NCBI RefSeq assembly: GCF_001180225.1
Contig: NZ_CVST01000034.1
Span: 1-64,000, forward strand
Source: Candidatus Pelagibacter communis
GTDB lineage: Bacteria; Pseudomonadota; Alphaproteobacteria; Pelagibacterales; Pelagibacteraceae
Direction: 5' to 3'
Length of the DNA stretch: 64,000 nt
Shown in pieces: positions 1 through 64,000 of the stretch. Every line of letters begins with the position of its first letter. Position 1 is the stretch's first letter. The notes under the pieces are model-generated. The model had not been told where the DNA came from, searched no databases, and saw only the letters and a list, made by a program, of their open reading frames with translations. Position numbers and translations under genes: made by a program.

Positions 1-334
1 TTTTTGATTTTAAATTAGTTCCGTGTTTTGTTGCTGTCGTAGGTTTTACAGAACTCATATCAATAACTGTTGAACCTGATTTTAAGTTGTCTAGAAAATC
101 TGAACTAGAAGTTATTGCATCTACCGCACTATCGTCAGTTAACATAGTAATGACAAAATCGCTGTCTTTAACTACATCACCTATAGTTTTTGAAATTTCT
201 GCACCAAACTCTTTTAATGGTTCTGCTTTTTCTATTGATCGATTGAACGCTTTTAATTTAATTCCAGATTTTAATATATTTTTAGCCATTGGAAGGCCCA
301 TCAAGCCTGTTCCAATAAATCCAATTGTTATCAT
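1..334 (-). CDS. beta-hydroxyacid dehydrogenase (3-hydroxyisobutyrate dehydrogenase / tartronate semialdehyde reductase family), N-terminal part
   Basis: Only the first 111 codons are in the window; the rest lies beyond the left edge. The protein opens with the Rossmann motif GFIGTGLMGLPMA (residues 4-16), typical of NAD(P)-dependent 3-hydroxyisobutyrate dehydrogenase and GarR-type tartronate semialdehyde reductase. The following part, with a MLTDDSAV strand and an IDMSSVKP segment, also fits the family. The ATG at 334 overlaps the TGA stop of the upstream TRAP gene (ATGA), so translation is probably coupled to the transporter. The placement suggests reduction of a hydroxyacid or semialdehyde derived from the TRAP substrate. 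The exact substrate cannot be read from this fragment. Confidence 0.85.
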   Translation of the reverse strand, partial: MITIGFIGTGLMGLPMAKNILKSGIKLKAFNRSIEKAEPLKEFGAEISKTIGDVVKDSDFVITMLTDDSAVDAITSSSDFLDNLKSGSTVIDMSSVKPTTATKHGTNLKSK

Positions 335-1653
335 GGTTTAGGTTTAAACTCGTGGAAATTTTGTGTCATTGCTTCAGGGAAGAACATAACACATGCTAAT
401 ACAATTAGCTGAATAACTATAAATGGAGCAAAACCTCTAAAAATATCTGTTAAAGATATGTGTGGGGGAGCAACCGATTTTAAATAGAAAGCGGCGGGCC
501 CAAATGGTGGACTTAAAAATGAAACCTGCATATTTACACAGAATAATATTCCAAACCAAATCGGATCAAAACCAAGTGCAATTACAATTGGTAAAAACAC
601 TGGCATTGCTAATAATACAATTCCAACCCAATCCATAAATGCTCCCATGATTAAGAACATAATTTGCATCATGAAAATTAAATACATTGGTTTTAAATCA
701 TACGCTAAAATTGTTTCAGCTACATATTTTGGACCACCAGCAAGAGAATAAGCTCCTGCTAAAACTGTTGCACCAAAAGTAATTGTCAAAATAGTTCCAG
801 ATGCTTTAAACGTTCGTGTTAATGCATCCTTAAATAAAAACCATGTCAGCTCTTTTCTTGCAAAGATAATTATTAAAGTAGCAACAACACCCATTCCCGC
901 AGCTTCAGTAATACCAGTCATTCCAGAATAAATTGAACCTAATACAATAATTACTATTCCAATTGGTGGAAGTAGACCTGGAAGGTAAGACATTTTCTCT
1001 TTTAAAGTTAAAGCCGGCTCATCACTCAATGGAGCTAAATGAGGTTGTAACCTTGTTCTAATAAGAATGTATGTAATGATTAAACCCGAGATCATTAAAC
1101 CTGGAACAATTGCTTCTTGGAATAACATCGTAATAGAAGTCTCTGTTGTTAATCCATAAATAATTAAAACAATTGATGGAGGTATCATTGTTCCTAAAGA
1201 TCCAGATGCACAAATAATACCAATAGACATGTCTTGATCATATTTAAGTCTTAACATTTGCGGTAATGCAATTAATCCTAATAAAACTATTTCTCCTCCA
1301 ATAATTCCACTCATTGCAGCCATAATGGTTGCCATGATTGCAGTAACTACACCTACTCCACCTCTAGTTTTTCTTAACCATGCGTTTAAAGCATCATAAA
1401 GATCTCTTGCAATGTTCGAGCGTTCGAGCAAGGAGGCCATAAAGATAAATAAAGGTACTGACAAAAATGAATAAGTTACAACTAATGAGTAATACCTTGA
1501 AAGCAATATTCCTAATGCATGCTCACCTATATATAAAAATACCAGTACTGCACCCATAAAACCTGATGCAAATCCCATCGGAACACCAATAGATATTAGT
1601 GCTAATAATCCCACTATTAATATTATCGAAAGTGTTCCTATTTCAAATTCCAT
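331..1653 (-). CDS. dctM: TRAP transporter large permease DctM
   Basis: This 440-aa, almost entirely hydrophobic protein has the length and pattern of the DctM subunit, the ion-coupled translocation channel of TRAP transporters in the inner membrane. Family landmarks are visible: a SVPLFIFMA segment near residue 65, the ASGSLGTMIPPS loop near residue 150, and a late FLSPPFGPAAFYLK stretch near residue 380. It lies one base downstream of dctQ, and its TGA overlaps the ATG of the following hydroxyacid dehydrogenase, so the four genes read as one minus-strand operon. The ligand is set by DctP; the neighbours suggest a sugar acid or other hydroxy-carboxylate. Confidence 0.95.
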   Translation of the reverse strand: MEFEIGTLSIILIVGLLALISIGVPMGFASGFMGAVLVFLYIGEHALGILLSRYYSLVVTYSFLSVPLFIFMASLLERSNIARDLYDALNAWLRKTRGGVGVVTAIMATIMAAMSGIIGGEIVLLGLIALPQMLRLKYDQDMSIGIICASGSLGTMIPPSIVLIIYGLTTETSITMLFQEAIVPGLMISGLIITYILIRTRLQPHLAPLSDEPALTLKEKMSYLPGLLPPIGIVIIVLGSIYSGMTGITEAAGMGVVATLIIIFARKELTWFLFKDALTRTFKASGTILTITFGATVLAGAYSLAGGPKYVAETILAYDLKPMYLIFMMQIMFLIMGAFMDWVGIVLLAMPVFLPIVIALGFDPIWFGILFCVNMQVSFLSPPFGPAAFYLKSVAPPHISLTDIFRGFAPFIVIQLIVLACVMFFPEAMTQNFHEFKPKP

Positions 1654-1654
1654 C

Positions 1655-2224
1655 TTACTTTAATTCTTTTGAAGGGTCGTATTGTTTCTCTTTTGGATTT
1701 CTCCAATCAATGATTAGGTTATTTACAGATTGAACTGCAATAAGAAATACACATAAAAGTGTAAGTGGTTTCATTGTAGCTGGAATTGGAGGATCCCAAT
1801 AAGTTGCAAATCTCTCCCAGGTAGTGAAAGATCTGTGTGCATCTTCCCATCCACCATAAATTACTGCTGTAGCAAAAAGAACAATAATTATAGTACTAAT
1901 TAAGTCAAAAATTCTTTGAGTTGGTCTTCCAACCCAGTCGTAAAGTAAAACTATTCTAATATGGCTTCTTAATCTTGTTGCATATATTCCACCAACTAAA
2001 TAGCAAACACCCGCAAGCCACAAACATAACTCATTAGCCCATAAAGTTGGCTTAAATAAAACATATCTCATAAAAATTTCATACATCATCACAACTACAA
2101 TTACAGGGATAAGATATTTTATTGTGTGACTTAAAAATAAGGAAACTCTATCAATCCAATTAATTGGAAAATCATCTTTACTCGCTACTTTTTCGTTTTG
2201 TTCTTGTAACTCTTTATCTATCAT
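1655..2224 (-). CDS. dctQ: TRAP transporter small permease DctQ
   Basis: This 189-aa protein has four predicted membrane segments, at roughly residues 30-50, 63-80, 105-125 and 155-170, matching the small TRAP subunit. The motif YEIFMRYVLFKPTLWANELCLWL around residues 48-70 (only the key part is quoted) carries the Arg-Tyr and Trp-x-x-Glu features common in DctQ. It sits between dctP and dctM. The 60-bp gap to dctP contains a strong hairpin (2250-2272) that probably sets different expression levels for binding protein and membrane parts. Assignment is firm; the substrate is unknown. Confidence 0.92.
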   Translation of the reverse strand: MIDKELQEQNEKVASKDDFPINWIDRVSLFLSHTIKYLIPVIVVVMMYEIFMRYVLFKPTLWANELCLWLAGVCYLVGGIYATRLRSHIRIVLLYDWVGRPTQRIFDLISTIIIVLFATAVIYGGWEDAHRSFTTWERFATYWDPPIPATMKPLTLLCVFLIAVQSVNNLIIDWRNPKEKQYDPSKELK

Positions 2225-2249
2225 TGAGTAAAAATTTTAGATTTTATTC

Positions 2250-2272
2250 GAAGGGCCTTTTTCAGGCCCTTC
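2250..2272 (-). terminator. intercistronic hairpin between dctP and dctQ
   Basis: On the minus strand GAAGGGCCT pairs with AGGCCCTTC across the 5-nt loop GAAAA, a perfect 9-bp GC-rich stem. No clear U-run follows, so it is more likely a 3'-end stabiliser or partial attenuator that keeps dctP mRNA more abundant than dctQM than a full terminator. The hairpin is seen directly; the role is inferred from other binding-protein operons. Confidence 0.75.
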
Positions 2273-2284
2273 AAAATTTATTTA

Positions 2285-3301
2285 TTACATAATACCATTA
2301 GCTTTCATGTAAGCTTTGTGTATTTCGATTAAAGCCGCAGCTTCTGGAGATTTAGTCTTCCATTCTTCCCAAGCAGCAAGTGCAGCTGTTCTGAATTTAA
2401 GTCTATCTTCTCTAGACCAGTCATGAAGAGTAACGCCCATTTCTTTTAAAGCTTTTACAGCTTCAGCATTTTTTCTCTCAACTAAGCTAGTAATAGTTCT
2501 TCCAGCGATTTCTATTCCAGCTTTCATAGCACCTTTCTCATGAGGCTTTAACTTGTTCCATACTTTTGTGTTACAAGCTAAGTGGTCAGCCGGCATAGAG
2601 TGGAAACCTGGATATGTAGCATATTTATTTTGCTCATAGTGTCCACCAGCATAGTTAGTTGCTAAAGATGAATAGTCAGCACCATCGATTAGACCAGTTT
2701 GTAAAGCTGTAGGAACTTCACCAAAGTCCATAACGATTGGCTTAGCACCTAAAGTTGTAAAGATCATACTTTCCATTCCTGGAGGTGATCTAAATTTAAA
2801 GTCTTTCAATGAAGCAACATCTGGAATTGGTCTGCTAGATATTAAAGACTCGTGTCCTGGTATCCACCAACCAATTAAAGTCATTCCATATTTGTTGTAT
2901 AATGCATCAACAGCTTCTTGAGCACCTGGGTAGTTCAAGAATTCATATTGTTGGTATGGGTTATCATATCCACCCATTACATCACCTGCGAATTGGAACG
3001 CTGCATTTTTACCAGTTTGGTAACCAGCACCAGTCATATCACAATCGATAATTCCAGTTTGTGCAGAGTTAAATACCTCAGCAGATTTACCTGTTACTGA
3101 AGATGAGTAGAACATTTCAATTTTCAAGCTTCCACCAGAAAACTTTTCTACATTTTTTGCGAACTGAGCCGCAACTTCACCATTTGGTGAGCTAGCAGTA
3201 AAGTGAGTTTCAATCTTTAAAGTCTTTGCATTTGCAGAGCCGAATAAAGCAACTGAAACCATAGCCACCGCTGCTAAAGTTTTAGATATTAATTTAAACA
3301 T
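2285..3301 (-). CDS. dctP: TRAP transporter substrate-binding protein DctP
   Basis: This is the periplasmic solute receptor of the TRAP system. I place the start at 3301 (338 aa) and not at the upstream in-frame ATG at 3340. The later ATG has a good GAGGAAG ribosome site and begins directly with a signal peptide (basic MFKLISK, hydrophobic core, cleavage after GSANA). The mature part shows family features: ETHFTASSPNGE at the start, a SRPI segment, then FRSPPGMES and the conserved Arg region that binds carboxylates. It is first in its operon and is followed by a strong hairpin. The neighbouring sugar-acid enzymes make an aldonate or uronate ligand plausible but not shown. Confidence 0.93.
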   Translation of the reverse strand: MFKLISKTLAAVAMVSVALFGSANAKTLKIETHFTASSPNGEVAAQFAKNVEKFSGGSLKIEMFYSSSVTGKSAEVFNSAQTGIIDCDMTGAGYQTGKNAAFQFAGDVMGGYDNPYQQYEFLNYPGAQEAVDALYNKYGMTLIGWWIPGHESLISSRPIPDVASLKDFKFRSPPGMESMIFTTLGAKPIVMDFGEVPTALQTGLIDGADYSSLATNYAGGHYEQNKYATYPGFHSMPADHLACNTKVWNKLKPHEKGAMKAGIEIAGRTITSLVERKNAEAVKALKEMGVTLHDWSREDRLKFRTAALAAWEEWKTKSPEAAALIEIHKAYMKANGIM

Positions 3302-3357
3302 TATCTTCCTCTCGTTTATGTTTTTTCGAAAGTTAATCATAAATGATTTTCTATTTC

Positions 3358-3375
3358 AATTAAATCGGTTTAATT
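3358..3375. promoter_or_regulatory. palindrome upstream of dctP, candidate operator
   Basis: AATTAAA and TTTAATT form 7-bp inverted arms around the centre TCGG, 57-74 bp upstream of the dctP start. An AT-rich stretch with TATAAT-like hexamers on the minus strand lies just beyond it. The symmetry suits a dimeric repressor such as a GntR-type regulator of sugar-acid genes, but no regulator gene lies beside it and such AT-rich palindromes can arise by chance. Confidence 0.35.
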
Positions 3376-3426
3376 ATTATATATAGAAATTATATATATT
3401 TTATAAACACAAAGACTAGAATTGTT

Positions 3427-4395
3427 CTAAACTACTTCTGAAATCAAGGGTTTTTTGTTAAAAAAACAATAAATATTATCAACTGCCATCATACTCATTG
3501 CAAGACGTGTTTCATGTGTCGCACTACCGACGTGAGGAAGGACAAAACAGTTATCTAATTGTAAGTATCTTTTATCTAAATTTGGTTCATTGTTAAAAAC
3601 ATCTAAGCCAGCTGCATAAATTTTTTTATTTTCTAATGCATCAATCAATGCATCGTCATCAATTGTTGAACCTCTTGATGTGTTTATAACGACCGCATGC
3701 TTAGGTAACAAACTAATTGTATCTTTATTAAGAATATATTTTGTTTCTGCGGTAGCTGGTGTGTGTATGCTTACAAAATCACAATTTGGTAACATAGAAT
3801 TTAAATCTGAGTAATATTTTGCACCATCCTCTAAATCTGCAGACAACTTATTTCTATTATAATAAATTATTTTCATGCCAAATGCTTTTGCACTTTTAGC
3901 AGCCATTCGTCCTATTCGTCCCATACCAATAATACCTAAAGTTTTGCCAGTAACTGAATTACCAATCATAAATTTAGTTAAGTCAGGTTTTTGATTTTTC
4001 CAATTATCAGTTCTAACTAAATTATAAGCTTCGCCAATTCTTCTTGATGCAGCTAATATTAAAAGAATAGTTAGTTCTGCAACAGCTTCGTTTAATACAT
4101 TGGGTGTATTGGTAACTTTTATTTTTTTTTCTAAAGCAGAGTTAACAGAGATATTATCGTACCCTACTCCTACCTGAGCAATGATTTTTAATTTACCATT
4201 CAGATTATTAAAAAAATTTTCTCCAATTTTATCAAATCCTGTAGAAATCATCCCATCATAGTTATTTATTATCTTAATTAACTCACTTTCTGGAATTGGC
4301 TCGTCTTTTGGATTTAATGTTACATCAAATTCTTTGCTTAATTTTTCTTCTGCTAAATCTGAAATTTTTCTAGAAACTAATATCTTGGGTTTCAT
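3427..4395 (-). CDS. D-2-hydroxyacid dehydrogenase (glyoxylate/hydroxypyruvate reductase type)
   Basis: At 322 aa this matches the NAD(P)-dependent D-isomer 2-hydroxyacid dehydrogenases. The dinucleotide motif GIIGMGRIG lies near residue 155. The catalytic triad is recognisable: Arg in NTSRGSTID (about 240), Glu in DVFNNEP (about 268) and His in LPHVGSAT (about 288). It probably interconverts glyoxylate/glycolate or hydroxypyruvate/glycerate. The gene directly abuts the upstream dehydratase with no gap, so the two are surely co-transcribed. That pairing suggests it handles a 2-keto acid product of sugar-acid breakdown. The precise substrate cannot be determined from motifs. Confidence 0.9.
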   Translation of the reverse strand: MKPKILVSRKISDLAEEKLSKEFDVTLNPKDEPIPESELIKIINNYDGMISTGFDKIGENFFNNLNGKLKIIAQVGVGYDNISVNSALEKKIKVTNTPNVLNEAVAELTILLILAASRRIGEAYNLVRTDNWKNQKPDLTKFMIGNSVTGKTLGIIGMGRIGRMAAKSAKAFGMKIIYYNRNKLSADLEDGAKYYSDLNSMLPNCDFVSIHTPATAETKYILNKDTISLLPKHAVVINTSRGSTIDDDALIDALENKKIYAAGLDVFNNEPNLDKRYLQLDNCFVLPHVGSATHETRLAMSMMAVDNIYCFFNKKPLISEVV

Positions 4396-6180
4396 TTAAT
4401 GTGAGTCTCTAGGTAAACCTTTTGTATGAGATACATCCAAATATTTTCCTCTAGAATTAATACAAGCACCATCATCTAATTGACCTACAGTATTTCTGAA
4501 TATTTCTTGCCAAGGTGTTTGATTATTTGCTTTAAATTTCTTTCTATTTTTTCTTCGCTTCTTAAACTCAGCCTGAGGAATTAGTAAATCAACCCTTCTC
4601 TTATTTAGATCAATTTTAATTTTATCACCTGTTTTAACTATTCCAAGATCTCCTCCAACTGCAGACTCTGGTGATACATGAAGTATTGAAGGACTTTCAG
4701 AAGTTCCACTTTGTCTTCCATCTCCTAAAGTAGGTAGATGTCTAATACCTTTTTTTAGCAATCTGTCAGGTGGTTGCATATTAACTACTTCTGCAGAACC
4801 TGGGTAGCCTACTGGACCACATCCTCTAACAATTAAAATTGAGTTCTCATCAATTTTTAATTTCTTGTCATTAAGTCTTTTGTGGTAATCCTCAGGACCT
4901 TCAAAAACAATTGCCTTACATTCAAAAGCATTAGGGTGTTTTGGGTTTGATAGATATTGATCTCTAAATTCTTTACTGATTACTGATGTTTTCATTATTG
5001 CAGATGAGAAGAAATTACTTCTCATAACTAAGAAACCAGCTTTTTCAGTTAGAGCATTTTTAAATGTTTTAATTACTTTGCTATCTACATCAATTTTCTT
5101 TTTCAAATTTTCACCTACTGTTTTTCCAGTTACAGTTTTTATATTGGTGTGAATTTTTTTATTCTTAATTAATTCTTTCATAACTGCTGGTATTGCCCCT
5201 GCTCTGTGAAAACTTTCCATTAAATATTCACCAGCTGGCTGACAGTTAACTAGCAAAGGAATATCGTGTCCTAATTTTTGCCAATCAGATAAATCAAACT
5301 TAATTCCCATATGTTTAGCTATTGCACTTAAATGTGTTGTGCAGTTACTTGATCCACCTATTGCGCTTGCAACTACTACTGCGTTTTCAAATGCTTTACG
5401 TGTCATAATTTTTGATGGTGTTAATTCTTCATGAACCATTCCAACAATTCTTTTTCCAGTTTCATATGAAATCTGTTCTCTTTCTCTATAAGGTGCAGGA
5501 ATTACAGCTCCTCCAGGTAGGGACATGCCTAAAGCTTCTGCAACTGAATTCATAGAAGATGCTGTTCCCATAGTATTGCAATGACCAGCGCTTGGCGCAG
5601 AAGATGCAACCATGTCCATAAATTCTTCGTATTTAATTTCTCCCTTAGCTAACATTTTTCTAGCTTCCCAAACTACTAATCCAGATCCGGCAAGTTTTCC
5701 TTTGTAAACTCCATCTAACATTGGGCCACCTGAAAGAACTATTGCGGGAATATTAACTGTGGCTGCTGCCATTAATGCTGCAGGAGTAGTTTTATCACAC
5801 CCTGTAGTTAAAATAACTCCATCGATTGGATAACCATATAAAACTTCTACCAAAGATAAATAAGATAGATTTCTGTCCAACATAGCTGTTGGTCTTTTTC
5901 CAGTTTCTTGAATAGGATGAGTTGGAAATTCCATTGGAATTCCTCCAGCTCTTCTGATCCCATCTTTAATTCTTTTTGTTAAAGACATAAAATGTCTGTT
6001 ACATGGAGAAAGATCACTGCCTGATTGAGCAATACCTATAATTGGATTTCCAGATTGCAATTCTTTTCTTGTAAGACCATAATTTAAGTACCTTTCTAAA
6101 TATAAAGCCGTCATGTCAGGGTTTTTTGGATTATTGAACCACTGTTGACTTCGGAAACTCTTTTTTCTTTTTTTAGGCAT
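4396..6180 (-). CDS. IlvD/Edd family dehydratase, sugar-acid (aldonate) type
   Basis: This 594-aa member of the dihydroxy-acid/6-phosphogluconate dehydratase family has the usual length of the L-arabonate/D-xylonate dehydratases. Cysteines expected to hold the Fe-S cluster are present: C60 (SDLSPCNRH), C128 (TTGCDKTTPA) and C201 (GHCNTMGTA). K130 after C128 is the lysine that is carbamylated in characterised members. Its place next to a D-2-hydroxyacid dehydrogenase and divergent from a UxaA-type dehydratase, with no branched-chain amino acid genes nearby, favours a sugar-acid dehydratase over IlvD itself. The N-terminus is basic (MPKKRKKSFR). The 46 bp to the divergent UxaA-type start leaves little room for two promoters. 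Confidence 0.88.
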   Translation of the reverse strand: MPKKRKKSFRSQQWFNNPKNPDMTALYLERYLNYGLTRKELQSGNPIIGIAQSGSDLSPCNRHFMSLTKRIKDGIRRAGGIPMEFPTHPIQETGKRPTAMLDRNLSYLSLVEVLYGYPIDGVILTTGCDKTTPAALMAAATVNIPAIVLSGGPMLDGVYKGKLAGSGLVVWEARKMLAKGEIKYEEFMDMVASSAPSAGHCNTMGTASSMNSVAEALGMSLPGGAVIPAPYREREQISYETGKRIVGMVHEELTPSKIMTRKAFENAVVVASAIGGSSNCTTHLSAIAKHMGIKFDLSDWQKLGHDIPLLVNCQPAGEYLMESFHRAGAIPAVMKELIKNKKIHTNIKTVTGKTVGENLKKKIDVDSKVIKTFKNALTEKAGFLVMRSNFFSSAIMKTSVISKEFRDQYLSNPKHPNAFECKAIVFEGPEDYHKRLNDKKLKIDENSILIVRGCGPVGYPGSAEVVNMQPPDRLLKKGIRHLPTLGDGRQSGTSESPSILHVSPESAVGGDLGIVKTGDKIKIDLNKRRVDLLIPQAEFKKRRKNRKKFKANNQTPWQEIFRNTVGQLDDGACINSRGKYLDVSHTKGLPRDSH

Positions 6181-6226
6181 AATTAATATAATGGTTTGTT
6201 TAAGTTATTGGTTATATAATAAATTT

Positions 6227-7732
6227 ATGAATAATCTAATAGTTTTAAATGGCAATGACAATGTTGGCGTAAGTCAATTTATCATACCAGAAAAAACTAA
6301 AATTGAAGGACATAATATAAGTACGTTGGATCCAATCCCTTTTGGTCACAAAGTATGTTTAAAAGAGATTAAAAAAGGTGATCCTATTATTAAATATGAT
6401 CAAATTATTGGATTTGCTTTAAATGATATTAAACCTGGAGAACATGTTCACTCTCATAATTTAGAATTTAGAGAATTTAAAAGAGATTTCAAAGTAACTG
6501 ATAAATCAAATAATATTGAAGAAAAAGCAGACACTTTTTTCAATGGAATATTAAGAGATAACGGCCAAGTAGCTACGAGAAATTATATTGGAATAGTGAG
6601 TACCGTTAATTGCTCTGCAACAGTTACTAAAATGATTGTTGAAAAAATAAAATATTCAGAAATTTTAAAAGATTATCCAAATATAGATGGAATTGTGCCT
6701 ATTACTCACTCAACAGGATGTGGAATGAATACTGAAAGTGAGGGAATGCAAATTTTTCAAAGAACGATTGATGGTTTTAAAAATCATCCAAATTTTTCTC
6801 ATGTTTTTGTTATAGGTTTAGGTTGTGAATGTGCTCAGGTAAGTTTATTTGATGAGTCTCTTAAAAAACACAATAGAATTCACTTCTTAACTATCCAAGA
6901 TGAAGGTGGAACTAAAAAAATTGTTGATAAAGTATTATCTCAAATAAAAAATCTTTTATCTGAAGCAAATAATGTTCAAAGAACATCTCAGCCTGTTAGT
7001 CATTTAACTTTAGCCTTACAATGTGGAGGATCTGATGGTTATTCAGGAATTACAGCTAATCCTGCATTGGGAGTGGCTGCGGATCTTTTGGTTAAAAAAG
7101 GTGGAAGTTCAATTTTATCTGAAACTCCAGAAATTTATGGGGCAGAACATTTATTGATTAATAGAGCTAATTCACAAAAAACTGCAGATAAATTAATAAA
7201 AAGAATTGAGTGGTGGAGACATTATACATCAATAAACAATAGTTCTATGGATAATAACCCTGCACCTGGAAATAAAAAAGGAGGGCTTACAACTATTTTA
7301 GAAAAATCTTTAGGAGCAGTTGCTAAAGGTGGAAACTCAATTTTACAAGATGTATTGAATTATGCTGAACCTCTTAAAAATAAAGGTTTCAATTTTATGG
7401 ATTCACCTGGATATGATCCAGTATCTGTTACAGGGCAAGTTGCATCAGGCGCAAATGTAATTTGTTTTACAACTGGAAGAGGATCTTGTTTTGGATGTAA
7501 GCCAGTACCAAGTTTAAAACTCTCAACTAATTCAGCAATGTTTGAAAAAATGTCGGAAGATATGGATATTAATTGTGGAACAATAGCTGAAGGAAAAGAA
7601 AAAGTTGAAGAAGTTGGTCAAAAAATATTTGAATTAGTAGTAAATACTGCATCAGGAAATAAATCTAAGAGTGAAATCAATGGCTACGGTGACGAGGAGT
7701 TTAATCCTTGGCAAGTAGGCGTTGTAATGTAA
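6227..7732 (+). CDS. UxaA-family dehydratase (altronate or galactarate dehydratase)
   Basis: The protein joins an N-terminal SAF domain (about residues 1-90) to the large UxaA/GarD catalytic domain. The SAF part shows the DNVGV motif, then FGHKVCL and a HVHSHN ending. The catalytic part has HSTGCGMNTE, LGCECAQ, LQCGGSDGYSG and a late GRGSCFGCKPVPS segment. I start at ATG 6227 (501 aa) because homology begins at once; an upstream ATG at 6191 would add 12 odd residues. UxaA dehydrates D-altronate to 2-keto-3-deoxygluconate and GarD dehydrates galactarate; motifs do not decide between them. The GarR-like genes nearby slightly favour the galactarate/glucarate route. Confidence 0.88.
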   Translation: MNNLIVLNGNDNVGVSQFIIPEKTKIEGHNISTLDPIPFGHKVCLKEIKKGDPIIKYDQIIGFALNDIKPGEHVHSHNLEFREFKRDFKVTDKSNNIEEKADTFFNGILRDNGQVATRNYIGIVSTVNCSATVTKMIVEKIKYSEILKDYPNIDGIVPITHSTGCGMNTESEGMQIFQRTIDGFKNHPNFSHVFVIGLGCECAQVSLFDESLKKHNRIHFLTIQDEGGTKKIVDKVLSQIKNLLSEANNVQRTSQPVSHLTLALQCGGSDGYSGITANPALGVAADLLVKKGGSSILSETPEIYGAEHLLINRANSQKTADKLIKRIEWWRHYTSINNSSMDNNPAPGNKKGGLTTILEKSLGAVAKGGNSILQDVLNYAEPLKNKGFNFMDSPGYDPVSVTGQVASGANVICFTTGRGSCFGCKPVPSLKLSTNSAMFEKMSEDMDINCGTIAEGKEKVEEVGQKIFELVVNTASGNKSKSEINGYGDEEFNPWQVGVVM

Positions 7733-7745
7733 AAATTTTCCTAAA

Positions 7746-8609
7746 GTGCAAAATCAAACATCTTTATTAAATGTAATTTTATTAGCTGCTGGTGGTTTCT
7801 TTATGTTTGTTTGTATGGACTCTACAGCAAAATACCTGGGAACAGTAATGCCTGTTACACAAGCAATTTGGGGAAGATTTTTTTTTCATTTAGTATCTTT
7901 AATTGTATTTTTTTTAATATTTAAGCCGAAAGTAAACTTAAAAAAAAATTTTAAAGTTCAAATAATTAGATCATCATTAATGGTGACAGCTACATCGTTT
8001 ATGTTTTTTTCTCTTCAAAAGTTTGACCTAGTAGATATTTATGTAGTTTTCTTTACAGCCCCATTAATCGTTGCTTTGCTTTCTGCTTATTTTTTAAAAG
8101 ATATTTTGACTTTTAAAGGAATTCTTTTGATGCTCCTTAGTTTTAGTTCAATTGTTTATTCTTTAAGTCCTAGCATGAAAATATTTAGTATAGATTTAAT
8201 TTTTCCAATTGTTCCACCTATATGTTGGGCACTTTACCAATTTTTTACAAAAGTTGTATCGAGTGATAACGATCCATTTGCAGCAATATTTTATACTTCT
8301 ATTTTAGGAGCAATAATATTTAGTGTTTATATTTTTTTTAACTGGGAACCATTAAGTAATAATATTTTTTGGTTATACTTAGCACTGCTTGGTATTGCAG
8401 GCTTTGTAAGTCATTCTTTAATTATATATGCAATTCAATTATCAAATTTATCTTTTGTAACAAATTTTCAATATTCTCAATTAGTTTGGTCTACAATTTT
8501 TAATTTTTTCATTTTTGGTGTACCTTTTGATGTAAATAAGATTGCGGGTGTTGTGGGTGTAATAATATTTGGTTTATTATTTATAAGAACTGAAGGTAAA
8601 AAAAGTTAA
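7746..8609 (+). CDS. EamA/DMT-family transporter
   Basis: This is a 287-aa integral membrane protein with about ten hydrophobic helices in two EamA repeats, as in the drug/metabolite transporter superfamily. The first repeat opens with a typical FMFVCMDSTAKYLG helix, and TQAIWGRFFFH follows near residue 40. The start is a GTG at 7746 without a clear ribosome site; it follows the UxaA gene by only 13 bp. It lies between two catabolic genes of the sugar-acid block, so uptake or efflux of a related acid is possible. DMT substrates cannot be predicted from sequence. Confidence 0.85.
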   Translation: MQNQTSLLNVILLAAGGFFMFVCMDSTAKYLGTVMPVTQAIWGRFFFHLVSLIVFFLIFKPKVNLKKNFKVQIIRSSLMVTATSFMFFSLQKFDLVDIYVVFFTAPLIVALLSAYFLKDILTFKGILLMLLSFSSIVYSLSPSMKIFSIDLIFPIVPPICWALYQFFTKVVSSDNDPFAAIFYTSILGAIIFSVYIFFNWEPLSNNIFWLYLALLGIAGFVSHSLIIYAIQLSNLSFVTNFQYSQLVWSTIFNFFIFGVPFDVNKIAGVVGVIIFGLLFIRTEGKKS

Positions 8610-8622
8610 ATTAGGAGGTTGG

Positions 8623-9480
8623 ATGAAAAATATTGGTTTTATTGGTGTTGGTTATATGGGTTATGGAATTGCTAAAAACATCATTAAGCACAAAAATAAT
8701 CTTTTTGTAATTGCTAACAAAAATCGTAAACCTATTGAAAAGATAGCAAGTGAGGGAGCTGTAGAAGTTAAATCATTTGAAGATTTTGCGTCTAAAAATT
8801 TAGATGCTATATTTATGTGTGTTACCAACACACCTATTGCAAAATCTATTTCGGAGAAATTATCAAATATATTAAGTAATAAAACAATTGTGATTGATAT
8901 TACTACTCACAATAAAACTGGCTCTATTGAAACTGAGACAATTTTTAAATCAAATAATATTAACTACGTTGAATGCCCAGTAATGGGGGGGCCTGTTCAA
9001 GCAGAAGAAGGTGTTTTAGGCGGTATTGTCGGAGCGTCAGATGAAAATTTTAAAATAGCAGAGCCTTATTTTAATATATTTTGTAAGGATTATTTTCATT
9101 TTGGTCCAGTAGGTATGGGTGCAAAATCAAAACTTTTAAATAACTTTTTGTCTTTAGGAAATGGAGCATTAGTAAATCATTTAGCAAAATGTGCTACTGG
9201 ATTAGGATTAGATCTAAAAAAAGTATTTGATGTTGCAAAGCTAGGATCTGGAAACTCTGCTGCTCTGAACAGAGTTTTTGATAATTTGCTTAAAGGTGAT
9301 TACACAGGATTTAAATTTACCGCAAGTAACTCTGTTAAAGATTTAACTTACATTCAGGATCTTTTAAAAGATTTTCCTGAAGCTGAAAAAGTTGCTGAAC
9401 TAAATAAAAATTATTTTCAAAAAGCTGTTGATGATGGTTATGGAGAAAATTTTATTAGTGAATTAATTAATAAAAAATAA
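8623..9480 (+). CDS. NAD(P)-dependent beta-hydroxyacid dehydrogenase (GarR/HIBADH family)
   Basis: This is a full-length (285 aa) family member. GFIGVGYMGYG at residues 5-15 binds the dinucleotide. The substrate loop CPVMGGPVQAEEG lies near residue 118, and the catalytic lysine motif GMGAKSKLLNN near residue 165. A very strong AGGAGG site precedes the ATG by four bases. It ends the plus-strand run with the UxaA-type dehydratase and the EamA permease. If that dehydratase acts on galactarate or glucarate, this enzyme would suit tartronate semialdehyde reduction to glycerate; no aldolase (GarL) is in the window to complete the route. 3-Hydroxyisobutyrate is the alternative substrate. Confidence 0.88.
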   Translation: MKNIGFIGVGYMGYGIAKNIIKHKNNLFVIANKNRKPIEKIASEGAVEVKSFEDFASKNLDAIFMCVTNTPIAKSISEKLSNILSNKTIVIDITTHNKTGSIETETIFKSNNINYVECPVMGGPVQAEEGVLGGIVGASDENFKIAEPYFNIFCKDYFHFGPVGMGAKSKLLNNFLSLGNGALVNHLAKCATGLGLDLKKVFDVAKLGSGNSAALNRVFDNLLKGDYTGFKFTASNSVKDLTYIQDLLKDFPEAEKVAELNKNYFQKAVDDGYGENFISELINKK

Positions 9481-9582
9481 TTGAAGGAAGTTAAATAAGA
9501 TATCGGGAATCTACTAAAGCAGTAGGTTGTATTCAACTTATATATTTGCATTAAATACAAATAAATTTATTGAAAATAATTT

Positions 9583-9591
9583 TGATATAAT
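9583..9591 (+). promoter_or_regulatory. extended -10 promoter for a short transcript
   Basis: TGATATAAT is a perfect extended -10 element (TGn plus TATAAT). No good -35 is seen at the usual distance, which extended -10 promoters tolerate. Transcription would start near 9598, just before the AAGGAGG at 9606-9612. This is the best promoter signal in the 9481-9764 gap. Confidence 0.5.
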
Positions 9592-9615
9592 TACCTTTTT
9601 ATATGAAGGAGGTTT

Positions 9616-9645
9616 ATGTTAAAATTGCTACCACCTGATACTTAG
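9616..9645 (+). CDS. possible 9-codon ORF with strong ribosome site
   Basis: ATG to TAG encodes MLKLLPPDT. An AAGGAGG lies at 9606-9612, three bases before the ATG; the Rieske gene of this window uses the same GGAGGTTTATG arrangement. Inside the ORF, ACCACCT can pair with AGGAGGT except for one central A-A, so the ribosome site might be masked by a hairpin. The Pro-Pro-Asp codons are a known class of strong translation pause relieved by EF-P. No gene follows on this strand, so a classic attenuator leader has no obvious target. It could be a leader, a micropeptide, or part of a small RNA. I do not recognise the peptide. Confidence 0.35.
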   Translation: MLKLLPPDT

Positions 9646-9718
9646 CTGAAGATCTTTAGATATAAAAAAACTTAAAATAATAAAATCCGTTTGGATTTAA
9701 TGCCAAAGAGGCGATAAA

Positions 9719-9757
9719 AAGGGAGCTCTTTAGGTATCAACTAAAGAGCGAACCCTT
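9719..9757 (-). terminator. intrinsic terminator hairpin
   Basis: GCTCTTTAG (9725-9733) and CTAAAGAGC (9741-9749) form a perfect 9-bp stem with a 7-nt loop. It is extended by AAGGG (9719-9723) pairing with CCCTT (9753-9757). Read on the minus strand it is followed by a T-run, just after the stop of the 173-aa gene at 9765, so it should end that operon. On the plus strand it may also close the short transcript from near 9598, although no U-run follows there. The remainder of the 9481-9764 gap holds weaker repeats: TTGTATT/AATACAA, CTACT/AGTAG and AAATCC/GGATTT. Confidence 0.7.
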
Positions 9758-9764
9758 AAAAAAA

Positions 9765-10286
9765 TTAATTTTTAGACTTTAATATTTCTAGGGGAAGTGG
9801 TGCTTCTGGATATTTTTTTTCACACAACTTTTCATAAATTTCACAAAAGTTAAAAATTGTTTTTACAACTTCGTTTTCATCTTTTGAGTTTAATTTTGTA
9901 ATTAACATATCTCGATCTTTTTCTAACTCTTTAATTTGTTCCCCTGAAAAAAATTCTCCAGTTTCTATTTCCCAGTAAGTATCCTCTAATTCTACTTCAC
10001 TTAATTCATTTAATTTTTTTTGTAACATTATAATTGTTTCATCATCAGTTTCTGTATTTCTCATAGGAGAATTTTTTAATTTGCCCAAACATTTATCTCT
10101 TAAACCATCAATAAAATGATCATAAGGTTTTCCTAAACTTAATTCTTTAAAATGATTACTAATAAAATATTTTTTTATTGCTGAATCTGTAGAAATTTTT
10201 TCTTTACCCTTAATTATTGCAACTTGAACATATATCTCTTGAGAAACGTATTCCTCTATATGATCTGTTACTGATACTGGAAGCAT
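9765..10286 (-). CDS. hypothetical protein, acidic, no recognised domain
   Basis: This is a 173-aa soluble protein that I do not recognise. It has no signal peptide or membrane segment. The middle (about 85-140) is rich in Glu, Lys and Leu with heptad-like spacing (KKLNELSEVELED, KELEKDRDMLITKL) and may form a short coiled coil. Four cysteines are scattered without a metal motif. It follows the DMGDH-like flavoprotein by 8 bp on the same strand, so the two are co-transcribed, and a strong terminator lies directly after it. An accessory role for that enzyme is possible from position alone. Confidence 0.65.
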   Translation of the reverse strand: MLPVSVTDHIEEYVSQEIYVQVAIIKGKEKISTDSAIKKYFISNHFKELSLGKPYDHFIDGLRDKCLGKLKNSPMRNTETDDETIIMLQKKLNELSEVELEDTYWEIETGEFFSGEQIKELEKDRDMLITKLNSKDENEVVKTIFNFCEIYEKLCEKKYPEAPLPLEILKSKN

Positions 10287-10294
10287 TGTTTATT

Positions 10295-12724
10295 TTAAGA
10301 TTTTAGCCTATCGTTATTTGAATCAAAAGCAGGTTCATCAATAACTTTTGATTTAACATCTTTTCCTTGGATTTTAATCAAAAACTCATTTCCAACTTTT
10401 GCTAATTCAGTTTTGACATATCCAAAAGCTAAACTTTTGTTTACTCTATACCCGTATGCACCTGATGTGGTAAGACCTACTATATTACCATTAGAGAAAA
10501 TTGGTTCATTTCCATGAGCATCTGCATCTACAGCATCGACTTCCATATAAACTAATTTAATTTTTGGACCATTTTTTATTAAATTCGATACAATTTTGGA
10601 TCCTTTAAATTCAGATTTTTTTTCAATATTAAAAAATCTTTCCAAGCCTGCTTCAACTACACTAATTTCTGGAGTTAATTCTGATCCCCAACCTCTGTAT
10701 CCCTTCTCAATTCTCATAGAATTCATTGCATGAGCCCCAAAATCTATAATATCAAATTCCTTACCAGCTTCGCTTAATAACTCATATAGTTTTTCCATAT
10801 CTTTAAAGTCATGATGCAACTCCCAGCCAAGTTCACCCATATAGTTTACTCTTAAGGCTGTTACATTAATGTCGCCTAAACTTACTTCCTTACTTTTTAA
10901 CCAAGGGAAATTTTCATTTCCTAAATCTGTATCTGTTAATTTTTGTAAAACCATTCTTGATTTTGGTCCTATGATACCTATTACACCTTTATCTAAAGTT
11001 ATATTTTTAATTTCAACTTTTTCGTTTTCTCTTTTATTTTGATTTAGCCAATCCAAATCTCTAATTTCCGATACCGCACCTGATAATGCATAATAATGGT
11101 TATCTTTTAATTTAGTTAAAGTTAGTTCAGTTTGAATTCTTCCAATATCATTTAAAAGATGAGTTAAAACAATACTTCCATCTTTTTTTGGAACTCTATT
11201 AACACAAAGTCTTTCTAAAAAGTTATAACTATCTTCTCCATTAATTTCATATTTTGAAAAAGTTGATAGATCAATCAAGCCTACATTATTATGAACATGT
11301 AGACATTCTTTTTGAATGATAGGAAATAAATTATTTCTTTTATAACTTAATTCTTCTTTAGTATTATCTTTATTAAACCAAGCTGGTTTTTCCCATCCAT
11401 ATAAATCAAAATATTCAGCACCTTTTTCTTTTAACTTTTGGTAAATTGGTGTTGTTTTCATTGGTCTTCCAACCTCTACAACATCATTAGGCATTGGAGT
11501 TACGTACATTCTTCGATATTGCTCTTTTGATTTTTCAATTGAATAATTTTTATCAACCCAACTCATGTATCTTCTTGGTTCAAATTCCATCATATTTATT
11601 TCTGAGTCACCATGTACAATCCACTGAGCCATATATTTTCCAGCTCCCCCTCCATGAGCAATTCCAATACTTGCTGCACAAAACATCCAAAAGTTTTTAA
11701 GTCCGGGTGCAGGACCAGCTAAAAAATTATCATCAGGTGTATGTGTAATAGGACCACATATAATTCTTTTAATACCTACATCTTTAAACTGTGGAATACG
11801 ATCCATTCCTTTCTCTAAGTGTTCTGCAATTCTATCAAGATCTGGATCCAACAACTCCATATCAAATTTCCAATCCATTCCATCTAAAGCCCAAGCTGCC
11901 ACATCTTTTTCATAAGGACCAATTAAAAGTCCTTTGCCCTCTTGTCTTAGATAAGAAGAAGAGTCTGGATCTCTTACAACTGGTAATTCTTTGCTTAATT
12001 TTTCTATTTCAGGATGAGCTTCTGTAACTAAGTATTGATGGATCATATTTATACTTGGAACATTTTTTAAACCAACCATCTGTGCTACTTCTGGACAAAA
12101 ACTTCCTGCAGCATTAACAACATGCTCACAAACAATATCACCCTTTTCAGTAATTACTTTCCACTCTCCTGAAGGCAATTGTTCAATATCAGTTACTCTA
12201 TTTTTTCTATAAATTTTGGCTCCTCCATTTCTTGCTCCTTTAGCCATTGCATTTGTTGTGCTAGTTGGATCTGTATAGCCATCTTCTGTAGTTAAAAAAG
12301 CACCTTTAATTCCATCTAACTTTATAAAAGGATGATATTGATGAATTTCCTCTGTTGATATAATTGAGCATGGAGAACCAGCTATATCTAAAATTCCTTT
12401 AGTATAATCAAACCACTCAAGATCCTCTTTGGTATATGCTAACCTTAAACTCCCTGTTTCATGAAATCCTGTTGGTTGCTCAGTTTCTTTTTCTAATAAC
12501 TTATAGAGGTTAGTTGAATGAAGATGAATTTTTGCAAGATTTAAACTCGTTAACATATGAGGACATTGACCTGCAGCATGCCAAGTTGATCCAGAAGTAA
12601 GTTCACTTTTTTCAATTAAAACTACATCACTCCATCCTTCTTTTGTAAGATGATAGAGTAAACTAACTCCCATTATACCACCGCCAACAATTACAAGCTT
12701 TGCGTGAGACTGAATTTTATCCAT
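10295..12724 (-). CDS. dimethylglycine/sarcosine dehydrogenase-like flavoprotein (copy 1)
   Basis: This 809-aa protein has the two-part layout of DMGDH and sarcosine dehydrogenase: an N-terminal FAD amine oxidase domain (about 1-400) and a C-terminal GcvT-like folate domain (about 430-800). The GGGIMG dinucleotide motif is at residues 14-19. H49 in SGSTWHAAG corresponds to the histidine that carries covalent FAD in mammalian DMGDH. The C-terminal part shows the [10 protein letters not shown] signature of folate-binding GcvT relatives. It would oxidise an N-methyl group and pass the C1 unit to tetrahydrofolate. A cytochrome c' gene lies 77 bp upstream on the same strand. It is one of three paralogues here; the substrate may differ from true dimethylglycine. 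Confidence 0.88.
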   Translation of the reverse strand: MDKIQSHAKLVIVGGGIMGVSLLYHLTKEGWSDVVLIEKSELTSGSTWHAAGQCPHMLTSLNLAKIHLHSTNLYKLLEKETEQPTGFHETGSLRLAYTKEDLEWFDYTKGILDIAGSPCSIISTEEIHQYHPFIKLDGIKGAFLTTEDGYTDPTSTTNAMAKGARNGGAKIYRKNRVTDIEQLPSGEWKVITEKGDIVCEHVVNAAGSFCPEVAQMVGLKNVPSINMIHQYLVTEAHPEIEKLSKELPVVRDPDSSSYLRQEGKGLLIGPYEKDVAAWALDGMDWKFDMELLDPDLDRIAEHLEKGMDRIPQFKDVGIKRIICGPITHTPDDNFLAGPAPGLKNFWMFCAASIGIAHGGGAGKYMAQWIVHGDSEINMMEFEPRRYMSWVDKNYSIEKSKEQYRRMYVTPMPNDVVEVGRPMKTTPIYQKLKEKGAEYFDLYGWEKPAWFNKDNTKEELSYKRNNLFPIIQKECLHVHNNVGLIDLSTFSKYEINGEDSYNFLERLCVNRVPKKDGSIVLTHLLNDIGRIQTELTLTKLKDNHYYALSGAVSEIRDLDWLNQNKRENEKVEIKNITLDKGVIGIIGPKSRMVLQKLTDTDLGNENFPWLKSKEVSLGDINVTALRVNYMGELGWELHHDFKDMEKLYELLSEAGKEFDIIDFGAHAMNSMRIEKGYRGWGSELTPEISVVEAGLERFFNIEKKSEFKGSKIVSNLIKNGPKIKLVYMEVDAVDADAHGNEPIFSNGNIVGLTTSGAYGYRVNKSLAFGYVKTELAKVGNEFLIKIQGKDVKSKVIDEPAFDSNNDRLKS

Positions 12725-12801
12725 AAAAAAAGAAACTACTTAGATTTTAAATTAATTAAACAAAATTAATTTTAGTTAACCAAAATGGGTATATGAATTT
12801 A

Positions 12802-13269
12802 TTAATGTGGTTTTCTATATTTGGAATGACAGGCCTTACAATTCGCCCACATTAATTTTCCTAGAGTTCCTCTGATATCATCTGCATCTTCTATAATAGA
12901 AGTGAGTTTAATCATATCATCAGCAGATTTTTGCATTAATGCGTTGAAAGTATCTTTTTCTTCCCAAATTATAGGTAGTGCTTCTGTTTTAAATCCTTCT
13001 TTAGAATTTTCTGGAAATAGATCTAATAAAGTAATGTAATTTTCACTCATTTCTTTCATTAGTTCTATCGCTTCATCAAAATCTCCATTTGAAGAAAAAG
13101 ATTGTACCCTCTTAGCGGTTCTATAATTCTTACCAAATAGTGCTTTTCTACTTTTAATAATATCTTCTACTGACAACTCAGCATTAGCTAATGAGCCAGA
13201 AAACACCATAATTAAAGATAATATTATTGTACCAAAGACCTTCTTGGTATGTTTTAATAAGTTATGCAT
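12802..13269 (-). CDS. class II cytochrome c (cytochrome c'-type)
   Basis: This 155-aa periplasmic haem protein has an N-terminal signal peptide (basic start, hydrophobic core IILSLIMVFSG, cleavage after LANA). The single haem motif CKACH sits at the far C-terminus, the hallmark of cytochrome c'/c-556 class II. The body is predicted four-helix. The start at 13269 has AAGGTG eight bases upstream. It is divergent from a cytochrome b561 gene, and the two ORFs overlap by 6 bp at the palindrome ATGCAT. The partner b561 could reduce it from the quinone pool; a link with the DMGDH-like gene downstream is suggested by position only. Confidence 0.9.
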   Translation of the reverse strand: MHNLLKHTKKVFGTIILSLIMVFSGSLANAELSVEDIIKSRKALFGKNYRTAKRVQSFSSNGDFDEAIELMKEMSENYITLLDLFPENSKEGFKTEALPIIWEEKDTFNALMQKSADDMIKLTSIIEDADDIRGTLGKLMWANCKACHSKYRKPH

Positions 13270-13791
13270 GTTAAGAACACCTTAACAGAATATGGACTGA
13301 TTTCAAAGTTAATGCACTGGTTAAGTGCAATCTTGCTTTTAATTCAAATTCCTCTTGGCTTTTATTTAGTTGGTTTAGATTTTGGTGAGGAAAGAATAAC
13401 TATTGAAAACATTCATGTATTGATTGGTCTTGGAATATTTTACGTTATAATTTTTAGATTACTTAATAATTTGATTAATCCTGTTCCAAAGTTAGGACCT
13501 GCTACTTTTATCGGGCAAAGGTTTATTGCTAAACTAAATCATTTATTGTTATACATCACAGTCTTATCAATAACTATTTCAGGAATATTGAAGAAACTAT
13601 TTAATGGTGAACCTTTGGCGATTTTTTTAAAAGAAATAAAAATAAAAGACAATTTTGAACTTGCTGATCAATTTTATAACATTCATATAATATCAAACTA
13701 TGTACTTATTGGTTTAGTTGCTTTACATGTAAGTGCCGTAATAATTCATAAATTATTCTTTAAAGAAAATTTATTAAAAAAAATATTATAA
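13264..13791 (+). CDS. cytochrome b561 family protein
   Basis: This 175-aa protein has four membrane helices, as in bacterial (CybB-type) cytochrome b561. Histidine ligands fit the family: LMHWLS near residue 18, IHVLIGLGIF near 53, LNHLLLYI near 95 and ALHVSAVIIHK near 160. It probably exchanges electrons between quinol and a periplasmic acceptor such as the divergent cytochrome c'. The ATG at 13264 lies inside the start region of that gene. Homology does begin near here, but no ribosome site is visible, so a leaderless message or a later start (MHWLS, 13312) remains possible. Confidence 0.88.
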   Translation: MHVKNTLTEYGLISKLMHWLSAILLLIQIPLGFYLVGLDFGEERITIENIHVLIGLGIFYVIIFRLLNNLINPVPKLGPATFIGQRFIAKLNHLLLYITVLSITISGILKKLFNGEPLAIFLKEIKIKDNFELADQFYNIHIISNYVLIGLVALHVSAVIIHKLFFKENLLKKIL

Positions 13792-13807
13792 TAATTAATC
13801 ATCAGAC

Positions 13808-15124
13808 ATGGAAAAATCATCTATTGGATATATTTTAAAATTATCTATTCCAATTTTTTTTGCCAACTTGGCTATTCCATTAGTGGCAATTATTGACACG
13901 TCTTTAATGGGTAACTTAGGTAATGTTTCTTATTTATCTGCAACCTCTGTTGCAGCAAATTTATTTTCAATGATTTTTTGGAGCTTTGGATTTTTAAGAA
14001 TGGGAACAGTCGGTATGGTTTCTCAAGCTAATGGTGCTGAAAATTATAAAGAAATTATTAATATTGTTTTAAGAAATTTGTTATTTGTAATTATACTTTC
14101 TATTGTCTTATTTTTTGCTCAAAATTTAATTCTTAAGATAAGTTTACAAATATTTGATCTAAATTCACAAACTACTTCTTTTTATGAGGAATATTTTAAA
14201 ATTAGAATTTATTCAGCTCCAGGCGAACTTACTCTTTATATTATAACAGGTTTTTTTGTTGGATTACAAAAAACTAAAATTTCAAGTATTGCAGTAGGAT
14301 TTTTCTCAATATTAAATATTATATTGAGCATAATTCTCGTAACTCAATACAATTTAAATATTAAAGGTGTTGCTTATGGAACTCTTTTTTCTGGGATAAT
14401 TACCTCTACTGTTTTTTTAATTTATACTTTTTTTTATTTAAACAAGCTCACAAAAATTAATTTTATAATAAGAGAAATTATTGATCTAAATAAATTAAAA
14501 AATATTTTTAATATTAATTTTAATATTTTTATTCGAACTATATTGCTTACTTTTTCTTTTTTGTGGTTCACATACCTTGGATCAAAAATTGGAGAAGAGT
14601 ATATCGCTGCTAACGCGATATTAATTAATCTTGTCTTTCTATCAGCATTCATTTTAGATGCTTACGCATTTTCAACTGAAGGAATTATTGGTTATTCATT
14701 GGGTAAAAAAGATAAAAATTTATACAGTTCAATTGTTAAAAATTCTTTTATTTTAAGTTCAGTTACAGGCTTAGGTATTTCTGTTGTTTATTATTTTATT
14801 CATAAGAATGTGATTTATATGATGTCTGATATTGATTTAATTAGATCTTTAAGTTTAGATTATTCAATTTGGATGATTATCTTGCCTTTTTTTGCATCTT
14901 TTTGTTATCAATTTGATGGTATTTTCATTGGAGCCTCTCAAACAAAAGAAATTAGAAATGCTATGTTTTTTTCTGTTTCTTTATATTTATTAATTTCTTT
15001 AGTTCTAACAAATTACATTTCAAATCATGGGGTATGGATATCGTTAACAATATTTATGATCTTGAGAGCTTTGTCTTTATATTATTATTTAAACAGGATT
15101 TATTTAAGATTTAATGACAGTTAA
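13808..15124 (+). CDS. MATE family efflux transporter
   Basis: This 438-aa membrane protein has about twelve helices in two related halves. The first half opens SIPIFFANLAIPLVAIIDTSLMG, containing the Pro and Asp positions typical of MATE (NorM/DinF type) Na+- or H+-driven exporters. A GFLRMGTVGMVSQANG segment near residue 60 is a strong family signature. It starts 16 bp after the b561 gene and may share its transcript. Its last 14 bp overlap the end of the convergent DUF4396 gene. Cargo is unknown; the DinF-like branch is often linked with oxidised or cationic compounds. Confidence 0.9.
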   Translation: MEKSSIGYILKLSIPIFFANLAIPLVAIIDTSLMGNLGNVSYLSATSVAANLFSMIFWSFGFLRMGTVGMVSQANGAENYKEIINIVLRNLLFVIILSIVLFFAQNLILKISLQIFDLNSQTTSFYEEYFKIRIYSAPGELTLYIITGFFVGLQKTKISSIAVGFFSILNIILSIILVTQYNLNIKGVAYGTLFSGIITSTVFLIYTFFYLNKLTKINFIIREIIDLNKLKNIFNINFNIFIRTILLTFSFLWFTYLGSKIGEEYIAANAILINLVFLSAFILDAYAFSTEGIIGYSLGKKDKNLYSSIVKNSFILSSVTGLGISVVYYFIHKNVIYMMSDIDLIRSLSLDYSIWMIILPFFASFCYQFDGIFIGASQTKEIRNAMFFSVSLYLLISLVLTNYISNHGVWISLTIFMILRALSLYYYLNRIYLRFNDS

Positions 15125-15548
15125 TCCCGTATTTTTTTAATCTCCAATAATTGTAGGGCCATGGAGTTAAAAAACCTACTATCAGCATAATCGGAATAAC
15201 CCACCAAGTTAAAATGGCACCACCTGTTAAAACAAAGTCAGTCAAATTCATCATCACTTCCATGCTAATCATTGAAATCAAACTCATTCCAGAAGCTGTC
15301 TTCAAAGCATTATTAAATTCAAAACCTTGTCTCATTAGAATTACTGTTTCTAATATTATACTTGTGATTAAACCGTTTATTATTGCTAGAATCATTATAC
15401 CTAATACTGGAAAAGGAATTTGTGTAAGTTGAAAAAATAAAATTGTTCCAAAATCTCCGATGGCACAACCTAATAGACACCATGCTGTATTCTTTGCACT
15501 TCTTCTCCAAGTATGTTTACAAGACCAATGAAAAGTTGATGCTGTCAT
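15111..15548 (-). CDS. DUF4396 family membrane protein
   Basis: This 145-aa protein resembles the DUF4396 family: an early WSCKHTWRRSAKNTAWCLLGCA-type stretch (residues about 8-28) followed by AIGDFG, three or four membrane helices, and a C-terminal PWPYNYWRLKKYG ending with Cys-His. The conserved Cys and His residues hint at metal (perhaps copper) handling, but the family has no established function. It directly abuts the MBL-rhodanese gene, whose stop and its start share position 15548, so the two are coupled and a role in sulfur or metal stress is an inference. Confidence 0.75.
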   Translation of the reverse strand: MTASTFHWSCKHTWRRSAKNTAWCLLGCAIGDFGTILFFQLTQIPFPVLGIMILAIINGLITSIILETVILMRQGFEFNNALKTASGMSLISMISMEVMMNLTDFVLTGGAILTWWVIPIMLIVGFLTPWPYNYWRLKKYGINCH

Positions 15549-16564
15549 TAGTTAATTTCTAATCCTTTTTTTTTCCATTTTTCTAAACCACCAATTAAGT
15601 GAAAGCAGTTACCAAAATTATATGATTTAGAAATCTGAACTGCCAAAGTAGATCTGTGTCCATGAGCACAGTAAAAAAGAATTTTTTTATTTTTTAAGCT
15701 ATCTTTATTTTTCTCAATATAGTCATGCATAGAAGGAAATGGGACTATATAACTGTTATCTAATTTACCTTCTTTATCTATTTCATTTTGTTCTCTTAAA
15801 TCTATCAGAACTGTATTCTCTTCTTTTTTAATCTTGTTAAACTCCTCTGGCTCAATTCCATTGTTTACTTTTTGACGGTTTAAATCAATGCCCAACTTGA
15901 GATTACTTGGAACTGCAACATCCATCATTTTGGGATCTGGTAAATTTAAATTGTTCATAATATCTACATACTCTTCTACTGATTTTACCTGTAATCTTGG
16001 ATTAAATTGTCTTTCTTCTATAATAGTACTTACCATTTCTCCTTTATAATCATGAGCTGGATAAACTAGAGTTTGATCAGGTAGTTTTAATAATTTGTTA
16101 AATATTGAATTATAAGAGTCTTTAGGATCTCCGTTTTGAAAATCTGTTCTACCAGTCCCTCTAATTAATAATGTATCTCCTGTAAACACCCTATCACCCA
16201 TCAAAAAACTAAAGCTCTCAGAAGTATGACCTGGAGTATATAAAGCTTGTAGCTCAATTCCATCTATTTTGATTATCTCTTCATCTGATACTCTCATTGC
16301 TACTACATCGGCAGGAGTTTTATTCCCCATAACAGTTACACAATTAGTTTTATCTCTTAGTTCAGCAATTCCAGAAATATGATCTGCGTGAATATGGGTA
16401 TCTATCACCTTTACTAATTTTAAATCTAATTGATTTAACAAATTAATATACTGATCAACTTTTTCTAAGACTGGGTCTATTATTAAAGCTTCACGTCCTC
16501 TTCCAGATGCAATTAAATAAGTATAAGTACTAGAGACACTATCGAATATCTGTCTAAAGATCAT
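15548..16564 (-). CDS. metallo-beta-lactamase-fold hydrolase with rhodanese domain (persulfide dioxygenase-like)
   Basis: Of its 338 aa, residues about 1-230 form an ETHE1/glyoxalase-II-type MBL domain with THIHADH metal ligands (about 56-62), HTSESFSF near 112 and FTGDTLLIRGTGRTDFQ near 127. Residues about 240-338 form a rhodanese domain whose active-site loop CAHGHRS starts near residue 304 with its Cys intact. The combination is typical of enzymes that oxidise glutathione persulfide to sulfite (and the rhodanese then makes thiosulfate). It suggests detoxification of sulfide from methionine or DMSP sulfur. Adjacent DUF4396 and AzlCD genes lie on the same strand. Confidence 0.88.
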   Translation of the reverse strand: MIFRQIFDSVSSTYTYLIASGRGREALIIDPVLEKVDQYINLLNQLDLKLVKVIDTHIHADHISGIAELRDKTNCVTVMGNKTPADVVAMRVSDEEIIKIDGIELQALYTPGHTSESFSFLMGDRVFTGDTLLIRGTGRTDFQNGDPKDSYNSIFNKLLKLPDQTLVYPAHDYKGEMVSTIIEERQFNPRLQVKSVEEYVDIMNNLNLPDPKMMDVAVPSNLKLGIDLNRQKVNNGIEPEEFNKIKKEENTVLIDLREQNEIDKEGKLDNSYIVPFPSMHDYIEKNKDSLKNKKILFYCAHGHRSTLAVQISKSYNFGNCFHLIGGLEKWKKKGLEIN

Positions 16565-16565
16565 T

Positions 16566-16874
16566 TTAGATAAATATCAAAAACCAATAAGAAATTAAAC
16601 CAGACAAAATAGTTGCGATTATATTTCTTGAAAAATAACCAACAATTACAGCAACAATTGCAGCAAATATTTTAGGGTCATCCATTTCAATAAACTGACC
16701 GTAGTCATTTATAAAAATACCTGGAAAAATTATTGCAGGAAATACTGCTGATGGAACATAAGCTAACACAGCTTTTATTTTATCTCCCAACATGTCTCTA
16801 CTCACTAGAGCTACCATCGTCATTCTAGTAAAGTAAGTTAATATTCCTGCAACAATAATTGATAACCAAGTCAT
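16566..16874 (-). CDS. azlD: AzlD-type branched-chain amino acid transporter subunit
   Basis: This 102-aa membrane protein has three to four helices and is the size of AzlD. The N-terminal GILTYFTRMTMVAL segment and the AYVPSAVFPAIIFPGIF motif near residue 40 are characteristic. Together with AzlC it forms an exporter for branched-chain amino acids or related compounds. It follows azlC by one base and precedes the MBL-rhodanese gene by one base, so all are co-transcribed. Confidence 0.9.
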   Translation of the reverse strand: MTWLSIIVAGILTYFTRMTMVALVSRDMLGDKIKAVLAYVPSAVFPAIIFPGIFINDYGQFIEMDDPKIFAAIVAVIVGYFSRNIIATILSGLISYWFLIFI

Positions 16875-16875
16875 T

Positions 16876-17562
16876 TTATTTTTTTAATCTCAATATTAAA
16901 GCTGCAACAAACAAAGCAAGTATAGGTGAAATAATTATATAAGATCTAAATGGAGCATCATAAAATAATAACGAACTCAATCCACATACAATCATTACAA
17001 TTAAGTGATCAATTTTTTTTAAATCTTCTATTACGATAGCTATAAACGTAAGTGGTATTGCAAATTTTAATCCAAGTTCCTCTGGAACAAATGAACCTAA
17101 AATGATTCCTGACAATGTAGCAATTTGCCAACAAACCCACATCGTGCAACCTGTACCAATCAAATGATAATGTAAGTATTGCTCCGATTTATTTTTTTTA
17201 AAAAATTTATTAGATTCTGCAAAACCTTGATCAACAATGATATAAGAGATTAATAATTTTTTTATTAGTGATAATTTTTCTAAGTACTCTGATAAAACTG
17301 CTCCATACAAAAGATGTCTTGAATTAATAACACCAACAGATGTTGCTGCCACTAATCCAGATGCACCGCCTGATAATAATTGTAAAAAAACAATTTGTGA
17401 CGCACCGCCAAAAATTATTATAGACATCGCATAAACTAATAATGGGTCAAATCCCAATTCAACACCGATAGCTCCACAAATTATTCCAAATGGAATCACA
17501 GACAACATGTGTGGAGAAATATCAAGCATACCCCTCGTAAATAATTGTTTTTTTGTAAGCAT
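16876..17562 (-). CDS. azlC: AzlC family branched-chain amino acid exporter subunit
   Basis: This 228-aa protein has about six helices. It shows the AzlC hallmarks: an early PFGIICGAIGVELG helix, FGGASQIVFLQLLSGGA near residue 50, and NSRHLLYGAVLS near residue 80. With AzlD it exports leucine/isoleucine/valine-type amino acids in characterised systems. It lies 14 bp after the ABC ATPase gene on the same strand. Function as an amino acid exporter is by family; the specific cargo here is unknown. Confidence 0.92.
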   Translation of the reverse strand: MLTKKQLFTRGMLDISPHMLSVIPFGIICGAIGVELGFDPLLVYAMSIIIFGGASQIVFLQLLSGGASGLVAATSVGVINSRHLLYGAVLSEYLEKLSLIKKLLISYIIVDQGFAESNKFFKKNKSEQYLHYHLIGTGCTMWVCWQIATLSGIILGSFVPEELGLKFAIPLTFIAIVIEDLKKIDHLIVMIVCGLSSLLFYDAPFRSYIIISPILALFVAALILRLKK

Positions 17563-17576
17563 TTATTTGGGTTCTA

Positions 17577-18635
17577 TTAAAAACAAACTATGTGATCAAT
17601 ATTTATCGGTCGTTTAATACCAAATTTTTCATCAATTTCATGTTGATGGACATGATGCGAATGAACAAAAACAGGAATTAATAAATCACTACTGGTTTTT
17701 AGAGTATATATAAAATTTGTTCCCCTAAACTTTCTATCTACTACTTCTAATTTTAAATTGCTTTTATCGTCATGTTCTAGATCTTCTGGTTGTAACAACA
17801 ACTGTACTTTAGATCCTTTTGGATAATGTTTTGTAAAATTACCTTTAATTGTTCCTAAATCATCATTTTCTAGAGTATTTTCATCTGTAACTTTTGCAGG
17901 AATTAATATTCCTCTATTTAAAAAATTAACTACATCAACAGAATTTGGGAAGTGATAAACATTATAGGGATCATCAAATTGTTTAAGTTCTCCGTCTAAA
18001 ATAATTCCACATTTGTTACCTAGATAGAATGCTTCGTAAGAGTCGTGAGTAACAATTATTGTTGTAATTTTTAATTCTTTTAAAATTTGCTTTAACTTTA
18101 CTTGTATTTCCTCTTTGAAACTTTGATCTATATTTGACAACGGTTCATCTAAAAGTAACAAATCAGGATTTGATAACAAAGATCTAGCTAAAGAGGCTCT
18201 TTGAGCTTCTCCAGAGCTAATTTCATGAGGATATTTTTCTAAGATTTTTTCTAAATGTAGAAATTTCACTATTTCTTTAAAGTTTAGACCTTTCTTCTTT
18301 TTTTTATTTCTCTCAGCGCCAAAATTAATATTTTCCATAACATTGTAATGAGGAAATAGAGAGTTATCTTGAAAAGCCAAAGATATATTTCTATCCTCGG
18401 GTTCAACATGGCTTTCTTTAGATGAAATAATTTTATTTTTTAAGATAATTTTACCAGACTGAATTTTTTCAAGTCCAGCTATTGTTCTTAAAATTGTAGT
18501 TTTTCCAATTCCAGAAGGGCCTAGCAAACAAACTATGTCTCCTTCATTTTCAATATTAAATGAAACATTGGTTACTTTATTTTTAGAGCTTGCAGCAAAA
18601 GTAACATTCTCAATTTCTAAAAAATTATTTCTCAT
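17577..18635 (-). CDS. fbpC: Fe(3+) ABC transporter ATP-binding protein
   Basis: This is a 352-aa ABC ATPase: Walker A GPSGIGKTT near residue 38, signature SSGEAQRASLAR near residue 141 (a variant of LSGGQ), Walker B LLLLDEPLSNID near 160 and the switch His in VTHDSYEA near 195. After about residue 235 there is a TOBE-like regulatory tail with the QPEDLE motif found in the FbpC/CysA group. It follows the permease by one base and with FbpA and FbpB makes a complete ferric iron importer. The tail ends with a His-rich HSHHVHQHE stretch that could sense metal. Confidence 0.9.
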   Translation of the reverse strand: MRNNFLEIENVTFAASSKNKVTNVSFNIENEGDIVCLLGPSGIGKTTILRTIAGLEKIQSGKIILKNKIISSKESHVEPEDRNISLAFQDNSLFPHYNVMENINFGAERNKKKKKGLNFKEIVKFLHLEKILEKYPHEISSGEAQRASLARSLLSNPDLLLLDEPLSNIDQSFKEEIQVKLKQILKELKITTIIVTHDSYEAFYLGNKCGIILDGELKQFDDPYNVYHFPNSVDVVNFLNRGILIPAKVTDENTLENDDLGTIKGNFTKHYPKGSKVQLLLQPEDLEHDDKSNLKLEVVDRKFRGTNFIYTLKTSSDLLIPVFVHSHHVHQHEIDEKFGIKRPINIDHIVCF

Positions 18636-18636
18636 T

Positions 18637-20247
18637 TTATTTATCTTTAAACATATACTTAGATGTAATTAAAATAAAAATACTTGCAATCATAATTAAT
18701 AATAATGAAGGTGCAGCAGCAGCTTCTAGTAAATCTTGTGAAGCAAATATATAGGCCTGGGTGGCAAATGTTTCAAAATTAAAAGGACGCATAATTAATG
18801 TAATTGGTAATTCTTTGATTATTTCGATTGATAGCAATATAGCAATTAATAAGACTGAGTTTTTAAGATAAGGGATATGAATATTTAAAAAAGTTTTTAA
18901 TTTTGAATAACCTAGCAGATATGCACTTTCATCAATTGAGTAATTAATTTTTAAATATCCAGATTTAATACCGTTGTTAGCTAAAGAATAAAATCTTACA
19001 AAATAAACAGTTACTAAACCAAGTATAGATCCAATAAAAATTTGTTTTATATCAAAAAAATAAAAAATATTTTCATCAAACCATGAAATAAAAGTTATGA
19101 AGGCCACAGCCAATATTATTCCTGGTACTGCATAACCAGTAATTGAAAAAGTTGTTAGTATATTTAATAACTTATTTTTACTAATTCTATTTCCATAATT
19201 TGATACGAAAGATAAAAATATCAAAAGAAAGCCCGATAAGAAGACTAATATCAATGTGTTTGATAATAATTCTATAATATTTAAATCTATAAAATGTTTT
19301 GGAAATTTGATTGTCCAGTAAAGCATTTGCAAAACTGGAAATATAAAGCTTGCAAGAAATACAAATGAGCAAAATATTATTGCCATTAAAGATTTATAAC
19401 CATTTAATTGTTTCAAAGTTTTAGTCTTAAAATTTCCTTTTGCAGGAGAATGGTACTGTGCTTTTTTTCTAGATAAGTTCTCTAAATAAAATAATCCAAA
19501 TATAAAAATAAGGAGAAAAAAAGATATTCTGTTTGCTAAAGCTAAATCATCAAAAGATATCCACGCATCATAAATTCCAGTAGTTAAAGTCGATATTCCA
19601 AAAAAAGATACTGCACCAAAATCTGATAAAGTCTCCATAGCAACTAAAGATAATCCGGCAATAATTGCTGGTCTTGCTGATGGTAAAATAATATTAAAAA
19701 ATGTTTTTTTTGTTGAAAAACCTAGGTTTTTTCCAAGTTCTAGCAAATTTTGAGACTGATAATGAAATGAAGTTCTTGTTAAAACATAAACATAACCAAA
19801 TAGTGAAAATGAAATTGAAATTATAGCTCCTAGCATTCCGTCGAATTTAGGTAAAAAAGAATTATAATTTCCATCACCGAATAAGCTTTTCATAATTGAA
19901 AAAGCTGTTCCATAATTTTCAAAAAAAGCAGTTAATGAATATGCATAGATATAAGCTGGAACTGCAAAAGATAAAATTAAAACCCATTTAAAAAAATTAA
20001 CTCCAGGAAATTTGTAAAATGAAACTAAATAAGCAGATCCTACACCGATTACAAAAGTTGTAATTAAAACTCCAATTACAAGAATTATTGAATTAGAAAT
20101 GTATTCATACAAAAATGTATTTTTAACAATTGATAAATAGTCACTTGTTGGTTCAAAAAAACTACTAAATACAGTTACAATTGGTATTGCAACTATCATA
20201 GAAATGAGCAAAGAGCTCAAAAACCAAATATTAATTTTATTACCCAT
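18637..20247 (-). CDS. fbpB: Fe(3+) ABC transporter permease
   Basis: This 536-aa membrane protein contains two fused permease domains with about twelve helices, as in FbpB/SfuB. Each half carries an EAA-type loop that docks the ATPase: ELGKNLGFSTKKTFFNIILP around residue 175 and ESAYLLGYSKLKTFLNIHIP around residue 430. It is preceded by a long inverted repeat in the gap to fbpA and is followed immediately by fbpC. The assignment to iron uptake rests on the binding protein and the Fur-like site upstream. Confidence 0.9.
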   Translation of the reverse strand: MGNKINIWFLSSLLISMIVAIPIVTVFSSFFEPTSDYLSIVKNTFLYEYISNSIILVIGVLITTFVIGVGSAYLVSFYKFPGVNFFKWVLILSFAVPAYIYAYSLTAFFENYGTAFSIMKSLFGDGNYNSFLPKFDGMLGAIISISFSLFGYVYVLTRTSFHYQSQNLLELGKNLGFSTKKTFFNIILPSARPAIIAGLSLVAMETLSDFGAVSFFGISTLTTGIYDAWISFDDLALANRISFFLLIFIFGLFYLENLSRKKAQYHSPAKGNFKTKTLKQLNGYKSLMAIIFCSFVFLASFIFPVLQMLYWTIKFPKHFIDLNIIELLSNTLILVFLSGFLLIFLSFVSNYGNRISKNKLLNILTTFSITGYAVPGIILAVAFITFISWFDENIFYFFDIKQIFIGSILGLVTVYFVRFYSLANNGIKSGYLKINYSIDESAYLLGYSKLKTFLNIHIPYLKNSVLLIAILLSIEIIKELPITLIMRPFNFETFATQAYIFASQDLLEAAAAPSLLLIMIASIFILITSKYMFKDK

Positions 20248-20248
20248 T

Positions 20249-20312
20249 TTAACGAAGTACTAATGGTATAAATTAGGGTAATAAACTTTATACCAAAAGT
20301 ACTTAGTGTTAA
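20249..20312 (-). terminator. long intercistronic hairpin between fbpA and fbpB
   Basis: Three nested arms pair in register: TTAAC with GTTAA, AAGTACT with AGTACTT, and GGTATAAA with TTTATACC. They give about 20 bp of stem interrupted by short bulges around an AT-rich loop. It fills the gap between the fbpA stop and the fbpB start, and one arm lies at the fbpB ribosome-binding region. Probable roles are stabilising fbpA mRNA and lowering fbpB expression. The structure is seen; the function is inferred. Confidence 0.7.
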
Positions 20313-20318
20313 CCTCTT

Positions 20319-21338
20319 TTATTTCCAACCAGACATCAACATTACCTCTAACGCATCAGCCTGATTTTTTTTATAGTCTCCAACTTTTGTTTTTAAATCC
20401 TGTTTAAAATTTTCACCCATTTTTTTTATAAGATGGTGTGGTTCAACACCTTCTATCATTGGATATTCAAATGTATTGTTTACCATATGTTGTTGCGCTT
20501 CCTTTGTTAAAAGAAATTCTAGTAATTTTTTTGCATTTTCAGGATTAGGAGAATTTTTTAAAATACCTCCACCACTTATGTTCATATGTGTCCCTCTATC
20601 ATTTTGATTTGGGAAATAAGGTAATACCTTTTGAGCAGCTTCTTTTTGATCTTCTCCTTTTTGACCAGATAACATCAAAGCATAATAATAAGTGTTTGCT
20701 ATAGCTAAATCAGCTTCACCAGCGGCAACAGCTAAAATTTGAGCTCTATCATTTCCTTTAGGATTTCTTGCAAAATTTGAAACTAATTTTTTTGCCCATT
20801 CTAAAGTTTGTTCTTTACCATTATTTTTAATTAATGATGCAACAAGAGATTGATTGTAAATATTATTAGATTTTCTAATTACAATTTTCCCTTTCCACTT
20901 TGAATCTGACAAACTTTCATAAGTTATCCCTTTTAAATCTTCTGAACTTACTCTTTCTGGTGAATAATAAATAATTCTTGCTCTTTTAGCGATACCTGTC
21001 CAATTATCAGATCTAAAGTTTGCTGGCACTAAAGCTTTAATCTGCGCTGACATAGAGTTCTGAAACATTCCTTTTTCGTCAAATGCACCTAGTCTTCCGG
21101 CATCTGCTGTAATATATAAATCAGCTTTAGAATCTTTTCCTTCTTCAGTAATTCTTTTTTGTAACGCTTTGTCTTTGCCTGAAACTACGTTAACTTTTAT
21201 ACCTGTTTTATTAGTAAACTTTTCATACAACTGAATGTCAGAGTCGTAATGTCTTGCACTAAAAACATTTACTTCACCAGCTAAGCTCATTTTGGCAAAG
21301 AAAAATAAAATTAATGCTAATAATGTTATTTTTTTCAT
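20319..21338 (-). CDS. fbpA: Fe(3+) substrate-binding protein
   Basis: This 339-aa periplasmic binding protein of the FbpA/FutA type has a signal peptide (MKKITLLALILFFF, cleavage near SLAGE). The mature part begins VNVFSARHYDSD, which is the usual FbpA opening with the HYDSD iron/anion region. The late tyrosine pair ANTYYYALM (about residue 218) matches the Tyr-Tyr iron ligands. It is the first gene of fbpABC, and a double Fur-like palindrome lies 36-71 bp before the start. It would supply iron for the Fe-S and haem enzymes that are numerous here. Confidence 0.92.
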   Translation of the reverse strand: MKKITLLALILFFFAKMSLAGEVNVFSARHYDSDIQLYEKFTNKTGIKVNVVSGKDKALQKRITEEGKDSKADLYITADAGRLGAFDEKGMFQNSMSAQIKALVPANFRSDNWTGIAKRARIIYYSPERVSSEDLKGITYESLSDSKWKGKIVIRKSNNIYNQSLVASLIKNNGKEQTLEWAKKLVSNFARNPKGNDRAQILAVAAGEADLAIANTYYYALMLSGQKGEDQKEAAQKVLPYFPNQNDRGTHMNISGGGILKNSPNPENAKKLLEFLLTKEAQQHMVNNTFEYPMIEGVEPHHLIKKMGENFKQDLKTKVGDYKKNQADALEVMLMSGWK

Positions 21339-21373
21339 TTTTATTTTTTTCTTTACCCTAATTTATTTGCGAA

Positions 21374-21409
21374 TGAGAATTATTCTCAATGCGAATGATT
21401 ATCAATCGC
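21374..21409. promoter_or_regulatory. tandem Fur-box-like palindromes upstream of fbpA
   Basis: TGAGAATTATTCTCA (21374-21388) is a perfect 15-bp palindrome with arms TGAGAAT/ATTCTCA. Directly after it, GCGAATGATTATCAATCGC (21391-21409) is a second, near-perfect one. Both resemble the GATAATGATAATC half-site pattern of Fur operators. The pair lies between fbpA and the LysR gene, which point the same way, so it most likely represses fbpABC when iron is sufficient. Which regulator (Fur, Mur or Irr-type) binds is not shown by sequence. Confidence 0.7.
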
Positions 21410-21465
21410 ATATATTGACGCATATATCAATAATTTTTTTTACAATTGCTAAATGTAGGAAATTT

Positions 21466-22353
21466 TTATTTCCAGTCGCCGATTTTGCTAAATAAGAAAT
21501 TTCTAAATGCTTGAACTCTAGCAGTATTTTTTAATGACTGAGGATATACAAAGTGTGCTTCTGTTATAGGCCCTTCTACTTTCGGAAGTACTTTAATTAC
21601 GTTGTTTGAATTTGTTACTAAATATTCAGGAAGTGCCGCCAATCCTACCCCAGATTCTACAGCTAACAAAAGACCCATTACACTATTTACCTTCATGATT
21701 GATTTTCTTTTTTTACCATCATGCATTCCAATTTTTAATGCCCAATCTGGATTATAAACTGGAGAAGGTGCTCCTTTTCCAAACGAAATAAATTTATGTT
21801 TATTTAGATCATTTATTGTTTTTGGCATTCCATTTTTTTCTAAGTACTTATTTGATCCATATATATAATATTTAATATCAACTAGCTTTTTTTGAATATA
21901 ATTAAGCTGTTTTGGCCTTCTCATGAAAATTCCAATATCAGCCTGTCTTGTACTTAAATCTAATTCTTTATCATCAAAGACTAATTCAATCTCAATCTCT
22001 GGATTAAGTCTCATAAATTCTTGAATTCTAGGCGTTAACCAGTGAGTACCAAAACTTCTTACTGTTGTTATAGTTAATTTTCCTGTTGGTTTATTCTTCT
22101 GATCACCTAAAGAAGTTTCAACTTCTTTTAATTTACTTATTACTTCATGTGCAGTTTTAAAAACATATTCACCGTTTTCTGTAAGTGTTAATCCTCTTGC
22201 ATGTCTTTCAAATAGTTGTACTTTCAAATCTTGTTCTAGGGACTGTATCTGTCTACTAATTGCAGATTGGCTAAGGTTTAAATTTACAGTGGCATTTGTA
22301 AAACTTCCAGCTTCTGCGACTGCATGAAAAATTTTTAATTTATCCCAATCCAT
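21466..22353 (-). CDS. LysR-family transcriptional regulator
   Basis: This 295-aa protein has the standard LysR plan. The winged HTH is at residues 1-60 (AEAGSFTNATVNLNLSQSAISRQI) and a periplasmic-binding-protein-like sensor domain at about 90-290. Its ATG overlaps the stop of the upstream acuI-like gene by one base, so the two are coupled. LysR proteins often control the neighbouring gene; acryloyl-CoA or an acid derived from DMSP would be a testable inducer, but no binding site can be assigned. Confidence 0.92.
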   Translation of the reverse strand: MDWDKLKIFHAVAEAGSFTNATVNLNLSQSAISRQIQSLEQDLKVQLFERHARGLTLTENGEYVFKTAHEVISKLKEVETSLGDQKNKPTGKLTITTVRSFGTHWLTPRIQEFMRLNPEIEIELVFDDKELDLSTRQADIGIFMRRPKQLNYIQKKLVDIKYYIYGSNKYLEKNGMPKTINDLNKHKFISFGKGAPSPVYNPDWALKIGMHDGKKRKSIMKVNSVMGLLLAVESGVGLAALPEYLVTNSNNVIKVLPKVEGPITEAHFVYPQSLKNTARVQAFRNFLFSKIGDWK

Positions 22354-23354
22354 TATTTATTTACATCCACCAATACTCTTCCAGAAATTTCACCTTTTAA
22401 AATTTTTGGATAAGTTTCAATTAACTCCTCTAGACCTACAGTTAAAACTGATTTTTCAAGCAATTCAAAATCAATTAATTTTGATGCTTCACCCCACATA
22501 AATTCTCTTCTTTTTATACTGCAATTTGCAGAATCCATTCCCCAAACCTTAATACCTCGCAACATAAAAGGAAGTAAATTGGTGTTAAGTTCATTACTGT
22601 TAGCATTTCCACATACAGCTATAATTCCATTAGGCTTTGTTTGTGCAATTGCGTTTGCTAAAATTTTCCCTCCAACAGTGTCTACCACTCCATCCCATAA
22701 ACCTTTATCTATTGGTCTTGGGTCTTTATCAAATTCAGCTCTATTTATAATGTTTTTTGCTCCTAAAGATTTTAAATAATCTGACTTACTTTCTTTTCCA
22801 GATACTGCAGTTACATTGTATCCTAATTTTGTTAAAACCATTATTGCAACACTGCCAACGCCTCCAGTTGCTCCTGTTACCAAAACATCATTTACTTTTT
22901 CTCCAAGCAAAATACTTTCTCTTGCTTGAATTGCAAAAGCACTCATTAAAGAAGTTAAGCCTGCAGTACCTAAAATCATTGCCTGCTTGCTGCTTAAGTT
23001 ATCAGGTTTTTTTACTAGGAAATCTGCATTGACTTTTGCTATTTGAGAATAACCACCAAAAAACACTTCTCCAACTCTAAAACCAGTTAATATTACTTCG
23101 TCACCTGATTTAAATTTTGAATTTTCACTTTCAATTACTTTTCCTGAAAAATCTATTCCTGGTATGTGCGGATACTCTTTTACTAGTCTTCCACCATTCT
23201 TTAGAATCATTCCATCTTTAAAATTTAAATCAGAATATTCTACCTGAACAGTTACATCTCCATGTTTTAAAAAACCTCTATCTAAAGATTTTACTTCTCT
23301 AGAAAAATTTTCACCTTCTTGATTAAGAACTATTGCTTTGAATTGATCAGACAC
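22353..23354 (-). CDS. acuI: AcuI/YhdH-type NADPH-dependent acryloyl-CoA reductase
   Basis: This 333-aa medium-chain dehydrogenase/reductase lacks the zinc ligands of alcohol dehydrogenases. It has the AcuI/YhdH hallmarks: SDLNFKDGMILKNGG near residue 40, HIPGIDFSGKV near 67 and the cofactor loop VTGATGGVGSVAIMVL near residue 158. AcuI reduces toxic acryloyl-CoA to propionyl-CoA in DMSP- and acrylate-using marine bacteria. It is followed by a coupled LysR gene and abuts folE. The DddP-like gene 13 kb away would provide acrylate. YhdH relatives outside this pathway exist, so the name is likely but not certain. Confidence 0.8.
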   Translation of the reverse strand: MSDQFKAIVLNQEGENFSREVKSLDRGFLKHGDVTVQVEYSDLNFKDGMILKNGGRLVKEYPHIPGIDFSGKVIESENSKFKSGDEVILTGFRVGEVFFGGYSQIAKVNADFLVKKPDNLSSKQAMILGTAGLTSLMSAFAIQARESILLGEKVNDVLVTGATGGVGSVAIMVLTKLGYNVTAVSGKESKSDYLKSLGAKNIINRAEFDKDPRPIDKGLWDGVVDTVGGKILANAIAQTKPNGIIAVCGNANSNELNTNLLPFMLRGIKVWGMDSANCSIKRREFMWGEASKLIDFELLEKSVLTVGLEELIETYPKILKGEISGRVLVDVNK

Positions 23355-23355
23355 T

Positions 23356-23976
23356 TTAATCTTTTAGCGTAGTGCTAATAAATCGTAAATATCTATTTTG
23401 AAAACTTAAATCTTCTTTGAATTGACCTAAATAATAATTTGTTACCGTAGTTGCTTGTTCTTTTTTAATTCCTCTCATAGTCATACACTGATGAGTTGAA
23501 TCTATTGTTACTGCAACACCTTTTGCATCTAATGATTCCATTAAAGTATTTGCAATTTGCATTGTAAGTCTTTCTTGAGTTTGAAGTCTTTTAGAAAATA
23601 CTTCAACTACTCTTGCAAGTTTACTTAAACCTACAACTCTTTCTTTTGGAATATAAGCAACATGAGCTTTTCCAATAATTGGTGCCATGTGATGTTCGCA
23701 ATGACTTTGCACAGAAATATTTTTCTGGACAACCATGTCATCATATCCCTCTACATCACCAAAAGTTTTATCTAAAATTTTATCTGGATCTTCTTTGTAA
23801 CCTTTAAAATATTCTTTAAATGCTTTAACAACTCTTTTTGGAGTTTCTAATAAACCTTCTCTATTTGGGTCTTCACCCATCCATGTTAAAATTGTTTTAA
23901 AAGCTTCTTCAGCATCTTTGTCTGAAACTTGCTTATTTTCATTTAACTTGTTGTCAGTGTCTTTTACTAATTTCAT
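23356..23976 (-). CDS. folE: GTP cyclohydrolase I
   Basis: This 206-aa type I enzyme converts GTP to dihydroneopterin triphosphate, the first step to folate. It has the SHCEHHMAPI zinc/catalytic motif near residue 113, YIPKERVVGLSKLARVV near 130 and TIDSTHQCMTMRG near 180. About 20 N-terminal residues (KDTDNKLNENKQ) form a charged extension. It is one base from acuI on the same strand. In a window dominated by folate-linked demethylation it supplies the C1 carrier, though the linkage may be incidental. Confidence 0.95.
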   Translation of the reverse strand: MKLVKDTDNKLNENKQVSDKDAEEAFKTILTWMGEDPNREGLLETPKRVVKAFKEYFKGYKEDPDKILDKTFGDVEGYDDMVVQKNISVQSHCEHHMAPIIGKAHVAYIPKERVVGLSKLARVVEVFSKRLQTQERLTMQIANTLMESLDAKGVAVTIDSTHQCMTMRGIKKEQATTVTNYYLGQFKEDLSFQNRYLRFISTTLKD

Positions 23977-24052
23977 AGCGCCTTTTTATACAGTAATTAC
24001 CTGATTTTAAAATATTTATTATATCTAGATATGTGCTACATAATCACATTCT

Positions 24053-24520
24053 ATGTTCAAAAAAAGAGAAAATATCTACGATATCGAGGAAGGAAATCTT
24101 CTTTCACCAAAATTTGATAATGATGGCTTAATACCTGTCATTACAATGTGTTCAAAAACCAAAGATATTTTAATGCACGGCTATATGAATGTTGAAGCAT
24201 TAAAAAAAACAATTGAAACCAAAGAAGCTCACTACTTTAGCAGATCTAGAAAAGCAATCTGGCACAAAGGTAAAACAAGTGGCTTTACTCAAAAAGTAAC
24301 TGAAATCAGAATTGATGATGATCAAGACTCAATTTGGTTAACAGTTGATATAGGAGACGGTGCTAGTTGCCATGTTGGATACAGATCATGCTTTTATAGA
24401 TCTATTCCTATGGGACCAATTGATAATGGACGTAAAGTAGAAATGGAATTTCTTGAAAAAGAAAAAAAATTTGATCCTGAAGAAGTTTATAAAGGACAAC
24501 CAAATCCTACTAAGATTTAA
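24053..24520 (+). CDS. hisI: phosphoribosyl-AMP cyclohydrolase
   Basis: This 155-aa enzyme opens the adenine ring of PR-AMP in histidine synthesis. It shows HGYMNVEALKKTIET near residue 40, SRSRKAIWHKGKTSG near residue 63 and the metal-binding GASCHVGYRSCFYR near 104. It has no fused HisE domain, as is usual in alphaproteobacteria. The gene is divergent from folE and its stop overlaps the start of the DUF2237 gene by one base. It stands apart from other his genes. Confidence 0.93.
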   Translation: MFKKRENIYDIEEGNLLSPKFDNDGLIPVITMCSKTKDILMHGYMNVEALKKTIETKEAHYFSRSRKAIWHKGKTSGFTQKVTEIRIDDDQDSIWLTVDIGDGASCHVGYRSCFYRSIPMGPIDNGRKVEMEFLEKEKKFDPEEVYKGQPNPTKI

Positions 24521-24894
24521 TGAGTGAAAAACAAAAAAATGTTCTAGGCGAAGATCTAGAAGAATGCTCCAATGATCCATTAACAGGTTGGTTTCGTGAT
24601 GGTTGTTGTAACACTGACGAGAATGATCATGGACTTCATACAGTTTGTGCTAAAGTTACTACCGAATGCTTAGAGTGGATGAAAGAAGCAGGTAACGATT
24701 TAATTACTCCACATCCTGAATTTGGGTTTCCAGGTTTAAAAGATGGAGATGGATGGTGTTTGTGTGCTAGTTGGTATGCAAGAGCAGTTGAAGCTGGTAA
24801 AGGATGTCCAATATTTCTAAAAAGAACCCACGAAAACACTCTTAAATATGTACCTATTGAAACTTTAAAAAAGTTTGCAATAGATTTGTCCTAA
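24520..24894 (+). CDS. DUF2237 family protein
   Basis: This 124-aa protein matches DUF2237: an early NVLGEDLEEC, the GWFRDGCCNT block near residue 23, the HTVCAKVTTECLEW segment near 40 and GDGWCLCASWYARA near 77. Many Cys and Trp positions are conserved, but no function is established for the family. It is translationally coupled to hisI and ends two bases from the convergent ETF-QO gene. Confidence 0.9.
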   Translation: MSEKQKNVLGEDLEECSNDPLTGWFRDGCCNTDENDHGLHTVCAKVTTECLEWMKEAGNDLITPHPEFGFPGLKDGDGWCLCASWYARAVEAGKGCPIFLKRTHENTLKYVPIETLKKFAIDLS

Positions 24895-24895
24895 T

Positions 24896-26515
24896 TTACA
24901 TATTTCCATATCTTGGTCCACCACCACCTTCTGGTGTCACCCAATTTATGTTTTGTGAAGGTTCTTTAATATCGCAAGTTTTACAGTGAATACAATTTTG
25001 CGAATTAATTACAAACTTATTAACATCATTTTCTTTCTGCACTTCGTATACTCCAGCAGGACAATATCTTTGTGCAGGTTCATCAAATTTTTCTAAAGTG
25101 TATTTGATTGGTAAATCAGGATCTTTAAGTTGTAAGTGGACAGGTTGATTGTCAGCATGGTTAGTTCCTGTAAGATAAACTGAACTAGTTTTATCAAAAG
25201 TTATTACATTATCGTACTTTGGATAATCAATTTTGGGCATTTGACTTGCAGGTTTTAATGTTTCATGATCTGCATGTTTATGTTTAAGAGTGAACGGAAG
25301 TTTTCCTCTGAACAAAATTTGATCAATACCTGTAAAGATAATCCCCAAAATTAGTCCCCAACTAAAACTAGGTTTTACATTTCGAGCTTCAAATAATTCT
25401 TTATATAACCAACTTTTTTTAAATTTATCTTCATAATTAGATAAATCTTTATTTTCTTTTAAGTGTTCATTAATAGTTTCAGCTGCTATCATTCCACTTT
25501 TCATTGCGGTATGAGAGCCTTTAATTTTAGGCATATTTAATGTACCGGCATCACATCCTACTAATAATGCACCTGGCATAAACATTTTAGGTAAACTTTG
25601 AAATCCTCCTTCGATTAATGCTCTTGCGCCATATGAAATTCTTTTTCCTCCCTCTATTATTTTTTTAATTGCTGGATGAGTTTTAAATCTTTGAAATTCA
25701 TCATATGGAGATAAATGTGGATTTTTGTAATCCAATCCTATTACATAGCCTAAAAACACTTGTTTATTTTCAGCGTGATACATAAAGCTTCCACCGTAAG
25801 TATTGTTGTCAAGTGGCCATCCAGCTGTATGCATTACTAGTCCTTCTTCATGATTTTTTTCCTCTATTTCCCAAATTTCCTTAAAACCAATTCCATATTG
25901 CTGGGGATCTTTTCCTTTACTCAGTTCAAATTTTTGAATTAATTGTTTTCCCAGATGACCTCTGCAACCTTCAGCAAATACTGTTACTTTTCCTAAAAGC
26001 TCAATGCCTGGTTCAAAACTATCTTTTTTGTTGCCCTCTTTATCTATACCCATATCTTGGGTAGCTACTCCTTTAACAGAACCGTCATCGTTGTATAAAA
26101 TTTCACTTGCTGGGAAACCTGGAAAAATTTCTACACCCAAAGCTTCTGCTTGTTCAGCTAACCATCTACATAAGTTAGCTAAACTGATAATATAATTTTT
26201 ATGATTTTGTTGAACTGCTGGCAAAAGCCAAGTTGGCCAACTTAAAGATTTTGTTTTTCCTAAAAATAAAAATTTTTCTTTTGTTACTTTTGTTTTAATT
26301 GGCGAGTTAAGTTCTCTCCAATTAGGTAATAACTCATCTAGAGCTCTTGTTTCAAAAACATTCCCACTCAAAATATGAGCTCCTATTTCTGAAGCTTTTT
26401 CAAGCAAACAAACATTCAAATTTGAATCTAATTGTTTTAATTTAATTGCAGTCGCTAATCCTGATGGGCCACCACCAATGATTACAACATCATATTCCAT
26501 AGATTCTCTAGACAT
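24896..26515 (-). CDS. electron transfer flavoprotein-ubiquinone oxidoreductase
   Basis: This 539-aa ETF-QO is the membrane-surface enzyme that passes electrons from ETF to ubiquinone. It has an FAD motif VVIIGGGPSGLATA near residue 10, a quinone-domain GCDAGTLNMPKIKGSHTAMKSG stretch near 320 (key residues only) and a C-terminal [4Fe-4S] domain. Its cluster Cys are one in CPAGVYE and three in CIHCKTC. It ends PEGGGGPRYGNM as usual. It lies 23 bp after etfA in the DMGDH-etfB-etfA-ETFQO operon, so electrons from N-demethylation can reach the respiratory chain from one transcript. Confidence 0.95.
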   Translation of the reverse strand: MSRESMEYDVVIIGGGPSGLATAIKLKQLDSNLNVCLLEKASEIGAHILSGNVFETRALDELLPNWRELNSPIKTKVTKEKFLFLGKTKSLSWPTWLLPAVQQNHKNYIISLANLCRWLAEQAEALGVEIFPGFPASEILYNDDGSVKGVATQDMGIDKEGNKKDSFEPGIELLGKVTVFAEGCRGHLGKQLIQKFELSKGKDPQQYGIGFKEIWEIEEKNHEEGLVMHTAGWPLDNNTYGGSFMYHAENKQVFLGYVIGLDYKNPHLSPYDEFQRFKTHPAIKKIIEGGKRISYGARALIEGGFQSLPKMFMPGALLVGCDAGTLNMPKIKGSHTAMKSGMIAAETINEHLKENKDLSNYEDKFKKSWLYKELFEARNVKPSFSWGLILGIIFTGIDQILFRGKLPFTLKHKHADHETLKPASQMPKIDYPKYDNVITFDKTSSVYLTGTNHADNQPVHLQLKDPDLPIKYTLEKFDEPAQRYCPAGVYEVQKENDVNKFVINSQNCIHCKTCDIKEPSQNINWVTPEGGGGPRYGNM

Positions 26516-26538
26516 AATCTAATTTTTAACTGTAAGGA

Positions 26539-27492
26539 TTATTTTTGTATAGTGTTTAATTTGTTCAGCTCTTCCATGAACTGAGGCAAAGCTTCAAAGA
26601 GATCTGCTTCAAGACCATAATCAGCAACGCTGAAAATTGGGGCCTCACCATCTTTATTAATTGCAACTATAACTTTACTTTCTTTCATGCCTGCTAAATG
26701 CTGAATTGCTCCTGATATTCCAACAGCTATGTATAAATCCGGTACAACAACTTTTCCGGTTTGCCCAACTTGATGGTCATTGCTTATATAACCTGCATCA
26801 ACTGCGGCTCTTGATGCTCCAATAGCTGCTCCAAGCTTATCAGCAATTTCAGTAATTAATTTAAAGTTATCTCCACTTTGCATTCCTCTTCCACCTGATA
26901 CAACAATTCTAGCTGTACCAAGTTCAGGTCTATCAGATTTAATTTCTTCTCTTTTTATAAATTTTGTATTTGAAAATTCTTCACCAGCATCAATTTTCTC
27001 AATTGGTGCTGAGCCTCCTGAGCTTTCACAAGGTTCAAATGAAGTTGGTCTAATAGTTACACATTTTTTTGCATCATTACTTTTAACTGTTGCAAAAGCA
27101 TTCCCAGCATAAATTGGTCTAACAAAAGTATCAGATGATATTACTTTTATAATGTCACTAACTTGTGAGGTATCAAGATGAGCTGCAATTCTTGGCATTA
27201 AATTTTTACCAAATGTATTTGCTGAACAAATGATATGAGAATAATTTTCTGCTAACTTAACCACAACCGGAGCAAAATTTTCTGCAGTGAAATTTTCATA
27301 GTGTGGTGCTTCAACGCTTAATACTTTTTTAATTACTGGAAGTTCTGATAATTGTTTTGATGCCTCTGCACTATCATTTCCAATTATCACAGCATGAACT
27401 TCACTATCAATTTGTGAAGCAGCTGTAGCCGCATTTAATGTAAATGGTCTTAACTCTTTATTATTATGCTCTGCTATAAGTAAAACTGCCAT
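26539..27492 (-). CDS. etfA: electron transfer flavoprotein alpha subunit
   Basis: This 317-aa ETF alpha carries the FAD domain in its C-terminal half: GGRGMQSGDNF near residue 205, GASRAAVDAG near 230, HQVGQTGK near 247, GISGAIQHLAGM near 263 and a VAINKDGEAPIF segment near 282. With EtfB it accepts electrons from dehydrogenases such as the DMGDH-like enzyme upstream and donates them to ETF-QO. The start overlaps the etfB stop by one base. Confidence 0.96.
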   Translation of the reverse strand: MAVLLIAEHNNKELRPFTLNAATAASQIDSEVHAVIIGNDSAEASKQLSELPVIKKVLSVEAPHYENFTAENFAPVVVKLAENYSHIICSANTFGKNLMPRIAAHLDTSQVSDIIKVISSDTFVRPIYAGNAFATVKSNDAKKCVTIRPTSFEPCESSGGSAPIEKIDAGEEFSNTKFIKREEIKSDRPELGTARIVVSGGRGMQSGDNFKLITEIADKLGAAIGASRAAVDAGYISNDHQVGQTGKVVVPDLYIAVGISGAIQHLAGMKESKVIVAINKDGEAPIFSVADYGLEADLFEALPQFMEELNKLNTIQK

Positions 27493-28241
27493 TATATTAC
27501 CTTTGCCTCATTTTTTAATTTTTGAACTAATTCTGCTACATTAGCCACTTTAATACCCGCTTTTCTTTTTGGTGGCTCTTCTACTTTAATTTGCTCTACT
27601 CTTGGAGAAGTATCAATACCTAGATCAGATGCAGAAATTTCTTCAATTGGTTTTTTCTTCGCCTTCATAATGTTTGGAAGAGAAGCGTATCTTGGTTCAT
27701 TTAATCTTAAATCACAAGTTACAATAGCAGGAACATTTATTTCAATTGTTTCAAGTCCCTCATCTATTTCTCTAGTAACTTCTAGTTTATTATCTTTTAC
27801 ATCAATCTTTGATGCAAAAGTTGCTTGTGGCCAATTTAATAATGCACTCAACATTTGACCTGTTTGATTACAATCATCATCAATTGCTTGTTTTCCCATA
27901 AAAACTAAATCTGGTTTTTCTTTTTCAACAACTTTTTGTAAAATTTTTGAAACAGCTAATGGCTCTAGTATTCCATCTGCTTTCACATGAATTCCTCTAT
28001 CTGCTCCAACTGCTAAAGCCTTTCTAACAGTTTCTTGAGCTTTTTCTTCACCTACAGTTATTGCAACCACTTCAGTTGCCTTTCCTGCTTCTTTAATTTT
28101 TACTGCTTCTTCGATTGCATTATCATCTGGTGGATTAGTTGACATTTTTACATTGTCTGTAACTACACCAGTGCCATCCTCTTTAACTCTGATTTGAACG
28201 TTGTAATCAATAACTCTTTTTACTGCTACTAAGATTTTCAT
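27492..28241 (-). CDS. etfB: electron transfer flavoprotein beta subunit
   Basis: This 249-aa ETF beta opens [19 protein letters not shown] and has the AMP-binding [16 protein letters not shown] motif near residue 115. The recognition loop [13 protein letters not shown] near residue 187 contacts partner dehydrogenases. It sits between the DMGDH-like gene and etfA, with one-base overlaps on both sides, a strong sign that this DMGDH paralogue is a true ETF client. Confidence 0.96.
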
Positions 28242-30673
28242 TAAGCTCTCAACAAATTATTTTCTGAATCGTATGGACTTTCATCTAAAACGGTAGCGTC
28301 ATACATTTCACCCAATATATCAACTTGTAATTTGTCGCCCACATTAGAACAATCAGGTTTTACCATTGCAAGAGCTATTGACTTATCTAATCTAAATCCA
28401 AACTCACCACCTGTTGCTCTTCCAACCACTTTACCATCTTTAAATATAGGATTATTTCCTAAAACATCAGCATCTTTAGTATTGTGAACTTCTAAAGTTA
28501 CTAATTTATTATCAAAACCTTTTTCTCTCCATTTATTAAGTGCTTCTAAACCAATAAAGTTTCCTTTATTTGGATGAATAAATCTATCTAGTCCTGACTC
28601 GTATGGAGAATATTCAATCGACAATTCTGTTCCAACCAACTTGTAAGATTTTTCTACTCTTAAACTATTCATTGCTCTAATACCGAATGGTTTAATTCCT
28701 AAATCTTTACCAGCTTCCATTAATTTATCAAAAATATGATTTTGATACTCGATTGGATGATGAAGTTCCCATCCAAGTTCACCAACAAAATTTACTCTCA
28801 TGGCATTAACTGGTGCATATCCTACATTCACATTTTTTGCTGTAAGCCATTTAAAGTTTTCATTAGAAAAATCATCTGTTGAAACTTTTTGCATTAGTTG
28901 TCTTGCTTTAGGGCCAGCAACTACCAAGACACCTGTGCTATTTGTTAAATCTTCAAAAATTACAGATCCATCATCTGGCATCCATTTTTGAATCCAATCA
29001 TGATCTAATCTTAAATTTGCTCCAGCCGATACCAAGTAATAACTATTCTCAGCTTCTTTCATAATTGTAAATTCTGAATGCACACCACCTTTGGTATTTA
29101 ATGCGTGGCATAGATTTATTCTTCCAATCTTTTTTGGAAGCTTATTTGCAACTAAATAGTCTAAAAACTCTTCTGCTTTAGGTCCTCTTATTCTGCATTT
29201 TGCAAAGGCAGTCATATCTAAAAGACCAACATTTTCTTTTACGTTTTCACATTCCTTTTTAATTGCATCAAACCATTTTGATCTTCTAAACGACCAATCA
29301 TCCTTTTGTTCCATTCCATCTGTTGCAAAAAAGTTAGGTCTTTCCCATCCAAATTTTTGTCCAAAAACTGCTCCTAAATTTTTCATTCTTTCGTAACACG
29401 GAGCTGTTCTTAAAGGTCTTGCTGCAGGTCTTTCTTCATCGGGATAGTGAACTATAAATACATGACTATAAGCTTCTTCATTTTTAGCCTTCAAATAAGA
29501 TTTTGTTGCATAGTTTCCATATCGTCTTGGCTCAACACCCAACATATCAATTGTTGGTTCACCATCTACAATCCATTCAGCAAGTTGCCAACCAGCACCA
29601 CCTGCTGCAGTTATTCCAAAACTATGACCTTCATTAATCCAAAAATTCTTAAGTCCCCAAGCAGGTCCAACAATTGGATTTCCATCAGGTGTATAACAAA
29701 TTGCTCCATTATAAACTTTCTTAACTCCAACTTCTCCGAAGGCCGGAACTCTATGTATTGCTCCTTCGATATGTGGAGCTAATCTATCTAAATCTTCTTG
29801 AAATAATTCGTATTCAGAATTCTTTGATGGTCCTTCTACATAACATGCCGGTGCACCATCTTCATAAGGTCCTAAAATTAATCCACCTGCTTCTTCTCTC
29901 ATATACCATCTACTATCACTATCTCTTAAGACTCCCATTTCTGGTAAACCTTCTTTTTTTCTTTGTTGAATTAAAGGATGAGGTTCAGTCACGATATATT
30001 GATGTTCAACAGGAATAACTGGAATATCTAATCCAACCATTTCACCAGTTTGTCTTGCAAAATTTCCAGAACAAGAAATTACATGTTCACACTCTATTGA
30101 TCCTTTATCTGTTTCAACAATCCATCCATCTTTTGTTTGTCTCATTGATAGAACAGTTGTGTTTCTATAAATCTCTGCTCCCCTATTTCTTGCACCAGTA
30201 GCTAAAGCTTGTGTTAAATCTGCAGGTTGGATGTATCCATCTTCTGGGTGTTGAATTGCTCCAACTAAATCATCTGTATGACATAGAGGCCAAATTTCTT
30301 TTACTTGTTGTGGAGTTAAAAACTTTACATCTACTCCAATCGTTCGAGCGACACCTGCGTACTGGTGGTACTCATCCATTCTATCTTTTGTACTTGCCAA
30401 ACGAATATTTGAAACAACGCTAAAGCCAACATTTTTTCCAGTTTCTTCTTCTAAAGTTTTATAAAGATTTACCGCATATTTATGTAGCTGACCTACAGAG
30501 TAACTCATATTAAATAATGGCAATAAACCTGCTGCATGCCAAGTTGAACCTGAGGTTAATTCTTTTCTCTCAACAAGAACTACATCAGACCAACCTTTTT
30601 TTGCTAAATGATAAAGAGCACTGACACCAACTACTCCACCACCAACTACTACGACTTTAGTTTTTGTTTTCAT
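28241..30673 (-). CDS. dimethylglycine/sarcosine dehydrogenase-like flavoprotein, ETF-linked (copy 2)
   Basis: This 810-aa flavoprotein has the DMGDH layout. GGGVVG (residues 11-16) binds FAD and H46 in SGSTWHAAG is the expected covalent FAD attachment site. The oxidase domain runs to about 400 and the GcvT-like folate domain from about 430, with [10 protein letters not shown] near 625. The stop overlaps the start of etfB, followed by etfA and ETF-QO, so this copy most clearly delivers its electrons through ETF to quinone. The reaction is oxidation of an N-methyl group with capture of the C1 unit on tetrahydrofolate. Dimethylglycine or sarcosine is the likely substrate. Confidence 0.9.
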
Positions 30674-30730
30674 TTCGTGATTCCTACTAAATTTTTATTA
30701 GTAACGAAACAAAAATGTATCTGTGGATAA

Positions 30731-31204
30731 TCAAATTGAGCTGCCGAGTGGAATTGGACTTGAGACCATTGTGGTCAACCAGCAATCTTTTAAAACTCCT
30801 TCGTCTGTATATTTTTCAACCTGCCAATTGAACTTGTGATAAATTTTGTCCTTATCTAAAATGATGACCTCAAATTGGGCCCATTTGTCACTACTGCCAA
30901 GCTCTGTGATAGTGTGGCTTAGATGATTAATCATCATTTTATAGGAGGCTCCTTTGATCATTCGCTTAAAATTACCTAGGGGACCTGTTACTCTTTTATT
31001 GTTTGGGTGAGCAAAGGTCCAGGTTTGCTCTATCCCTCTGTCTTTATATTCTAAATCATTTTGTTTGAGACCATTAAGTTGAATTTCAACAACTTCTTTT
31101 GGAGAAATATTTTTGCTTGGGTTTATCAACTCTGAATATGAATAAACAGTAGTTAATAATAGAATTAATAAAGTGCTAAATATTATTTGCAGTTTTTCTA
31201 ACAT
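30731..31204 (-). CDS. DUF4864-like secreted protein
   Basis: This 157-aa protein has an N-terminal signal or anchor (IIFSTLLILLLTTVYSYS). The rest resembles DUF4864: VVEIQLNGLKQND near residue 40, a WTFAHPNNKRVTGP segment and a KRMIKGASYKMM helix. The family has a SnoaL/NTF2-like fold and no known reaction. The start overlaps the upstream flavodoxin-fold gene by 29 bp. Its place before the DMGDH/ETF operon may be only positional. Confidence 0.6.
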   Translation of the reverse strand: MLEKLQIIFSTLLILLLTTVYSYSELINPSKNISPKEVVEIQLNGLKQNDLEYKDRGIEQTWTFAHPNNKRVTGPLGNFKRMIKGASYKMMINHLSHTITELGSSDKWAQFEVIILDKDKIYHKFNWQVEKYTDEGVLKDCWLTTMVSSPIPLGSSI

Positions 31205-31745
31205 CTTCTAAGAACTCTTGTCTTTTTGAGTCGCTTACAAAAGGTACTGCAAAATATCTTCGATAGGTAATGTTATATATGCCACACATATGAAATACCC
31301 CTCTTTTCAATCTTCTAATGGGTAAATTTAAAAAAAATGTAGTGATAGCTAGTCTCGGTGAACCATATGTACAAAAAATTACGGCTTTCTTTTTTCTTAA
31401 ATTACCAATTGGATAACCATAGTTTCCAACTAGTTGCTTAAATCTAAATGCCCATGGTGGTGCCAATACTTTATCAATCCACCCTTCAACAATAGCTGGC
31501 ATTCTAAAATTCCATATTGGCGCAACTAATACAATTGTATCACACTCTTCTATCCTCTTACGATGATCTAAGACTTCAGCACTTGGGTCTTCTCCAGCAA
31601 ATACAGGATCAAATTTTTCTTTGTATAAATCTACAACATCAACTTTATTACCTTTTAATTCTGATTGTTTGATAAATTCATTTTTAATAGCTGCGTTAAA
31701 TGAATTGTCATTATAATGACCGTAAACTAGGAAAATTTTTTTCAT
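31176..31745 (-). CDS. flavodoxin-fold NAD(P)H-quinone oxidoreductase-like protein
   Basis: This 189-aa protein has the fold of MdaB/NQO1-type reductases. It begins with a beta strand and an FMN/FAD loop (LVYGHYNDNSFNAAI), followed by DTIVLVAPIWNFRMPAIVEGWIDKVL (partly quoted), which is the family motif around residue 75-100. The acceptor could be a quinone or an electrophile. It overlaps the DUF4864-like gene by 29 bp and follows the MFS carrier gene by 46 bp. Confidence 0.85.
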   Translation of the reverse strand: MKKIFLVYGHYNDNSFNAAIKNEFIKQSELKGNKVDVVDLYKEKFDPVFAGEDPSAEVLDHRKRIEECDTIVLVAPIWNFRMPAIVEGWIDKVLAPPWAFRFKQLVGNYGYPIGNLRKKKAVIFCTYGSPRLAITTFFLNLPIRRLKRGVFHMCGIYNITYRRYFAVPFVSDSKRQEFLEDVRKTANNI

Positions 31746-31791
31746 GATTTTTAATTAACAAAAAAAATCAAAAAAACTATAAAATTATTGT

Positions 31792-33402
31792 TTATTCTGA
31801 GGTTTTGTACTTGCTATTGTTAATTATATAGACAAATAAAATAGGCAGAATAAGTGTTAGTAAAGTTACAACAATTAACAATATCCCAAGCTCTGAGTAA
31901 TCAGCAGTAGTTTGAATTTCACCTGAAACTTTATCTTTTACTTCTCTAGTAACTGTAAAAATTTGATTTAAATATTTTGTTCCTAAAGCACTTGCTGAAA
32001 GAGCCAAATTTGTAAAAGAAGCAAAAACTGCAAAAAAAGTTGCTTTAAGATGTGAAGGAGCATTTTTTGCAATCCAAGCTAATAAAGGAATCATTGATAC
32101 CTGACCCAATGGAGACTCTAAAGCTGTATTAAGTATCGCTATAAATTTAGCATCAACTACACCACCTGTTATTGAAGCGGTCCAATTATGAAATCCATAA
32201 TACATTCCAACACTTGGTAAAAATAAAATCGCACCAGCTATACTTAATACAACAATAATTTTTGCAATTGAGTTATTGGCCATAAATGGTCTCAACAAAA
32301 CAATTCCAGCCAATGTTAAAATTGATGCTAGTAAAGACAAAATTGAAAAAAATTGTTCATTAAAACCAAGTTCATCAATTTCAAACCACGTTAGACCAGG
32401 ACCGGGCCCTGGCATTGCTCTAAATATAAATATAATTACTGCAGTACCAACAATTGTTAACCTTAAATTCTCTGGCAACTCTTTGATGAGTTTAAACATC
32501 AAAAATAAAATTATAATGACTGAACCAATGAAAACAATTTCTTGTGCAAAGGGAATTTTGAAGGATCCAACAGATAAAGTGAAAATAACAAAAATTAAGC
32601 TTCCTCCAAGGATCCACCAATTAATTTTAGTTTTCTCAGTTCCTCTTTCTTCTTTAAATTCAAGTCCTTTAGATTTTAAATTTTGAATTTTCTTATTCCT
32701 TAAATATTTTGCTAAAAATACACCTAAAATTGAAACAACTGGAATAACTAACGCATACAAATAAATTTTACCGTATAGAGCAATTTTAGCAGCCTGTTCT
32801 AGGCTATCTACATCTCTAAATAAAATTACATTCACCAACGCAACTAAAACAGTACCTCCAATAATTGAAAAACGACCAAGGGTTTGCATTGTTGTATGCA
32901 TAATTTTAACTTGATCTTTACTGTAATCATTTCCATTCTCATCAGTTAGAGGGACAGCTTCAACAGTCATAGCATCAGCAACAACATCTTGAATTACATA
33001 ACCAACAGGTGCTAAAATTACACTAATCACAAACCAAGTCTCAACTGAGAAAATTTCAGACATGTCTTCTGTATGAATTATAAGTCCATACATAATCAGC
33101 AAACTTAAAGCGATTAAAGAAGCGCCAAAGTAAACCATATAATTTTTTCTATCCCATATAAGATCTACCAAATGGCCTAAAGGCATTTTTAAAGCCCATG
33201 GAATTCCAGCCCAAAACCCAAGGCCAGCTAAAAATGCTGCAGATAAATTTAAGTAATCTTTAACAAAAAAAGTTCCAACTATTCCAGTTAATCCAGAAAT
33301 ACCAGCTGCAACATAAACCATCAAAGGAGGTAAATAAGTCCATTTAAATTGTCGGCCTAAATCTAAAAAAGTGCTGTCTAAAAATTTTAAAACTTTATTC
33401 AT
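31792..33402 (-). CDS. MFS-type transporter
   Basis: This 536-aa membrane protein has about 12-14 helices. The region GIPWALKMPLGHLVDLIWDRKNY near residue 65-88 corresponds to the MFS motif A loop between helices 2 and 3 (the Asp and Arg are present), and a GYVIQDVVADAMTVEAVPL stretch near 150 resembles the BT1/folate-biopterin carrier branch. It lies alone between the YeeE pair and the reductase gene, on the same strand. A pterin or folate cargo would suit the C1 theme but is a guess from weak similarity. Confidence 0.75.
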   Translation of the reverse strand: MNKVLKFLDSTFLDLGRQFKWTYLPPLMVYVAAGISGLTGIVGTFFVKDYLNLSAAFLAGLGFWAGIPWALKMPLGHLVDLIWDRKNYMVYFGASLIALSLLIMYGLIIHTEDMSEIFSVETWFVISVILAPVGYVIQDVVADAMTVEAVPLTDENGNDYSKDQVKIMHTTMQTLGRFSIIGGTVLVALVNVILFRDVDSLEQAAKIALYGKIYLYALVIPVVSILGVFLAKYLRNKKIQNLKSKGLEFKEERGTEKTKINWWILGGSLIFVIFTLSVGSFKIPFAQEIVFIGSVIIILFLMFKLIKELPENLRLTIVGTAVIIFIFRAMPGPGPGLTWFEIDELGFNEQFFSILSLLASILTLAGIVLLRPFMANNSIAKIIVVLSIAGAILFLPSVGMYYGFHNWTASITGGVVDAKFIAILNTALESPLGQVSMIPLLAWIAKNAPSHLKATFFAVFASFTNLALSASALGTKYLNQIFTVTREVKDKVSGEIQTTADYSELGILLIVVTLLTLILPILFVYIINNSKYKTSE

Positions 33403-33448
33403 AAAAATTATTATTACTCATTATAAATAATTAAGAAAAAATATAAAT

Positions 33449-33868
33449 TTATCTTGGGGAGCTTAAATTGAATGATTTAACTATGAAAAATCCTACAAAC
33501 ATTGAAACAACAAAAGTTATTGAATAAATATTAAATAAAGCAACAGATGTTATAGCTGGACCAGGACACAATCCTCCTAACCCCCAACCAGCACCAAATA
33601 AAGCTGAACCTAATATTAATTGATTATTAATTGTTTTGTTATTTGAATAATTAAATTTCTCTACAAATAGTGGTTTTTCTTTTTTCTTAATAATATGAAA
33701 CAAAGGAGATGAGACAACCAAAGCTCCCATCATCACAAATGCAAGAGAAGGATCCCAATTTCCAAATAAATCTAAAAAGCCTAATACTTTTGCTGGATTA
33801 ACCATTTCAGATATCACTAAACCGATACCAAATATTATACCTGAAAGAAGGGAAGCTAATTTGTTCAT
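33449..33868 (-). CDS. YeeE/YedE-related protein (DUF6691 half)
   Basis: This 139-aa protein with four helices begins MNKLASLLSGIIFG and shows SEMVNPAKVLGFLDLFGNWDPSLAFVM (partly) near residue 20-45 and GWGLGGLCPGPAI near residue 103, the second-half signature of the YeeE/YedE sulfur transport family. I start at 33868; the 38 in-frame codons upstream overlap the first half-gene in another frame and have no family similarity. Its ATG overlaps the TGA of that gene (ATGA). Together the two may carry thiosulfate or another reduced sulfur compound. Confidence 0.88.
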   Translation of the reverse strand: MNKLASLLSGIIFGIGLVISEMVNPAKVLGFLDLFGNWDPSLAFVMMGALVVSSPLFHIIKKKEKPLFVEKFNYSNNKTINNQLILGSALFGAGWGLGGLCPGPAITSVALFNIYSITFVVSMFVGFFIVKSFNLSSPR

Positions 33869-34284
33869 AATAAATTTTTTATAAATACAGTTAAAATTCC
33901 GACAATCATAAATGTAATTGTTGCAATAATTGATCTTAAAGAAAATCTTCCAATACCACTTATACCGTGTCCACTTGTACAACCACCACTGATCCGTGTT
34001 CCGATTCCAACCAACAAACCTGCTGCTATCATAAGGACGTAAGAATTAGAAATACTAATATTAATTCCTCCATTAGAAAATAAAGAGTAAATAAATGGTG
34101 CTATAATTAAACCTAACAAAAATAATAAATTATCAAATTTATTTTCTTTCTCTGTTAACGCATTACTTGCGATACCACTAATCCCCACTAAACGACCGTT
34201 CAATAAAAAAAATACCACGACTGCTAATCCAATGATCAATCCACCAGTAAAGGCCGGAATTGGTGTAAAATTTACCATGTTCAT
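33865..34284 (-). CDS. YeeE/YedE family protein (first half)
   Basis: This 139-aa protein has four helices with the family signatures: FTGGLIIGLAVVVFFLLNGRL, whose GRLVGISG part is typical, and the Cys-containing SGGCTSGHGISGIGRFS near residue 100. The Cys in SGGCTSGHG is the one proposed to bind thiosulfate in YeeE. Half-size pairs like this (PmpA/PmpB type) are usual, so it is not a broken gene. It is 4 bp downstream of the CoA-binding gene and overlaps the second half by 4 bp. Confidence 0.9.
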   Translation of the reverse strand: MNMVNFTPIPAFTGGLIIGLAVVVFFLLNGRLVGISGIASNALTEKENKFDNLLFLLGLIIAPFIYSLFSNGGINISISNSYVLMIAAGLLVGIGTRISGGCTSGHGISGIGRFSLRSIIATITFMIVGILTVFIKNLL

Positions 34285-34288
34285 AATA

Positions 34289-34723
34289 TTAATTACTTAA
34301 AACTGGAAAAGCCTGTCTAATTTTTAAAAAAAATTTTTGGTATTCCATCTTAGTACATTTGTTTTCTATGTATTCTATATTATTTTTTTCTACAAGTGAC
34401 TTAGCATTTTCGTCTCTTATTCCAAGTTGTAACCATAATACTTTAGCGCCAATTTTTACTGTATCTTCAGCTATGCCAAAGGCTTCTTTAGAAGGTCTAA
34501 AAACATCTACAATGTCTATAGGATCTTTAATCTCTGTTATCGAAGCATAAACTTCTTCACCTAAAATTTTTTTACCTTTGGCTGATGGGTTAACTGGATA
34601 AACTTTATAACCATATTCTTGCATATATTTCATAACAATTGTCGAAGGTTTTTTTGGATCATTACTAACACCAATCATAGCTATTGATTTTGAGTTTTCT
34701 AAAATAGTTTTTATATCGCTCAC
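34289..34723 (-). CDS. CoA-binding domain protein (YccU type)
   Basis: This 144-aa single-domain Rossmann protein shows IAMIGVSNDPKKPSTIVMKYMQ near residue 14, YPVNPSAKGKKILGE near 38 and a DVFRPSKEA motif near 72, as in YccU and the CoA-binding half of succinyl-CoA synthetase. Function is unproven in the family. It overlaps the enoyl-CoA hydratase-like gene by one base, which supports CoA-ester chemistry in this operon. Confidence 0.88.
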   Translation of the reverse strand: MSDIKTILENSKSIAMIGVSNDPKKPSTIVMKYMQEYGYKVYPVNPSAKGKKILGEEVYASITEIKDPIDIVDVFRPSKEAFGIAEDTVKIGAKVLWLQLGIRDENAKSLVEKNNIEYIENKCTKMEYQKFFLKIRQAFPVLSN

Positions 34724-35502
34724 TATTTATCTTTCCATTTAGGATGTCTTTTTTCCAAGAAAGCTGAAATACCTTCTTTTGCATCCATTGCCATCATATT
34801 AACAGTCATCATTTTGCTAGTGTACGCATAAGCTTTTCTTAAAGGCATTTCTAATTGTTTATAAAAAGCCTGTTTTCCGATTTTAATTGTCAAATTAGAT
34901 TTCGATGCAATTTTTTTTGCAACTTTCAAAACTTCATCATTTAATTTTGATTTAGAAAAATGATCATTTATTAAACCAATTTCTTTTGCATAATTTGCTT
35001 TGATGGGGTCTCCTGTTAACAACATATGCATCATTGGTTTACGATTAATTTTTCTACTAACAGCGACCATCGGTGTACTACAAAATAAACCAATGTTTAC
35101 ACCTGGTGTTGCGAACAATGAATCTTTTGAACTATATGCCAAATCGCAACTTGCAACCAACTGACAGCCTGCTGCAAAAGCTGCACCATGTACTTTTGCG
35201 ATAACTGGTTTTTTTCCCTCAACAATTTGCAACATAACCTTTGAACAAAGATTAAATAACTTTTGATATTTCTCTCTTTTCTTAAGACTTCTAACTTCTT
35301 TTAAATTGTGGCCAGCACTAAATCCTTTTCCCGCTCCCTCTATAATTATTACTTTAATTTTTTTATCAGCATCTAATATTTTTAATGATCTTAATAAATC
35401 AGAAAGATTTTTAAATGAGAGAGAATTATATGTTTTCGGTTCATCAATTACAATTGATGAAATTTCAGAATTAATTTTTCTAATTTTGATATTAGATGAC
35501 AT
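34723..35502 (-). CDS. enoyl-CoA hydratase/isomerase family protein
   Basis: This 259-aa crotonase-fold protein has the first oxyanion loop KGFSAGHNL near residue 58 and the second HGAAFAAGCQL near 104. The later region reads ATPGVNIGLFCSTPM, where hydratases carry PExxxG; the catalytic Glu of that position is Gly here, as in ECHDC3-like members. So hydration of acryloyl-CoA or another enoyl-CoA is not assured. It lies in the same run as a DddP-like gene and directly before the CoA-binding protein. Confidence 0.8.
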   Translation of the reverse strand: MSSNIKIRKINSEISSIVIDEPKTYNSLSFKNLSDLLRSLKILDADKKIKVIIIEGAGKGFSAGHNLKEVRSLKKREKYQKLFNLCSKVMLQIVEGKKPVIAKVHGAAFAAGCQLVASCDLAYSSKDSLFATPGVNIGLFCSTPMVAVSRKINRKPMMHMLLTGDPIKANYAKEIGLINDHFSKSKLNDEVLKVAKKIASKSNLTIKIGKQAFYKQLEMPLRKAYAYTSKMMTVNMMAMDAKEGISAFLEKRHPKWKDK

Positions 35503-35508
35503 CAGGGA

Positions 35509-35883
35509 TTATTTTAATTTACCCTCTTCTCTCATTTGGGCTCTAATTTTAGTTGCTGAGATTTTTTGAGTTTCTTCATCTAAAACTATTTCCTCAATTT
35601 TATAGCCGACACCTCTCCCGTAACAAATATTTGTAATATTAGGAACCAACATAATTTTAAATTGACCTTCAAACTCAGGATTTAATCTTTCTTCAATATT
35701 TTTCTTTACTGTTTCAAAATCAAAAGGATTATCATCAACACCTTGTACATCTCTAATTTGAATACAAACTTGTCCAGTTTTCTTAATTATCTCTTTAAAC
35801 AGTTTATAGTGCCCATCATGAAAGGGTTGCCATCTTCCCAACATTTGCGCTGTCGGTTTTTTATTATCCCATTGATATGTCAT
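35509..35883 (-). CDS. small HxGH-type nucleotidyltransferase
   Basis: At 124 aa this is a minimal cytidylyl/adenylyltransferase-like enzyme. H22 and H25 form the HDGH signature in GRWQPFHDGH, and ISATKIR near residue 111 matches the second family motif ISSTxIR. It is shorter than NMNAT or CCT enzymes. Its start overlaps the stop of the APS-kinase-like gene by 4 bp, so kinase and transferase probably act in sequence, activating and capping a small molecule with a nucleotide. The acceptor is unknown. Confidence 0.78.
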   Translation of the reverse strand: MTYQWDNKKPTAQMLGRWQPFHDGHYKLFKEIIKKTGQVCIQIRDVQGVDDNPFDFETVKKNIEERLNPEFEGQFKIMLVPNITNICYGRGVGYKIEEIVLDEETQKISATKIRAQMREEGKLK

Positions 35884-36290
35884 TTTTTAATCTCCTCAAT
35901 TATTAGCGGTGCCCATTTCTTAGCATCCTGAGTTGTTACATGATAGTCAAAGTTCTTTGGATTAACAAACATTTGATTGGTATCTTCAAATCTACCTTTC
36001 TTTATTGTATCTACCCAAATTCTAAAATCTGCTGGAAACAAGCTTCTTGCCTCCGGCGTTGGAGCAACAAAGTCTGCAATTACATAATGACCCTCGGCTT
36101 TTAATTTTAAAGCAAATTCAGCCATTCTTTTAGCTTGTCTTACTCTACCTTCCTCTGAAAAATCCCAATCATCAGCTGCTTTTCTAACTTCATCAGCATT
36201 TAATCTTTTAGCGTTTAAATGTGGTGCCATTTCATCTGCTAAAGTTGTTTTACCTGCACCAGGTAAACCCATAACCAAAATAATTTTCAT
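35880..36290 (-). CDS. APS-kinase-like P-loop kinase
   Basis: This 136-aa P-loop protein has Walker A GLPGAGKTT at residues 8-16. The later VIADFVAPTPEARSLF segment near residue 70-85 resembles APS kinase (CysC) more than other small kinases, but the protein is about 40 residues shorter. SAR11 bacteria generally lack assimilatory sulfate reduction, so sulfate activation is unlikely. It overlaps the DddP-like gene by one base and the nucleotidyltransferase by four. Confidence 0.75.
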   Translation of the reverse strand: MKIILVMGLPGAGKTTLADEMAPHLNAKRLNADEVRKAADDWDFSEEGRVRQAKRMAEFALKLKAEGHYVIADFVAPTPEARSLFPADFRIWVDTIKKGRFEDTNQMFVNPKNFDYHVTTQDAKKWAPLIIEEIKK

Positions 36291-37525
36291 TAAATATCTT
36301 CTAACGGATGATGGGACATTAATTCAAGTCCGTTTTCAGAAATTAAGTATTGTTGTTCAAGCTTAACACCTTCTTTACCACCTACTTTTCCAATGTAACT
36401 TTCAACTGTAATAGTCATATTTTTCTCAAAACAACCTTCTTTTTGACCACCGTCTGTTGGGTATCTTATAAAAGGCCATTCATCACAGAGTCCAATTCCA
36501 TGAACCATACAAGAATATCTATTTCCATAATATTCATAAGGTAAATTCCAAGATTTTTCAGAAAATTCCCTGAATGATAAACCTGGTTTAATCAAATTTG
36601 AATTATAATCAATCTGCTCAACCGCCATTGAATATAGTTTTTTTTGATCATCATTAAATTTGTTTCCAACAACAAATGCGCGAGATATATCTGCACAATA
36701 ACCGTAAGGACCAACCATATCAGTATCAAAAGAAACAATTTCTTTATCTTGGATAATTTTATTACTGCATTCTTGCATCCATGGATTGGTTCTTTCTCCT
36801 GAAGCTAACAATCTACATTCAATCCACTCACCATAATTTTCTATATTCGTTTGATGAAGTATCGACCATAATTCATTCTCAGTCATTCCTGGTTTTAATT
36901 TTTCCTTCATCTTAACAATACCCATTTCAGCAACATCAATCGCCGATCTCATACATTTAATTTCATCATTTGATTTTATTACTCTTGCTTGTTCTAAAAT
37001 TAATTTAGCATCAACTACTTCGATATTCTCTTTATTTAATGCTGAAACCGCGGGACCATTTAAAACATCAATGGCAATTTTTTTAGATTTAAAATATGAA
37101 TTTGATAAATCTTTAACTTCATTAACCCATTTTTTTAATTGTTGCTCTGATTGATCACCGTTACTAAAATAATCCCAAGTAATCACAGGTCTTAATTCAT
37201 CAATAAGATTTAAATGCTCTGATAATTTCTCACAATTGAAATACTCATAAAGTATTGTAGGACCATTAACTGGAATAAAGCAATACCTTGTTAAGTTATG
37301 CATATTATAAACACTCATGTTTACACTATCTAATGCATATCGAACATTTACTGGATCGAATAAAATACACGCTTCTAAATTATTTTTTTCTAATTCTTTT
37401 TTAACTCTATCTAAACGATAAGATCTTAGCTTATCAAAATCTATCTCGTCTTCTCTTAATCTTTTTTTGATAATAAAATTCTGTTTAGGTTTAAATTCTG
37501 GAACTATTTTTCTCTTAAATCTCAT
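36290..37525 (-). CDS. dddP: M24-family protein, DMSP lyase DddP-like
   Basis: This 411-aa protein has the M24 (creatinase/aminopeptidase P) fold. The metal residues D267, D269, D279, H342, E375 and E390 reproduce the spacing I recall for the DMSP lyase DddP: two Asp two apart, the third ten on, and a final Glu pair 15 apart. The extra Asp (FDTDMVGPYGYCADISR) distinguishes DddP from ordinary peptidases. The N-terminal FDPVNVRYALDSVNM segment also fits. DddP cleaves DMSP to DMS and acrylate. It sits among glycine betaine genes and overlaps the methyltransferase and kinase genes by a few bases. A non-DMSP M24 relative remains possible. Confidence 0.68.
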   Translation of the reverse strand: MRFKRKIVPEFKPKQNFIIKKRLREDEIDFDKLRSYRLDRVKKELEKNNLEACILFDPVNVRYALDSVNMSVYNMHNLTRYCFIPVNGPTILYEYFNCEKLSEHLNLIDELRPVITWDYFSNGDQSEQQLKKWVNEVKDLSNSYFKSKKIAIDVLNGPAVSALNKENIEVVDAKLILEQARVIKSNDEIKCMRSAIDVAEMGIVKMKEKLKPGMTENELWSILHQTNIENYGEWIECRLLASGERTNPWMQECSNKIIQDKEIVSFDTDMVGPYGYCADISRAFVVGNKFNDDQKKLYSMAVEQIDYNSNLIKPGLSFREFSEKSWNLPYEYYGNRYSCMVHGIGLCDEWPFIRYPTDGGQKEGCFEKNMTITVESYIGKVGGKEGVKLEQQYLISENGLELMSHHPLEDI

Positions 37526-38157
37526 TTTGTAACTTTATAAATACCTAACCATGCATTTACATTTTTACTAGCAATGTAATCTGATTTAAAGAAATCTTTT
37601 TCTTCCCACAATTTGTTCTGTTTAAATTGATCTATTTTAGTATCAAAACTATATTTCTTAAAAATACCCTCATTTATAGTGAAACCAATATAGCCGCCTG
37701 ATTTGGTAATTCTTAAAAATTCATCTAAAGCATTATTTTTGACATGACCAAATGTGAAAGTTCCAACGCATAACACGCTATCATAAGTATTATCTGCTTC
37801 AGGAATTTCTTTGTTTAAGTCTAATTTACTTAATTTTTTGTAAAGGTTTTTTGGAACTGAATTTAAAAGATCTTGAGATAAGTCTATTCCATGAAAATTA
37901 TTGAATCCAAATTTCTCTAATTCTTGAGCAACTAACCCTGTACCACAACCCGCATCGAGTATTAATGCATCTTTATTTTGCTGATGTTTATTAAAAGCTG
38001 CAGCTGTTTCTTTTGGACCTGTATAGTTCCAATCAATCATGTCTTTATTATATTTGTTATTTTCAGCCCAATCTGCGTAATAATTCATCACATCTTCTGT
38101 TTTGTCTAATTTGTAAATGTTTAAATTTTTAGATACGTCTTTATCCTGATCAGACAT
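37522..38157 (-). CDS. class I SAM-dependent methyltransferase
   Basis: This 211-aa enzyme has the SAM-binding motif I ILDAGCGTGLVAQELE near residue 68 and the acidic LSQDLLN motif II region near 96; later CVGTFTFGHV and the ITKSGGYIGFTIN strand fit the Rossmann methyltransferase fold. It resembles the Williams-Beuren-type/UbiE-like group. It overlaps the DMGDH-like gene by one base and the DddP-like gene by four. A role in a methylated osmolyte, made or consumed here, is likely, but the substrate is unknown. Confidence 0.85.
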   Translation of the reverse strand: MSDQDKDVSKNLNIYKLDKTEDVMNYYADWAENNKYNKDMIDWNYTGPKETAAAFNKHQQNKDALILDAGCGTGLVAQELEKFGFNNFHGIDLSQDLLNSVPKNLYKKLSKLDLNKEIPEADNTYDSVLCVGTFTFGHVKNNALDEFLRITKSGGYIGFTINEGIFKKYSFDTKIDQFKQNKLWEEKDFFKSDYIASKNVNAWLGIYKVTK

Positions 38158-40562
38158 TAGCTTCTCATTTTTTGACCACTTGGATCATAAAGTGGTTCTT
38201 TAATTATTGAGCAATTAAATAAATCTCCATTTATCTCTACTTGAATTTTATTATCAGTTTCAATCTTATTTTTATCAATAAAAGTAAAAGCAACACTTTT
38301 ATTAACAAAATGAGCAAAACCACCTGAAGTAACATAACCGATACTTTGATCTCCATTCATAACAGCCTCGTTATTTGTTACATCAATATCGTTGGTTTCA
38401 ACAATTAAAGGTGTAAGTTTATGTGAGGAGTTTTCTTTTTGGGCGCTCTCTTTACCAATAAATTCTTTATCCCAATTAATAAAAGCATCTAAGCCTGTCT
38501 CTTTTGCTGTAAAATCTGGTCTATAATCTAATGTCCAAGCTCCCCAGTTTTTCTCTAATCTCATCGACATTAATGCTCTTCCACCAAAGGGTTTAATATT
38601 AAATTCTTTGCCAGCTTCCATTAATTCTTCATATAATTTTAATTGATAATGAGGTGCTACATAAATTTCGTAACCAAGTTCACCTGTAAATGAAATTCTA
38701 TTTACTAATGCAGGAACTCCACCAACAAACATTCTTCTCGAGTCTCTAAATTTAAATTTTTCATTTGAAACATCATCTCTTACAATTTTTTCTAAAACTT
38801 TCCTTGAGTTAGGTCCTGCAATTGATAATCCATGAAACTCATCAGATCTATTAGAATAACTTAAATTAAATTTATCTAAATGACTCTCAAACCAACGTCT
38901 ATGCATTTCTTGAGCAGCACCAGAACCAAATACCATGAATTCATTTTCATCCAAACAGGCAACTGTTAAATCTCCACACAATTTCCCTCTATAAGATAAC
39001 ATTGGTGATAAAGATATTCTTCCAGGTTTAGGAAGTCTTCCAGCCATTATATGATCTAAAAATTTCCTAGCATCTGGGCCTTTGAATACATGTTTCGAAA
39101 AATTTGCAACTTCTATTAAGCCAACATTCTCTCTTACATTGATAACTTCCTTTGAAACATAATCATGCGATCTAGATCTTTTTATTGTTGGTTCTTCATG
39201 AGCATCTTCTTTATTATTTGCAAACCACAAAACATTTTCTAATCCAAAACTATCCCCCATTACAGCTCCTTGATTAACAAAACGATCATAAAGTGCTGTT
39301 GTTTTTTGTTTTCTTCCTTTTGGTAAAGTTTCATTAGGAAATGTCATAATAAATCTTCTTTCATAATTTTCTGAAGATTTTATTGTTCCATATTGAGGAG
39401 ATGCATAATCTCCAAATCTTGCAACATCCATTGCCCAAACATCTATAGAAGGTTCACCATCAATAATCCATTCAGCAATACATTTTCCAACACCACCCCC
39501 TTGGCAAAACCCAGCCATCACACCAACTGCAACCCAATAATTTTTCATTCCTGGAACAGGACCAATTAAAGGACTGCCATCTGGACCAAATGTAAAAGGT
39601 CCATTAACTATATTTTTTATTCCTGCCCGCTCTAATGCTGGCATTCTCTCAAACCCAATTGCTAATCGATCCTCAATATTATCTAATTTTGGCTCCAATA
39701 ATTCATGTCCAAAATTCATTGGAGTTCCCTCTACTTTCCAAGGAGTTGATTTTGGTTCATAAGTTCCAAGCAACATTCCTTTTCCTTCTTGTCTAAAATA
39801 AATATTTCCTTCAAAATCTGTTCCAATAGGCAGTCTTTGGTCGCCCATTGCCTCAATTTCTGGAATAGGTTCAGTGATTAAATAGTGGTGTTCCATTGGC
39901 TGAACTGGAAGATTTAATCCTGCTAATTGACCAACTTCTCTTGCCCATAAACCACCTGCATTAATTACTATTTCAGCATTAATGTTTCCTTTTTCGGTAA
40001 AGACATCCCAAGTTCCATCCTCTTTTTGTTTTGTGTCTTTTACGACAGTGTGAGTGTAATATTTTCCGCCATGAACTTTTGCGGCTTTTGCAAAAGCATA
40101 AGTAACTCCTGATGGATCAACTTCACCATCAATAGGATCCCATAATGCTAACAAATATCTAGACGGATCAATTAAAGGATGTTTCTTTTTTACTTCTTCT
40201 AAAGAAATAAACTCTTGATCAAGCCCCATATATCTTGCTTTTGATCTTTCTCTCTTTAAATAATCAGCCCATACTTCATTTGAGGCTAAATAAAAACCTC
40301 CACTAGGTTTAAATCCTGTTGAATGACCAGATTCTTTTTCAATCTCCTTATATAAACCTATTGTGTAAGCCATCATTCGAGAAATATTTGGGTCAGAAGA
40401 AATTACATGAACATTTCCAGCAGCATGCCATGAAGAACCTGACGTTAGTTCATTTCTTTCAAGTAAAATACAATCCTTTAATCCAAATTTAGATAAATGA
40501 TAAAGTATAGAACATCCAACTACACCACCACCTATGATTACAACTTTGGCATGCTTTTCCAT
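38157..40562 (-). CDS. dimethylglycine dehydrogenase-like flavoprotein in betaine operon (copy 3)
   Basis: This 801-aa protein has the DMGDH architecture: GGGVVG at 11-16, H46 in SGSSWHAAG as covalent FAD site, oxidase domain to about 400, and GcvT-like domain after about 430 with FTGELGYEIYVAP near 618. It directly follows BHMT (one-base overlap) and the Rieske monooxygenase, both of which yield dimethylglycine from betaine. That makes it the strongest candidate in the window for true dimethylglycine dehydrogenase, giving sarcosine and 5,10-methylene-THF. No ETF gene is in its own operon; ETF would come from 27 kb. Confidence 0.9.
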   Translation of the reverse strand: MEKHAKVVIIGGGVVGCSILYHLSKFGLKDCILLERNELTSGSSWHAAGNVHVISSDPNISRMMAYTIGLYKEIEKESGHSTGFKPSGGFYLASNEVWADYLKRERSKARYMGLDQEFISLEEVKKKHPLIDPSRYLLALWDPIDGEVDPSGVTYAFAKAAKVHGGKYYTHTVVKDTKQKEDGTWDVFTEKGNINAEIVINAGGLWAREVGQLAGLNLPVQPMEHHYLITEPIPEIEAMGDQRLPIGTDFEGNIYFRQEGKGMLLGTYEPKSTPWKVEGTPMNFGHELLEPKLDNIEDRLAIGFERMPALERAGIKNIVNGPFTFGPDGSPLIGPVPGMKNYWVAVGVMAGFCQGGGVGKCIAEWIIDGEPSIDVWAMDVARFGDYASPQYGTIKSSENYERRFIMTFPNETLPKGRKQKTTALYDRFVNQGAVMGDSFGLENVLWFANNKEDAHEEPTIKRSRSHDYVSKEVINVRENVGLIEVANFSKHVFKGPDARKFLDHIMAGRLPKPGRISLSPMLSYRGKLCGDLTVACLDENEFMVFGSGAAQEMHRRWFESHLDKFNLSYSNRSDEFHGLSIAGPNSRKVLEKIVRDDVSNEKFKFRDSRRMFVGGVPALVNRISFTGELGYEIYVAPHYQLKLYEELMEAGKEFNIKPFGGRALMSMRLEKNWGAWTLDYRPDFTAKETGLDAFINWDKEFIGKESAQKENSSHKLTPLIVETNDIDVTNNEAVMNGDQSIGYVTSGGFAHFVNKSVAFTFIDKNKIETDNKIQVEINGDLFNCSIIKEPLYDPSGQKMRS

Positions 40563-41602
40563 TAATATTTAATTTCCTTATTTACTTTTTTTAAAGATTT
40601 ATCAGTACCATGATGAAAATGTTTACTCATATCTGGCATGTATTTCATTGAAATTGGTTTTTTACCAATTGCAACTGACATTTCTCTAACATGATGAGCT
40701 TCGGCACCACAGCATATACCAATAAAATTTATTTTATTTTCAACACACTCTTTTGCAAATTCTGCCATTTCAAATCTGTTGCAAAATAAATTATCTAAAG
40801 CTACTGGAAATGCATTCCCACCAGGAATACAATCACAACCATGATCAGTAATATTTAAAAAACCAGGTTCTTCCTCAGTAGTTCTGTATGGAACTGGAAG
40901 CCCTGACACATGACAAGAAACTTTGTCTCGAACTTTTTTTAAAAGTTTCATCGTCATCTCTGGTCCTCTATAACAGTTTAGACCAACTACATCGGCACCT
41001 AGATCTTCCATCATCTTACATGCATCTTCAGCACTATGTCCTTCTCTAGTTTTGTCACCTCTAGGAATTGCAAAATTACAAACTGCAATTAGTCCAGCGT
41101 CCTTAATTGCTTTCAAAGCAATTTTCATTTCATCAGTCCAACTAATTGTTTCAGCAATAACAAAATCAACTCCAGCCTCTTTTGCCCAATCAACTTGCTC
41201 CTCGTACATCTGTTGACACTGCTTATGAGTATTTGCATCACCTGGATCAAACACGTTTGTGTTTGCAACATCTCCACAAACCATCAAATCTAAATCTTTA
41301 AATTCAGTTGCAGCATCTTTTGCAATTTTAAGAGCATTTTTTTGCATTGGCTCTAGCAAATGTTCTTTACCAATTATTCTCAGCTTTTCTCTATGTCCAT
41401 AATAAGTGAACGCTTGGACAACATCTGAACCAGCTCTGATAAATTCTCTATGTAATTGAGTTACTACTTCAGGATGCTCTAACACAACTTCAGGAACAAA
41501 TGGACCTGCTGAAAGATAACCTCTTCTTTCCATCGCAAAAAGATATCCTTCTGCACACATGATAGGACCCTCATTTAACCTTGTAATTAAATCTTTTTTC
41601 AT
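40562..41602 (-). CDS. bhmT: betaine-homocysteine S-methyltransferase
   Basis: This 346-aa enzyme belongs to the homocysteine S-methyltransferase family. Its zinc cysteines are C210 in GLNC and C297/C298 in GICCGAEAHH. The N-terminal GPIMCAEGYLFAMERRGYL and AGSDVVQAFTYYG segments fit the BHMT branch. It transfers a methyl group from glycine betaine to homocysteine, making methionine and dimethylglycine. Sitting between the Rieske oxygenase and the DMGDH-like gene, it links betaine use to methionine supply. Confidence 0.9.
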   Translation of the reverse strand: MKKDLITRLNEGPIMCAEGYLFAMERRGYLSAGPFVPEVVLEHPEVVTQLHREFIRAGSDVVQAFTYYGHREKLRIIGKEHLLEPMQKNALKIAKDAATEFKDLDLMVCGDVANTNVFDPGDANTHKQCQQMYEEQVDWAKEAGVDFVIAETISWTDEMKIALKAIKDAGLIAVCNFAIPRGDKTREGHSAEDACKMMEDLGADVVGLNCYRGPEMTMKLLKKVRDKVSCHVSGLPVPYRTTEEEPGFLNITDHGCDCIPGGNAFPVALDNLFCNRFEMAEFAKECVENKINFIGICCGAEAHHVREMSVAIGKKPISMKYMPDMSKHFHHGTDKSLKKVNKEIKY

Positions 41603-41613
41603 AATTTATCCTT

Positions 41614-42801
41614 TCATTTTGTTAAATTTGTTGCAACCCATTTGTGAAACATCAAAGTAGGGGTGTCCATAACAGGCGAAAAATTTCCACCATTATAAGC
41701 TGGGGAACTTCGCCCTTTTTGCATTCCTTCTACTGCAGTCACATCTTCGTTCATAACTTCTTGCCAAAATGCAAAATTTTTTTCTCTTATCATTTTAAAC
41801 TCATCGCTCGATGCGCTTTCGTCTCCAATATAATATAATTCAAAATGTTCTTTTGTCTGATTGTTTGAAATTGGTTCTAACCAAAATGCATAAAAATGAT
41901 CTATATGAATTCCCAACATTACATTTGGGTATAATGATACATATTCTGATTTTTCAGAAAGTTCTGTAGGCCAGTTTGGAAAACATTTAAATTTTATATT
42001 TCCATCAAACTGTTGTGAATATTTATTACTTCCTTGTCCAGAGAAATTAAAATTTTCATCTTCAATATGATAATGATCTGCAATATTTGAAACTCTATTT
42101 AATTCCGGATGTATCCATGGCAAATGATAACTTTCACAATAGTTCTCAATAGCAAATTTCCAATTACTATTTACTATCATATTAAAATATCCGTTATCAG
42201 CCGAATGTCTTATTAATTGTTGATCTTTTTTAGAAATAAACTTGGACCATCTATCTTCTAAAGGTTTAATAAATTCTTCAAAGGGTTTTGCATTTGAATT
42301 AATATTTATAAATATTAAATCCATCCAAACTTTTGATTTAATCTCTTTTAAGTTACTATTATTTTTATCAAACCCTTCTACATCATGTTTCCCTAGTCCT
42401 CCTATATGAGGAGTAACAGATAATTTACCATTAAAATCATAAGACCAAGAATGATAAGGACATCTAATTACATTTTTTAATTTACATTCTTGATCAACTA
42501 ATTTGAAACCTCTGTGACTACAAACATTATGAAAAACTTTTACTTCGTTCTCTTTATTTCTAACTATTAATATTGGTATCCCTAAAAGATTAAAAGGCTT
42601 TGCATCACCAGGATTTGGAACAGAGCTTGCAACTCCAATCATTGTCCAATTATTTTTAAATACTTTTTCTTTTTCAAATTCTAAGTAATCATCATTTAAA
42701 TAACACTCATTAGGTAATCCATGAGCTTTCTCTATAGGATTTTTAACAACTTCTATTTTTTTAGGATCTAAAATGTCTGATAATTTTTTATTTAAATTCA
42801 T
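41614..42801 (-). CDS. Rieske non-haem iron oxygenase, glycine betaine monooxygenase-like
   Basis: This 395-aa ring-hydroxylating-type alpha subunit has the Rieske cluster ligands C94, H96, C114 and H117 (CSHRG and CPYHSW). The mononuclear iron site shows NYCESYHLPWIHPEL near residue 190, giving the His-x4-His pair. This type includes GbcA (glycine betaine to dimethylglycine plus formaldehyde), choline monooxygenase and stachydrine demethylase. The reductase partner (GbcB type) is not in the window. It begins with AAAGGAGG three bases before the ATG and heads the operon with BHMT and copy 3. Confidence 0.85.
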   Translation of the reverse strand: MNLNKKLSDILDPKKIEVVKNPIEKAHGLPNECYLNDDYLEFEKEKVFKNNWTMIGVASSVPNPGDAKPFNLLGIPILIVRNKENEVKVFHNVCSHRGFKLVDQECKLKNVIRCPYHSWSYDFNGKLSVTPHIGGLGKHDVEGFDKNNSNLKEIKSKVWMDLIFININSNAKPFEEFIKPLEDRWSKFISKKDQQLIRHSADNGYFNMIVNSNWKFAIENYCESYHLPWIHPELNRVSNIADHYHIEDENFNFSGQGSNKYSQQFDGNIKFKCFPNWPTELSEKSEYVSLYPNVMLGIHIDHFYAFWLEPISNNQTKEHFELYYIGDESASSDEFKMIREKNFAFWQEVMNEDVTAVEGMQKGRSSPAYNGGNFSPVMDTPTLMFHKWVATNLTK

Positions 42802-43074
42802 AAACCTCCTTTAATTAATTAATTAAAAAATTAATTTAGGGTTTAAAAATTACGACTCTCTAATAATGATTTGCTGAAAAACTGTTTTACAATTTAAAAT
42901 ATAAACAAACTCTTTGAAAAAAAAATTTGCTGCAAATTTCATAATAAAACCATAACTAAATTTATTTCATATTTAAAGACAATTTGACTTCAACTTATAA
43001 TTGAATTTAATTTGCAATATTTCTCTCAATATGTTCAATTTAAATTTTAAATGAATCAATTATTGGGAGATATA
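42802..43074. promoter_or_regulatory. divergent promoter region of the betaine operon and proX
   Basis: This 273-bp AT-rich region separates the two divergent units and must hold both promoters. On the minus side the Rieske gene has the ribosome site GGAGG. On the plus side proX has GGGAG five bases before ATG 43075. I found no classic SAM or glycine riboswitch core. A loose inverted repeat TTCAA/TTGAA with a 7-nt centre lies near 42989-43005. A regulator sensing betaine or methionine may bind here. Confidence 0.5.
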
Positions 43075-44085
43075 ATGAAAATCAAAAGAATAATTCTTTC
43101 CCTAGCTGTTATTTTTGGTCTTACTTCTTTTGGAAGTGTGGCTAATGCTGCTTGTGGAAACATAACTGTCGCTAATATGAACTGGGCTTCAGCAAACTTT
43201 ATGGCTGAGGTTGATAAAATTATATTAGAGGAAGGTTACGGATGTACTGTTGAATTAGTGCCAGGTGCAACTATGCCGACTTTTACATCTATGCAAGAAA
43301 AAGGTGAGCCAGATGTAGCTCCAGAGTTTTGGGCTAATGCTGCAATCGTTGCTTTAAATAAAGCTGTTGATGAAGGCAAAATGCATTCAATCAACAAAGC
43401 TCCAATCACTGGTTTAGGTGAAGGTTGGTGGGTACTACCTGCTACTCTAGAAAAGCATCCTGAGCTAACAACTGCTGCTGCAATTTTAGAAAGACCTGAT
43501 CTGTTTCCTCACCCTGAGGATCCTTCAAAAGGTGGCTTCCACATTTGTCCTCCAGGTTGGGCTTGTGAATTAATAAACAAGCAACACTTTAAAGCTTGGG
43601 GTATGGAAGAAAAAGGTTGGGCAATTGTTGAAACTGGTTCTGCTGCAGGACTTGATGGATCAATTGCTAAAGCTGCTGAAAGAGGAGAAAACTGGTTTGG
43701 TTATTACTGGTCACCAACTTCTTTAGTAGGAAAATATAATCTTCAGTCAGTTGATATGGGAGAATGGGGTGGAAAAGATAATTGGGACAATTGTCTTGTA
43801 AAACCTGAACAAGAATGTGGTACTCCTAAAAAATCTTCATGGGTAAAATCTGAAGTATTTACAATCGCTACTGACAACTACAAGAAAACTGCTGGTGCAG
43901 ATGGTATGAGCTATTTAGAAAAAAGAACATACCCAGGTCCAGTTATGAACTCGATGTTAGTATGGATGGGAGAAAACCAAGCTGAGGGTGCAGATGCTGC
44001 AATTGAATTCCTAAAAACACAAGAAGATGTTTGGACTAAATGGGTTTCAAGTGATGCTGCTGCAAAAATAAAAAAAGCACTTTAA
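43075..44085 (+). CDS. proX: glycine betaine/osmolyte ABC transporter substrate-binding protein
   Basis: This periplasmic binding protein of the ProX/OpuAC type is 336 aa from the ATG at 43075, which has a GGGAGATATA site and begins the signal peptide (MKIKRIILSLAVIFGL, cleavage after SVANA). The mature protein has NMNWASANF near the start, and Trp-rich stretches (GEGWWVLP, GYYWSP) that could form the aromatic cage for quaternary amines. The in-frame ATG at 43051 is rejected because the later one is better. It is followed by a strong hairpin and then proW. The ATPase gene is not in the window. Confidence 0.9.
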   Translation: MKIKRIILSLAVIFGLTSFGSVANAACGNITVANMNWASANFMAEVDKIILEEGYGCTVELVPGATMPTFTSMQEKGEPDVAPEFWANAAIVALNKAVDEGKMHSINKAPITGLGEGWWVLPATLEKHPELTTAAAILERPDLFPHPEDPSKGGFHICPPGWACELINKQHFKAWGMEEKGWAIVETGSAAGLDGSIAKAAERGENWFGYYWSPTSLVGKYNLQSVDMGEWGGKDNWDNCLVKPEQECGTPKKSSWVKSEVFTIATDNYKKTAGADGMSYLEKRTYPGPVMNSMLVWMGENQAEGADAAIEFLKTQEDVWTKWVSSDAAAKIKKAL

Positions 44086-44098
44086 ATTAATGTTATTA

Positions 44099-44124
44099 TC
44101 GAACCCGTTGTAAAACGGGTTCGA
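44099..44124 (+). terminator. intercistronic hairpin between proX and proW
   Basis: TCGAACCCGTT pairs with AACGGGTTCGA around the tetraloop GTAA, giving a perfect 11-bp stem. It is followed by an A-rich sequence without a U-run, so it is probably a stabiliser of the proX message or a weak attenuator. The GTAA is a GNRA loop, which makes the hairpin very stable. Confidence 0.75.
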
Positions 44125-44142
44125 TTAGTTTAAAAATACTTT

Positions 44143-45030
44143 ATGGATTTCTTTACTAAAATTCCTGTAATGGATAGAACAGCTCTAAGAGAGCTTAAAA
44201 AAGGAATTGATTTTGGTTTCAAAGACTTTTCAAGGGCATATGGAGAAGGTATAGAAAGTTTTTTTGATCCTCTTTTATATTTTTTAATTTGGTTAGAAAA
44301 ATTATTAATCAATAGTCCGTGGCCTATAGTTATAGGTGTTTTTGCAATACTGGCTTGGATAGGTTCAAGAAGTATCAAATTAACAATTGGTACTTTGGTT
44401 TGTTTTTTAGTTATTGGTTATTTTGGGATGTGGAAAAATTGTATGGCTACTGTAGCAATAATTTCTGTAGCTACTTTAGTATGTATTGCAGTTGGTATTC
44501 CAATAGGTGTAATTATGTCAAAATCGCAAAGGGCTGAAAAAGCAATTTTACCGGTCTTGGACATGATGCAAACTATTCCAAGTTTTGTTTATTTAATTCC
44601 AATTATTATGCTACTCGGTATAGGAAAAGTTCCAGGGCTTTTAGCAGTTTGTATTTATGCCTTACCTCCAATTGTAAGGCTAACCAATCTGGGGATTAGA
44701 GAAGTAGATAAAGAAACCCTTGAAGCAAGTGAGGCTTTTGGAGCAACTCCAATGCAAAAACTTAAATCAGTTCAAATTCCATTGTCACTTCCAACAATTT
44801 TTGCTGGGATTAACCAAACGATAATGATGGCTTTAGCAATGGTTGTGATTGCATCTATGATAGGTGTAAAAGGCCTTGGAGTGCCTATTTTACAAGCTAT
44901 TTCTAACCAATATTTAGCATTAGGAATGATGAATGGTTTAGCAATTGTAGCTTTAGCAATTATATTCGACAGGGTCACTCAGCAGTACGGACAAAGAATT
45001 CAAAAGCACAGAGGTCAGCTTAAGAAGTAA
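44143..45030 (+). CDS. proW: glycine betaine/proline ABC transporter permease
   Basis: This 295-aa ProW-type permease has a hydrophobic core from about residue 60. The EAA-type loop that docks the ATPase is EASEAFGATPMQKLKSVQIPLS near residue 195 (partly quoted). The later MVVIASMIGVKGLG segment is a family signature. It is downstream of proX with a hairpin between them. No ATPase (ProV) gene follows; the next two genes are folate-linked enzymes, so the ATPase must be encoded elsewhere. Confidence 0.93.
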   Translation: MDFFTKIPVMDRTALRELKKGIDFGFKDFSRAYGEGIESFFDPLLYFLIWLEKLLINSPWPIVIGVFAILAWIGSRSIKLTIGTLVCFLVIGYFGMWKNCMATVAIISVATLVCIAVGIPIGVIMSKSQRAEKAILPVLDMMQTIPSFVYLIPIIMLLGIGKVPGLLAVCIYALPPIVRLTNLGIREVDKETLEASEAFGATPMQKLKSVQIPLSLPTIFAGINQTIMMALAMVVIASMIGVKGLGVPILQAISNQYLALGMMNGLAIVALAIIFDRVTQQYGQRIQKHRGQLKK

Positions 45031-45087
45031 CTTTAGCGCAAACGAATTTTCTAGACTCATATTTCAAAATCAATAAAGATCCGAAAT

Positions 45088-45816
45088 ATGAATTTTTCTT
45101 TAGAGATTGGTCCAAAAACAGATCTTGAAACTTTGCCTCCATTAGGTGATGTCTATATCACTATGCTTCCAGGAGGAGATTATAAAGAAACAGCAGACAA
45201 AGCAGTGGAACTCGTAAAAAAAGGTTTCAATCCAGTTCCACATTTTCCAGCAAGATCTATGCATGATGATAGTCAACTAAAAGATTACGTTACAAGATGT
45301 AAAGATGGAGGGGTTAAGCAGGCTCTAATTATTGGAGGAGGAAGAGAACCTCTAGGAAAATTTGATAGTTCATTTCAACTTTTAGAAACAGGTTATTTTG
45401 AAAAAATGAAAATAGGAATAGCTGGACATCCTGAAGGGAGTCCAGATATATCCGATACAGATTTAGAAAAAGCAATGATAGATAAAAAGCCTTACGCTGA
45501 TTATATAGTAACACAGTGGTTATTAGATCCTCAGCCTATCATTGATTTTATTTCTAAACAAAGCGTACCAGTGCATGTCGGAATCACTGGGCCCTTAAAA
45601 ATATCTAGCTTAATTAAATTTGCTAATATCGTTGGGGCAAAAAATTCCTTAAACTTTCTTAAATCTAATTTTAGTAAGGCGTTAGATTTATTGAAACCTA
45701 AAGACCCTAATGATTTAATTGGGAAAGTTAAATCGCACACTGATAACTTCCACATTTATACATTCGGCGGCTTGAAGGAAACTAACAAGTGGTTGAGGGA
45801 GAATAGTTATGTCTAA
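45088..45816 (+). CDS. methylenetetrahydrofolate reductase-like protein
   Basis: This 242-aa TIM-barrel protein resembles MetF but is shorter than the usual 290-300. Its GDVYITMLPGGDYKETADKA and GFNPVPHFPARSMHDDSQL segments fit family strands 1 and 2, and GYFEKMKIGIAGHPEG near residue 105 is the classic MTHFR motif. It could oxidise or reduce the C1 unit on folate. The gene overlaps by 8 bp the GcvT/DmdA-like gene, so the two surely act together: the latter moving a methyl to THF, this one converting methyl-THF. Confidence 0.8.
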   Translation: MNFSLEIGPKTDLETLPPLGDVYITMLPGGDYKETADKAVELVKKGFNPVPHFPARSMHDDSQLKDYVTRCKDGGVKQALIIGGGREPLGKFDSSFQLLETGYFEKMKIGIAGHPEGSPDISDTDLEKAMIDKKPYADYIVTQWLLDPQPIIDFISKQSVPVHVGITGPLKISSLIKFANIVGAKNSLNFLKSNFSKALDLLKPKDPNDLIGKVKSHTDNFHIYTFGGLKETNKWLRENSYV

Positions 45817-47167
45817 TGAATTTGACTATACTAAATTAAAACATGTTACTTCTGTTGATCAGTCAGACAGAGAAGTACCATACAACTTAAGACAAAGTGG
45901 GCCAACAAAAGTTGAAATGTTAATTTCAACAAGGGTAAGAAAATCACCTTATTGGCATTTATCAATGCAGGCAGGTTGTTGGAGAGCAACTGTATACAAT
46001 CGTATTTATCACCCAAGAGGTTACGTGAAACCTGAAGATGGTGGAGCTATGGTTGAATACGATGCGATCGTAAACCATGTAACAATGTGGAACGTTGCTG
46101 TTGAAAGACAAATAAGAGTTAAGGGTCCAGATGCAGAAAAATTTACTGACTATGTGATCACAAGAGATGCAACTAAAATTTCACCAATGAGAGCAAGATA
46201 TGTAATTTTATGTAATGCTTATGGTGGAGTTTTAAATGATCCAATTCTTTTAAGAATATCTGAAGATGAATTTTGGTTTTCATTATCAGACTCTGATATT
46301 GGAATGTATCTTCAAGGTGTAAATGCAGATGGAAGATTTAATTGTACAATTGAAGAAATTGATGTGAGTCCAGTCCAAATTCAAGGTCCTAAATCAAAAG
46401 CATTGATGAAAGATTTATGTGGAGATCAAGTGGATTTTGACAACATGCCTTTCTACGGATTAGCTGAAGCTAAAATTGGTGGAAGAGATGTTGTAATTTC
46501 ACAATCTGGTTTCTCAGGAGAGGCTGGTTATGAAATTTATCTAAGAAACTCTACTTTATATGCTGAGGACATGTGGAATGCTGTGCTTGATGCTGGAAAA
46601 AAACACAGCTTAATGGTTATTGCTCCTGCTCACCATAGAAGAATTCAAGCAGGAATTCTTTCATGGGGACAAGACATGGATCAACAACACAATCCGTTTC
46701 AATGTAATTTAGGTTATCAAGTTTCTTTGTCTGGAAAAGGAGAATGGAACAAAACCGCTGATTATGTTGGTAAGGCTGCACTAGAAAAGATGAAAGAGGA
46801 GTTAAAAGCAGGTAAAAAACCATACAAACTTCAACTAGTTGGTATGGAATTGGGTGGCAAACCTATTGATAATTATGCGCCTGACTTTTGGTTAGTTTCT
46901 CCTGAAAGTGGTGGAGATCCAGTAGGATTTTTAACATCACCATGGTGGCATCCTGAGAAGAAAACAAACATTGCAATGGGATATGTTCCTTTTGATGGAA
47001 CATTAAATGCAAATGGTTTTCCAAAAGGAAAAGTAGGAACTAAATACAAAGTTCATCTACCTGCAGAATATTCAGACACACCAGGAACACCTGTTGATGC
47101 TGTAGTAGTGGATATTCCATTTAAAGAGTCTTTCAACGCAAATACTAGAGAAGTTGTAGCAGGCTAA
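45809..47167 (+). CDS. GcvT/DmdA-like folate-dependent methyltransferase
   Basis: This 452-aa protein of the aminomethyltransferase family is about 80 residues longer than GcvT or the DMSP demethylase DmdA. About residues 60-400 hold the domain; VQIQGPKSKALMKDL near 190 and SGFSGEAGYEIYLRNSTLY near 230 (partly) are family motifs. A GAGGGAG ribosome site precedes the start, and translation is coupled to the MTHFR-like gene. Transfer of a methyl group from an imported osmolyte to THF is the likely role. It is not clearly DmdA itself. Confidence 0.8.
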   Translation: MSNEFDYTKLKHVTSVDQSDREVPYNLRQSGPTKVEMLISTRVRKSPYWHLSMQAGCWRATVYNRIYHPRGYVKPEDGGAMVEYDAIVNHVTMWNVAVERQIRVKGPDAEKFTDYVITRDATKISPMRARYVILCNAYGGVLNDPILLRISEDEFWFSLSDSDIGMYLQGVNADGRFNCTIEEIDVSPVQIQGPKSKALMKDLCGDQVDFDNMPFYGLAEAKIGGRDVVISQSGFSGEAGYEIYLRNSTLYAEDMWNAVLDAGKKHSLMVIAPAHHRRIQAGILSWGQDMDQQHNPFQCNLGYQVSLSGKGEWNKTADYVGKAALEKMKEELKAGKKPYKLQLVGMELGGKPIDNYAPDFWLVSPESGGDPVGFLTSPWWHPEKKTNIAMGYVPFDGTLNANGFPKGKVGTKYKVHLPAEYSDTPGTPVDAVVVDIPFKESFNANTREVVAG

Positions 47168-47177
47168 ATCTAATTTA

Positions 47178-47200
47178 GGGGGAGTGATTTAAACTCCCCC
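47178..47200 (+). terminator. hairpin after the GcvT/DmdA-like gene
   Basis: GGGGGAGT and ACTCCCCC form a perfect 8-bp GC-rich stem around a 7-nt AT loop, 11 bp after the stop codon. No strong U-run follows, so it may be a partial terminator or mRNA end signal before the small membrane ORF at 47209. Confidence 0.65.
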
Positions 47201-47208
47201 AAATTTCA

Positions 47209-47319
47209 ATGACAAAAGGGTTTTTAATAGCAGTTTGCATTATTATTGCGATTGCTTTAATAGTATTTCCATTAATTGTTTCATATAAAGCTCAAAAAAA
47301 TAAAAGAGATAAAAATTAA
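47209..47319 (+). CDS. small membrane protein (36 aa)
   Basis: This short ORF encodes one hydrophobic helix (residues 5-25, FLIAVCIIIAIALIVFPLIV) and a basic tail (YKAQKNKRDKN), so the C-terminus should stay in the cytoplasm. Its TAA overlaps the ATG of the Yip1-like gene (TAATG), which supports real translation. The ribosome site is weak. It could be a helper of the Yip1-like membrane protein or of the transport system upstream. Not recognised as a known family. Confidence 0.55.
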   Translation: MTKGFLIAVCIIIAIALIVFPLIVSYKAQKNKRDKN

Positions 47320-47864
47320 TGTTTGGTGAATTTTTAAATATAATTTTCAAATCAATAAAATTAGATAAAACACTTTATTCTGATAACAGAAATTTTGGTG
47401 AAGCTTCCATATATTTTGCGGGATTGATAATGATTTTAGATGGAGTTGCTGGCGCAGTAGCAGCTAACACTGTCATTAAAACAGCAATAGGAATGTCTGG
47501 TCTAACAGCAATAGTTACTTGGCTAATATGGGCGATCTTTATTTTTGTGATAGGTGTTAAACTTTTTCCAGATAAACAAACCAAAGTATCATTTAAAAAA
47601 GTTTTAACTGCAGTTGGTTTTGCTCATGCTCCTGGCTTACTAAGATTTTTTGCAGTAACTCCAGATTTAATGATACCTATAATTTTTCTTACTCAATTTT
47701 GGATTTTCGCAGGTTTAATCATTTCAACAAAAGAAATTTTAAATTTAAAATCTAATTTTAAATCTTTTGGTATAGTCTTATTATCTTTTTTGATAATAGC
47801 TTTTCTATCAATTACATTCGTAATGAGTAGAATGAACATGCTTCCAACTAATCAGATTAGCTAG
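47319..47864 (+). CDS. Yip1-like integral membrane protein
   Basis: This 181-aa protein has five predicted helices, and an early soluble segment (FKSIKLDKTLYSD) followed by an AASIYFAGLIMILDG-type helix, resembling the Yip1 domain family. It is translationally coupled to the 36-aa peptide. Its TAG stop shares CTAG with the stop of the convergent small zinc-ribbon gene. Function unknown; Yip1-domain proteins in bacteria are membrane proteins of unclear role. Confidence 0.7.
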   Translation: MFGEFLNIIFKSIKLDKTLYSDNRNFGEASIYFAGLIMILDGVAGAVAANTVIKTAIGMSGLTAIVTWLIWAIFIFVIGVKLFPDKQTKVSFKKVLTAVGFAHAPGLLRFFAVTPDLMIPIIFLTQFWIFAGLIISTKEILNLKSNFKSFGIVLLSFLIIAFLSITFVMSRMNMLPTNQIS

Positions 47865-48028
47865 ATTGGAAAAATAGTCTTTGAAACTCTACACGATTTA
47901 CAAATTTTAAAGCCAGTTAAAATTAAATTTTGAGATACACTCTCATCCTCTTCTTTACACTCATCACAAATATTATTTAAATCTTCAATGTTATCTTGAT
48001 CCTTAATTTCATCAAAATTATCAGTCAT
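47861..48028 (-). CDS. small double-CxxC protein (55 aa), zinc-ribbon-like
   Basis: ATG at 48028 begins MTDNFDEIKDQDNI, followed by two Cys pairs, CDEC (residues 21-24) and CKSC (residues 43-46), separated by about 18 residues. That is the spacing of a small zinc ribbon. The ORF is below usual gene-finder cut-offs. The start overlaps the DUF3726 stop by 8 bp, and its own stop shares the palindrome CTAG with that of the Yip1-like gene. Both facts support expression with the DUF3726 gene. A role as zinc-binding partner of that set is inferred. Confidence 0.65.
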   Translation of the reverse strand: MTDNFDEIKDQDNIEDLNNICDECKEEDESVSQNLILTGFKICKSCRVSKTIFPI

Positions 48029-48632
48029 TATCTGTTAAGCCTGCACCTGCACCACCTTGTTTTAAACTCTCAGACTCTTCAACAAAAGTATCTTCAGATA
48101 ATTTGTACAAATTCTTCCACTCTTCCTCCGAAAAGCTATCAATATTTTCTAGAAAACTAATCTCTAAATGATTTGCAACAGAGGGAAATTCGTTATTAGC
48201 AATATTAGAATAAATATTTAAATTCAAATTTAAAATAATTTCTTTTTTATCAAAATTTATTTGAATTTTTTTGCCAATAATTTCTGATGCTCTACTTACA
48301 AAAGCTAAAAATATTGAAGGATAAGCAACATTATTTAGCTCAATTTTTTTTAATAATTCCAAAGATTTTGATTGGTCTAAAAAACTAACTCCAAGAATAA
48401 TTGGACAATAAGGTTTTGCTGGAGGTTGATTTTTTTCTAATATTAAATTTAAATTTTGAAAACTATTTTCTTTCCTTTGAGAAAAATATTTATTTATATG
48501 CTTAATACCAGGAAGACCAAAGGACTCTAACAGTCTTACGCACTTTGCTGTTTCTTCAGCAACTCCCCATGAATATCCGCTAGCTTTAGTTGCTCTTTTA
48601 ACAGTAGTTTCGATTTCACTTAATGATTTCAT
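48021..48632 (-). CDS. DUF3726 family protein
   Basis: From the ATG at 48632 this is 203 aa and opens with MKSLSEIETTVKRA and KASGYSWGVAEETAKCVRLLESFGLPG (partly), the N-terminal signature of DUF3726. The ATG at 48668 would extend it into the preceding gene. The function of the family is unknown. The protein is soluble and mildly acidic, without clear catalytic motifs. It lies between the 553-aa unknown and the zinc-ribbon ORF, and the overlaps show one operon. Confidence 0.8.
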   Translation of the reverse strand: MKSLSEIETTVKRATKASGYSWGVAEETAKCVRLLESFGLPGIKHINKYFSQRKENSFQNLNLILEKNQPPAKPYCPIILGVSFLDQSKSLELLKKIELNNVAYPSIFLAFVSRASEIIGKKIQINFDKKEIILNLNLNIYSNIANNEFPSVANHLEISFLENIDSFSEEEWKNLYKLSEDTFVEESESLKQGGAGAGLTDND

Positions 48633-48633
48633 G

Positions 48634-50295
48634 TTAAATGCTAGTTTTATAAACCCACTGCTCATCATAATTTTTTAATTCATGAGGTAATGGTGCTCCT
48701 TGAAACATACAAATTCTTAACCACTTGTCAGATCTTGGGTCAAATTTTAACGCCCCAAAGAAAGATAGCTTCAATCTCAACATATCAATAGGCATTATGT
48801 TTTTACCAATTGTATTATCTTGAATTTCTGAATAAGGAAATTTTTCAACTATAAAAACCCTTCTAATAACATGTCTTAAATCAGAGTTTTTTATTAAAAA
48901 GTCAGATACGGTTTGACTATTTTTAGAAACCAATAATATTTCGTAAAGTTTTTTTATATCTCTAGCTATGGCTAAAGGTTGTTCTAATTCTGAACCATGT
49001 TCTTCAAATCTATCAGCTAATCTTGGCTCTTCTTTATTTTTGGAGATAAACCAAAAATTTTGATTATTTTCTTTTTTTTCAAAATTAATTTCTAAAATAT
49101 TTGGATATTTTTTCTCAATTATATTTCTTAAATCTTCAACAGTTCGATGAGCTGGTATGTTAAAATATTTTTCTTCATCAGAGCTCATTTCTTTTACTAA
49201 AGGCTCAGTTATTTCACTATATGGTTCCATCATAATGGATACAACATACTCAATACATTCTTCACATGTTTCTTGCTCAAGCCACTCATAAATGCTATTG
49301 AAAGGATATTCCCTTGTAAAATCAAAATCATTCTCAATAAATTTCAAAAATTTTTGAACATCTTTCAGTAGATTATTAATTTTATTTTTTTGATATTCAC
49401 TATCAGTGCTCCAGCTTGTAATATTTGTTAGTGATTTTTTTACACAATCAATAAAAAGTTCACTATCATTTTTATTTACATCTTTAATTTCTCTAATTTT
49501 TTTTAAAGCTATTTCTCTACTTAAGATCCAGTTATTTAAAAGTGTTGGATGATTAACAATAAAAGGTGCCATTCCTAATCCGGTAGAATTTCCAATACCT
49601 AGATTTTTAGAGATTTGCTTGTCTAGTTTGACTGCTTTTTTTGGGTTTTTATGATAAGCAACATGATTTACTTGGTCAAAAGTGAACTGTCTTACAAGAT
49701 AAACTAGCATCATTTCTAATCTAAATGGTCCGTTAATTTCCTCACGATTTTTTATTCTAAACCTATCTGCTAAACCAAATTTACCAGATCCATAAACAGC
49801 AGTAGTTCTGTATAAATAACCAACTTTTGATAATAAATTCAAATCTGGTTGAAATCCTTGACTTAAACTCTCTGTTACATGATTAAATAGTCTTACAGAT
49901 TTATTTGCTCTTGATAATGTAAGTTCTTTATAAGAAAGTCTTCCAACTTCTTGTTTGGGAACTTCATTTTTTAATCTTTCAATATCTTTTTTGCCTGGTA
50001 CACCATCGTGAAGTGTAAAAGCTGCATCCCACTTAGTAGCTATAACCCTGTCTGATCTTTCTTCATCTTCTATATGATTTGCAAAACAAACTAATGAATA
50101 AACTCTTTTGTCCTTTTTAAATGAATAAACTGCCTCACCATAACCATTTTCATCTAAATTAAACAAATCTTGTTTATATTCCCAGTCTTTAAATTCATTC
50201 AAAAAACTTCTTAAAAAAGATAGTTTAGATTGATGAAAAGATCCCAAACGAGATAATTTCATAATAATATTTGGATCTCTTAGTTCTACTTGCAT
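48634..50295 (-). CDS. large hypothetical protein (553 aa), operon with DUF3726
   Basis: I do not recognise a fold. The protein is soluble, without signal peptide. Its N-terminal third has a WDAAFTLHDGVPGKKDIERL stretch near residue 90 and a KVGYLYRTTAVYGSGKFGLADR region near 160; the middle has paired Cys (ETCEECIEYV, about 328-337) and many Lys/Glu helices; the end (GKNIMPIDMLRLKLSFFGALKFDPRSDKWLRICMFQ region) looks conserved. It lies 3 bp after the M19-like gene and 1 bp before the DUF3726 gene, so the three are one unit. Confidence 0.7.
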   Translation of the reverse strand: MQVELRDPNIIMKLSRLGSFHQSKLSFLRSFLNEFKDWEYKQDLFNLDENGYGEAVYSFKKDKRVYSLVCFANHIEDEERSDRVIATKWDAAFTLHDGVPGKKDIERLKNEVPKQEVGRLSYKELTLSRANKSVRLFNHVTESLSQGFQPDLNLLSKVGYLYRTTAVYGSGKFGLADRFRIKNREEINGPFRLEMMLVYLVRQFTFDQVNHVAYHKNPKKAVKLDKQISKNLGIGNSTGLGMAPFIVNHPTLLNNWILSREIALKKIREIKDVNKNDSELFIDCVKKSLTNITSWSTDSEYQKNKINNLLKDVQKFLKFIENDFDFTREYPFNSIYEWLEQETCEECIEYVVSIMMEPYSEITEPLVKEMSSDEEKYFNIPAHRTVEDLRNIIEKKYPNILEINFEKKENNQNFWFISKNKEEPRLADRFEEHGSELEQPLAIARDIKKLYEILLVSKNSQTVSDFLIKNSDLRHVIRRVFIVEKFPYSEIQDNTIGKNIMPIDMLRLKLSFFGALKFDPRSDKWLRICMFQGAPLPHELKNYDEQWVYKTSI

Positions 50296-50298
50296 AAC

Positions 50299-51264
50299 TT
50301 AAATTGATTTATAAAAATTGTACCAATTATTTCCTAGTATTCCATGTGTCTCATTATCTGAAAATCCAATCTTTTTGAGACCTTTTTCTATATTTGAAAA
50401 TCCTCTTGTGTCCTCAAACCAATCTGGTTGTTTTGGAAAGCCTGGTTTATTTTTTGATCCTTCTCCATAATTTTTAGTTTTGGTCCAAGTACCATTTCTC
50501 ATCCACTCAACTACGCTGTCAGGTTGATCAAGACAAAGATCTGACCCTATACCAATTTTACTTGCTCCCATAATTTCTGCAGTCTTTGCCACCATTTCAC
50601 AAAAACTATCAAGAGTACAATTAGTATTTTCTTTCAAGTGATGTGGATATAAAGATAAACCTAACATTCCTCCACTATCACTGAGCATCTTAAGCAAATC
50701 TGAAGACTTGTTTCTTTTTGCAGCATGCCAAAAAGAAGGGTTTGCATGTGTAATCGCAATTGGTTTTTCACTTATTTCAATTGCATCCATTGTACTTTTT
50801 TCTGCAGAATGAGACATATCAACAACGATTCCTACTCTATTCATTTCTTTTATTGCTTCTCTTCCAAAATTAGTTACTCCGCTATCAATTTTTTCATAGC
50901 AACCGGTAGCAAGAAGAGATTGATTGTTGTAAGTTAGTTGCATAAATCTGCATCCAAGTTCATGAACTTTTTCAACCAAACCTATGTCATCCTCAATTGG
51001 TGAACAATTTTGAAAACCAAAAAATATTGCAGTTTTGTTTTCAAGTTTTGCTTTTTCAATATCTTTAAAATCTTTTCCCAGAAATATAAGATCAGAATTT
51101 GCTTCAAAAATTTTTTCCCACTTATTTAATTCTATTAGTAGTTCATCATAATCTTCATGATAAACTATTGTTACATGAACTGCATCTAAACCTGCAGCTC
51201 TGTTTATTTCAAAAATTTTTCTAGACCAATTGCAATATTGCAAATTATCGATTTTAAAATTCAT
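50299..51264 (-). CDS. divergent M19 membrane-dipeptidase-family protein
   Basis: This 321-aa TIM-barrel protein belongs to the renal dipeptidase (M19) family. H152 in VVDMSH and H173 in THANPS match two of the zinc ligands. The usual N-terminal H-x-D motif is absent (the region reads IDNLQYCNW), and Q85 in FFGFQN occupies the place of the bridging Glu. Three of five ligands are thus changed, so it may hold one metal or none and act on something other than dipeptides. It begins the unit with the 553-aa unknown and the DUF3726 gene. Confidence 0.78.
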   Translation of the reverse strand: MNFKIDNLQYCNWSRKIFEINRAAGLDAVHVTIVYHEDYDELLIELNKWEKIFEANSDLIFLGKDFKDIEKAKLENKTAIFFGFQNCSPIEDDIGLVEKVHELGCRFMQLTYNNQSLLATGCYEKIDSGVTNFGREAIKEMNRVGIVVDMSHSAEKSTMDAIEISEKPIAITHANPSFWHAAKRNKSSDLLKMLSDSGGMLGLSLYPHHLKENTNCTLDSFCEMVAKTAEIMGASKIGIGSDLCLDQPDSVVEWMRNGTWTKTKNYGEGSKNKPGFPKQPDWFEDTRGFSNIEKGLKKIGFSDNETHGILGNNWYNFYKSI

Positions 51265-51355
51265 AATGAAATAAGATTAATCAATCTAAATTGAAATACT
51301 ATTAATTTTATTGAAATTTTTGATTAATTTTGAAATAAACAAGAGAGCCATTTTC

Positions 51356-51847
51356 ATGAAAAAAAATACTAACAAAAAAGTTTCAATAGTTATGGGTAGT
51401 CAATCAGACTACAAAACTATGCAATTAGCAGAAAAAACTCTTAAACAATTAGGTGTCTCGTTTGAAACTAAAATTGTTTCTGCTCATCGTACCCCAAAGA
51501 GAATGTACGATTTTGCATTAAAGACAGAAAAAAATAATATTGGTGTAATTATTGCTGGAGCTGGTGGATCAGCACATTTGCCGGGAATGATTTCTGCATT
51601 AACTCAAATTCCAGTTTTGGGTGTACCGATTGAAAGTAAAAAATTAAAAGGTTTAGATAGTTTGCTTTCGATTGCTCAAATGCCAAAAGGGATTCCTGTC
51701 GGTACTTTAGCAATTGGAGAAGATGGCGCTATTAATGCTGCATTACTTGCAGCTGAAATAATAGCTATTAATAATTCTTTGATCAAGAAAAAGTTAAAAA
51801 GTTGGAGATCAAACCAAACTAAATCTGTTAAACGAGCTCCAAAATAA
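51356..51847 (+). CDS. purE: N5-carboxyaminoimidazole ribonucleotide mutase
   Basis: This class I PurE is 163 aa from the ATG at 51356. It has IVMGSQSDYKTM near residue 11 (the GSxSD motif), VSAHRTPKRMYDFA near 42 and IIAGAGGSAHLPGM near 66. It moves the carboxyl group of N5-CAIR to CAIR in purine synthesis. The upstream in-frame ATG at 51311 adds residues without family similarity. It is followed by purK two bases on. Confidence 0.95.
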   Translation: MKKNTNKKVSIVMGSQSDYKTMQLAEKTLKQLGVSFETKIVSAHRTPKRMYDFALKTEKNNIGVIIAGAGGSAHLPGMISALTQIPVLGVPIESKKLKGLDSLLSIAQMPKGIPVGTLAIGEDGAINAALLAAEIIAINNSLIKKKLKSWRSNQTKSVKRAPK

Positions 51848-51848
51848 A

Positions 51849-52895
51849 ATGTCTAATATTACTCTTGGGATTATTGGTGGCGGCCAATTAGGAAGTATGC
51901 TTGCAATTGCTGCAAAAAAATTAAAGATAAAGATAATAATTTTTTGTGATGATTTGGAAGCACCAGCTCAAAATTTTTGTGACGAATTTATTGGTGCAAA
52001 ATATGATGATAAAGAAAAAATAAATGAATTTGTAAACAAAGTTGATATCGTAACTTATGAATTCGAAAACATTCCATATGAAACATTAAATGATATCAAC
52101 AAATTAAAACCAGTTTTACCAAAACCTTCGGTAAATAGATTAATTCAACATAGGTTAGCAGAAAAAGATTTTGTAAATAAATTAAATATAAGAACAACTA
52201 GATACGTCTCAGTTGAAAATCAATCTGATATTGATGTCCTTGAAGATTTTTTACCTGGTATAATTAAAACTACAACATTAGGTTATGACGGTAAAGGGCA
52301 ACACCCTGTCTCATCATCAGAAGAATTAAAAAATCTTAAATTAGATTTATCAAGAGGATATATTTTAGAAAAATTAGTCAAACTTAAAAAAGAGATATCA
52401 ATTATTATAACTAGGTTTAGTAATAATAAATATGAAATCTATGAACCTATAGAAAATACCCATGAAGATCAGATCTTAAAACACTCTAAGATCCCTGCAG
52501 ATATAAATGAAAAAATATTTAATCAATCTAAAGATTGGGCAATACTTATTGCTGAAGAACTTAAATATGTTGGCACTCTATGTGTAGAATTTTTTATAGA
52601 TAGAAATGATAATCTTTATGTAAATGAAATTGCTCCAAGGGTTCACAATTCTGGACATTTAACAATTAATGCTTTTAATGTAAGTCAATTTGAAAATCAC
52701 ATCAGAGCTGTTTGTGGACTTGAACAGATACCTTTAAAAAAATTATCAAATGCAAAAATGATAAATTTACTAGGAGATCAAATATCTCACTATAGAAATT
52801 CTCCAAAACTTAAAGATAATGAATTCTTTTTTGATTATTTAAAAAAAGAAATTAAAGATAAAAGAAAAATGGGTCATATCACTATTCTGGAATAA
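51849..52895 (+). CDS. purK: N5-carboxyaminoimidazole ribonucleotide synthase
   Basis: This 348-aa ATP-grasp enzyme opens with LGIIGGGQLGSMLA (residues 6-19). Later marks are YEFENIPYETL near 72, TTTLGYDGKGQHPV near 137 (ATP loop) and EIAPRVHNSGHLTINAF near 262. It makes N5-CAIR from AIR, bicarbonate and ATP, the step before PurE. Both genes are adjacent and probably co-transcribed with the GNAT gene. Confidence 0.95.
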   Translation: MSNITLGIIGGGQLGSMLAIAAKKLKIKIIIFCDDLEAPAQNFCDEFIGAKYDDKEKINEFVNKVDIVTYEFENIPYETLNDINKLKPVLPKPSVNRLIQHRLAEKDFVNKLNIRTTRYVSVENQSDIDVLEDFLPGIIKTTTLGYDGKGQHPVSSSEELKNLKLDLSRGYILEKLVKLKKEISIIITRFSNNKYEIYEPIENTHEDQILKHSKIPADINEKIFNQSKDWAILIAEELKYVGTLCVEFFIDRNDNLYVNEIAPRVHNSGHLTINAFNVSQFENHIRAVCGLEQIPLKKLSNAKMINLLGDQISHYRNSPKLKDNEFFFDYLKKEIKDKRKMGHITILE

Positions 52896-52896
52896 T

Positions 52897-53364
52897 ATGT
52901 TAAAATCAATTGAAGGAAATTTTGATGATCCAGAAGTTCACAAACTTTTAACTAAGCATTTTGTTGAGCTTAGAGCTGCCTCACCAGAGGGAAGTGCTCA
53001 TGTTTTAGACATCCCTGGTCTTAAAGTTCCATCGATTAAATTCTGGAGTTTATATAACAATGATCAATTAATGGGATGTGGTGCATTAAAATTTTTAGAT
53101 GAGGGTCATGGAGAATTTAAATCAATTAGAATTCATGACAATTTTAGAAAAAAAGGACACGGTGTTATTGTTATTAATCATCTAATAAGTGAGGCAAAAA
53201 AATTAGATATTAAAAGATTAAGTATTGAAACAGGTGCTGGAAATTTTTTTATTCCTGCTAGAAAACTCTTTAAATCTTGTGGTTTTGAGCCTTGTGGACC
53301 TTTTGCTCATTATAAAGAAGATGTTAATTCCGTTTATTTGACTAAATTGATTGCTACAGATTGA
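52897..53364 (+). CDS. GNAT family N-acetyltransferase
   Basis: This 155-aa protein has the GNAT acetyl-CoA motif FRKKGHGVIVINHLI (about residues 82-96), which matches R/Q-x-x-G-x-G/A with one change, and a preceding beta strand FKSIRIHD. The C-terminal YLTKLI ends the fold. Substrate unknown. It follows purK by one base, perhaps only as a passenger of the operon. Confidence 0.85.
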   Translation: MLKSIEGNFDDPEVHKLLTKHFVELRAASPEGSAHVLDIPGLKVPSIKFWSLYNNDQLMGCGALKFLDEGHGEFKSIRIHDNFRKKGHGVIVINHLISEAKKLDIKRLSIETGAGNFFIPARKLFKSCGFEPCGPFAHYKEDVNSVYLTKLIATD

Positions 53365-53487
53365 CAATAAGATCGAATAATTTCTCTATTTTGTTGACAA
53401 AACCCATTAAAATCTAAAGAAAGCCAAAATTACTTAATTATAAATTTTAAGTAATAATTAATATAACAAAAAGTAAGAAGAAATAAT

Positions 53488-53694
53488 ATGAGTCTAACAG
53501 GTAAAGTAAAATGGTTCAATCCAACCAAAGGTTTTGGTTTTATTGAAAGAGAAGACAAAGAAAAAGATGTGTTTGTACATGTTTCAGCAGTAAGAGATGC
53601 TGGTATGAACGGTTTAGATGAGGGTCAAGCTTTGACTTTCGATGTTGAAGATGGTCCTAAAGGTCCTTCAGCAGTTAACTTAAAAACTGCATAA
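53488..53694 (+). CDS. cold-shock protein CspA family
   Basis: This 68-aa OB-fold protein has RNP1 KGFGFIE (residues about 14-20) and RNP2 VFVHVSAV (about 28-35). It binds single-stranded RNA or DNA and helps translation in the cold. A 123-bp gap upstream contains two TTGACA hexamers (53361 and 53394) that could be -35 elements, but no matching -10 at the usual distance is clear. A ribosome site AAGAAG lies just before the ATG. Confidence 0.95.
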
Positions 53695-53709
53695 TTTCAC
53701 ACTTCCTAT

Positions 53710-53754
53710 TGGCTGAAAAAATTTTATTTTTTAGTAAATAATTTTATTCAGCCA
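53710..53754 (+). terminator. AT-rich inverted repeat after cspA
   Basis: TGGCTGAA (53710-53717) and TTCAGCCA (53747-53754) make an 8-bp perfect outer stem, and the AT-rich interior pairs imperfectly. It sits just past the cspA stop and could serve as a terminator or mRNA end. No U-run follows on the plus strand. Confidence 0.45.
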
Positions 53755-53831
53755 GTACCAAACCTTATAAAAAACAACTTTTAGTCAAAAAATTTAATTA
53801 TATAAGTTGTATTTAAAATAATAAAAAATTT

Positions 53832-54578
53832 ATGATCGGAATTTTAGGTGGAATGGGTACTCAAGCTGGTCTTGATTTTTGCAATAAGCTAGCGGTACTA
53901 AATAGAGGTAAAATTGATCAAGAGTATCCTTTATTTGTTTTGTATAACAAATCAAATATTCCTGGAAGACCAGAATCTATAGGAACTCAAACAAAAAACT
54001 TATCAAATCTAAATACAAACAAATCTAATAAAACTAAATATAATAAAGTATTAAAAAGTCTTCTTGAAGGATGTAAGTTATTAGAAAAGAATAAATGCAA
54101 ATTTATTGTTATCCCATGTAACACTGCACATTATTGGTTTGATGATCTACAAAAAAAAATCAATATTCCAATTATAAATATGCCAAAAGAAGTTTTTAAA
54201 TTTACAAAAAAGAACTGTAAAAAAAATTCAAAAGTTGGTTTATTGGCCACTGAAGGTACTTTAAAAACTGGGGTGTATAATAAATTTTTTGATCAGAGCT
54301 ATCAATTGGTTAATCCATCTGAAAATCTTCAAAAAAATTCAGTAAATAAAGCAATCAAGTTTGTAAAAATGGGCAATGTTAGAGCTGCCGAAAAAGCTAT
54401 CAAACCAGCTATAAAATATTTGCTAAAAATGAAATGTAAAAAAATAATTTTAGGTTGTACTGAGTTGCCAATTGCAATATTTGCTTTTAAATCATTCAAG
54501 AATATTAAATCTTCAAAGATATTTTTAGATCCAAATTTAATTCTTGCCCACTCTGCAATGCAGAAACACAAAAGATAA
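53832..54578 (+). CDS. aspartate/glutamate racemase family protein
   Basis: This 248-aa protein belongs to the Asp/Glu racemase superfamily. It opens MIGILGGMGTQAGLDF, and both catalytic cysteines are in place: VIPCNTAHYW near residue 97 and LGCTELPI near 210. It probably interconverts L- and D-aspartate or a related acid. It begins a small unit with the unknown 146-aa gene and an EamA permease. Confidence 0.88.
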   Translation: MIGILGGMGTQAGLDFCNKLAVLNRGKIDQEYPLFVLYNKSNIPGRPESIGTQTKNLSNLNTNKSNKTKYNKVLKSLLEGCKLLEKNKCKFIVIPCNTAHYWFDDLQKKINIPIINMPKEVFKFTKKNCKKNSKVGLLATEGTLKTGVYNKFFDQSYQLVNPSENLQKNSVNKAIKFVKMGNVRAAEKAIKPAIKYLLKMKCKKIILGCTELPIAIFAFKSFKNIKSSKIFLDPNLILAHSAMQKHKR

Positions 54579-54581
54579 ACA

Positions 54582-55022
54582 GTGACATCTAAAATTGATA
54601 AGCCCTATGTTTTAAGAGTTGCTGAACTAATATATTCTAAAATAATTGAGATAAAAAACCAAAATCCTGAAGTTAATAACATCCAAGCATTTGAGATTTT
54701 CATGACAACAAAAGATTATGATTTTATTAGCTCAGGAGAATTTCATGAAAATTGGATATCGGAATTAAAAGATAATGATTTTATTGATAAAATTACTGGT
54801 AAGAAAATTAATGAAGAAACATTAAGACTTTTAGATATTCAAAAAGATTCTATGGTTAAATTTTTGCTTAAAATACCTAAATTATACTACACAAAAACCC
54901 ACTTCCCTTTGGAATTATCTCAAAGAGCCTTTAATCATCTTTGGAGAGTTTGTGAAAGTTACGAAATGTGGTGCAAAGAAACTAAGCAAAAAAATTTGAT
55001 TAAATTAAATTTAATTGATTAA
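54582..55022 (+). CDS. hypothetical protein (146 aa)
   Basis: The start is a GTG at 54582, three bases after the racemase stop. I do not recognise the protein. It is soluble, with no signal or membrane segment, and shows aromatic-rich helices (SSGEFHENWISELKD, FNHLWRVCESYEMWCKE) near residues 47 and 116. Co-transcription with the racemase is likely. Function unknown. Confidence 0.55.
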   Translation: MTSKIDKPYVLRVAELIYSKIIEIKNQNPEVNNIQAFEIFMTTKDYDFISSGEFHENWISELKDNDFIDKITGKKINEETLRLLDIQKDSMVKFLLKIPKLYYTKTHFPLELSQRAFNHLWRVCESYEMWCKETKQKNLIKLNLID

Positions 55023-55042
55023 ATTTTAAATTAATAATTACA

Positions 55043-55894
55043 GTGATTAAGGTATTTCCATTTATATTTATTTTACTTTGGTCATCAGCATTCATAACCA
55101 CGAAACCAATCATTGATTACAGCGATCCTTTTGCTGCATTAGCCTTTAGATTTGCACTAGTAGCATTTGGTTTTTTAATTTTTTCTATTTACTCAAAGCA
55201 AAAAATAGTTGTAAGTAAGAAAAATTTTTTACAATCTTTTTTTAGTGGAGTTCTTTTTCATGGGTTTTATTTAGGAGGTGTTTTTTATTCAATTTCTATT
55301 GGAATGCCCACTGGCCTTGCTGCTTTAATTGTAACACTTCAACCAATACTAACTAACGCATTAAGTGGACCAATACTTAAAGAGAAGGTTTCTATTAAAC
55401 AATGGATAGGTGTTTTACTAGGATTTATTGGAGCATCTTTGGTTCTAGGTTTTGAAATTGGAACAAAAATTCCAACTGCTGGATTAATCGCAACTATTAT
55501 AGCTTTGATAGCAATAACAAGTTCAACTCTTTGGCAAAAAACAATAAGCAACAACCTACCCTTATCAGTAAGTAACATGAACCAAGCACTTGGGGGTTTT
55601 TCATTTCATTTATTAATTATAATTTTCTTTGCTGATCCTTACATTGAATTTTCAAAAACATTTATAATTGCGATGAGTCATCAAATTTTTTTAGTGTCCT
55701 TTGGAGCATTCACAATACTCATGTTCTTAATTAAAAAAAATTCTGCAAGTAAAACTGTTTCAATATTTTTTTTAATTCCTCCTACATCTGCTTTCATGGC
55801 TTGGTTATTTTTAAATGAAAAATTATCTAATTTAGATCTTTTAGGATTTTTTATAGCTACTATTGGTGTTTATATTGCTACTAGAGAAAAATAA
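55043..55894 (+). CDS. EamA/DMT-family transporter
   Basis: This 283-aa membrane protein has about ten helices in two EamA repeats; the start is a GTG. Helix 1 reads FPFIFILLWSSAFITTKPI, and PTGLAALIVTLQPILTNALSG near residue 92 is typical of the first repeat. It may export an amino acid or related compound, in line with the racemase upstream. The stop directly abuts the end of the convergent soxG gene. Confidence 0.88.
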   Translation: MIKVFPFIFILLWSSAFITTKPIIDYSDPFAALAFRFALVAFGFLIFSIYSKQKIVVSKKNFLQSFFSGVLFHGFYLGGVFYSISIGMPTGLAALIVTLQPILTNALSGPILKEKVSIKQWIGVLLGFIGASLVLGFEIGTKIPTAGLIATIIALIAITSSTLWQKTISNNLPLSVSNMNQALGGFSFHLLIIIFFADPYIEFSKTFIIAMSHQIFLVSFGAFTILMFLIKKNSASKTVSIFFLIPPTSAFMAWLFLNEKLSNLDLLGFFIATIGVYIATREK

Positions 55895-56482
55895 TTACTT
55901 TGCAATATATCCAAATTCTAAAGATGCATCTGTTATTGAGTGATAAAGAGATTCACCAAAACTTCTTAATCCAAATATTCTAAATTTATCTGGATCATCA
56001 TCAAGCATATCAATAGTTACTGACATTCCGTTATAAGTAGAATTTAAACATTGATTTTTTTCAAGTTCACCAAAATTAAATGGGCATCCTTTTTTTAAAA
56101 CTTCCTTGGCTTCCTTACCTTCAATTTCAATTATTGCTTTTGAATGAGATATGTCTGTTATTGCAAATTCATTATCATTAAATTTTTGCTCTATTTCATT
56201 TAAAATATCTTTTTTCTTAGAAACTAAAATCCAATTTCTTGGACCGTTCCAAAGTATTCTTGTGTTATCATTGGAGCTAACTAAAGATGGATTGTCTCTT
56301 AAATTTAGACCATCTACCTGCATATTGTCTAATGATGAGTTTGAACTTTTAAACTGAACTATCTGTACAATTAATAAATTAGTACTTTCAGATATTGAGA
56401 GTAAATTGTTATCATCTTTACCTTCAAAATCTCCAAATTGACCTTTTGCATGCACATTATTTAAAGCTGAAATTAAACTCAT
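55895..56482 (-). CDS. soxG: sarcosine oxidase gamma subunit
   Basis: This 195-aa protein is the gamma subunit of heterotetrameric sarcosine oxidase. It has the gamma-type [13 protein letters not shown] segment near residue 75 and [22 protein letters not shown] near 107 (partly), which mirrors the GcvT-like fold of this subunit. It overlaps soxA by 4 bp and ends the soxBDAG operon. The subunit is structural, stabilising the alpha-beta pair. Confidence 0.88.
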
Positions 56483-59475
56483 GATCTAACTCTCTCTCCT
56501 TTTGGATCAACATAATGTGATGAAACTATTTCTACTGGAATAACTTTGTTTTTTAATGGAGACATTACAAATAATTTTTCTCCAATCATATTTTTTCCAT
56601 CTTTTAATATTGCTAGTGAAAATGGATTATCATACTCAACACTCCAACAAGAGGCTGAGATATGACCTAATTTTTTATTCGGCAAAGGAGCATTGGCGTC
56701 TTTAACTAAATGTGAACCTTCTGGAATACTAGTTTTTTTATCCAATGGAACAACGCCTACAATTCGCTGTCTATCTTCAGCAACAAAAGCTGCTCTCTGC
56801 AATGATCTTTTTCCAATAAAATCTTTCTTTTTACTCAATAATCCTTCTAAAGCATTGTCGTAAGGAATTGTTCTTCCATCTAATTCAGAACCTGCAACAT
56901 GCCCCATTTCAATTCTAAGTGTAGACAATGCTTCAGTTCCATATGGTTGAATTTGAAACTCTTCTCCAATTTCAATTATTTTTTCCCACATAAATCTTCC
57001 GTTATCAGACTCAACATTAACTTCGTAAGCTAATTCACCTGAGAATGAAATTCTGAAGATTCTAGCTTTAACACCAAATAAATCACCCTCAACATATCCC
57101 ATAAACGGGAGACCTTCATTAGACACATCTGTTTTAGGGAACAATTTCTGTAATAAATCTCTTGATTTAGGACCAGCTATGGCAGCTCCTGCCCATTGCT
57201 CAGTTGTTGAAACTACATTTACATTAAGTTCAGGCCAAACAAGTTGCAAATAATACTCTAAATGCGAAAGCACATTAGCTGCTTGAGCAGTAGTTGTTGT
57301 CATGTGATAGTGGTTTTCTGAAATTCTAGTAGTTGTACCATCATCCATCACTATCCCATCTTCTCTTAACATCACTCCATATCTTGCTTTTCCAACAGGT
57401 AACTTCAACCATGCATTTGTGTATACTCTGTTTAAAAATTCTGCAGCATCAGGACCCTTAACGTCAATCTTACCAAGTGTTGTTACGTCACAAACACCAA
57501 CGTTTGTTCTTACATTTTTCGCTTCTCTTTTTGAAGCTTCGAACAAAGTTTCGTTTCCTCTTTTATAATATCTTGGTCTTAACCAAACTCCTGCATCAAC
57601 AAAAACAGCGTTATGCTCTTCATGCCAATTGTGAATTGGAGATTTTCTAGTTGGTTTTGAATGCTTTCCTACTTCTCTACCAACGATAGCACCGATAGAA
57701 ATAGGTGTATAAGGAGGTCTAAAAGTAGTGTGGCCAACGGAAGGAACAACTTTATTTTCAATCTCAGATACTAATTGTAATCCATTTAAATTACTTGTTT
57801 TTCCTTGGTCTGTTGCCATACCTAAAGTGGTATATCTTTTTACATGTTCGATTGATCTATAACCTTCTCTTAATGCAATCTCTACATCAGAAACAGCAAC
57901 ATCATTTTGAAAATCTAAAAATCTTTTATAACTTTTACCTTTTGGTAATGGAACACACCAAAACTTATCATGTTTAGAATATTTTTTTTCAACTACATTT
58001 GGAATAGATATTTCGTTATCTTTCTCGGTAATTTTTTTTGATAATTCTTTTCCTTTTTCAAATGATGTTTTTAAAGTTTCTTCTAGAGTAAACACACCGT
58101 TAGCGGCTCCCAAAGTTGTTTCATTTTGTTTTGAAACTCCTGGAACAAACGCGTCTATCTCTTCATTAAATTTAGTTTTATTTCCTGATTGTGATGCCAA
58201 ATGAATTGTAGGTGTCCAAAATCCAGAAACACATATACAATCACAAACTATGTTTTCTATGTTGCCAAGTGTTTTCTTATCTTCAGAAATAGTTGCCACA
58301 TCAGCTGATTTTACTTTTTTATAACCTTGTGCTGCAACTACTACATATGAATTTTTAATATTAATTCCTAAATTTTTTGCTTCATCTATAATTTCTGATT
58401 GTGGATTTGATCTTGAATCTAAAACTATAGGCTCAATACCATGTTTTTTAAATTCAATTGCAGTTTCATAGCCGCTATCATTGTTTGTAAATACTAAAGG
58501 TTTTTTTCCAACCAAGACACCATAAACTTTTAAATATTCTTTAGCTGCAGATGAAAGCATCACTCCAGGAGTATCATTATTTCCAAAAACAATTGGTCTT
58601 TCAATTGAACCAGATGAAATTAGAACTTCTTTTGCTCTAATGTACCAAAGTCTTTTATTTGGATGATATTTTTTAGTTTTAGGTAAATGATCACTAACTT
58701 TTTCAGACATTACTAACATGTTGTGATCATAGTATCCAAAAACTTGAGATCTATTTTTAACGGTTACATTTGGCATCTCTTTCAATTCTGAAATGATACC
58801 GTCTGCCCAATCTTTTCCGGATTGGTTACCGATATTCACATCACTCGTTAATAGTGAGCCACCATACCTTGGTTTATCTTCAGCTAAAATAACTTTGGCT
58901 CCATTTTTGGCAGCAGAATAAGCGCTCGCTAAACCTGATGGTCCAGATCCAGCAATTAAAAGATCGCAATACTCATATTTATGTTCGTATCTTTCTTTAT
59001 CATGTTTTGTTGAAGCTACTCCTAATCCAGCTGCTTTTCTTATAAATGGCTCATAAATTTTATACCAAAAGCTTTTTGGCCACATAAAAGTTTTGTAATA
59101 AAATCCTGCAGGTAAAAATATTTTTAAAAAATTATTTATTGCTCCAATATCAAAGTTAACACTTGGCCAACAATTAACACTGCTTGCCTCTAATCCTTCA
59201 AATAATTCTTGTTCAGTTGCTTTAATGTTTGGCTCCGTTTCACCATTTCTATAAAGTTGAACAACTGCATAGGGTTCATCAACTCCTGCACCAAAAAACC
59301 CTCTGGGTCTGTGATATTTAAAACTTCTACCAACTAAATGAACACCATTTGCAAGTAAAGCTGAAGCTAATGTATCACCCTCATAACCAAAATAAGATGT
59401 ACCGTTGAACTTAAAAGAAATTTTTTTATTTCTATTTATTAAACCACCTGTTTCTATTCGATAACTCTGAGTCAT
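56479..59475 (-). CDS. soxA: sarcosine oxidase alpha subunit
   Basis: This 998-aa alpha subunit combines a 2Fe-2S-ferredoxin-like N-terminal part ([14 protein letters not shown] near 60), a disulfide-oxidoreductase-like FAD/NAD domain ([18 protein letters not shown] near 173) and a C-terminal GcvT-type folate domain ([12 protein letters not shown] near 865). It oxidises sarcosine to glycine with beta, passing the C1 unit to THF. Its length equals known alpha subunits. It overlaps soxD and soxG. Confidence 0.95.
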
Positions 59476-59744
59476 TAAGCAATTTCTTCGTTAGCTTTAT
59501 AAGTTTTAAAAATTTCATGTGTTGCAGTATCCCTTTCAACTTTAATCCACTGTCTACAACCAGATAAATGCTGCCAAAGTTCTAAATGTTTTCCTCTGGG
59601 ACTAACTCTATTATATACGAAATTATCCCATTCTTGATCTGTGACTTCTTTATTTAGTTCTGGTCTTTTAACAGTAGCATCTCCACCATAAGAAAATTCA
59701 TTTTGAGATCTCATTCCACAATGTGGGCATTTAATATGTAACAT
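59475..59744 (-). CDS. soxD: sarcosine oxidase delta subunit
   Basis: This 89-aa protein is the zinc-binding delta subunit. It opens HIKCPHCGMRSQNEFSYGGDA, with the CPHC pair, and the third Cys is in LSGCRQW near residue 63. It overlaps soxA and follows soxB with no gap, as in most sarcosine oxidase operons. It is essential for assembly. Confidence 0.95.
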   Translation of the reverse strand: MLHIKCPHCGMRSQNEFSYGGDATVKRPELNKEVTDQEWDNFVYNRVSPRGKHLELWQHLSGCRQWIKVERDTATHEIFKTYKANEEIA

Positions 59745-61001
59745 TTATGAAATCCAAGTTTTTGTACCAAGACCTTTTTCATCAATAAGATGACCGGTAC
59801 TAAATCTATTCAAACTATATCCTGCATTTAATTCATGTACTCTATCTTGAGCAATAGTATGTGCAAATGTCCATCCTGATGCTGGAGTTGCTTTAAAGCC
59901 TCCGTAACACCATCCACAATTTAAATACAAACCTTCAATGTGAGTTTTGTCTATTATTGGTGAACCATCCATTGACATGTCCATGATCCCGCCCCAAGTT
60001 CTAAGCATTTTTAATTTACTTAAAAATGGCATCATCGCAATTCCTTCAGTTAAAACATGTTGTAGTGTTGGAAGATTACCTCTTTGAGCATAACTGTTGT
60101 AACCATCAAGGTCTCCACCCATTACCATTTCACCTTTATCTGATTGACTAATATAAAAGTGACCTGCACCAAATGTTACAACTTTATCTAAAACTGGTTT
60201 AACTGGTTCAGAAACACAAGCTTGTAAAAGATGCGTTTCAATTGGCAAAGTCATATTTAATTTTTCAGCTAAAATATTTGTGCTACCTGCAACGCAAAGA
60301 CCAACTTTTTTTGCCTTAATATTTCCTCTAGATGTTCTGATCCCTTTTATTTTTCCTGCAGAAACATCAAAACCTGTAACTTCACAATTTTGAATTATAT
60401 CTACTCCCATTGAGTCTGCTTGACGTGCATACCCCCAAGCAACTGCATCATGACGAGCAGTTCCAGCGCTTGGTTGCATCAATCCACCAAAGATTGGAAA
60501 CCTTACGTTATCTGAAAAATCAGCCATTGGAATTAATTCTTTTACTTCTTCTCTGTTTAAAAGAACTGCATCAATTCCATTTAATCTCATCGAATTTCCT
60601 CTTCTTGCGTATGCATTCATTTGTGCATCTGAGTGCGCAAGATTAATTATTCCTCTTGGAGAAAACATCACGTTGTAATTTAAGTCCTGACTCATTTTTC
60701 TCCATAGATCCATTCCAAACTCACTGAAAAGACCATTTTCATCATGCATGTAATTTGATCTGATAATTGTAGTGTTACGTCCAACGTTTCCACCGCCAAT
60801 CCATCCTTTTTCAATGATGGCTACTTTTGTAATTTGATGTTCTTTAGCTAGATAATATGCGGTAGCTAGACCATGACCACCGCCCCCGATGATAACAACG
60901 TCATACTCTTCTTTAGGATTTGGATCTTTCCAAGCTAAATCCCAATTTTGATGGCCAGTTAATGCATTTTTAACTAAGCTAAAAATAGAATACTTTTGCA
61001 T
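59745..61001 (-). CDS. soxB: sarcosine oxidase beta subunit
   Basis: This 418-aa flavoprotein has the FAD motif YDVVIIGGGGHGLATAYYLA near residue 33. His in RHDAVAWGYAR near residue 179 matches the covalent FMN attachment site. It oxidises the N-methyl group of sarcosine. It is first in soxBDAG, and its divergent neighbour across 124 bp is fhs, which fits a shared control of C1 metabolism. Confidence 0.95.
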   Translation of the reverse strand: MQKYSIFSLVKNALTGHQNWDLAWKDPNPKEEYDVVIIGGGGHGLATAYYLAKEHQITKVAIIEKGWIGGGNVGRNTTIIRSNYMHDENGLFSEFGMDLWRKMSQDLNYNVMFSPRGIINLAHSDAQMNAYARRGNSMRLNGIDAVLLNREEVKELIPMADFSDNVRFPIFGGLMQPSAGTARHDAVAWGYARQADSMGVDIIQNCEVTGFDVSAGKIKGIRTSRGNIKAKKVGLCVAGSTNILAEKLNMTLPIETHLLQACVSEPVKPVLDKVVTFGAGHFYISQSDKGEMVMGGDLDGYNSYAQRGNLPTLQHVLTEGIAMMPFLSKLKMLRTWGGIMDMSMDGSPIIDKTHIEGLYLNCGWCYGGFKATPASGWTFAHTIAQDRVHELNAGYSLNRFSTGHLIDEKGLGTKTWIS

Positions 61002-61125
61002 AATGGAATTTTATATTAATGAATTTAAATAGTTCTTATTTTTTTTATATATATATTTTAGAAGTTTCGAAAAATCTCAAATAAGATAATTATTATGCAA
61101 AAAAATTTACAATAAAGGATAACGA

Positions 61126-62811
61126 ATGAGCGAAGTAAAATCAGATATACAGATAGCTAGAGAAGCTAAAATGCAACCAATAAATGATATTTTAGCAAAG
61201 ATAAATGTACCTGATGAAAGCTCTGCGTTTAGTCCTATGGGCAGACATATTGCAAAAATAAATTTAGAATATTTAGAGAAACTAAAAGACAAGCAAGATG
61301 GAAAATTAATTTTAGTAACTGCTATTACTCCAACTCCAGCAGGTGAAGGGAAAACCACAACTTCGGTTGGATTAAATGATGGTTTAAATAAAATTGGAAA
61401 AAAATCTATCGTATGTCTTAGAGAACCAAGCTTAGGTCCTTCTTTTGGCATGAAAGGTGGAGCGGCTGGTGGAGGTTATGCTCAAGTCGTTCCAATGGAA
61501 CAAATCAATTTACATTTTACAGGTGACTTTCATGCAATTACATCAGCTCATAATTTATTATCGGCGTTAATCGATAATCATATTTATTGGGGAAATAAAC
61601 TGGATATCGATGTTAGAAGAATTGTTTGGAAAAGAGTTATGGATATGAATGATAGATCATTAAGATCTATAAATATAAATTTAGGTGGTGTGGCAAATGG
61701 TTTTCCAAGAGAAGATGGTTTTGATATCACAGTTGCATCAGAGATAATGGCAATCTTTTGCCTATCAAATGATTTGGAAGATTTAGAAAAAAGAATTGGA
61801 AATATAACTATTGGTTACACTAGAGATAAAAAACCAGTTTATGCGAAAGACTTAAATGCTCAAGGTCCTATGACAGTTCTTTTAAAAGAAGCTATCAGAC
61901 CTAATGTTACACAAACTTTAGAAAACAATCCTGCAATTATTCATGGTGGTCCATTTGCGAATATTGCTCATGGTTGTAACTCAGTTATTGCAACAAAGAC
62001 TGGTTTAAAATTAGCAGACTATGTTGTAACTGAAGCGGGATTTGGTGCTGACCTTGGTGCAGAAAAATTCTTAGATATTAAATGTAGAAAATCAAATTTA
62101 AAACCAAGCTGTGTTGTAATTGTTGCAACTATAAGAGCTTTAAAAATGCACGGTGGTGTTGCTAAAGATGATTTAAAAAATGAAAATGTTGAAGCTTTAA
62201 AAAAAGGGTTAGTAAATTTAGAAAGACATATTCAAAATGTTAAAAAATTTGGTTTACCTGTAGCTGTAGCAGTTAATCATTTTATAAAAGATACTGATAA
62301 TGAAGTGAAAGCACTTATAGATTTCTGTGATAATTTAGGTGTTAAAGCTAGTCTATGTACTCATTGGGCAAATGGTGGTGAAGGTACAAAAGAATTAGCA
62401 GCTCATGTTTCAGAATTATGTGAAAAAGATGAAGCTAAATTTCAATTTTTATACGAAAGCAAAACACCATTGTTTAAAAAAATAGAGACTATTGCAAAAG
62501 AAATTTATAGAGCAGATGAAGTAATCGCTGATACAAAAATTAGAGATCAACTTAAGAATTTTGAAGAAGCTGGATATGGTGATTTACCAATTTGTGTTGC
62601 AAAAACTCAATACAGTTTTTCAACAGATCCAAATCTTAAAGGAGCACCGACAGGTCATGCATTGCCAGTGAGAGAAGTAAGACTATCATCAGGAGCAGAG
62701 TTCATTGTGGTTATTTGCGGTGCAATCATGACTATGCCTGGATTACCTAGGGTTCCTGCAGCTGACTCTATTAAACTCAATGAAAAAGGTGAGATTGAAG
62801 GATTATTCTAA
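61126..62811 (+). CDS. fhs: formate-tetrahydrofolate ligase
   Basis: This 561-aa enzyme makes 10-formyl-THF from formate, THF and ATP, or runs in reverse to give ATP and formate. It has the P-loop [20 protein letters not shown] near residue 69, [20 protein letters not shown] near 98 and the [13 protein letters not shown] motif near 305. AAAGGA precedes the ATG. It is divergent from soxB, and its last 9 bp overlap the amidotransferase end. It can close the route from sarcosine-derived C1 to formate. Confidence 0.97.
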
Positions 62812-63591
62812 ATTAAGATAATCTAACCAATTCTCTAATTCTCTCATTCTGGAAATTTTATCTAATTTTTTGTTTTCTATTTCTATATTTTTAATGTGAT
62901 CATCAATATGATTTTGGTCTTTAAAAGCACCACGTTCTATAAGTCTATCTTTTCTAAAAATAATTAAGTTAATCATCTTGTTGTAAGTAATTTCTGGATG
63001 ATACTGAAGGCCCCACACATCACAAATTCCAATTTTAAAATTTAAACCTTGAACGTTATTAATTGGGTTCGAAGCTAGCAGTTTCGAATTTTCTGGAAGA
63101 GTTACAACTTCATCAAAATTAAATGCTGGAGTATTAAATTTTTTATTTTTGTTTTTATATAATGGATGATTTAAACCATTTTTATTAATTTCAATATCTC
63201 TTGCAATCCCTCTGTGTGACCCTTTCTCAGCTTTTTTTACTTCGCCACCAGCGGCGGTTACTGCAACTTGCATCCCCCAACAAATCGCTAGAACTTTTTT
63301 AATTTTTTTCTGACACTCTTTCATAAATTCTATTTGTCTTAAAATTTCAGGTGTCTTGTTATAAATATTTAAACTACTTCCACCCCAAATAAGACCATCA
63401 TAACTTTCTAATGGATCAATATTCTCGCTTATCTTTTCATCTGAAGATGGATTAACTACATCTATATTTAGTTGATCAGTAAAATGAAAAAGACTATGTT
63501 TTAAGCTTTCTGTATGAGTTTGAATACCTGCTTCTGTAAAACTTTGATTTTCCTCTTGTAAATTACCTTCTACCACCAAAATTTTCTTCAT
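62803..63591 (-). CDS. type 1 glutamine amidotransferase domain protein
   Basis: This 262-aa protein has the class I amidotransferase elements: catalytic Cys in [10 protein letters not shown] near residue 104 and the His-Glu of LQYHPEIT near 197. The first half has WGGSSLNIY near 70. It resembles GMP-synthase-like stand-alone GATases, whose true substrates are often gamma-glutamyl compounds. It overlaps the partial Fe-ADH by one base and the fhs end by nine bases on the other strand. Confidence 0.87.
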
Positions 63592-64000
63592 TAAAATAAC
63601 TCTCCTGAAATACTTTTTTTATACATTTCTTTTAAATCATCTTTTGTTATTTTTTTTGGATTGCCTCCTGTAGATGGATCTTCAAATGCCATTAAAGAGA
63701 GTTTTTCTAAATCAATTTCATTACAGTCCATAACATCTGAAAGTTTATGAGGGATGTTTAATTCTTTACGCAAATTTAATATCCATTCTAAAAAGCTTTC
63801 AAATGTACTATTTAGATTAAGATAATTACAAATAGATATAATTCTGTTTTCAATAACTGATTTATTGAAAGTTAAAACATAAGGCATAAATATCGCGTTA
63901 CTTAAACCATGATGTACATCAAACTGTGCATTTATCGGATGACTTAGAGAATGTATTGCACCAAGACCTTTTTGAAAAGCAGTAGAGCCCATGCTAGATG
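63591..64000 (-). CDS. iron-containing alcohol dehydrogenase, C-terminal part
   Basis: The gene runs off the right edge; 135 codons are visible. The GAIHSLSHPINAQFDVHHG region near the start has the His residues that bind metal in group III (Fe-dependent) alcohol dehydrogenases. This type has been tied to methanol or small alcohol oxidation in related bacteria. It overlaps the amidotransferase by one base. Because the coding frame continues upstream through the ATG at 63992, that ATG is not the start. Confidence 0.85.
   Translation of the reverse strand, partial: SSMGSTAFQKGLGAIHSLSHPINAQFDVHHGLSNAIFMPYVLTFNKSVIENRIISICNYLNLNSTFESFLEWILNLRKELNIPHKLSDVMDCNEIDLEKLSLMAFEDPSTGGNPKKITKDDLKEMYKKSISGELF

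Follow-up and report, generated by a model that had tools for sequence, protein, structure and literature searches.

The M19-UNK-DUF3726 gene trio of a SAR11 genome probably forms the heart of a module that degrades an N-methylated heterocyclic betaine, with homarine as the likeliest substrate

The tgn genes of Acinetobacter degrade trigonelline, an N-methylpyridinium carboxylate, by a route whose aldehyde dehydrogenase and hydrolase steps resemble those of the module described here; this route is not known to involve a DUF3726 protein, N-methylglutamate dehydrogenase (Mgd) or the 553-aa protein that we call UNK, and it releases methylamine. Closer to the present case is the catabolic pathway for homarine (N-methylpicolinate), which like our module is a conserved operon in marine bacteria. 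We take the name of this operon to be homABCDER, a name that was not mentioned in the literature searched. The pathway was reportedly described by Ferrer-Gonzalez et al. in 2026 (Nat Microbiol 11:1531). Homarine catabolism through Mgd, a step shared with our module, is mentioned in a passage of PMC13390433. For SAR11, passages of Sun et al. 2011 (PMC3160333) identify metF and AMT as SAR11_1264/1265 and soxB2D2A2G2 as SAR11_1281-1284, leave open which SAR11 sox set is Mgd, and do not mention the gene trio. By order and annotation, the one-carbon genes in these passages match the flanks of the locus analysed here.

The window is a stretch of 64,000 nucleotides from Candidatus Pelagibacter communis, and contains the following features:

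43051..45030, plus strand: OpuAC binding protein and permease (BPD_transp_1) for betaine-type ABC uptake (Pfam), convergent with the trio
45088..47167, plus strand: MTHFR-like protein and DmdA/GcvT-like aminomethyltransferase (Pfam, NCBIfam)
47861..48028, minus strand: zinc-ribbon-like protein, 55 aa, CxxC...CxxC
48021..48632, minus strand: DUF3726 protein, 203 aa (Pfam PF12525)
48634..50295, minus strand: UNK, 553 aa, without a Pfam or NCBIfam family
50299..51264, minus strand: M19-family amidohydrolase, 321 aa (Pfam PF01244, Peptidase_M19)
55895..61001, minus strand: SoxBDAG-like set, placed with Mgd (NCBIfam, tblastn, SoxA tree)

The initial annotation described four tightly packed minus-strand genes near betaine uptake genes, and both the coordinates and the neighbouring transporter at 43051..45030 were confirmed. 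M19 and UNK are separated by 3 bp and UNK and DUF3726 by 1 bp, and DUF3726 overlaps the 55-aa gene by 8 bp; the DUF3726 start is taken as the ATG at 48632 by the equivalent start in relatives, where the open reading frame lister had 48668. Among 80 surveyed loci, M19 and UNK were present in all 80, DUF3726 in 79 and the zinc ribbon in 76, with identical spacing in 62 of the 76 loci having all four genes. In this survey, each of the four genes differs from the window mainly at third codon positions (0.117/0.050/0.357 per codon position in UNK). The four genes are real and under purifying selection.

DUF3726 was found in 43 of 385 Alphaproteobacteria, and all 43 also contain UNK. UNK itself occurs in 53 of the 385; across the phylum, 29 of 398 genomes have it, nine of them from outside the class. 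In 76 of 81 UNK loci, M19 is no more than 5.7 kb away. Independent occurrence was not found, and M19, UNK and DUF3726 recur together across the surveyed loci as the coherent unit that had been claimed. The idea of a four-gene system holds for these three genes and fails for the zinc ribbon, which was found in 11 of 18 SAR11-order loci and in none of the 63 others. Hence, the core is M19-UNK-DUF3726, and the zinc ribbon is an accessory add-on limited to the window's SAR11 family among surveyed loci. The 55-aa protein matched no Pfam family at E 1 and gave one chance match in NCBIfam (E 0.13); NCBIfam placed none of the four proteins.

The M19 protein matches PF01244 at 236.7 bits (cut-off 26). 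It shares with the renal-type dipeptidases the Pfam family and two His and one Asp (His152, His173 and Asp242, kept in 74/74 aligned operon members), which we take to be the rest of the metal site. In contrast to these dipeptidases, all 74 members lack the HxD motif and the bridging Glu: Leu8 replaces the HxD His and Gln85 the bridging Glu in every one, and no acidic residue was listed at position 10. Both elements belong to the alpha-metal site of the binuclear enzyme. The suspected loss of zinc ligands is thereby upheld for the whole family, and the loss of one metal site from all 74 aligned copies is new here. Among solved structures, 2i5g is the closest in sequence (8.2e-57), and it likewise aligns without the HxD motif and bridging Glu. 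We propose that the M19 protein is a hydrolase of a ring-opened intermediate, e.g. an N-deformylase.

UNK matched no Pfam family at E 1. Its profile gave only weak helical matches in the PDB (E 0.029 and worse) and no credible relative, and 50 members run against Pfam gave nine matches, each from a single member (E 0.0026 and worse). Copies of UNK include TM1040_RS02335 of Ruegeria sp. TM1040 and PGA1_RS18830 of Phaeobacter inhibens DSM 17395. No UNK relative was found in a scan of viral contigs, and the TM1040 gene, searched as nucleotides, had no match in E. coli genomes. The AF2 model, built from 50 sequences with 85% or more identity to the first one, reached a pLDDT of 49. The initial annotation was right that the 553-aa protein has no recognised fold; that UNK has no credible relative among Pfam or NCBIfam families or PDB sequences is new here. 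We propose that it is the ring-attacking subunit of an enzyme.

The DUF3726 protein passes PF12525 with 76.7 bits (gathering cut-off 22.1) and was modelled by AF2 with a pLDDT of 65.8. When the model was compared by VIA-align, the top 15 entries all belonged to the Ldh_2 family (DpkA, ureidoglycolate and sulfolactate dehydrogenases) with Z 7.4-9.1, and the next entry scored 4.1. The best Foldseek hit had E 0.034, and a fold test by hhalign against Ldh_2 gave 82.9%. At the level of family profiles, the window protein had no Ldh_2 (PF02615) match in Pfam at E 1, and a DUF3726-side profile (A4) found no Ldh_2 chain in the PDB; two relatives scored above (L264, 41.4) and below (L263, 36.2) the Ldh_2 cut-off of 38.8. 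Unlike the Ldh_2 enzymes, the DUF3726 protein has only about 200 aa, appears to have lost the nucleotide-binding part and carries a new conserved C-terminal tail, AGAGxxDND, which was present in 65/65 non-divergent partners examined. DUF3726, which was not mentioned in the literature searched, looks like a cut-down Ldh_2 fold in which this tail is the best conserved part, and we propose it as the partner subunit of UNK. More tentatively, the two may form a new class of heterocycle-opening enzyme. UNK would then represent a catalytic fold not seen before, and DUF3726 an Ldh_2-type dehydrogenase minus its nucleotide-binding domain, whose tail would extend into UNK and there help to form the active site or control access to it.

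In genomes outside SAR11, the trio is often part of a catabolic operon with a LysR regulator, an alpha-ketoglutarate-semialdehyde-like dehydrogenase (ALDH), a BCCT betaine transporter and a DpkA-like reductase (LDH2), and the same operon type is also present in Vibrio. Within 5.7 kb of UNK, the 51 non-SAR11 alphaproteobacterial loci contain M19 (47), DUF3726 (46), ALDH (24, of which 23 fall in the operon-ALDH clade), LDH2 (25), BCCT (12) and OpuAC (7); ALDH was not seen in 27 and LDH2 in 26 at this distance, at which some contigs end early. Five loci outside the class, one of them on a Vibrio plasmid, each have LysR, ALDH, M19 and BCCT in this range. Of the 74 non-divergent loci, 30 have a BCCT or OpuAC gene no more than 6 kb away. 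The best models for all five operon ALDHs scanned were alpha-ketoglutarate-semialdehyde and 2,5-dioxovalerate dehydrogenase, at 442-504 bits, below the curated cut-offs of 750 and 770. The TM1040 LDH2 is nearest to delta1-piperideine-2-carboxylate reductase (1wtj, 4.8e-53). SoxBDA, M19, UNK, DUF3726, LDH2 and ALDH stand side by side in one locus (L237), and in two others (L181 and L182) OpuAC/permease relatives directly precede ATPase-ALDH-M19-UNK-DUF3726. Divergent copies of the S. meliloti type are accompanied by other transporters and an aminotransferase. Trigonelline was rejected as the substrate of such a copy, because growth of S. meliloti on it needs pSymA according to a passage of PMC4207669, and the replicon that holds the copy (L194, 1.64 Mb) is taken to be pSymB.

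The Sox set of the window has soxB and soxA above and soxG below the NCBIfam cut-offs, and SoxD was located by tblastn. In a SoxA tree of 44 rows, which has a long branch at L190 and several rows of unusual composition, the window's included, a 100/100 branch splits 21 rows from 23. All six UNK-linked and all four Mgs-linked rows fall on the 21-row side and none on the other. On this tree, the linked 'sarcosine oxidase' genes, those of the window included, group with Mgd, which points to the sox set near the trio as the Mgd set. Such linkage is seen within 10.5 kb in 15 of 74 non-divergent UNK loci; in the window's family, some 6 kb holding purine and other genes separate SoxA from UNK. One genome with trio, LDH2 and ALDH (G039) has a single SoxA match (L277), on the non-Mgd side, and no linkage was seen; its trio contig stops next to M19, at the place that SoxB occupies in G050.

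In our view, M19-UNK-DUF3726 probably carries out the central part of the catabolism of an N-methylated heterocyclic betaine, and homarine is the likeliest such compound. From gene linkage, the enzyme families and the grouping of linked SoxA with Mgd, we infer a substrate and an order of steps in which UNK and DUF3726 act as one enzyme. The betaine would be imported by a BCCT or OpuAC-type transporter, its ring attacked and opened by UNK with its DUF3726 partner subunit, and the opened product hydrolysed by the M19 protein, e.g. by N-formyl removal. The aldehyde dehydrogenase would then oxidise a C5 2-imino-5-oxo acid, the DpkA-like reductase would form N-methylglutamate, and Mgd would convert it to glutamate and a one-carbon unit. 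Ring opening to a C5 imino-aldehyde and onward through N-methylglutamate to glutamate fits homarine. The module pathway is probably that of the just-published homarine operon; LysR-ALDH-M19-BCCT-UNK-DUF3726, six genes, would match a name of five genes plus R. A pathway, which the initial annotation found missing, can be assigned with fair confidence from the neighbourhoods of other genomes. Its term 'undescribed' is probably outdated, since homarine catabolism involving Mgd is already published, as a passage of PMC13390433 indicates.

Degradation of another N-methyl amino acid or betaine ending in N-methylglutamate, e.g. N-methylproline or proline betaine via N-methylglutamate semialdehyde, is unlikely. 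The betaine-type transporters, the semialdehyde dehydrogenase relative and the Mgd-side SoxA also fit it, and some loci have Rieske genes within 5.7 kb (3 of 51 other alphaproteobacterial, 4 of 18 SAR11-order); however, such linkage is the exception, and proline betaine breakdown is not known to require an M19 hydrolase, an imine reductase or UNK.

Three genes of the homarine-type operon, ALDH, BCCT and LysR, are missing from the SAR11 locus, which carries the zinc ribbon and is flanked by ABC, GcvT and MTHFR genes. The window's MTHFR/GcvT pair looks, by order and annotation, like SAR11_1264/1265 of HTCC1062. An operon-type ALDH elsewhere in the window's family was sought and rejected: a search of 61 SAR11-order genomes with the operon ALDH gave top matches of only about 30-39% identity, and the family showed no orthologue, both among the matches listed. 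An ALDH neighbouring the trio in another SAR11 family (f2) was also discarded as the operon enzyme, being betaine-aldehyde-dehydrogenase-like and of another clade by tree and models. The window's family also has LDH2 paralogues, and the twelve placed in the tree are all separate from the main linked clade. These absences, and an MTHFR-GcvT pair kept near the trio in 11 of 18 SAR11-order loci, would suit a repurposed SAR11 trio that passes the methyl group to folate via GcvT/MTHFR, with a product other than N-methylglutamate. We regard this as less probable still, given that the ALDH-containing operons L181/L182 share 59-60% identity with the window's locus in UNK and 68-69% in M19, and that the Mgd-side SoxBDAG is retained nearby. 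Under the homarine reading, either non-orthologous enzymes encoded elsewhere must perform the dehydrogenase and reductase steps in the window's family, or its route is a different one.

Least probable of the three, a role in glycine betaine, dimethylglycine and sarcosine breakdown would agree with the window's Rieske oxygenase, homocysteine S-methyltransferase and dimethylglycine-dehydrogenase-like genes (38157-42801 and elsewhere) and with 2i5g, which is PA5396 beside the Pseudomonas dimethylglycine genes, but there is no regular DMGDH linkage (within 5.7 kb of UNK in 7/51 other alphaproteobacterial and 0/18 SAR11-order loci), the UNK-linked SoxA rows side with Mgd rather than the other set, and this route is not known to require an alpha-ketoglutarate-semialdehyde-like ALDH.

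SAR11 bacteria are among the most abundant bacteria of the surface ocean. Homarine is one of the osmolytes at high concentration in diatoms, as a passage of PMC12817926 states. If the new enzyme class proved true, divergent copies of the S. meliloti type would open other rings, and the trio would be a general N-heterocycle module. If the homarine reading is correct, UNK with its cut-down dehydrogenase partner would represent new biochemistry for N-methylpyridinium ring opening, a tree-based answer would be available to which of the two SAR11 'sarcosine oxidase' operons is Mgd, and the window would show a SAR11 route to carbon, nitrogen and a one-carbon unit from this algal molecule.

The four tightly packed minus-strand genes of the initial annotation were confirmed in position, spaced by 3 bp, then 1 bp, then an 8-bp overlap, and the betaine uptake and purine genes were indeed found on either side. 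The features are as follows, the first three being the trio.

50299-51264, minus strand, M19 protein
48634-50295, minus strand, 553-aa protein (UNK)
48021-48632, minus strand, DUF3726 protein
47861-48028, minus strand, 55-aa zinc-ribbon-like protein
purE and purK, upstream of the trio
55895-61001, SoxBDAG set, upstream of the trio beyond purE, purK and a few further genes
OpuAC binding protein, permease, MTHFR-like gene and GcvT/DmdA-like gene, convergent with the trio on the flank opposite purE/purK

The window has a G+C content of 31% and derives from an assembly of 1.02 Mb with 74% completeness; the named sequences nearest to it belong to uncultured Pelagibacteraceae. Comparison with relatives indicated purifying selection in all four genes, and the spacing was identical to the window's in 62 of the 76 relatives possessing all of them. 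At 11 of 18 SAR11-order loci, the MTHFR-like and DmdA-like aminomethyltransferase genes (45088-47167 in the window) are kept close to the trio, and an Asp/Glu/hydantoin racemase family gene (53832-54578) stands between the purine genes and SoxBDAG. Three FAD + GcvT proteins resembling dimethylglycine/sarcosine dehydrogenases are encoded within the 64 kb (10295-12724, 28241-30673 and 38157-40562), and at 38157-42801 DMGDH-like genes stand next to those for a Rieske oxygenase and a homocysteine S-methyltransferase, together a probable glycine betaine demethylation set.

UNK was present in 40 of 61 SAR11-order genomes (the window's own counted) and in 11 of the 18 with at least 90% completeness. 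Among 385 Alphaproteobacteria, UNK occurred in 53 genomes and DUF3726 in 43, and all 43 fell within the 53 when the two lists were compared by eye, in line with the coherent unit first proposed. The phylum sample gave UNK in 29/398 genomes, 9 of them outside Alphaproteobacteria. Across 81 surveyed UNK loci (including the window's), which were picked non-randomly from the matches and are partly closely related, M19 lay within 5.7 kb of UNK at 18/18 SAR11-order, 47/51 other alphaproteobacterial and 5/5 loci outside the class, and at 6/7 divergent (S. meliloti type) loci. DUF3726 was located by tblastn in 18/18 SAR11-order and 46/51 other alphaproteobacterial loci and in none of the five outside the class, one of which is a Vibrio plasmid; a frame of fitting length followed UNK in four of these five, and all three such frames scanned matched DUF3726 in Pfam. 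UNK is present a second time in genomes G312 and G214 (loci L219 and L220), where its partner is shorter (172-178 aa) and retains an AG tail; M19 is close to this additional copy in L220 and not in L219.

The M19 protein is closest to 2i5g. Its suspected loss of metal ligands was upheld, as the HxD motif is missing and Gln replaces the bridging Glu in 74/74 aligned operon M19 proteins, at what we take to be the metal-site motif positions, while two His and one Asp are retained in all 74. UNK has no recognised fold, as had been stated, and no family: searches of Pfam, NCBIfam and PDB sequences gave nothing credible as a relative, even with a 50-member profile.

DUF3726 could be connected to the Ldh_2 fold. 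The L264 partner, from outside the class, matched DUF3726 and also Ldh_2, over the opening 135-137 positions of the latter (41.4 bits, cut-off 38.8); that of L263 matched DUF3726 and the same N-terminal stretch below cut-off (36.2 bits), and that of L261 matched DUF3726 alone. Profile comparison between DUF3726 and Ldh_2 gave 82.9% probability, and the same profile found no Ldh_2 chain among PDB sequences. With the model of the window's protein (pLDDT 65.8), Foldseek returned weak matches, the best being ureidoglycolate dehydrogenase (E 0.034), and the top 15 VIA-align entries all belonged to the Ldh_2 family (Z 7.4-9.1, at least 8 in six of them; next 4.1). About 160-173 residues align over target residues ~2-313 of targets near 340; these lengths and aligned ranges suggest that the protein lacks the nucleotide-binding part. 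DUF3726 overall evolves faster than the neighbouring genes, and its C-terminal end (AGAGxxDND; 48021-48083) is its best conserved part. Among 65 partners from the 74 non-divergent loci (three had no frame of fitting length and six were outside the input), the AG motif stood in this C-terminal part in 65/65 (63 by pattern, two by eye) and 39 ended in DND. This tail is conserved yet modelled without confidence (residues 181-203, pLDDT <50), which suggests that it may be ordered by a partner.

Neighbouring genes elsewhere point to a larger operon. The roseobacter order is LysR, aldehyde dehydrogenase (ALDH), M19, BCCT, UNK, DUF3726, often then Ldh_2; the first five are present in the five loci outside the class, and Aminobacter combines LysR, ALDH, M19, UNK, DUF3726 and Ldh_2 with a betaine ABC transporter. 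Two 1.4-Mb genomes have a single run of OpuAC, permease, ATPase, ALDH, M19, UNK and DUF3726, in which the OpuAC protein and the permease group with their counterparts from the window. At two loci of another SAR11 family (f2), Ldh_2 and ALDH are convergent with the trio, and in one of them (L237) SoxBDA adjoins M19. ALDH lay within 5.7 kb of UNK in 24/51 other alphaproteobacterial loci (23 in the operon-ALDH clade) and Ldh_2 in 25/51, so linkage is common, not universal. For five operon ALDHs, the top-scoring models were alpha-ketoglutarate-semialdehyde or 2,5-dioxovalerate dehydrogenase, all below the curated cut-off. The Ldh_2 member of Ruegeria sp. TM1040 is closest to delta1-piperideine-2-carboxylate reductase (1wtj), an enzyme that also produces N-methyl amino acids. 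In Phaeobacter inhibens DSM 17395, the Ldh_2 gene behind DUF3726 (L191:16396-17399) matches in two pieces, is absent from the record's gene table and may be broken. S. meliloti (L194:11944-15390) carries M19 and a divergent UNK, 24% identical to the window's, with a partner containing SRRHAGPI and an acidic stretch; next to an ABC transporter, an aminotransferase, succinate-semialdehyde dehydrogenase and two RidA genes, this is likely a sister module with a different substrate.

According to Sun et al. 2011 (PMC3160333), SAR11 HTCC1062 has two soxBDAG sets, one postulated to be N-methylglutamate dehydrogenase (Mgd), which one being left unclear. In a midpoint-rooted SoxA tree of 44 rows, a 100/100 branch separated 21 rows, including all six UNK-linked ones (the window's among them) and all four linked to an N-methylglutamate-synthase-like gene (Mgs; assigned by match shape and a distance of 4-11 kb), from 23 rows with neither, among them the second SAR11 set. 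The sister group of three Mgs-linked rows (out of four) consists of three UNK-linked rows from roseobacters plus an unlinked one. These rows share ancestry, so the counts are not independent events; the branch of L190 is long, and composition is unusual in several rows, among them that of the window. At 15 of the 74 non-divergent loci, Sox genes were found no more than 10.5 kb from UNK. Genome G039 does not fit this pattern: the trio, Ldh_2 and ALDH are all present, yet its single SoxA match falls on the opposite side; its trio contig end adjoins M19. In two roseobacters, the Sox genes and the operon flank a regulator with AraC-type HTH and DJ-1 domains. PMC13390433 states that mgdABCD of Ruegeria pomeroyi adjoins the AraC-type regulator tmaR, a link retained even where strains lack the upstream TMA genes; it also states, with reference to Ferrer-Gonzalez et al. 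2026, that Mgd is involved in homarine catabolism. Rapid homarine uptake by R. pomeroyi is described in PMC12817926.

Taken together, a C5 2-imino-5-aldehyde, an imine reductase and Mgd suggest a precursor that is converted to N-methylglutamate. With seven carbons in homarine and six in N-methylglutamate, one carbon has to be lost; it might be released, for example, as formate from an N-formyl intermediate, on which the M19 hydrolase would act. Ferrer-Gonzalez et al. (2026) are said to have named a homarine operon homABCDER, SAR11 included; five genes and a regulator would agree with the operon seen here. Evidence within SAR11 stands against this reading: the best matches to operon ALDH among those listed for SAR11-order genomes reach about 30-39% identity, 12/12 Ldh_2 paralogues of the window's family are placed outside the main linked clade, and the f2 ALDH is of a different kind. 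Either other enzymes therefore complete the SAR11 version, or its later steps differ. The earlier interpretation is upheld in part. M19-UNK-DUF3726 is a real conserved catabolic core for which a pathway can now be proposed, most likely the SAR11 form of the homarine route, but the UNK-DUF3726 pair is still unexplained and is the interesting part of the finding.
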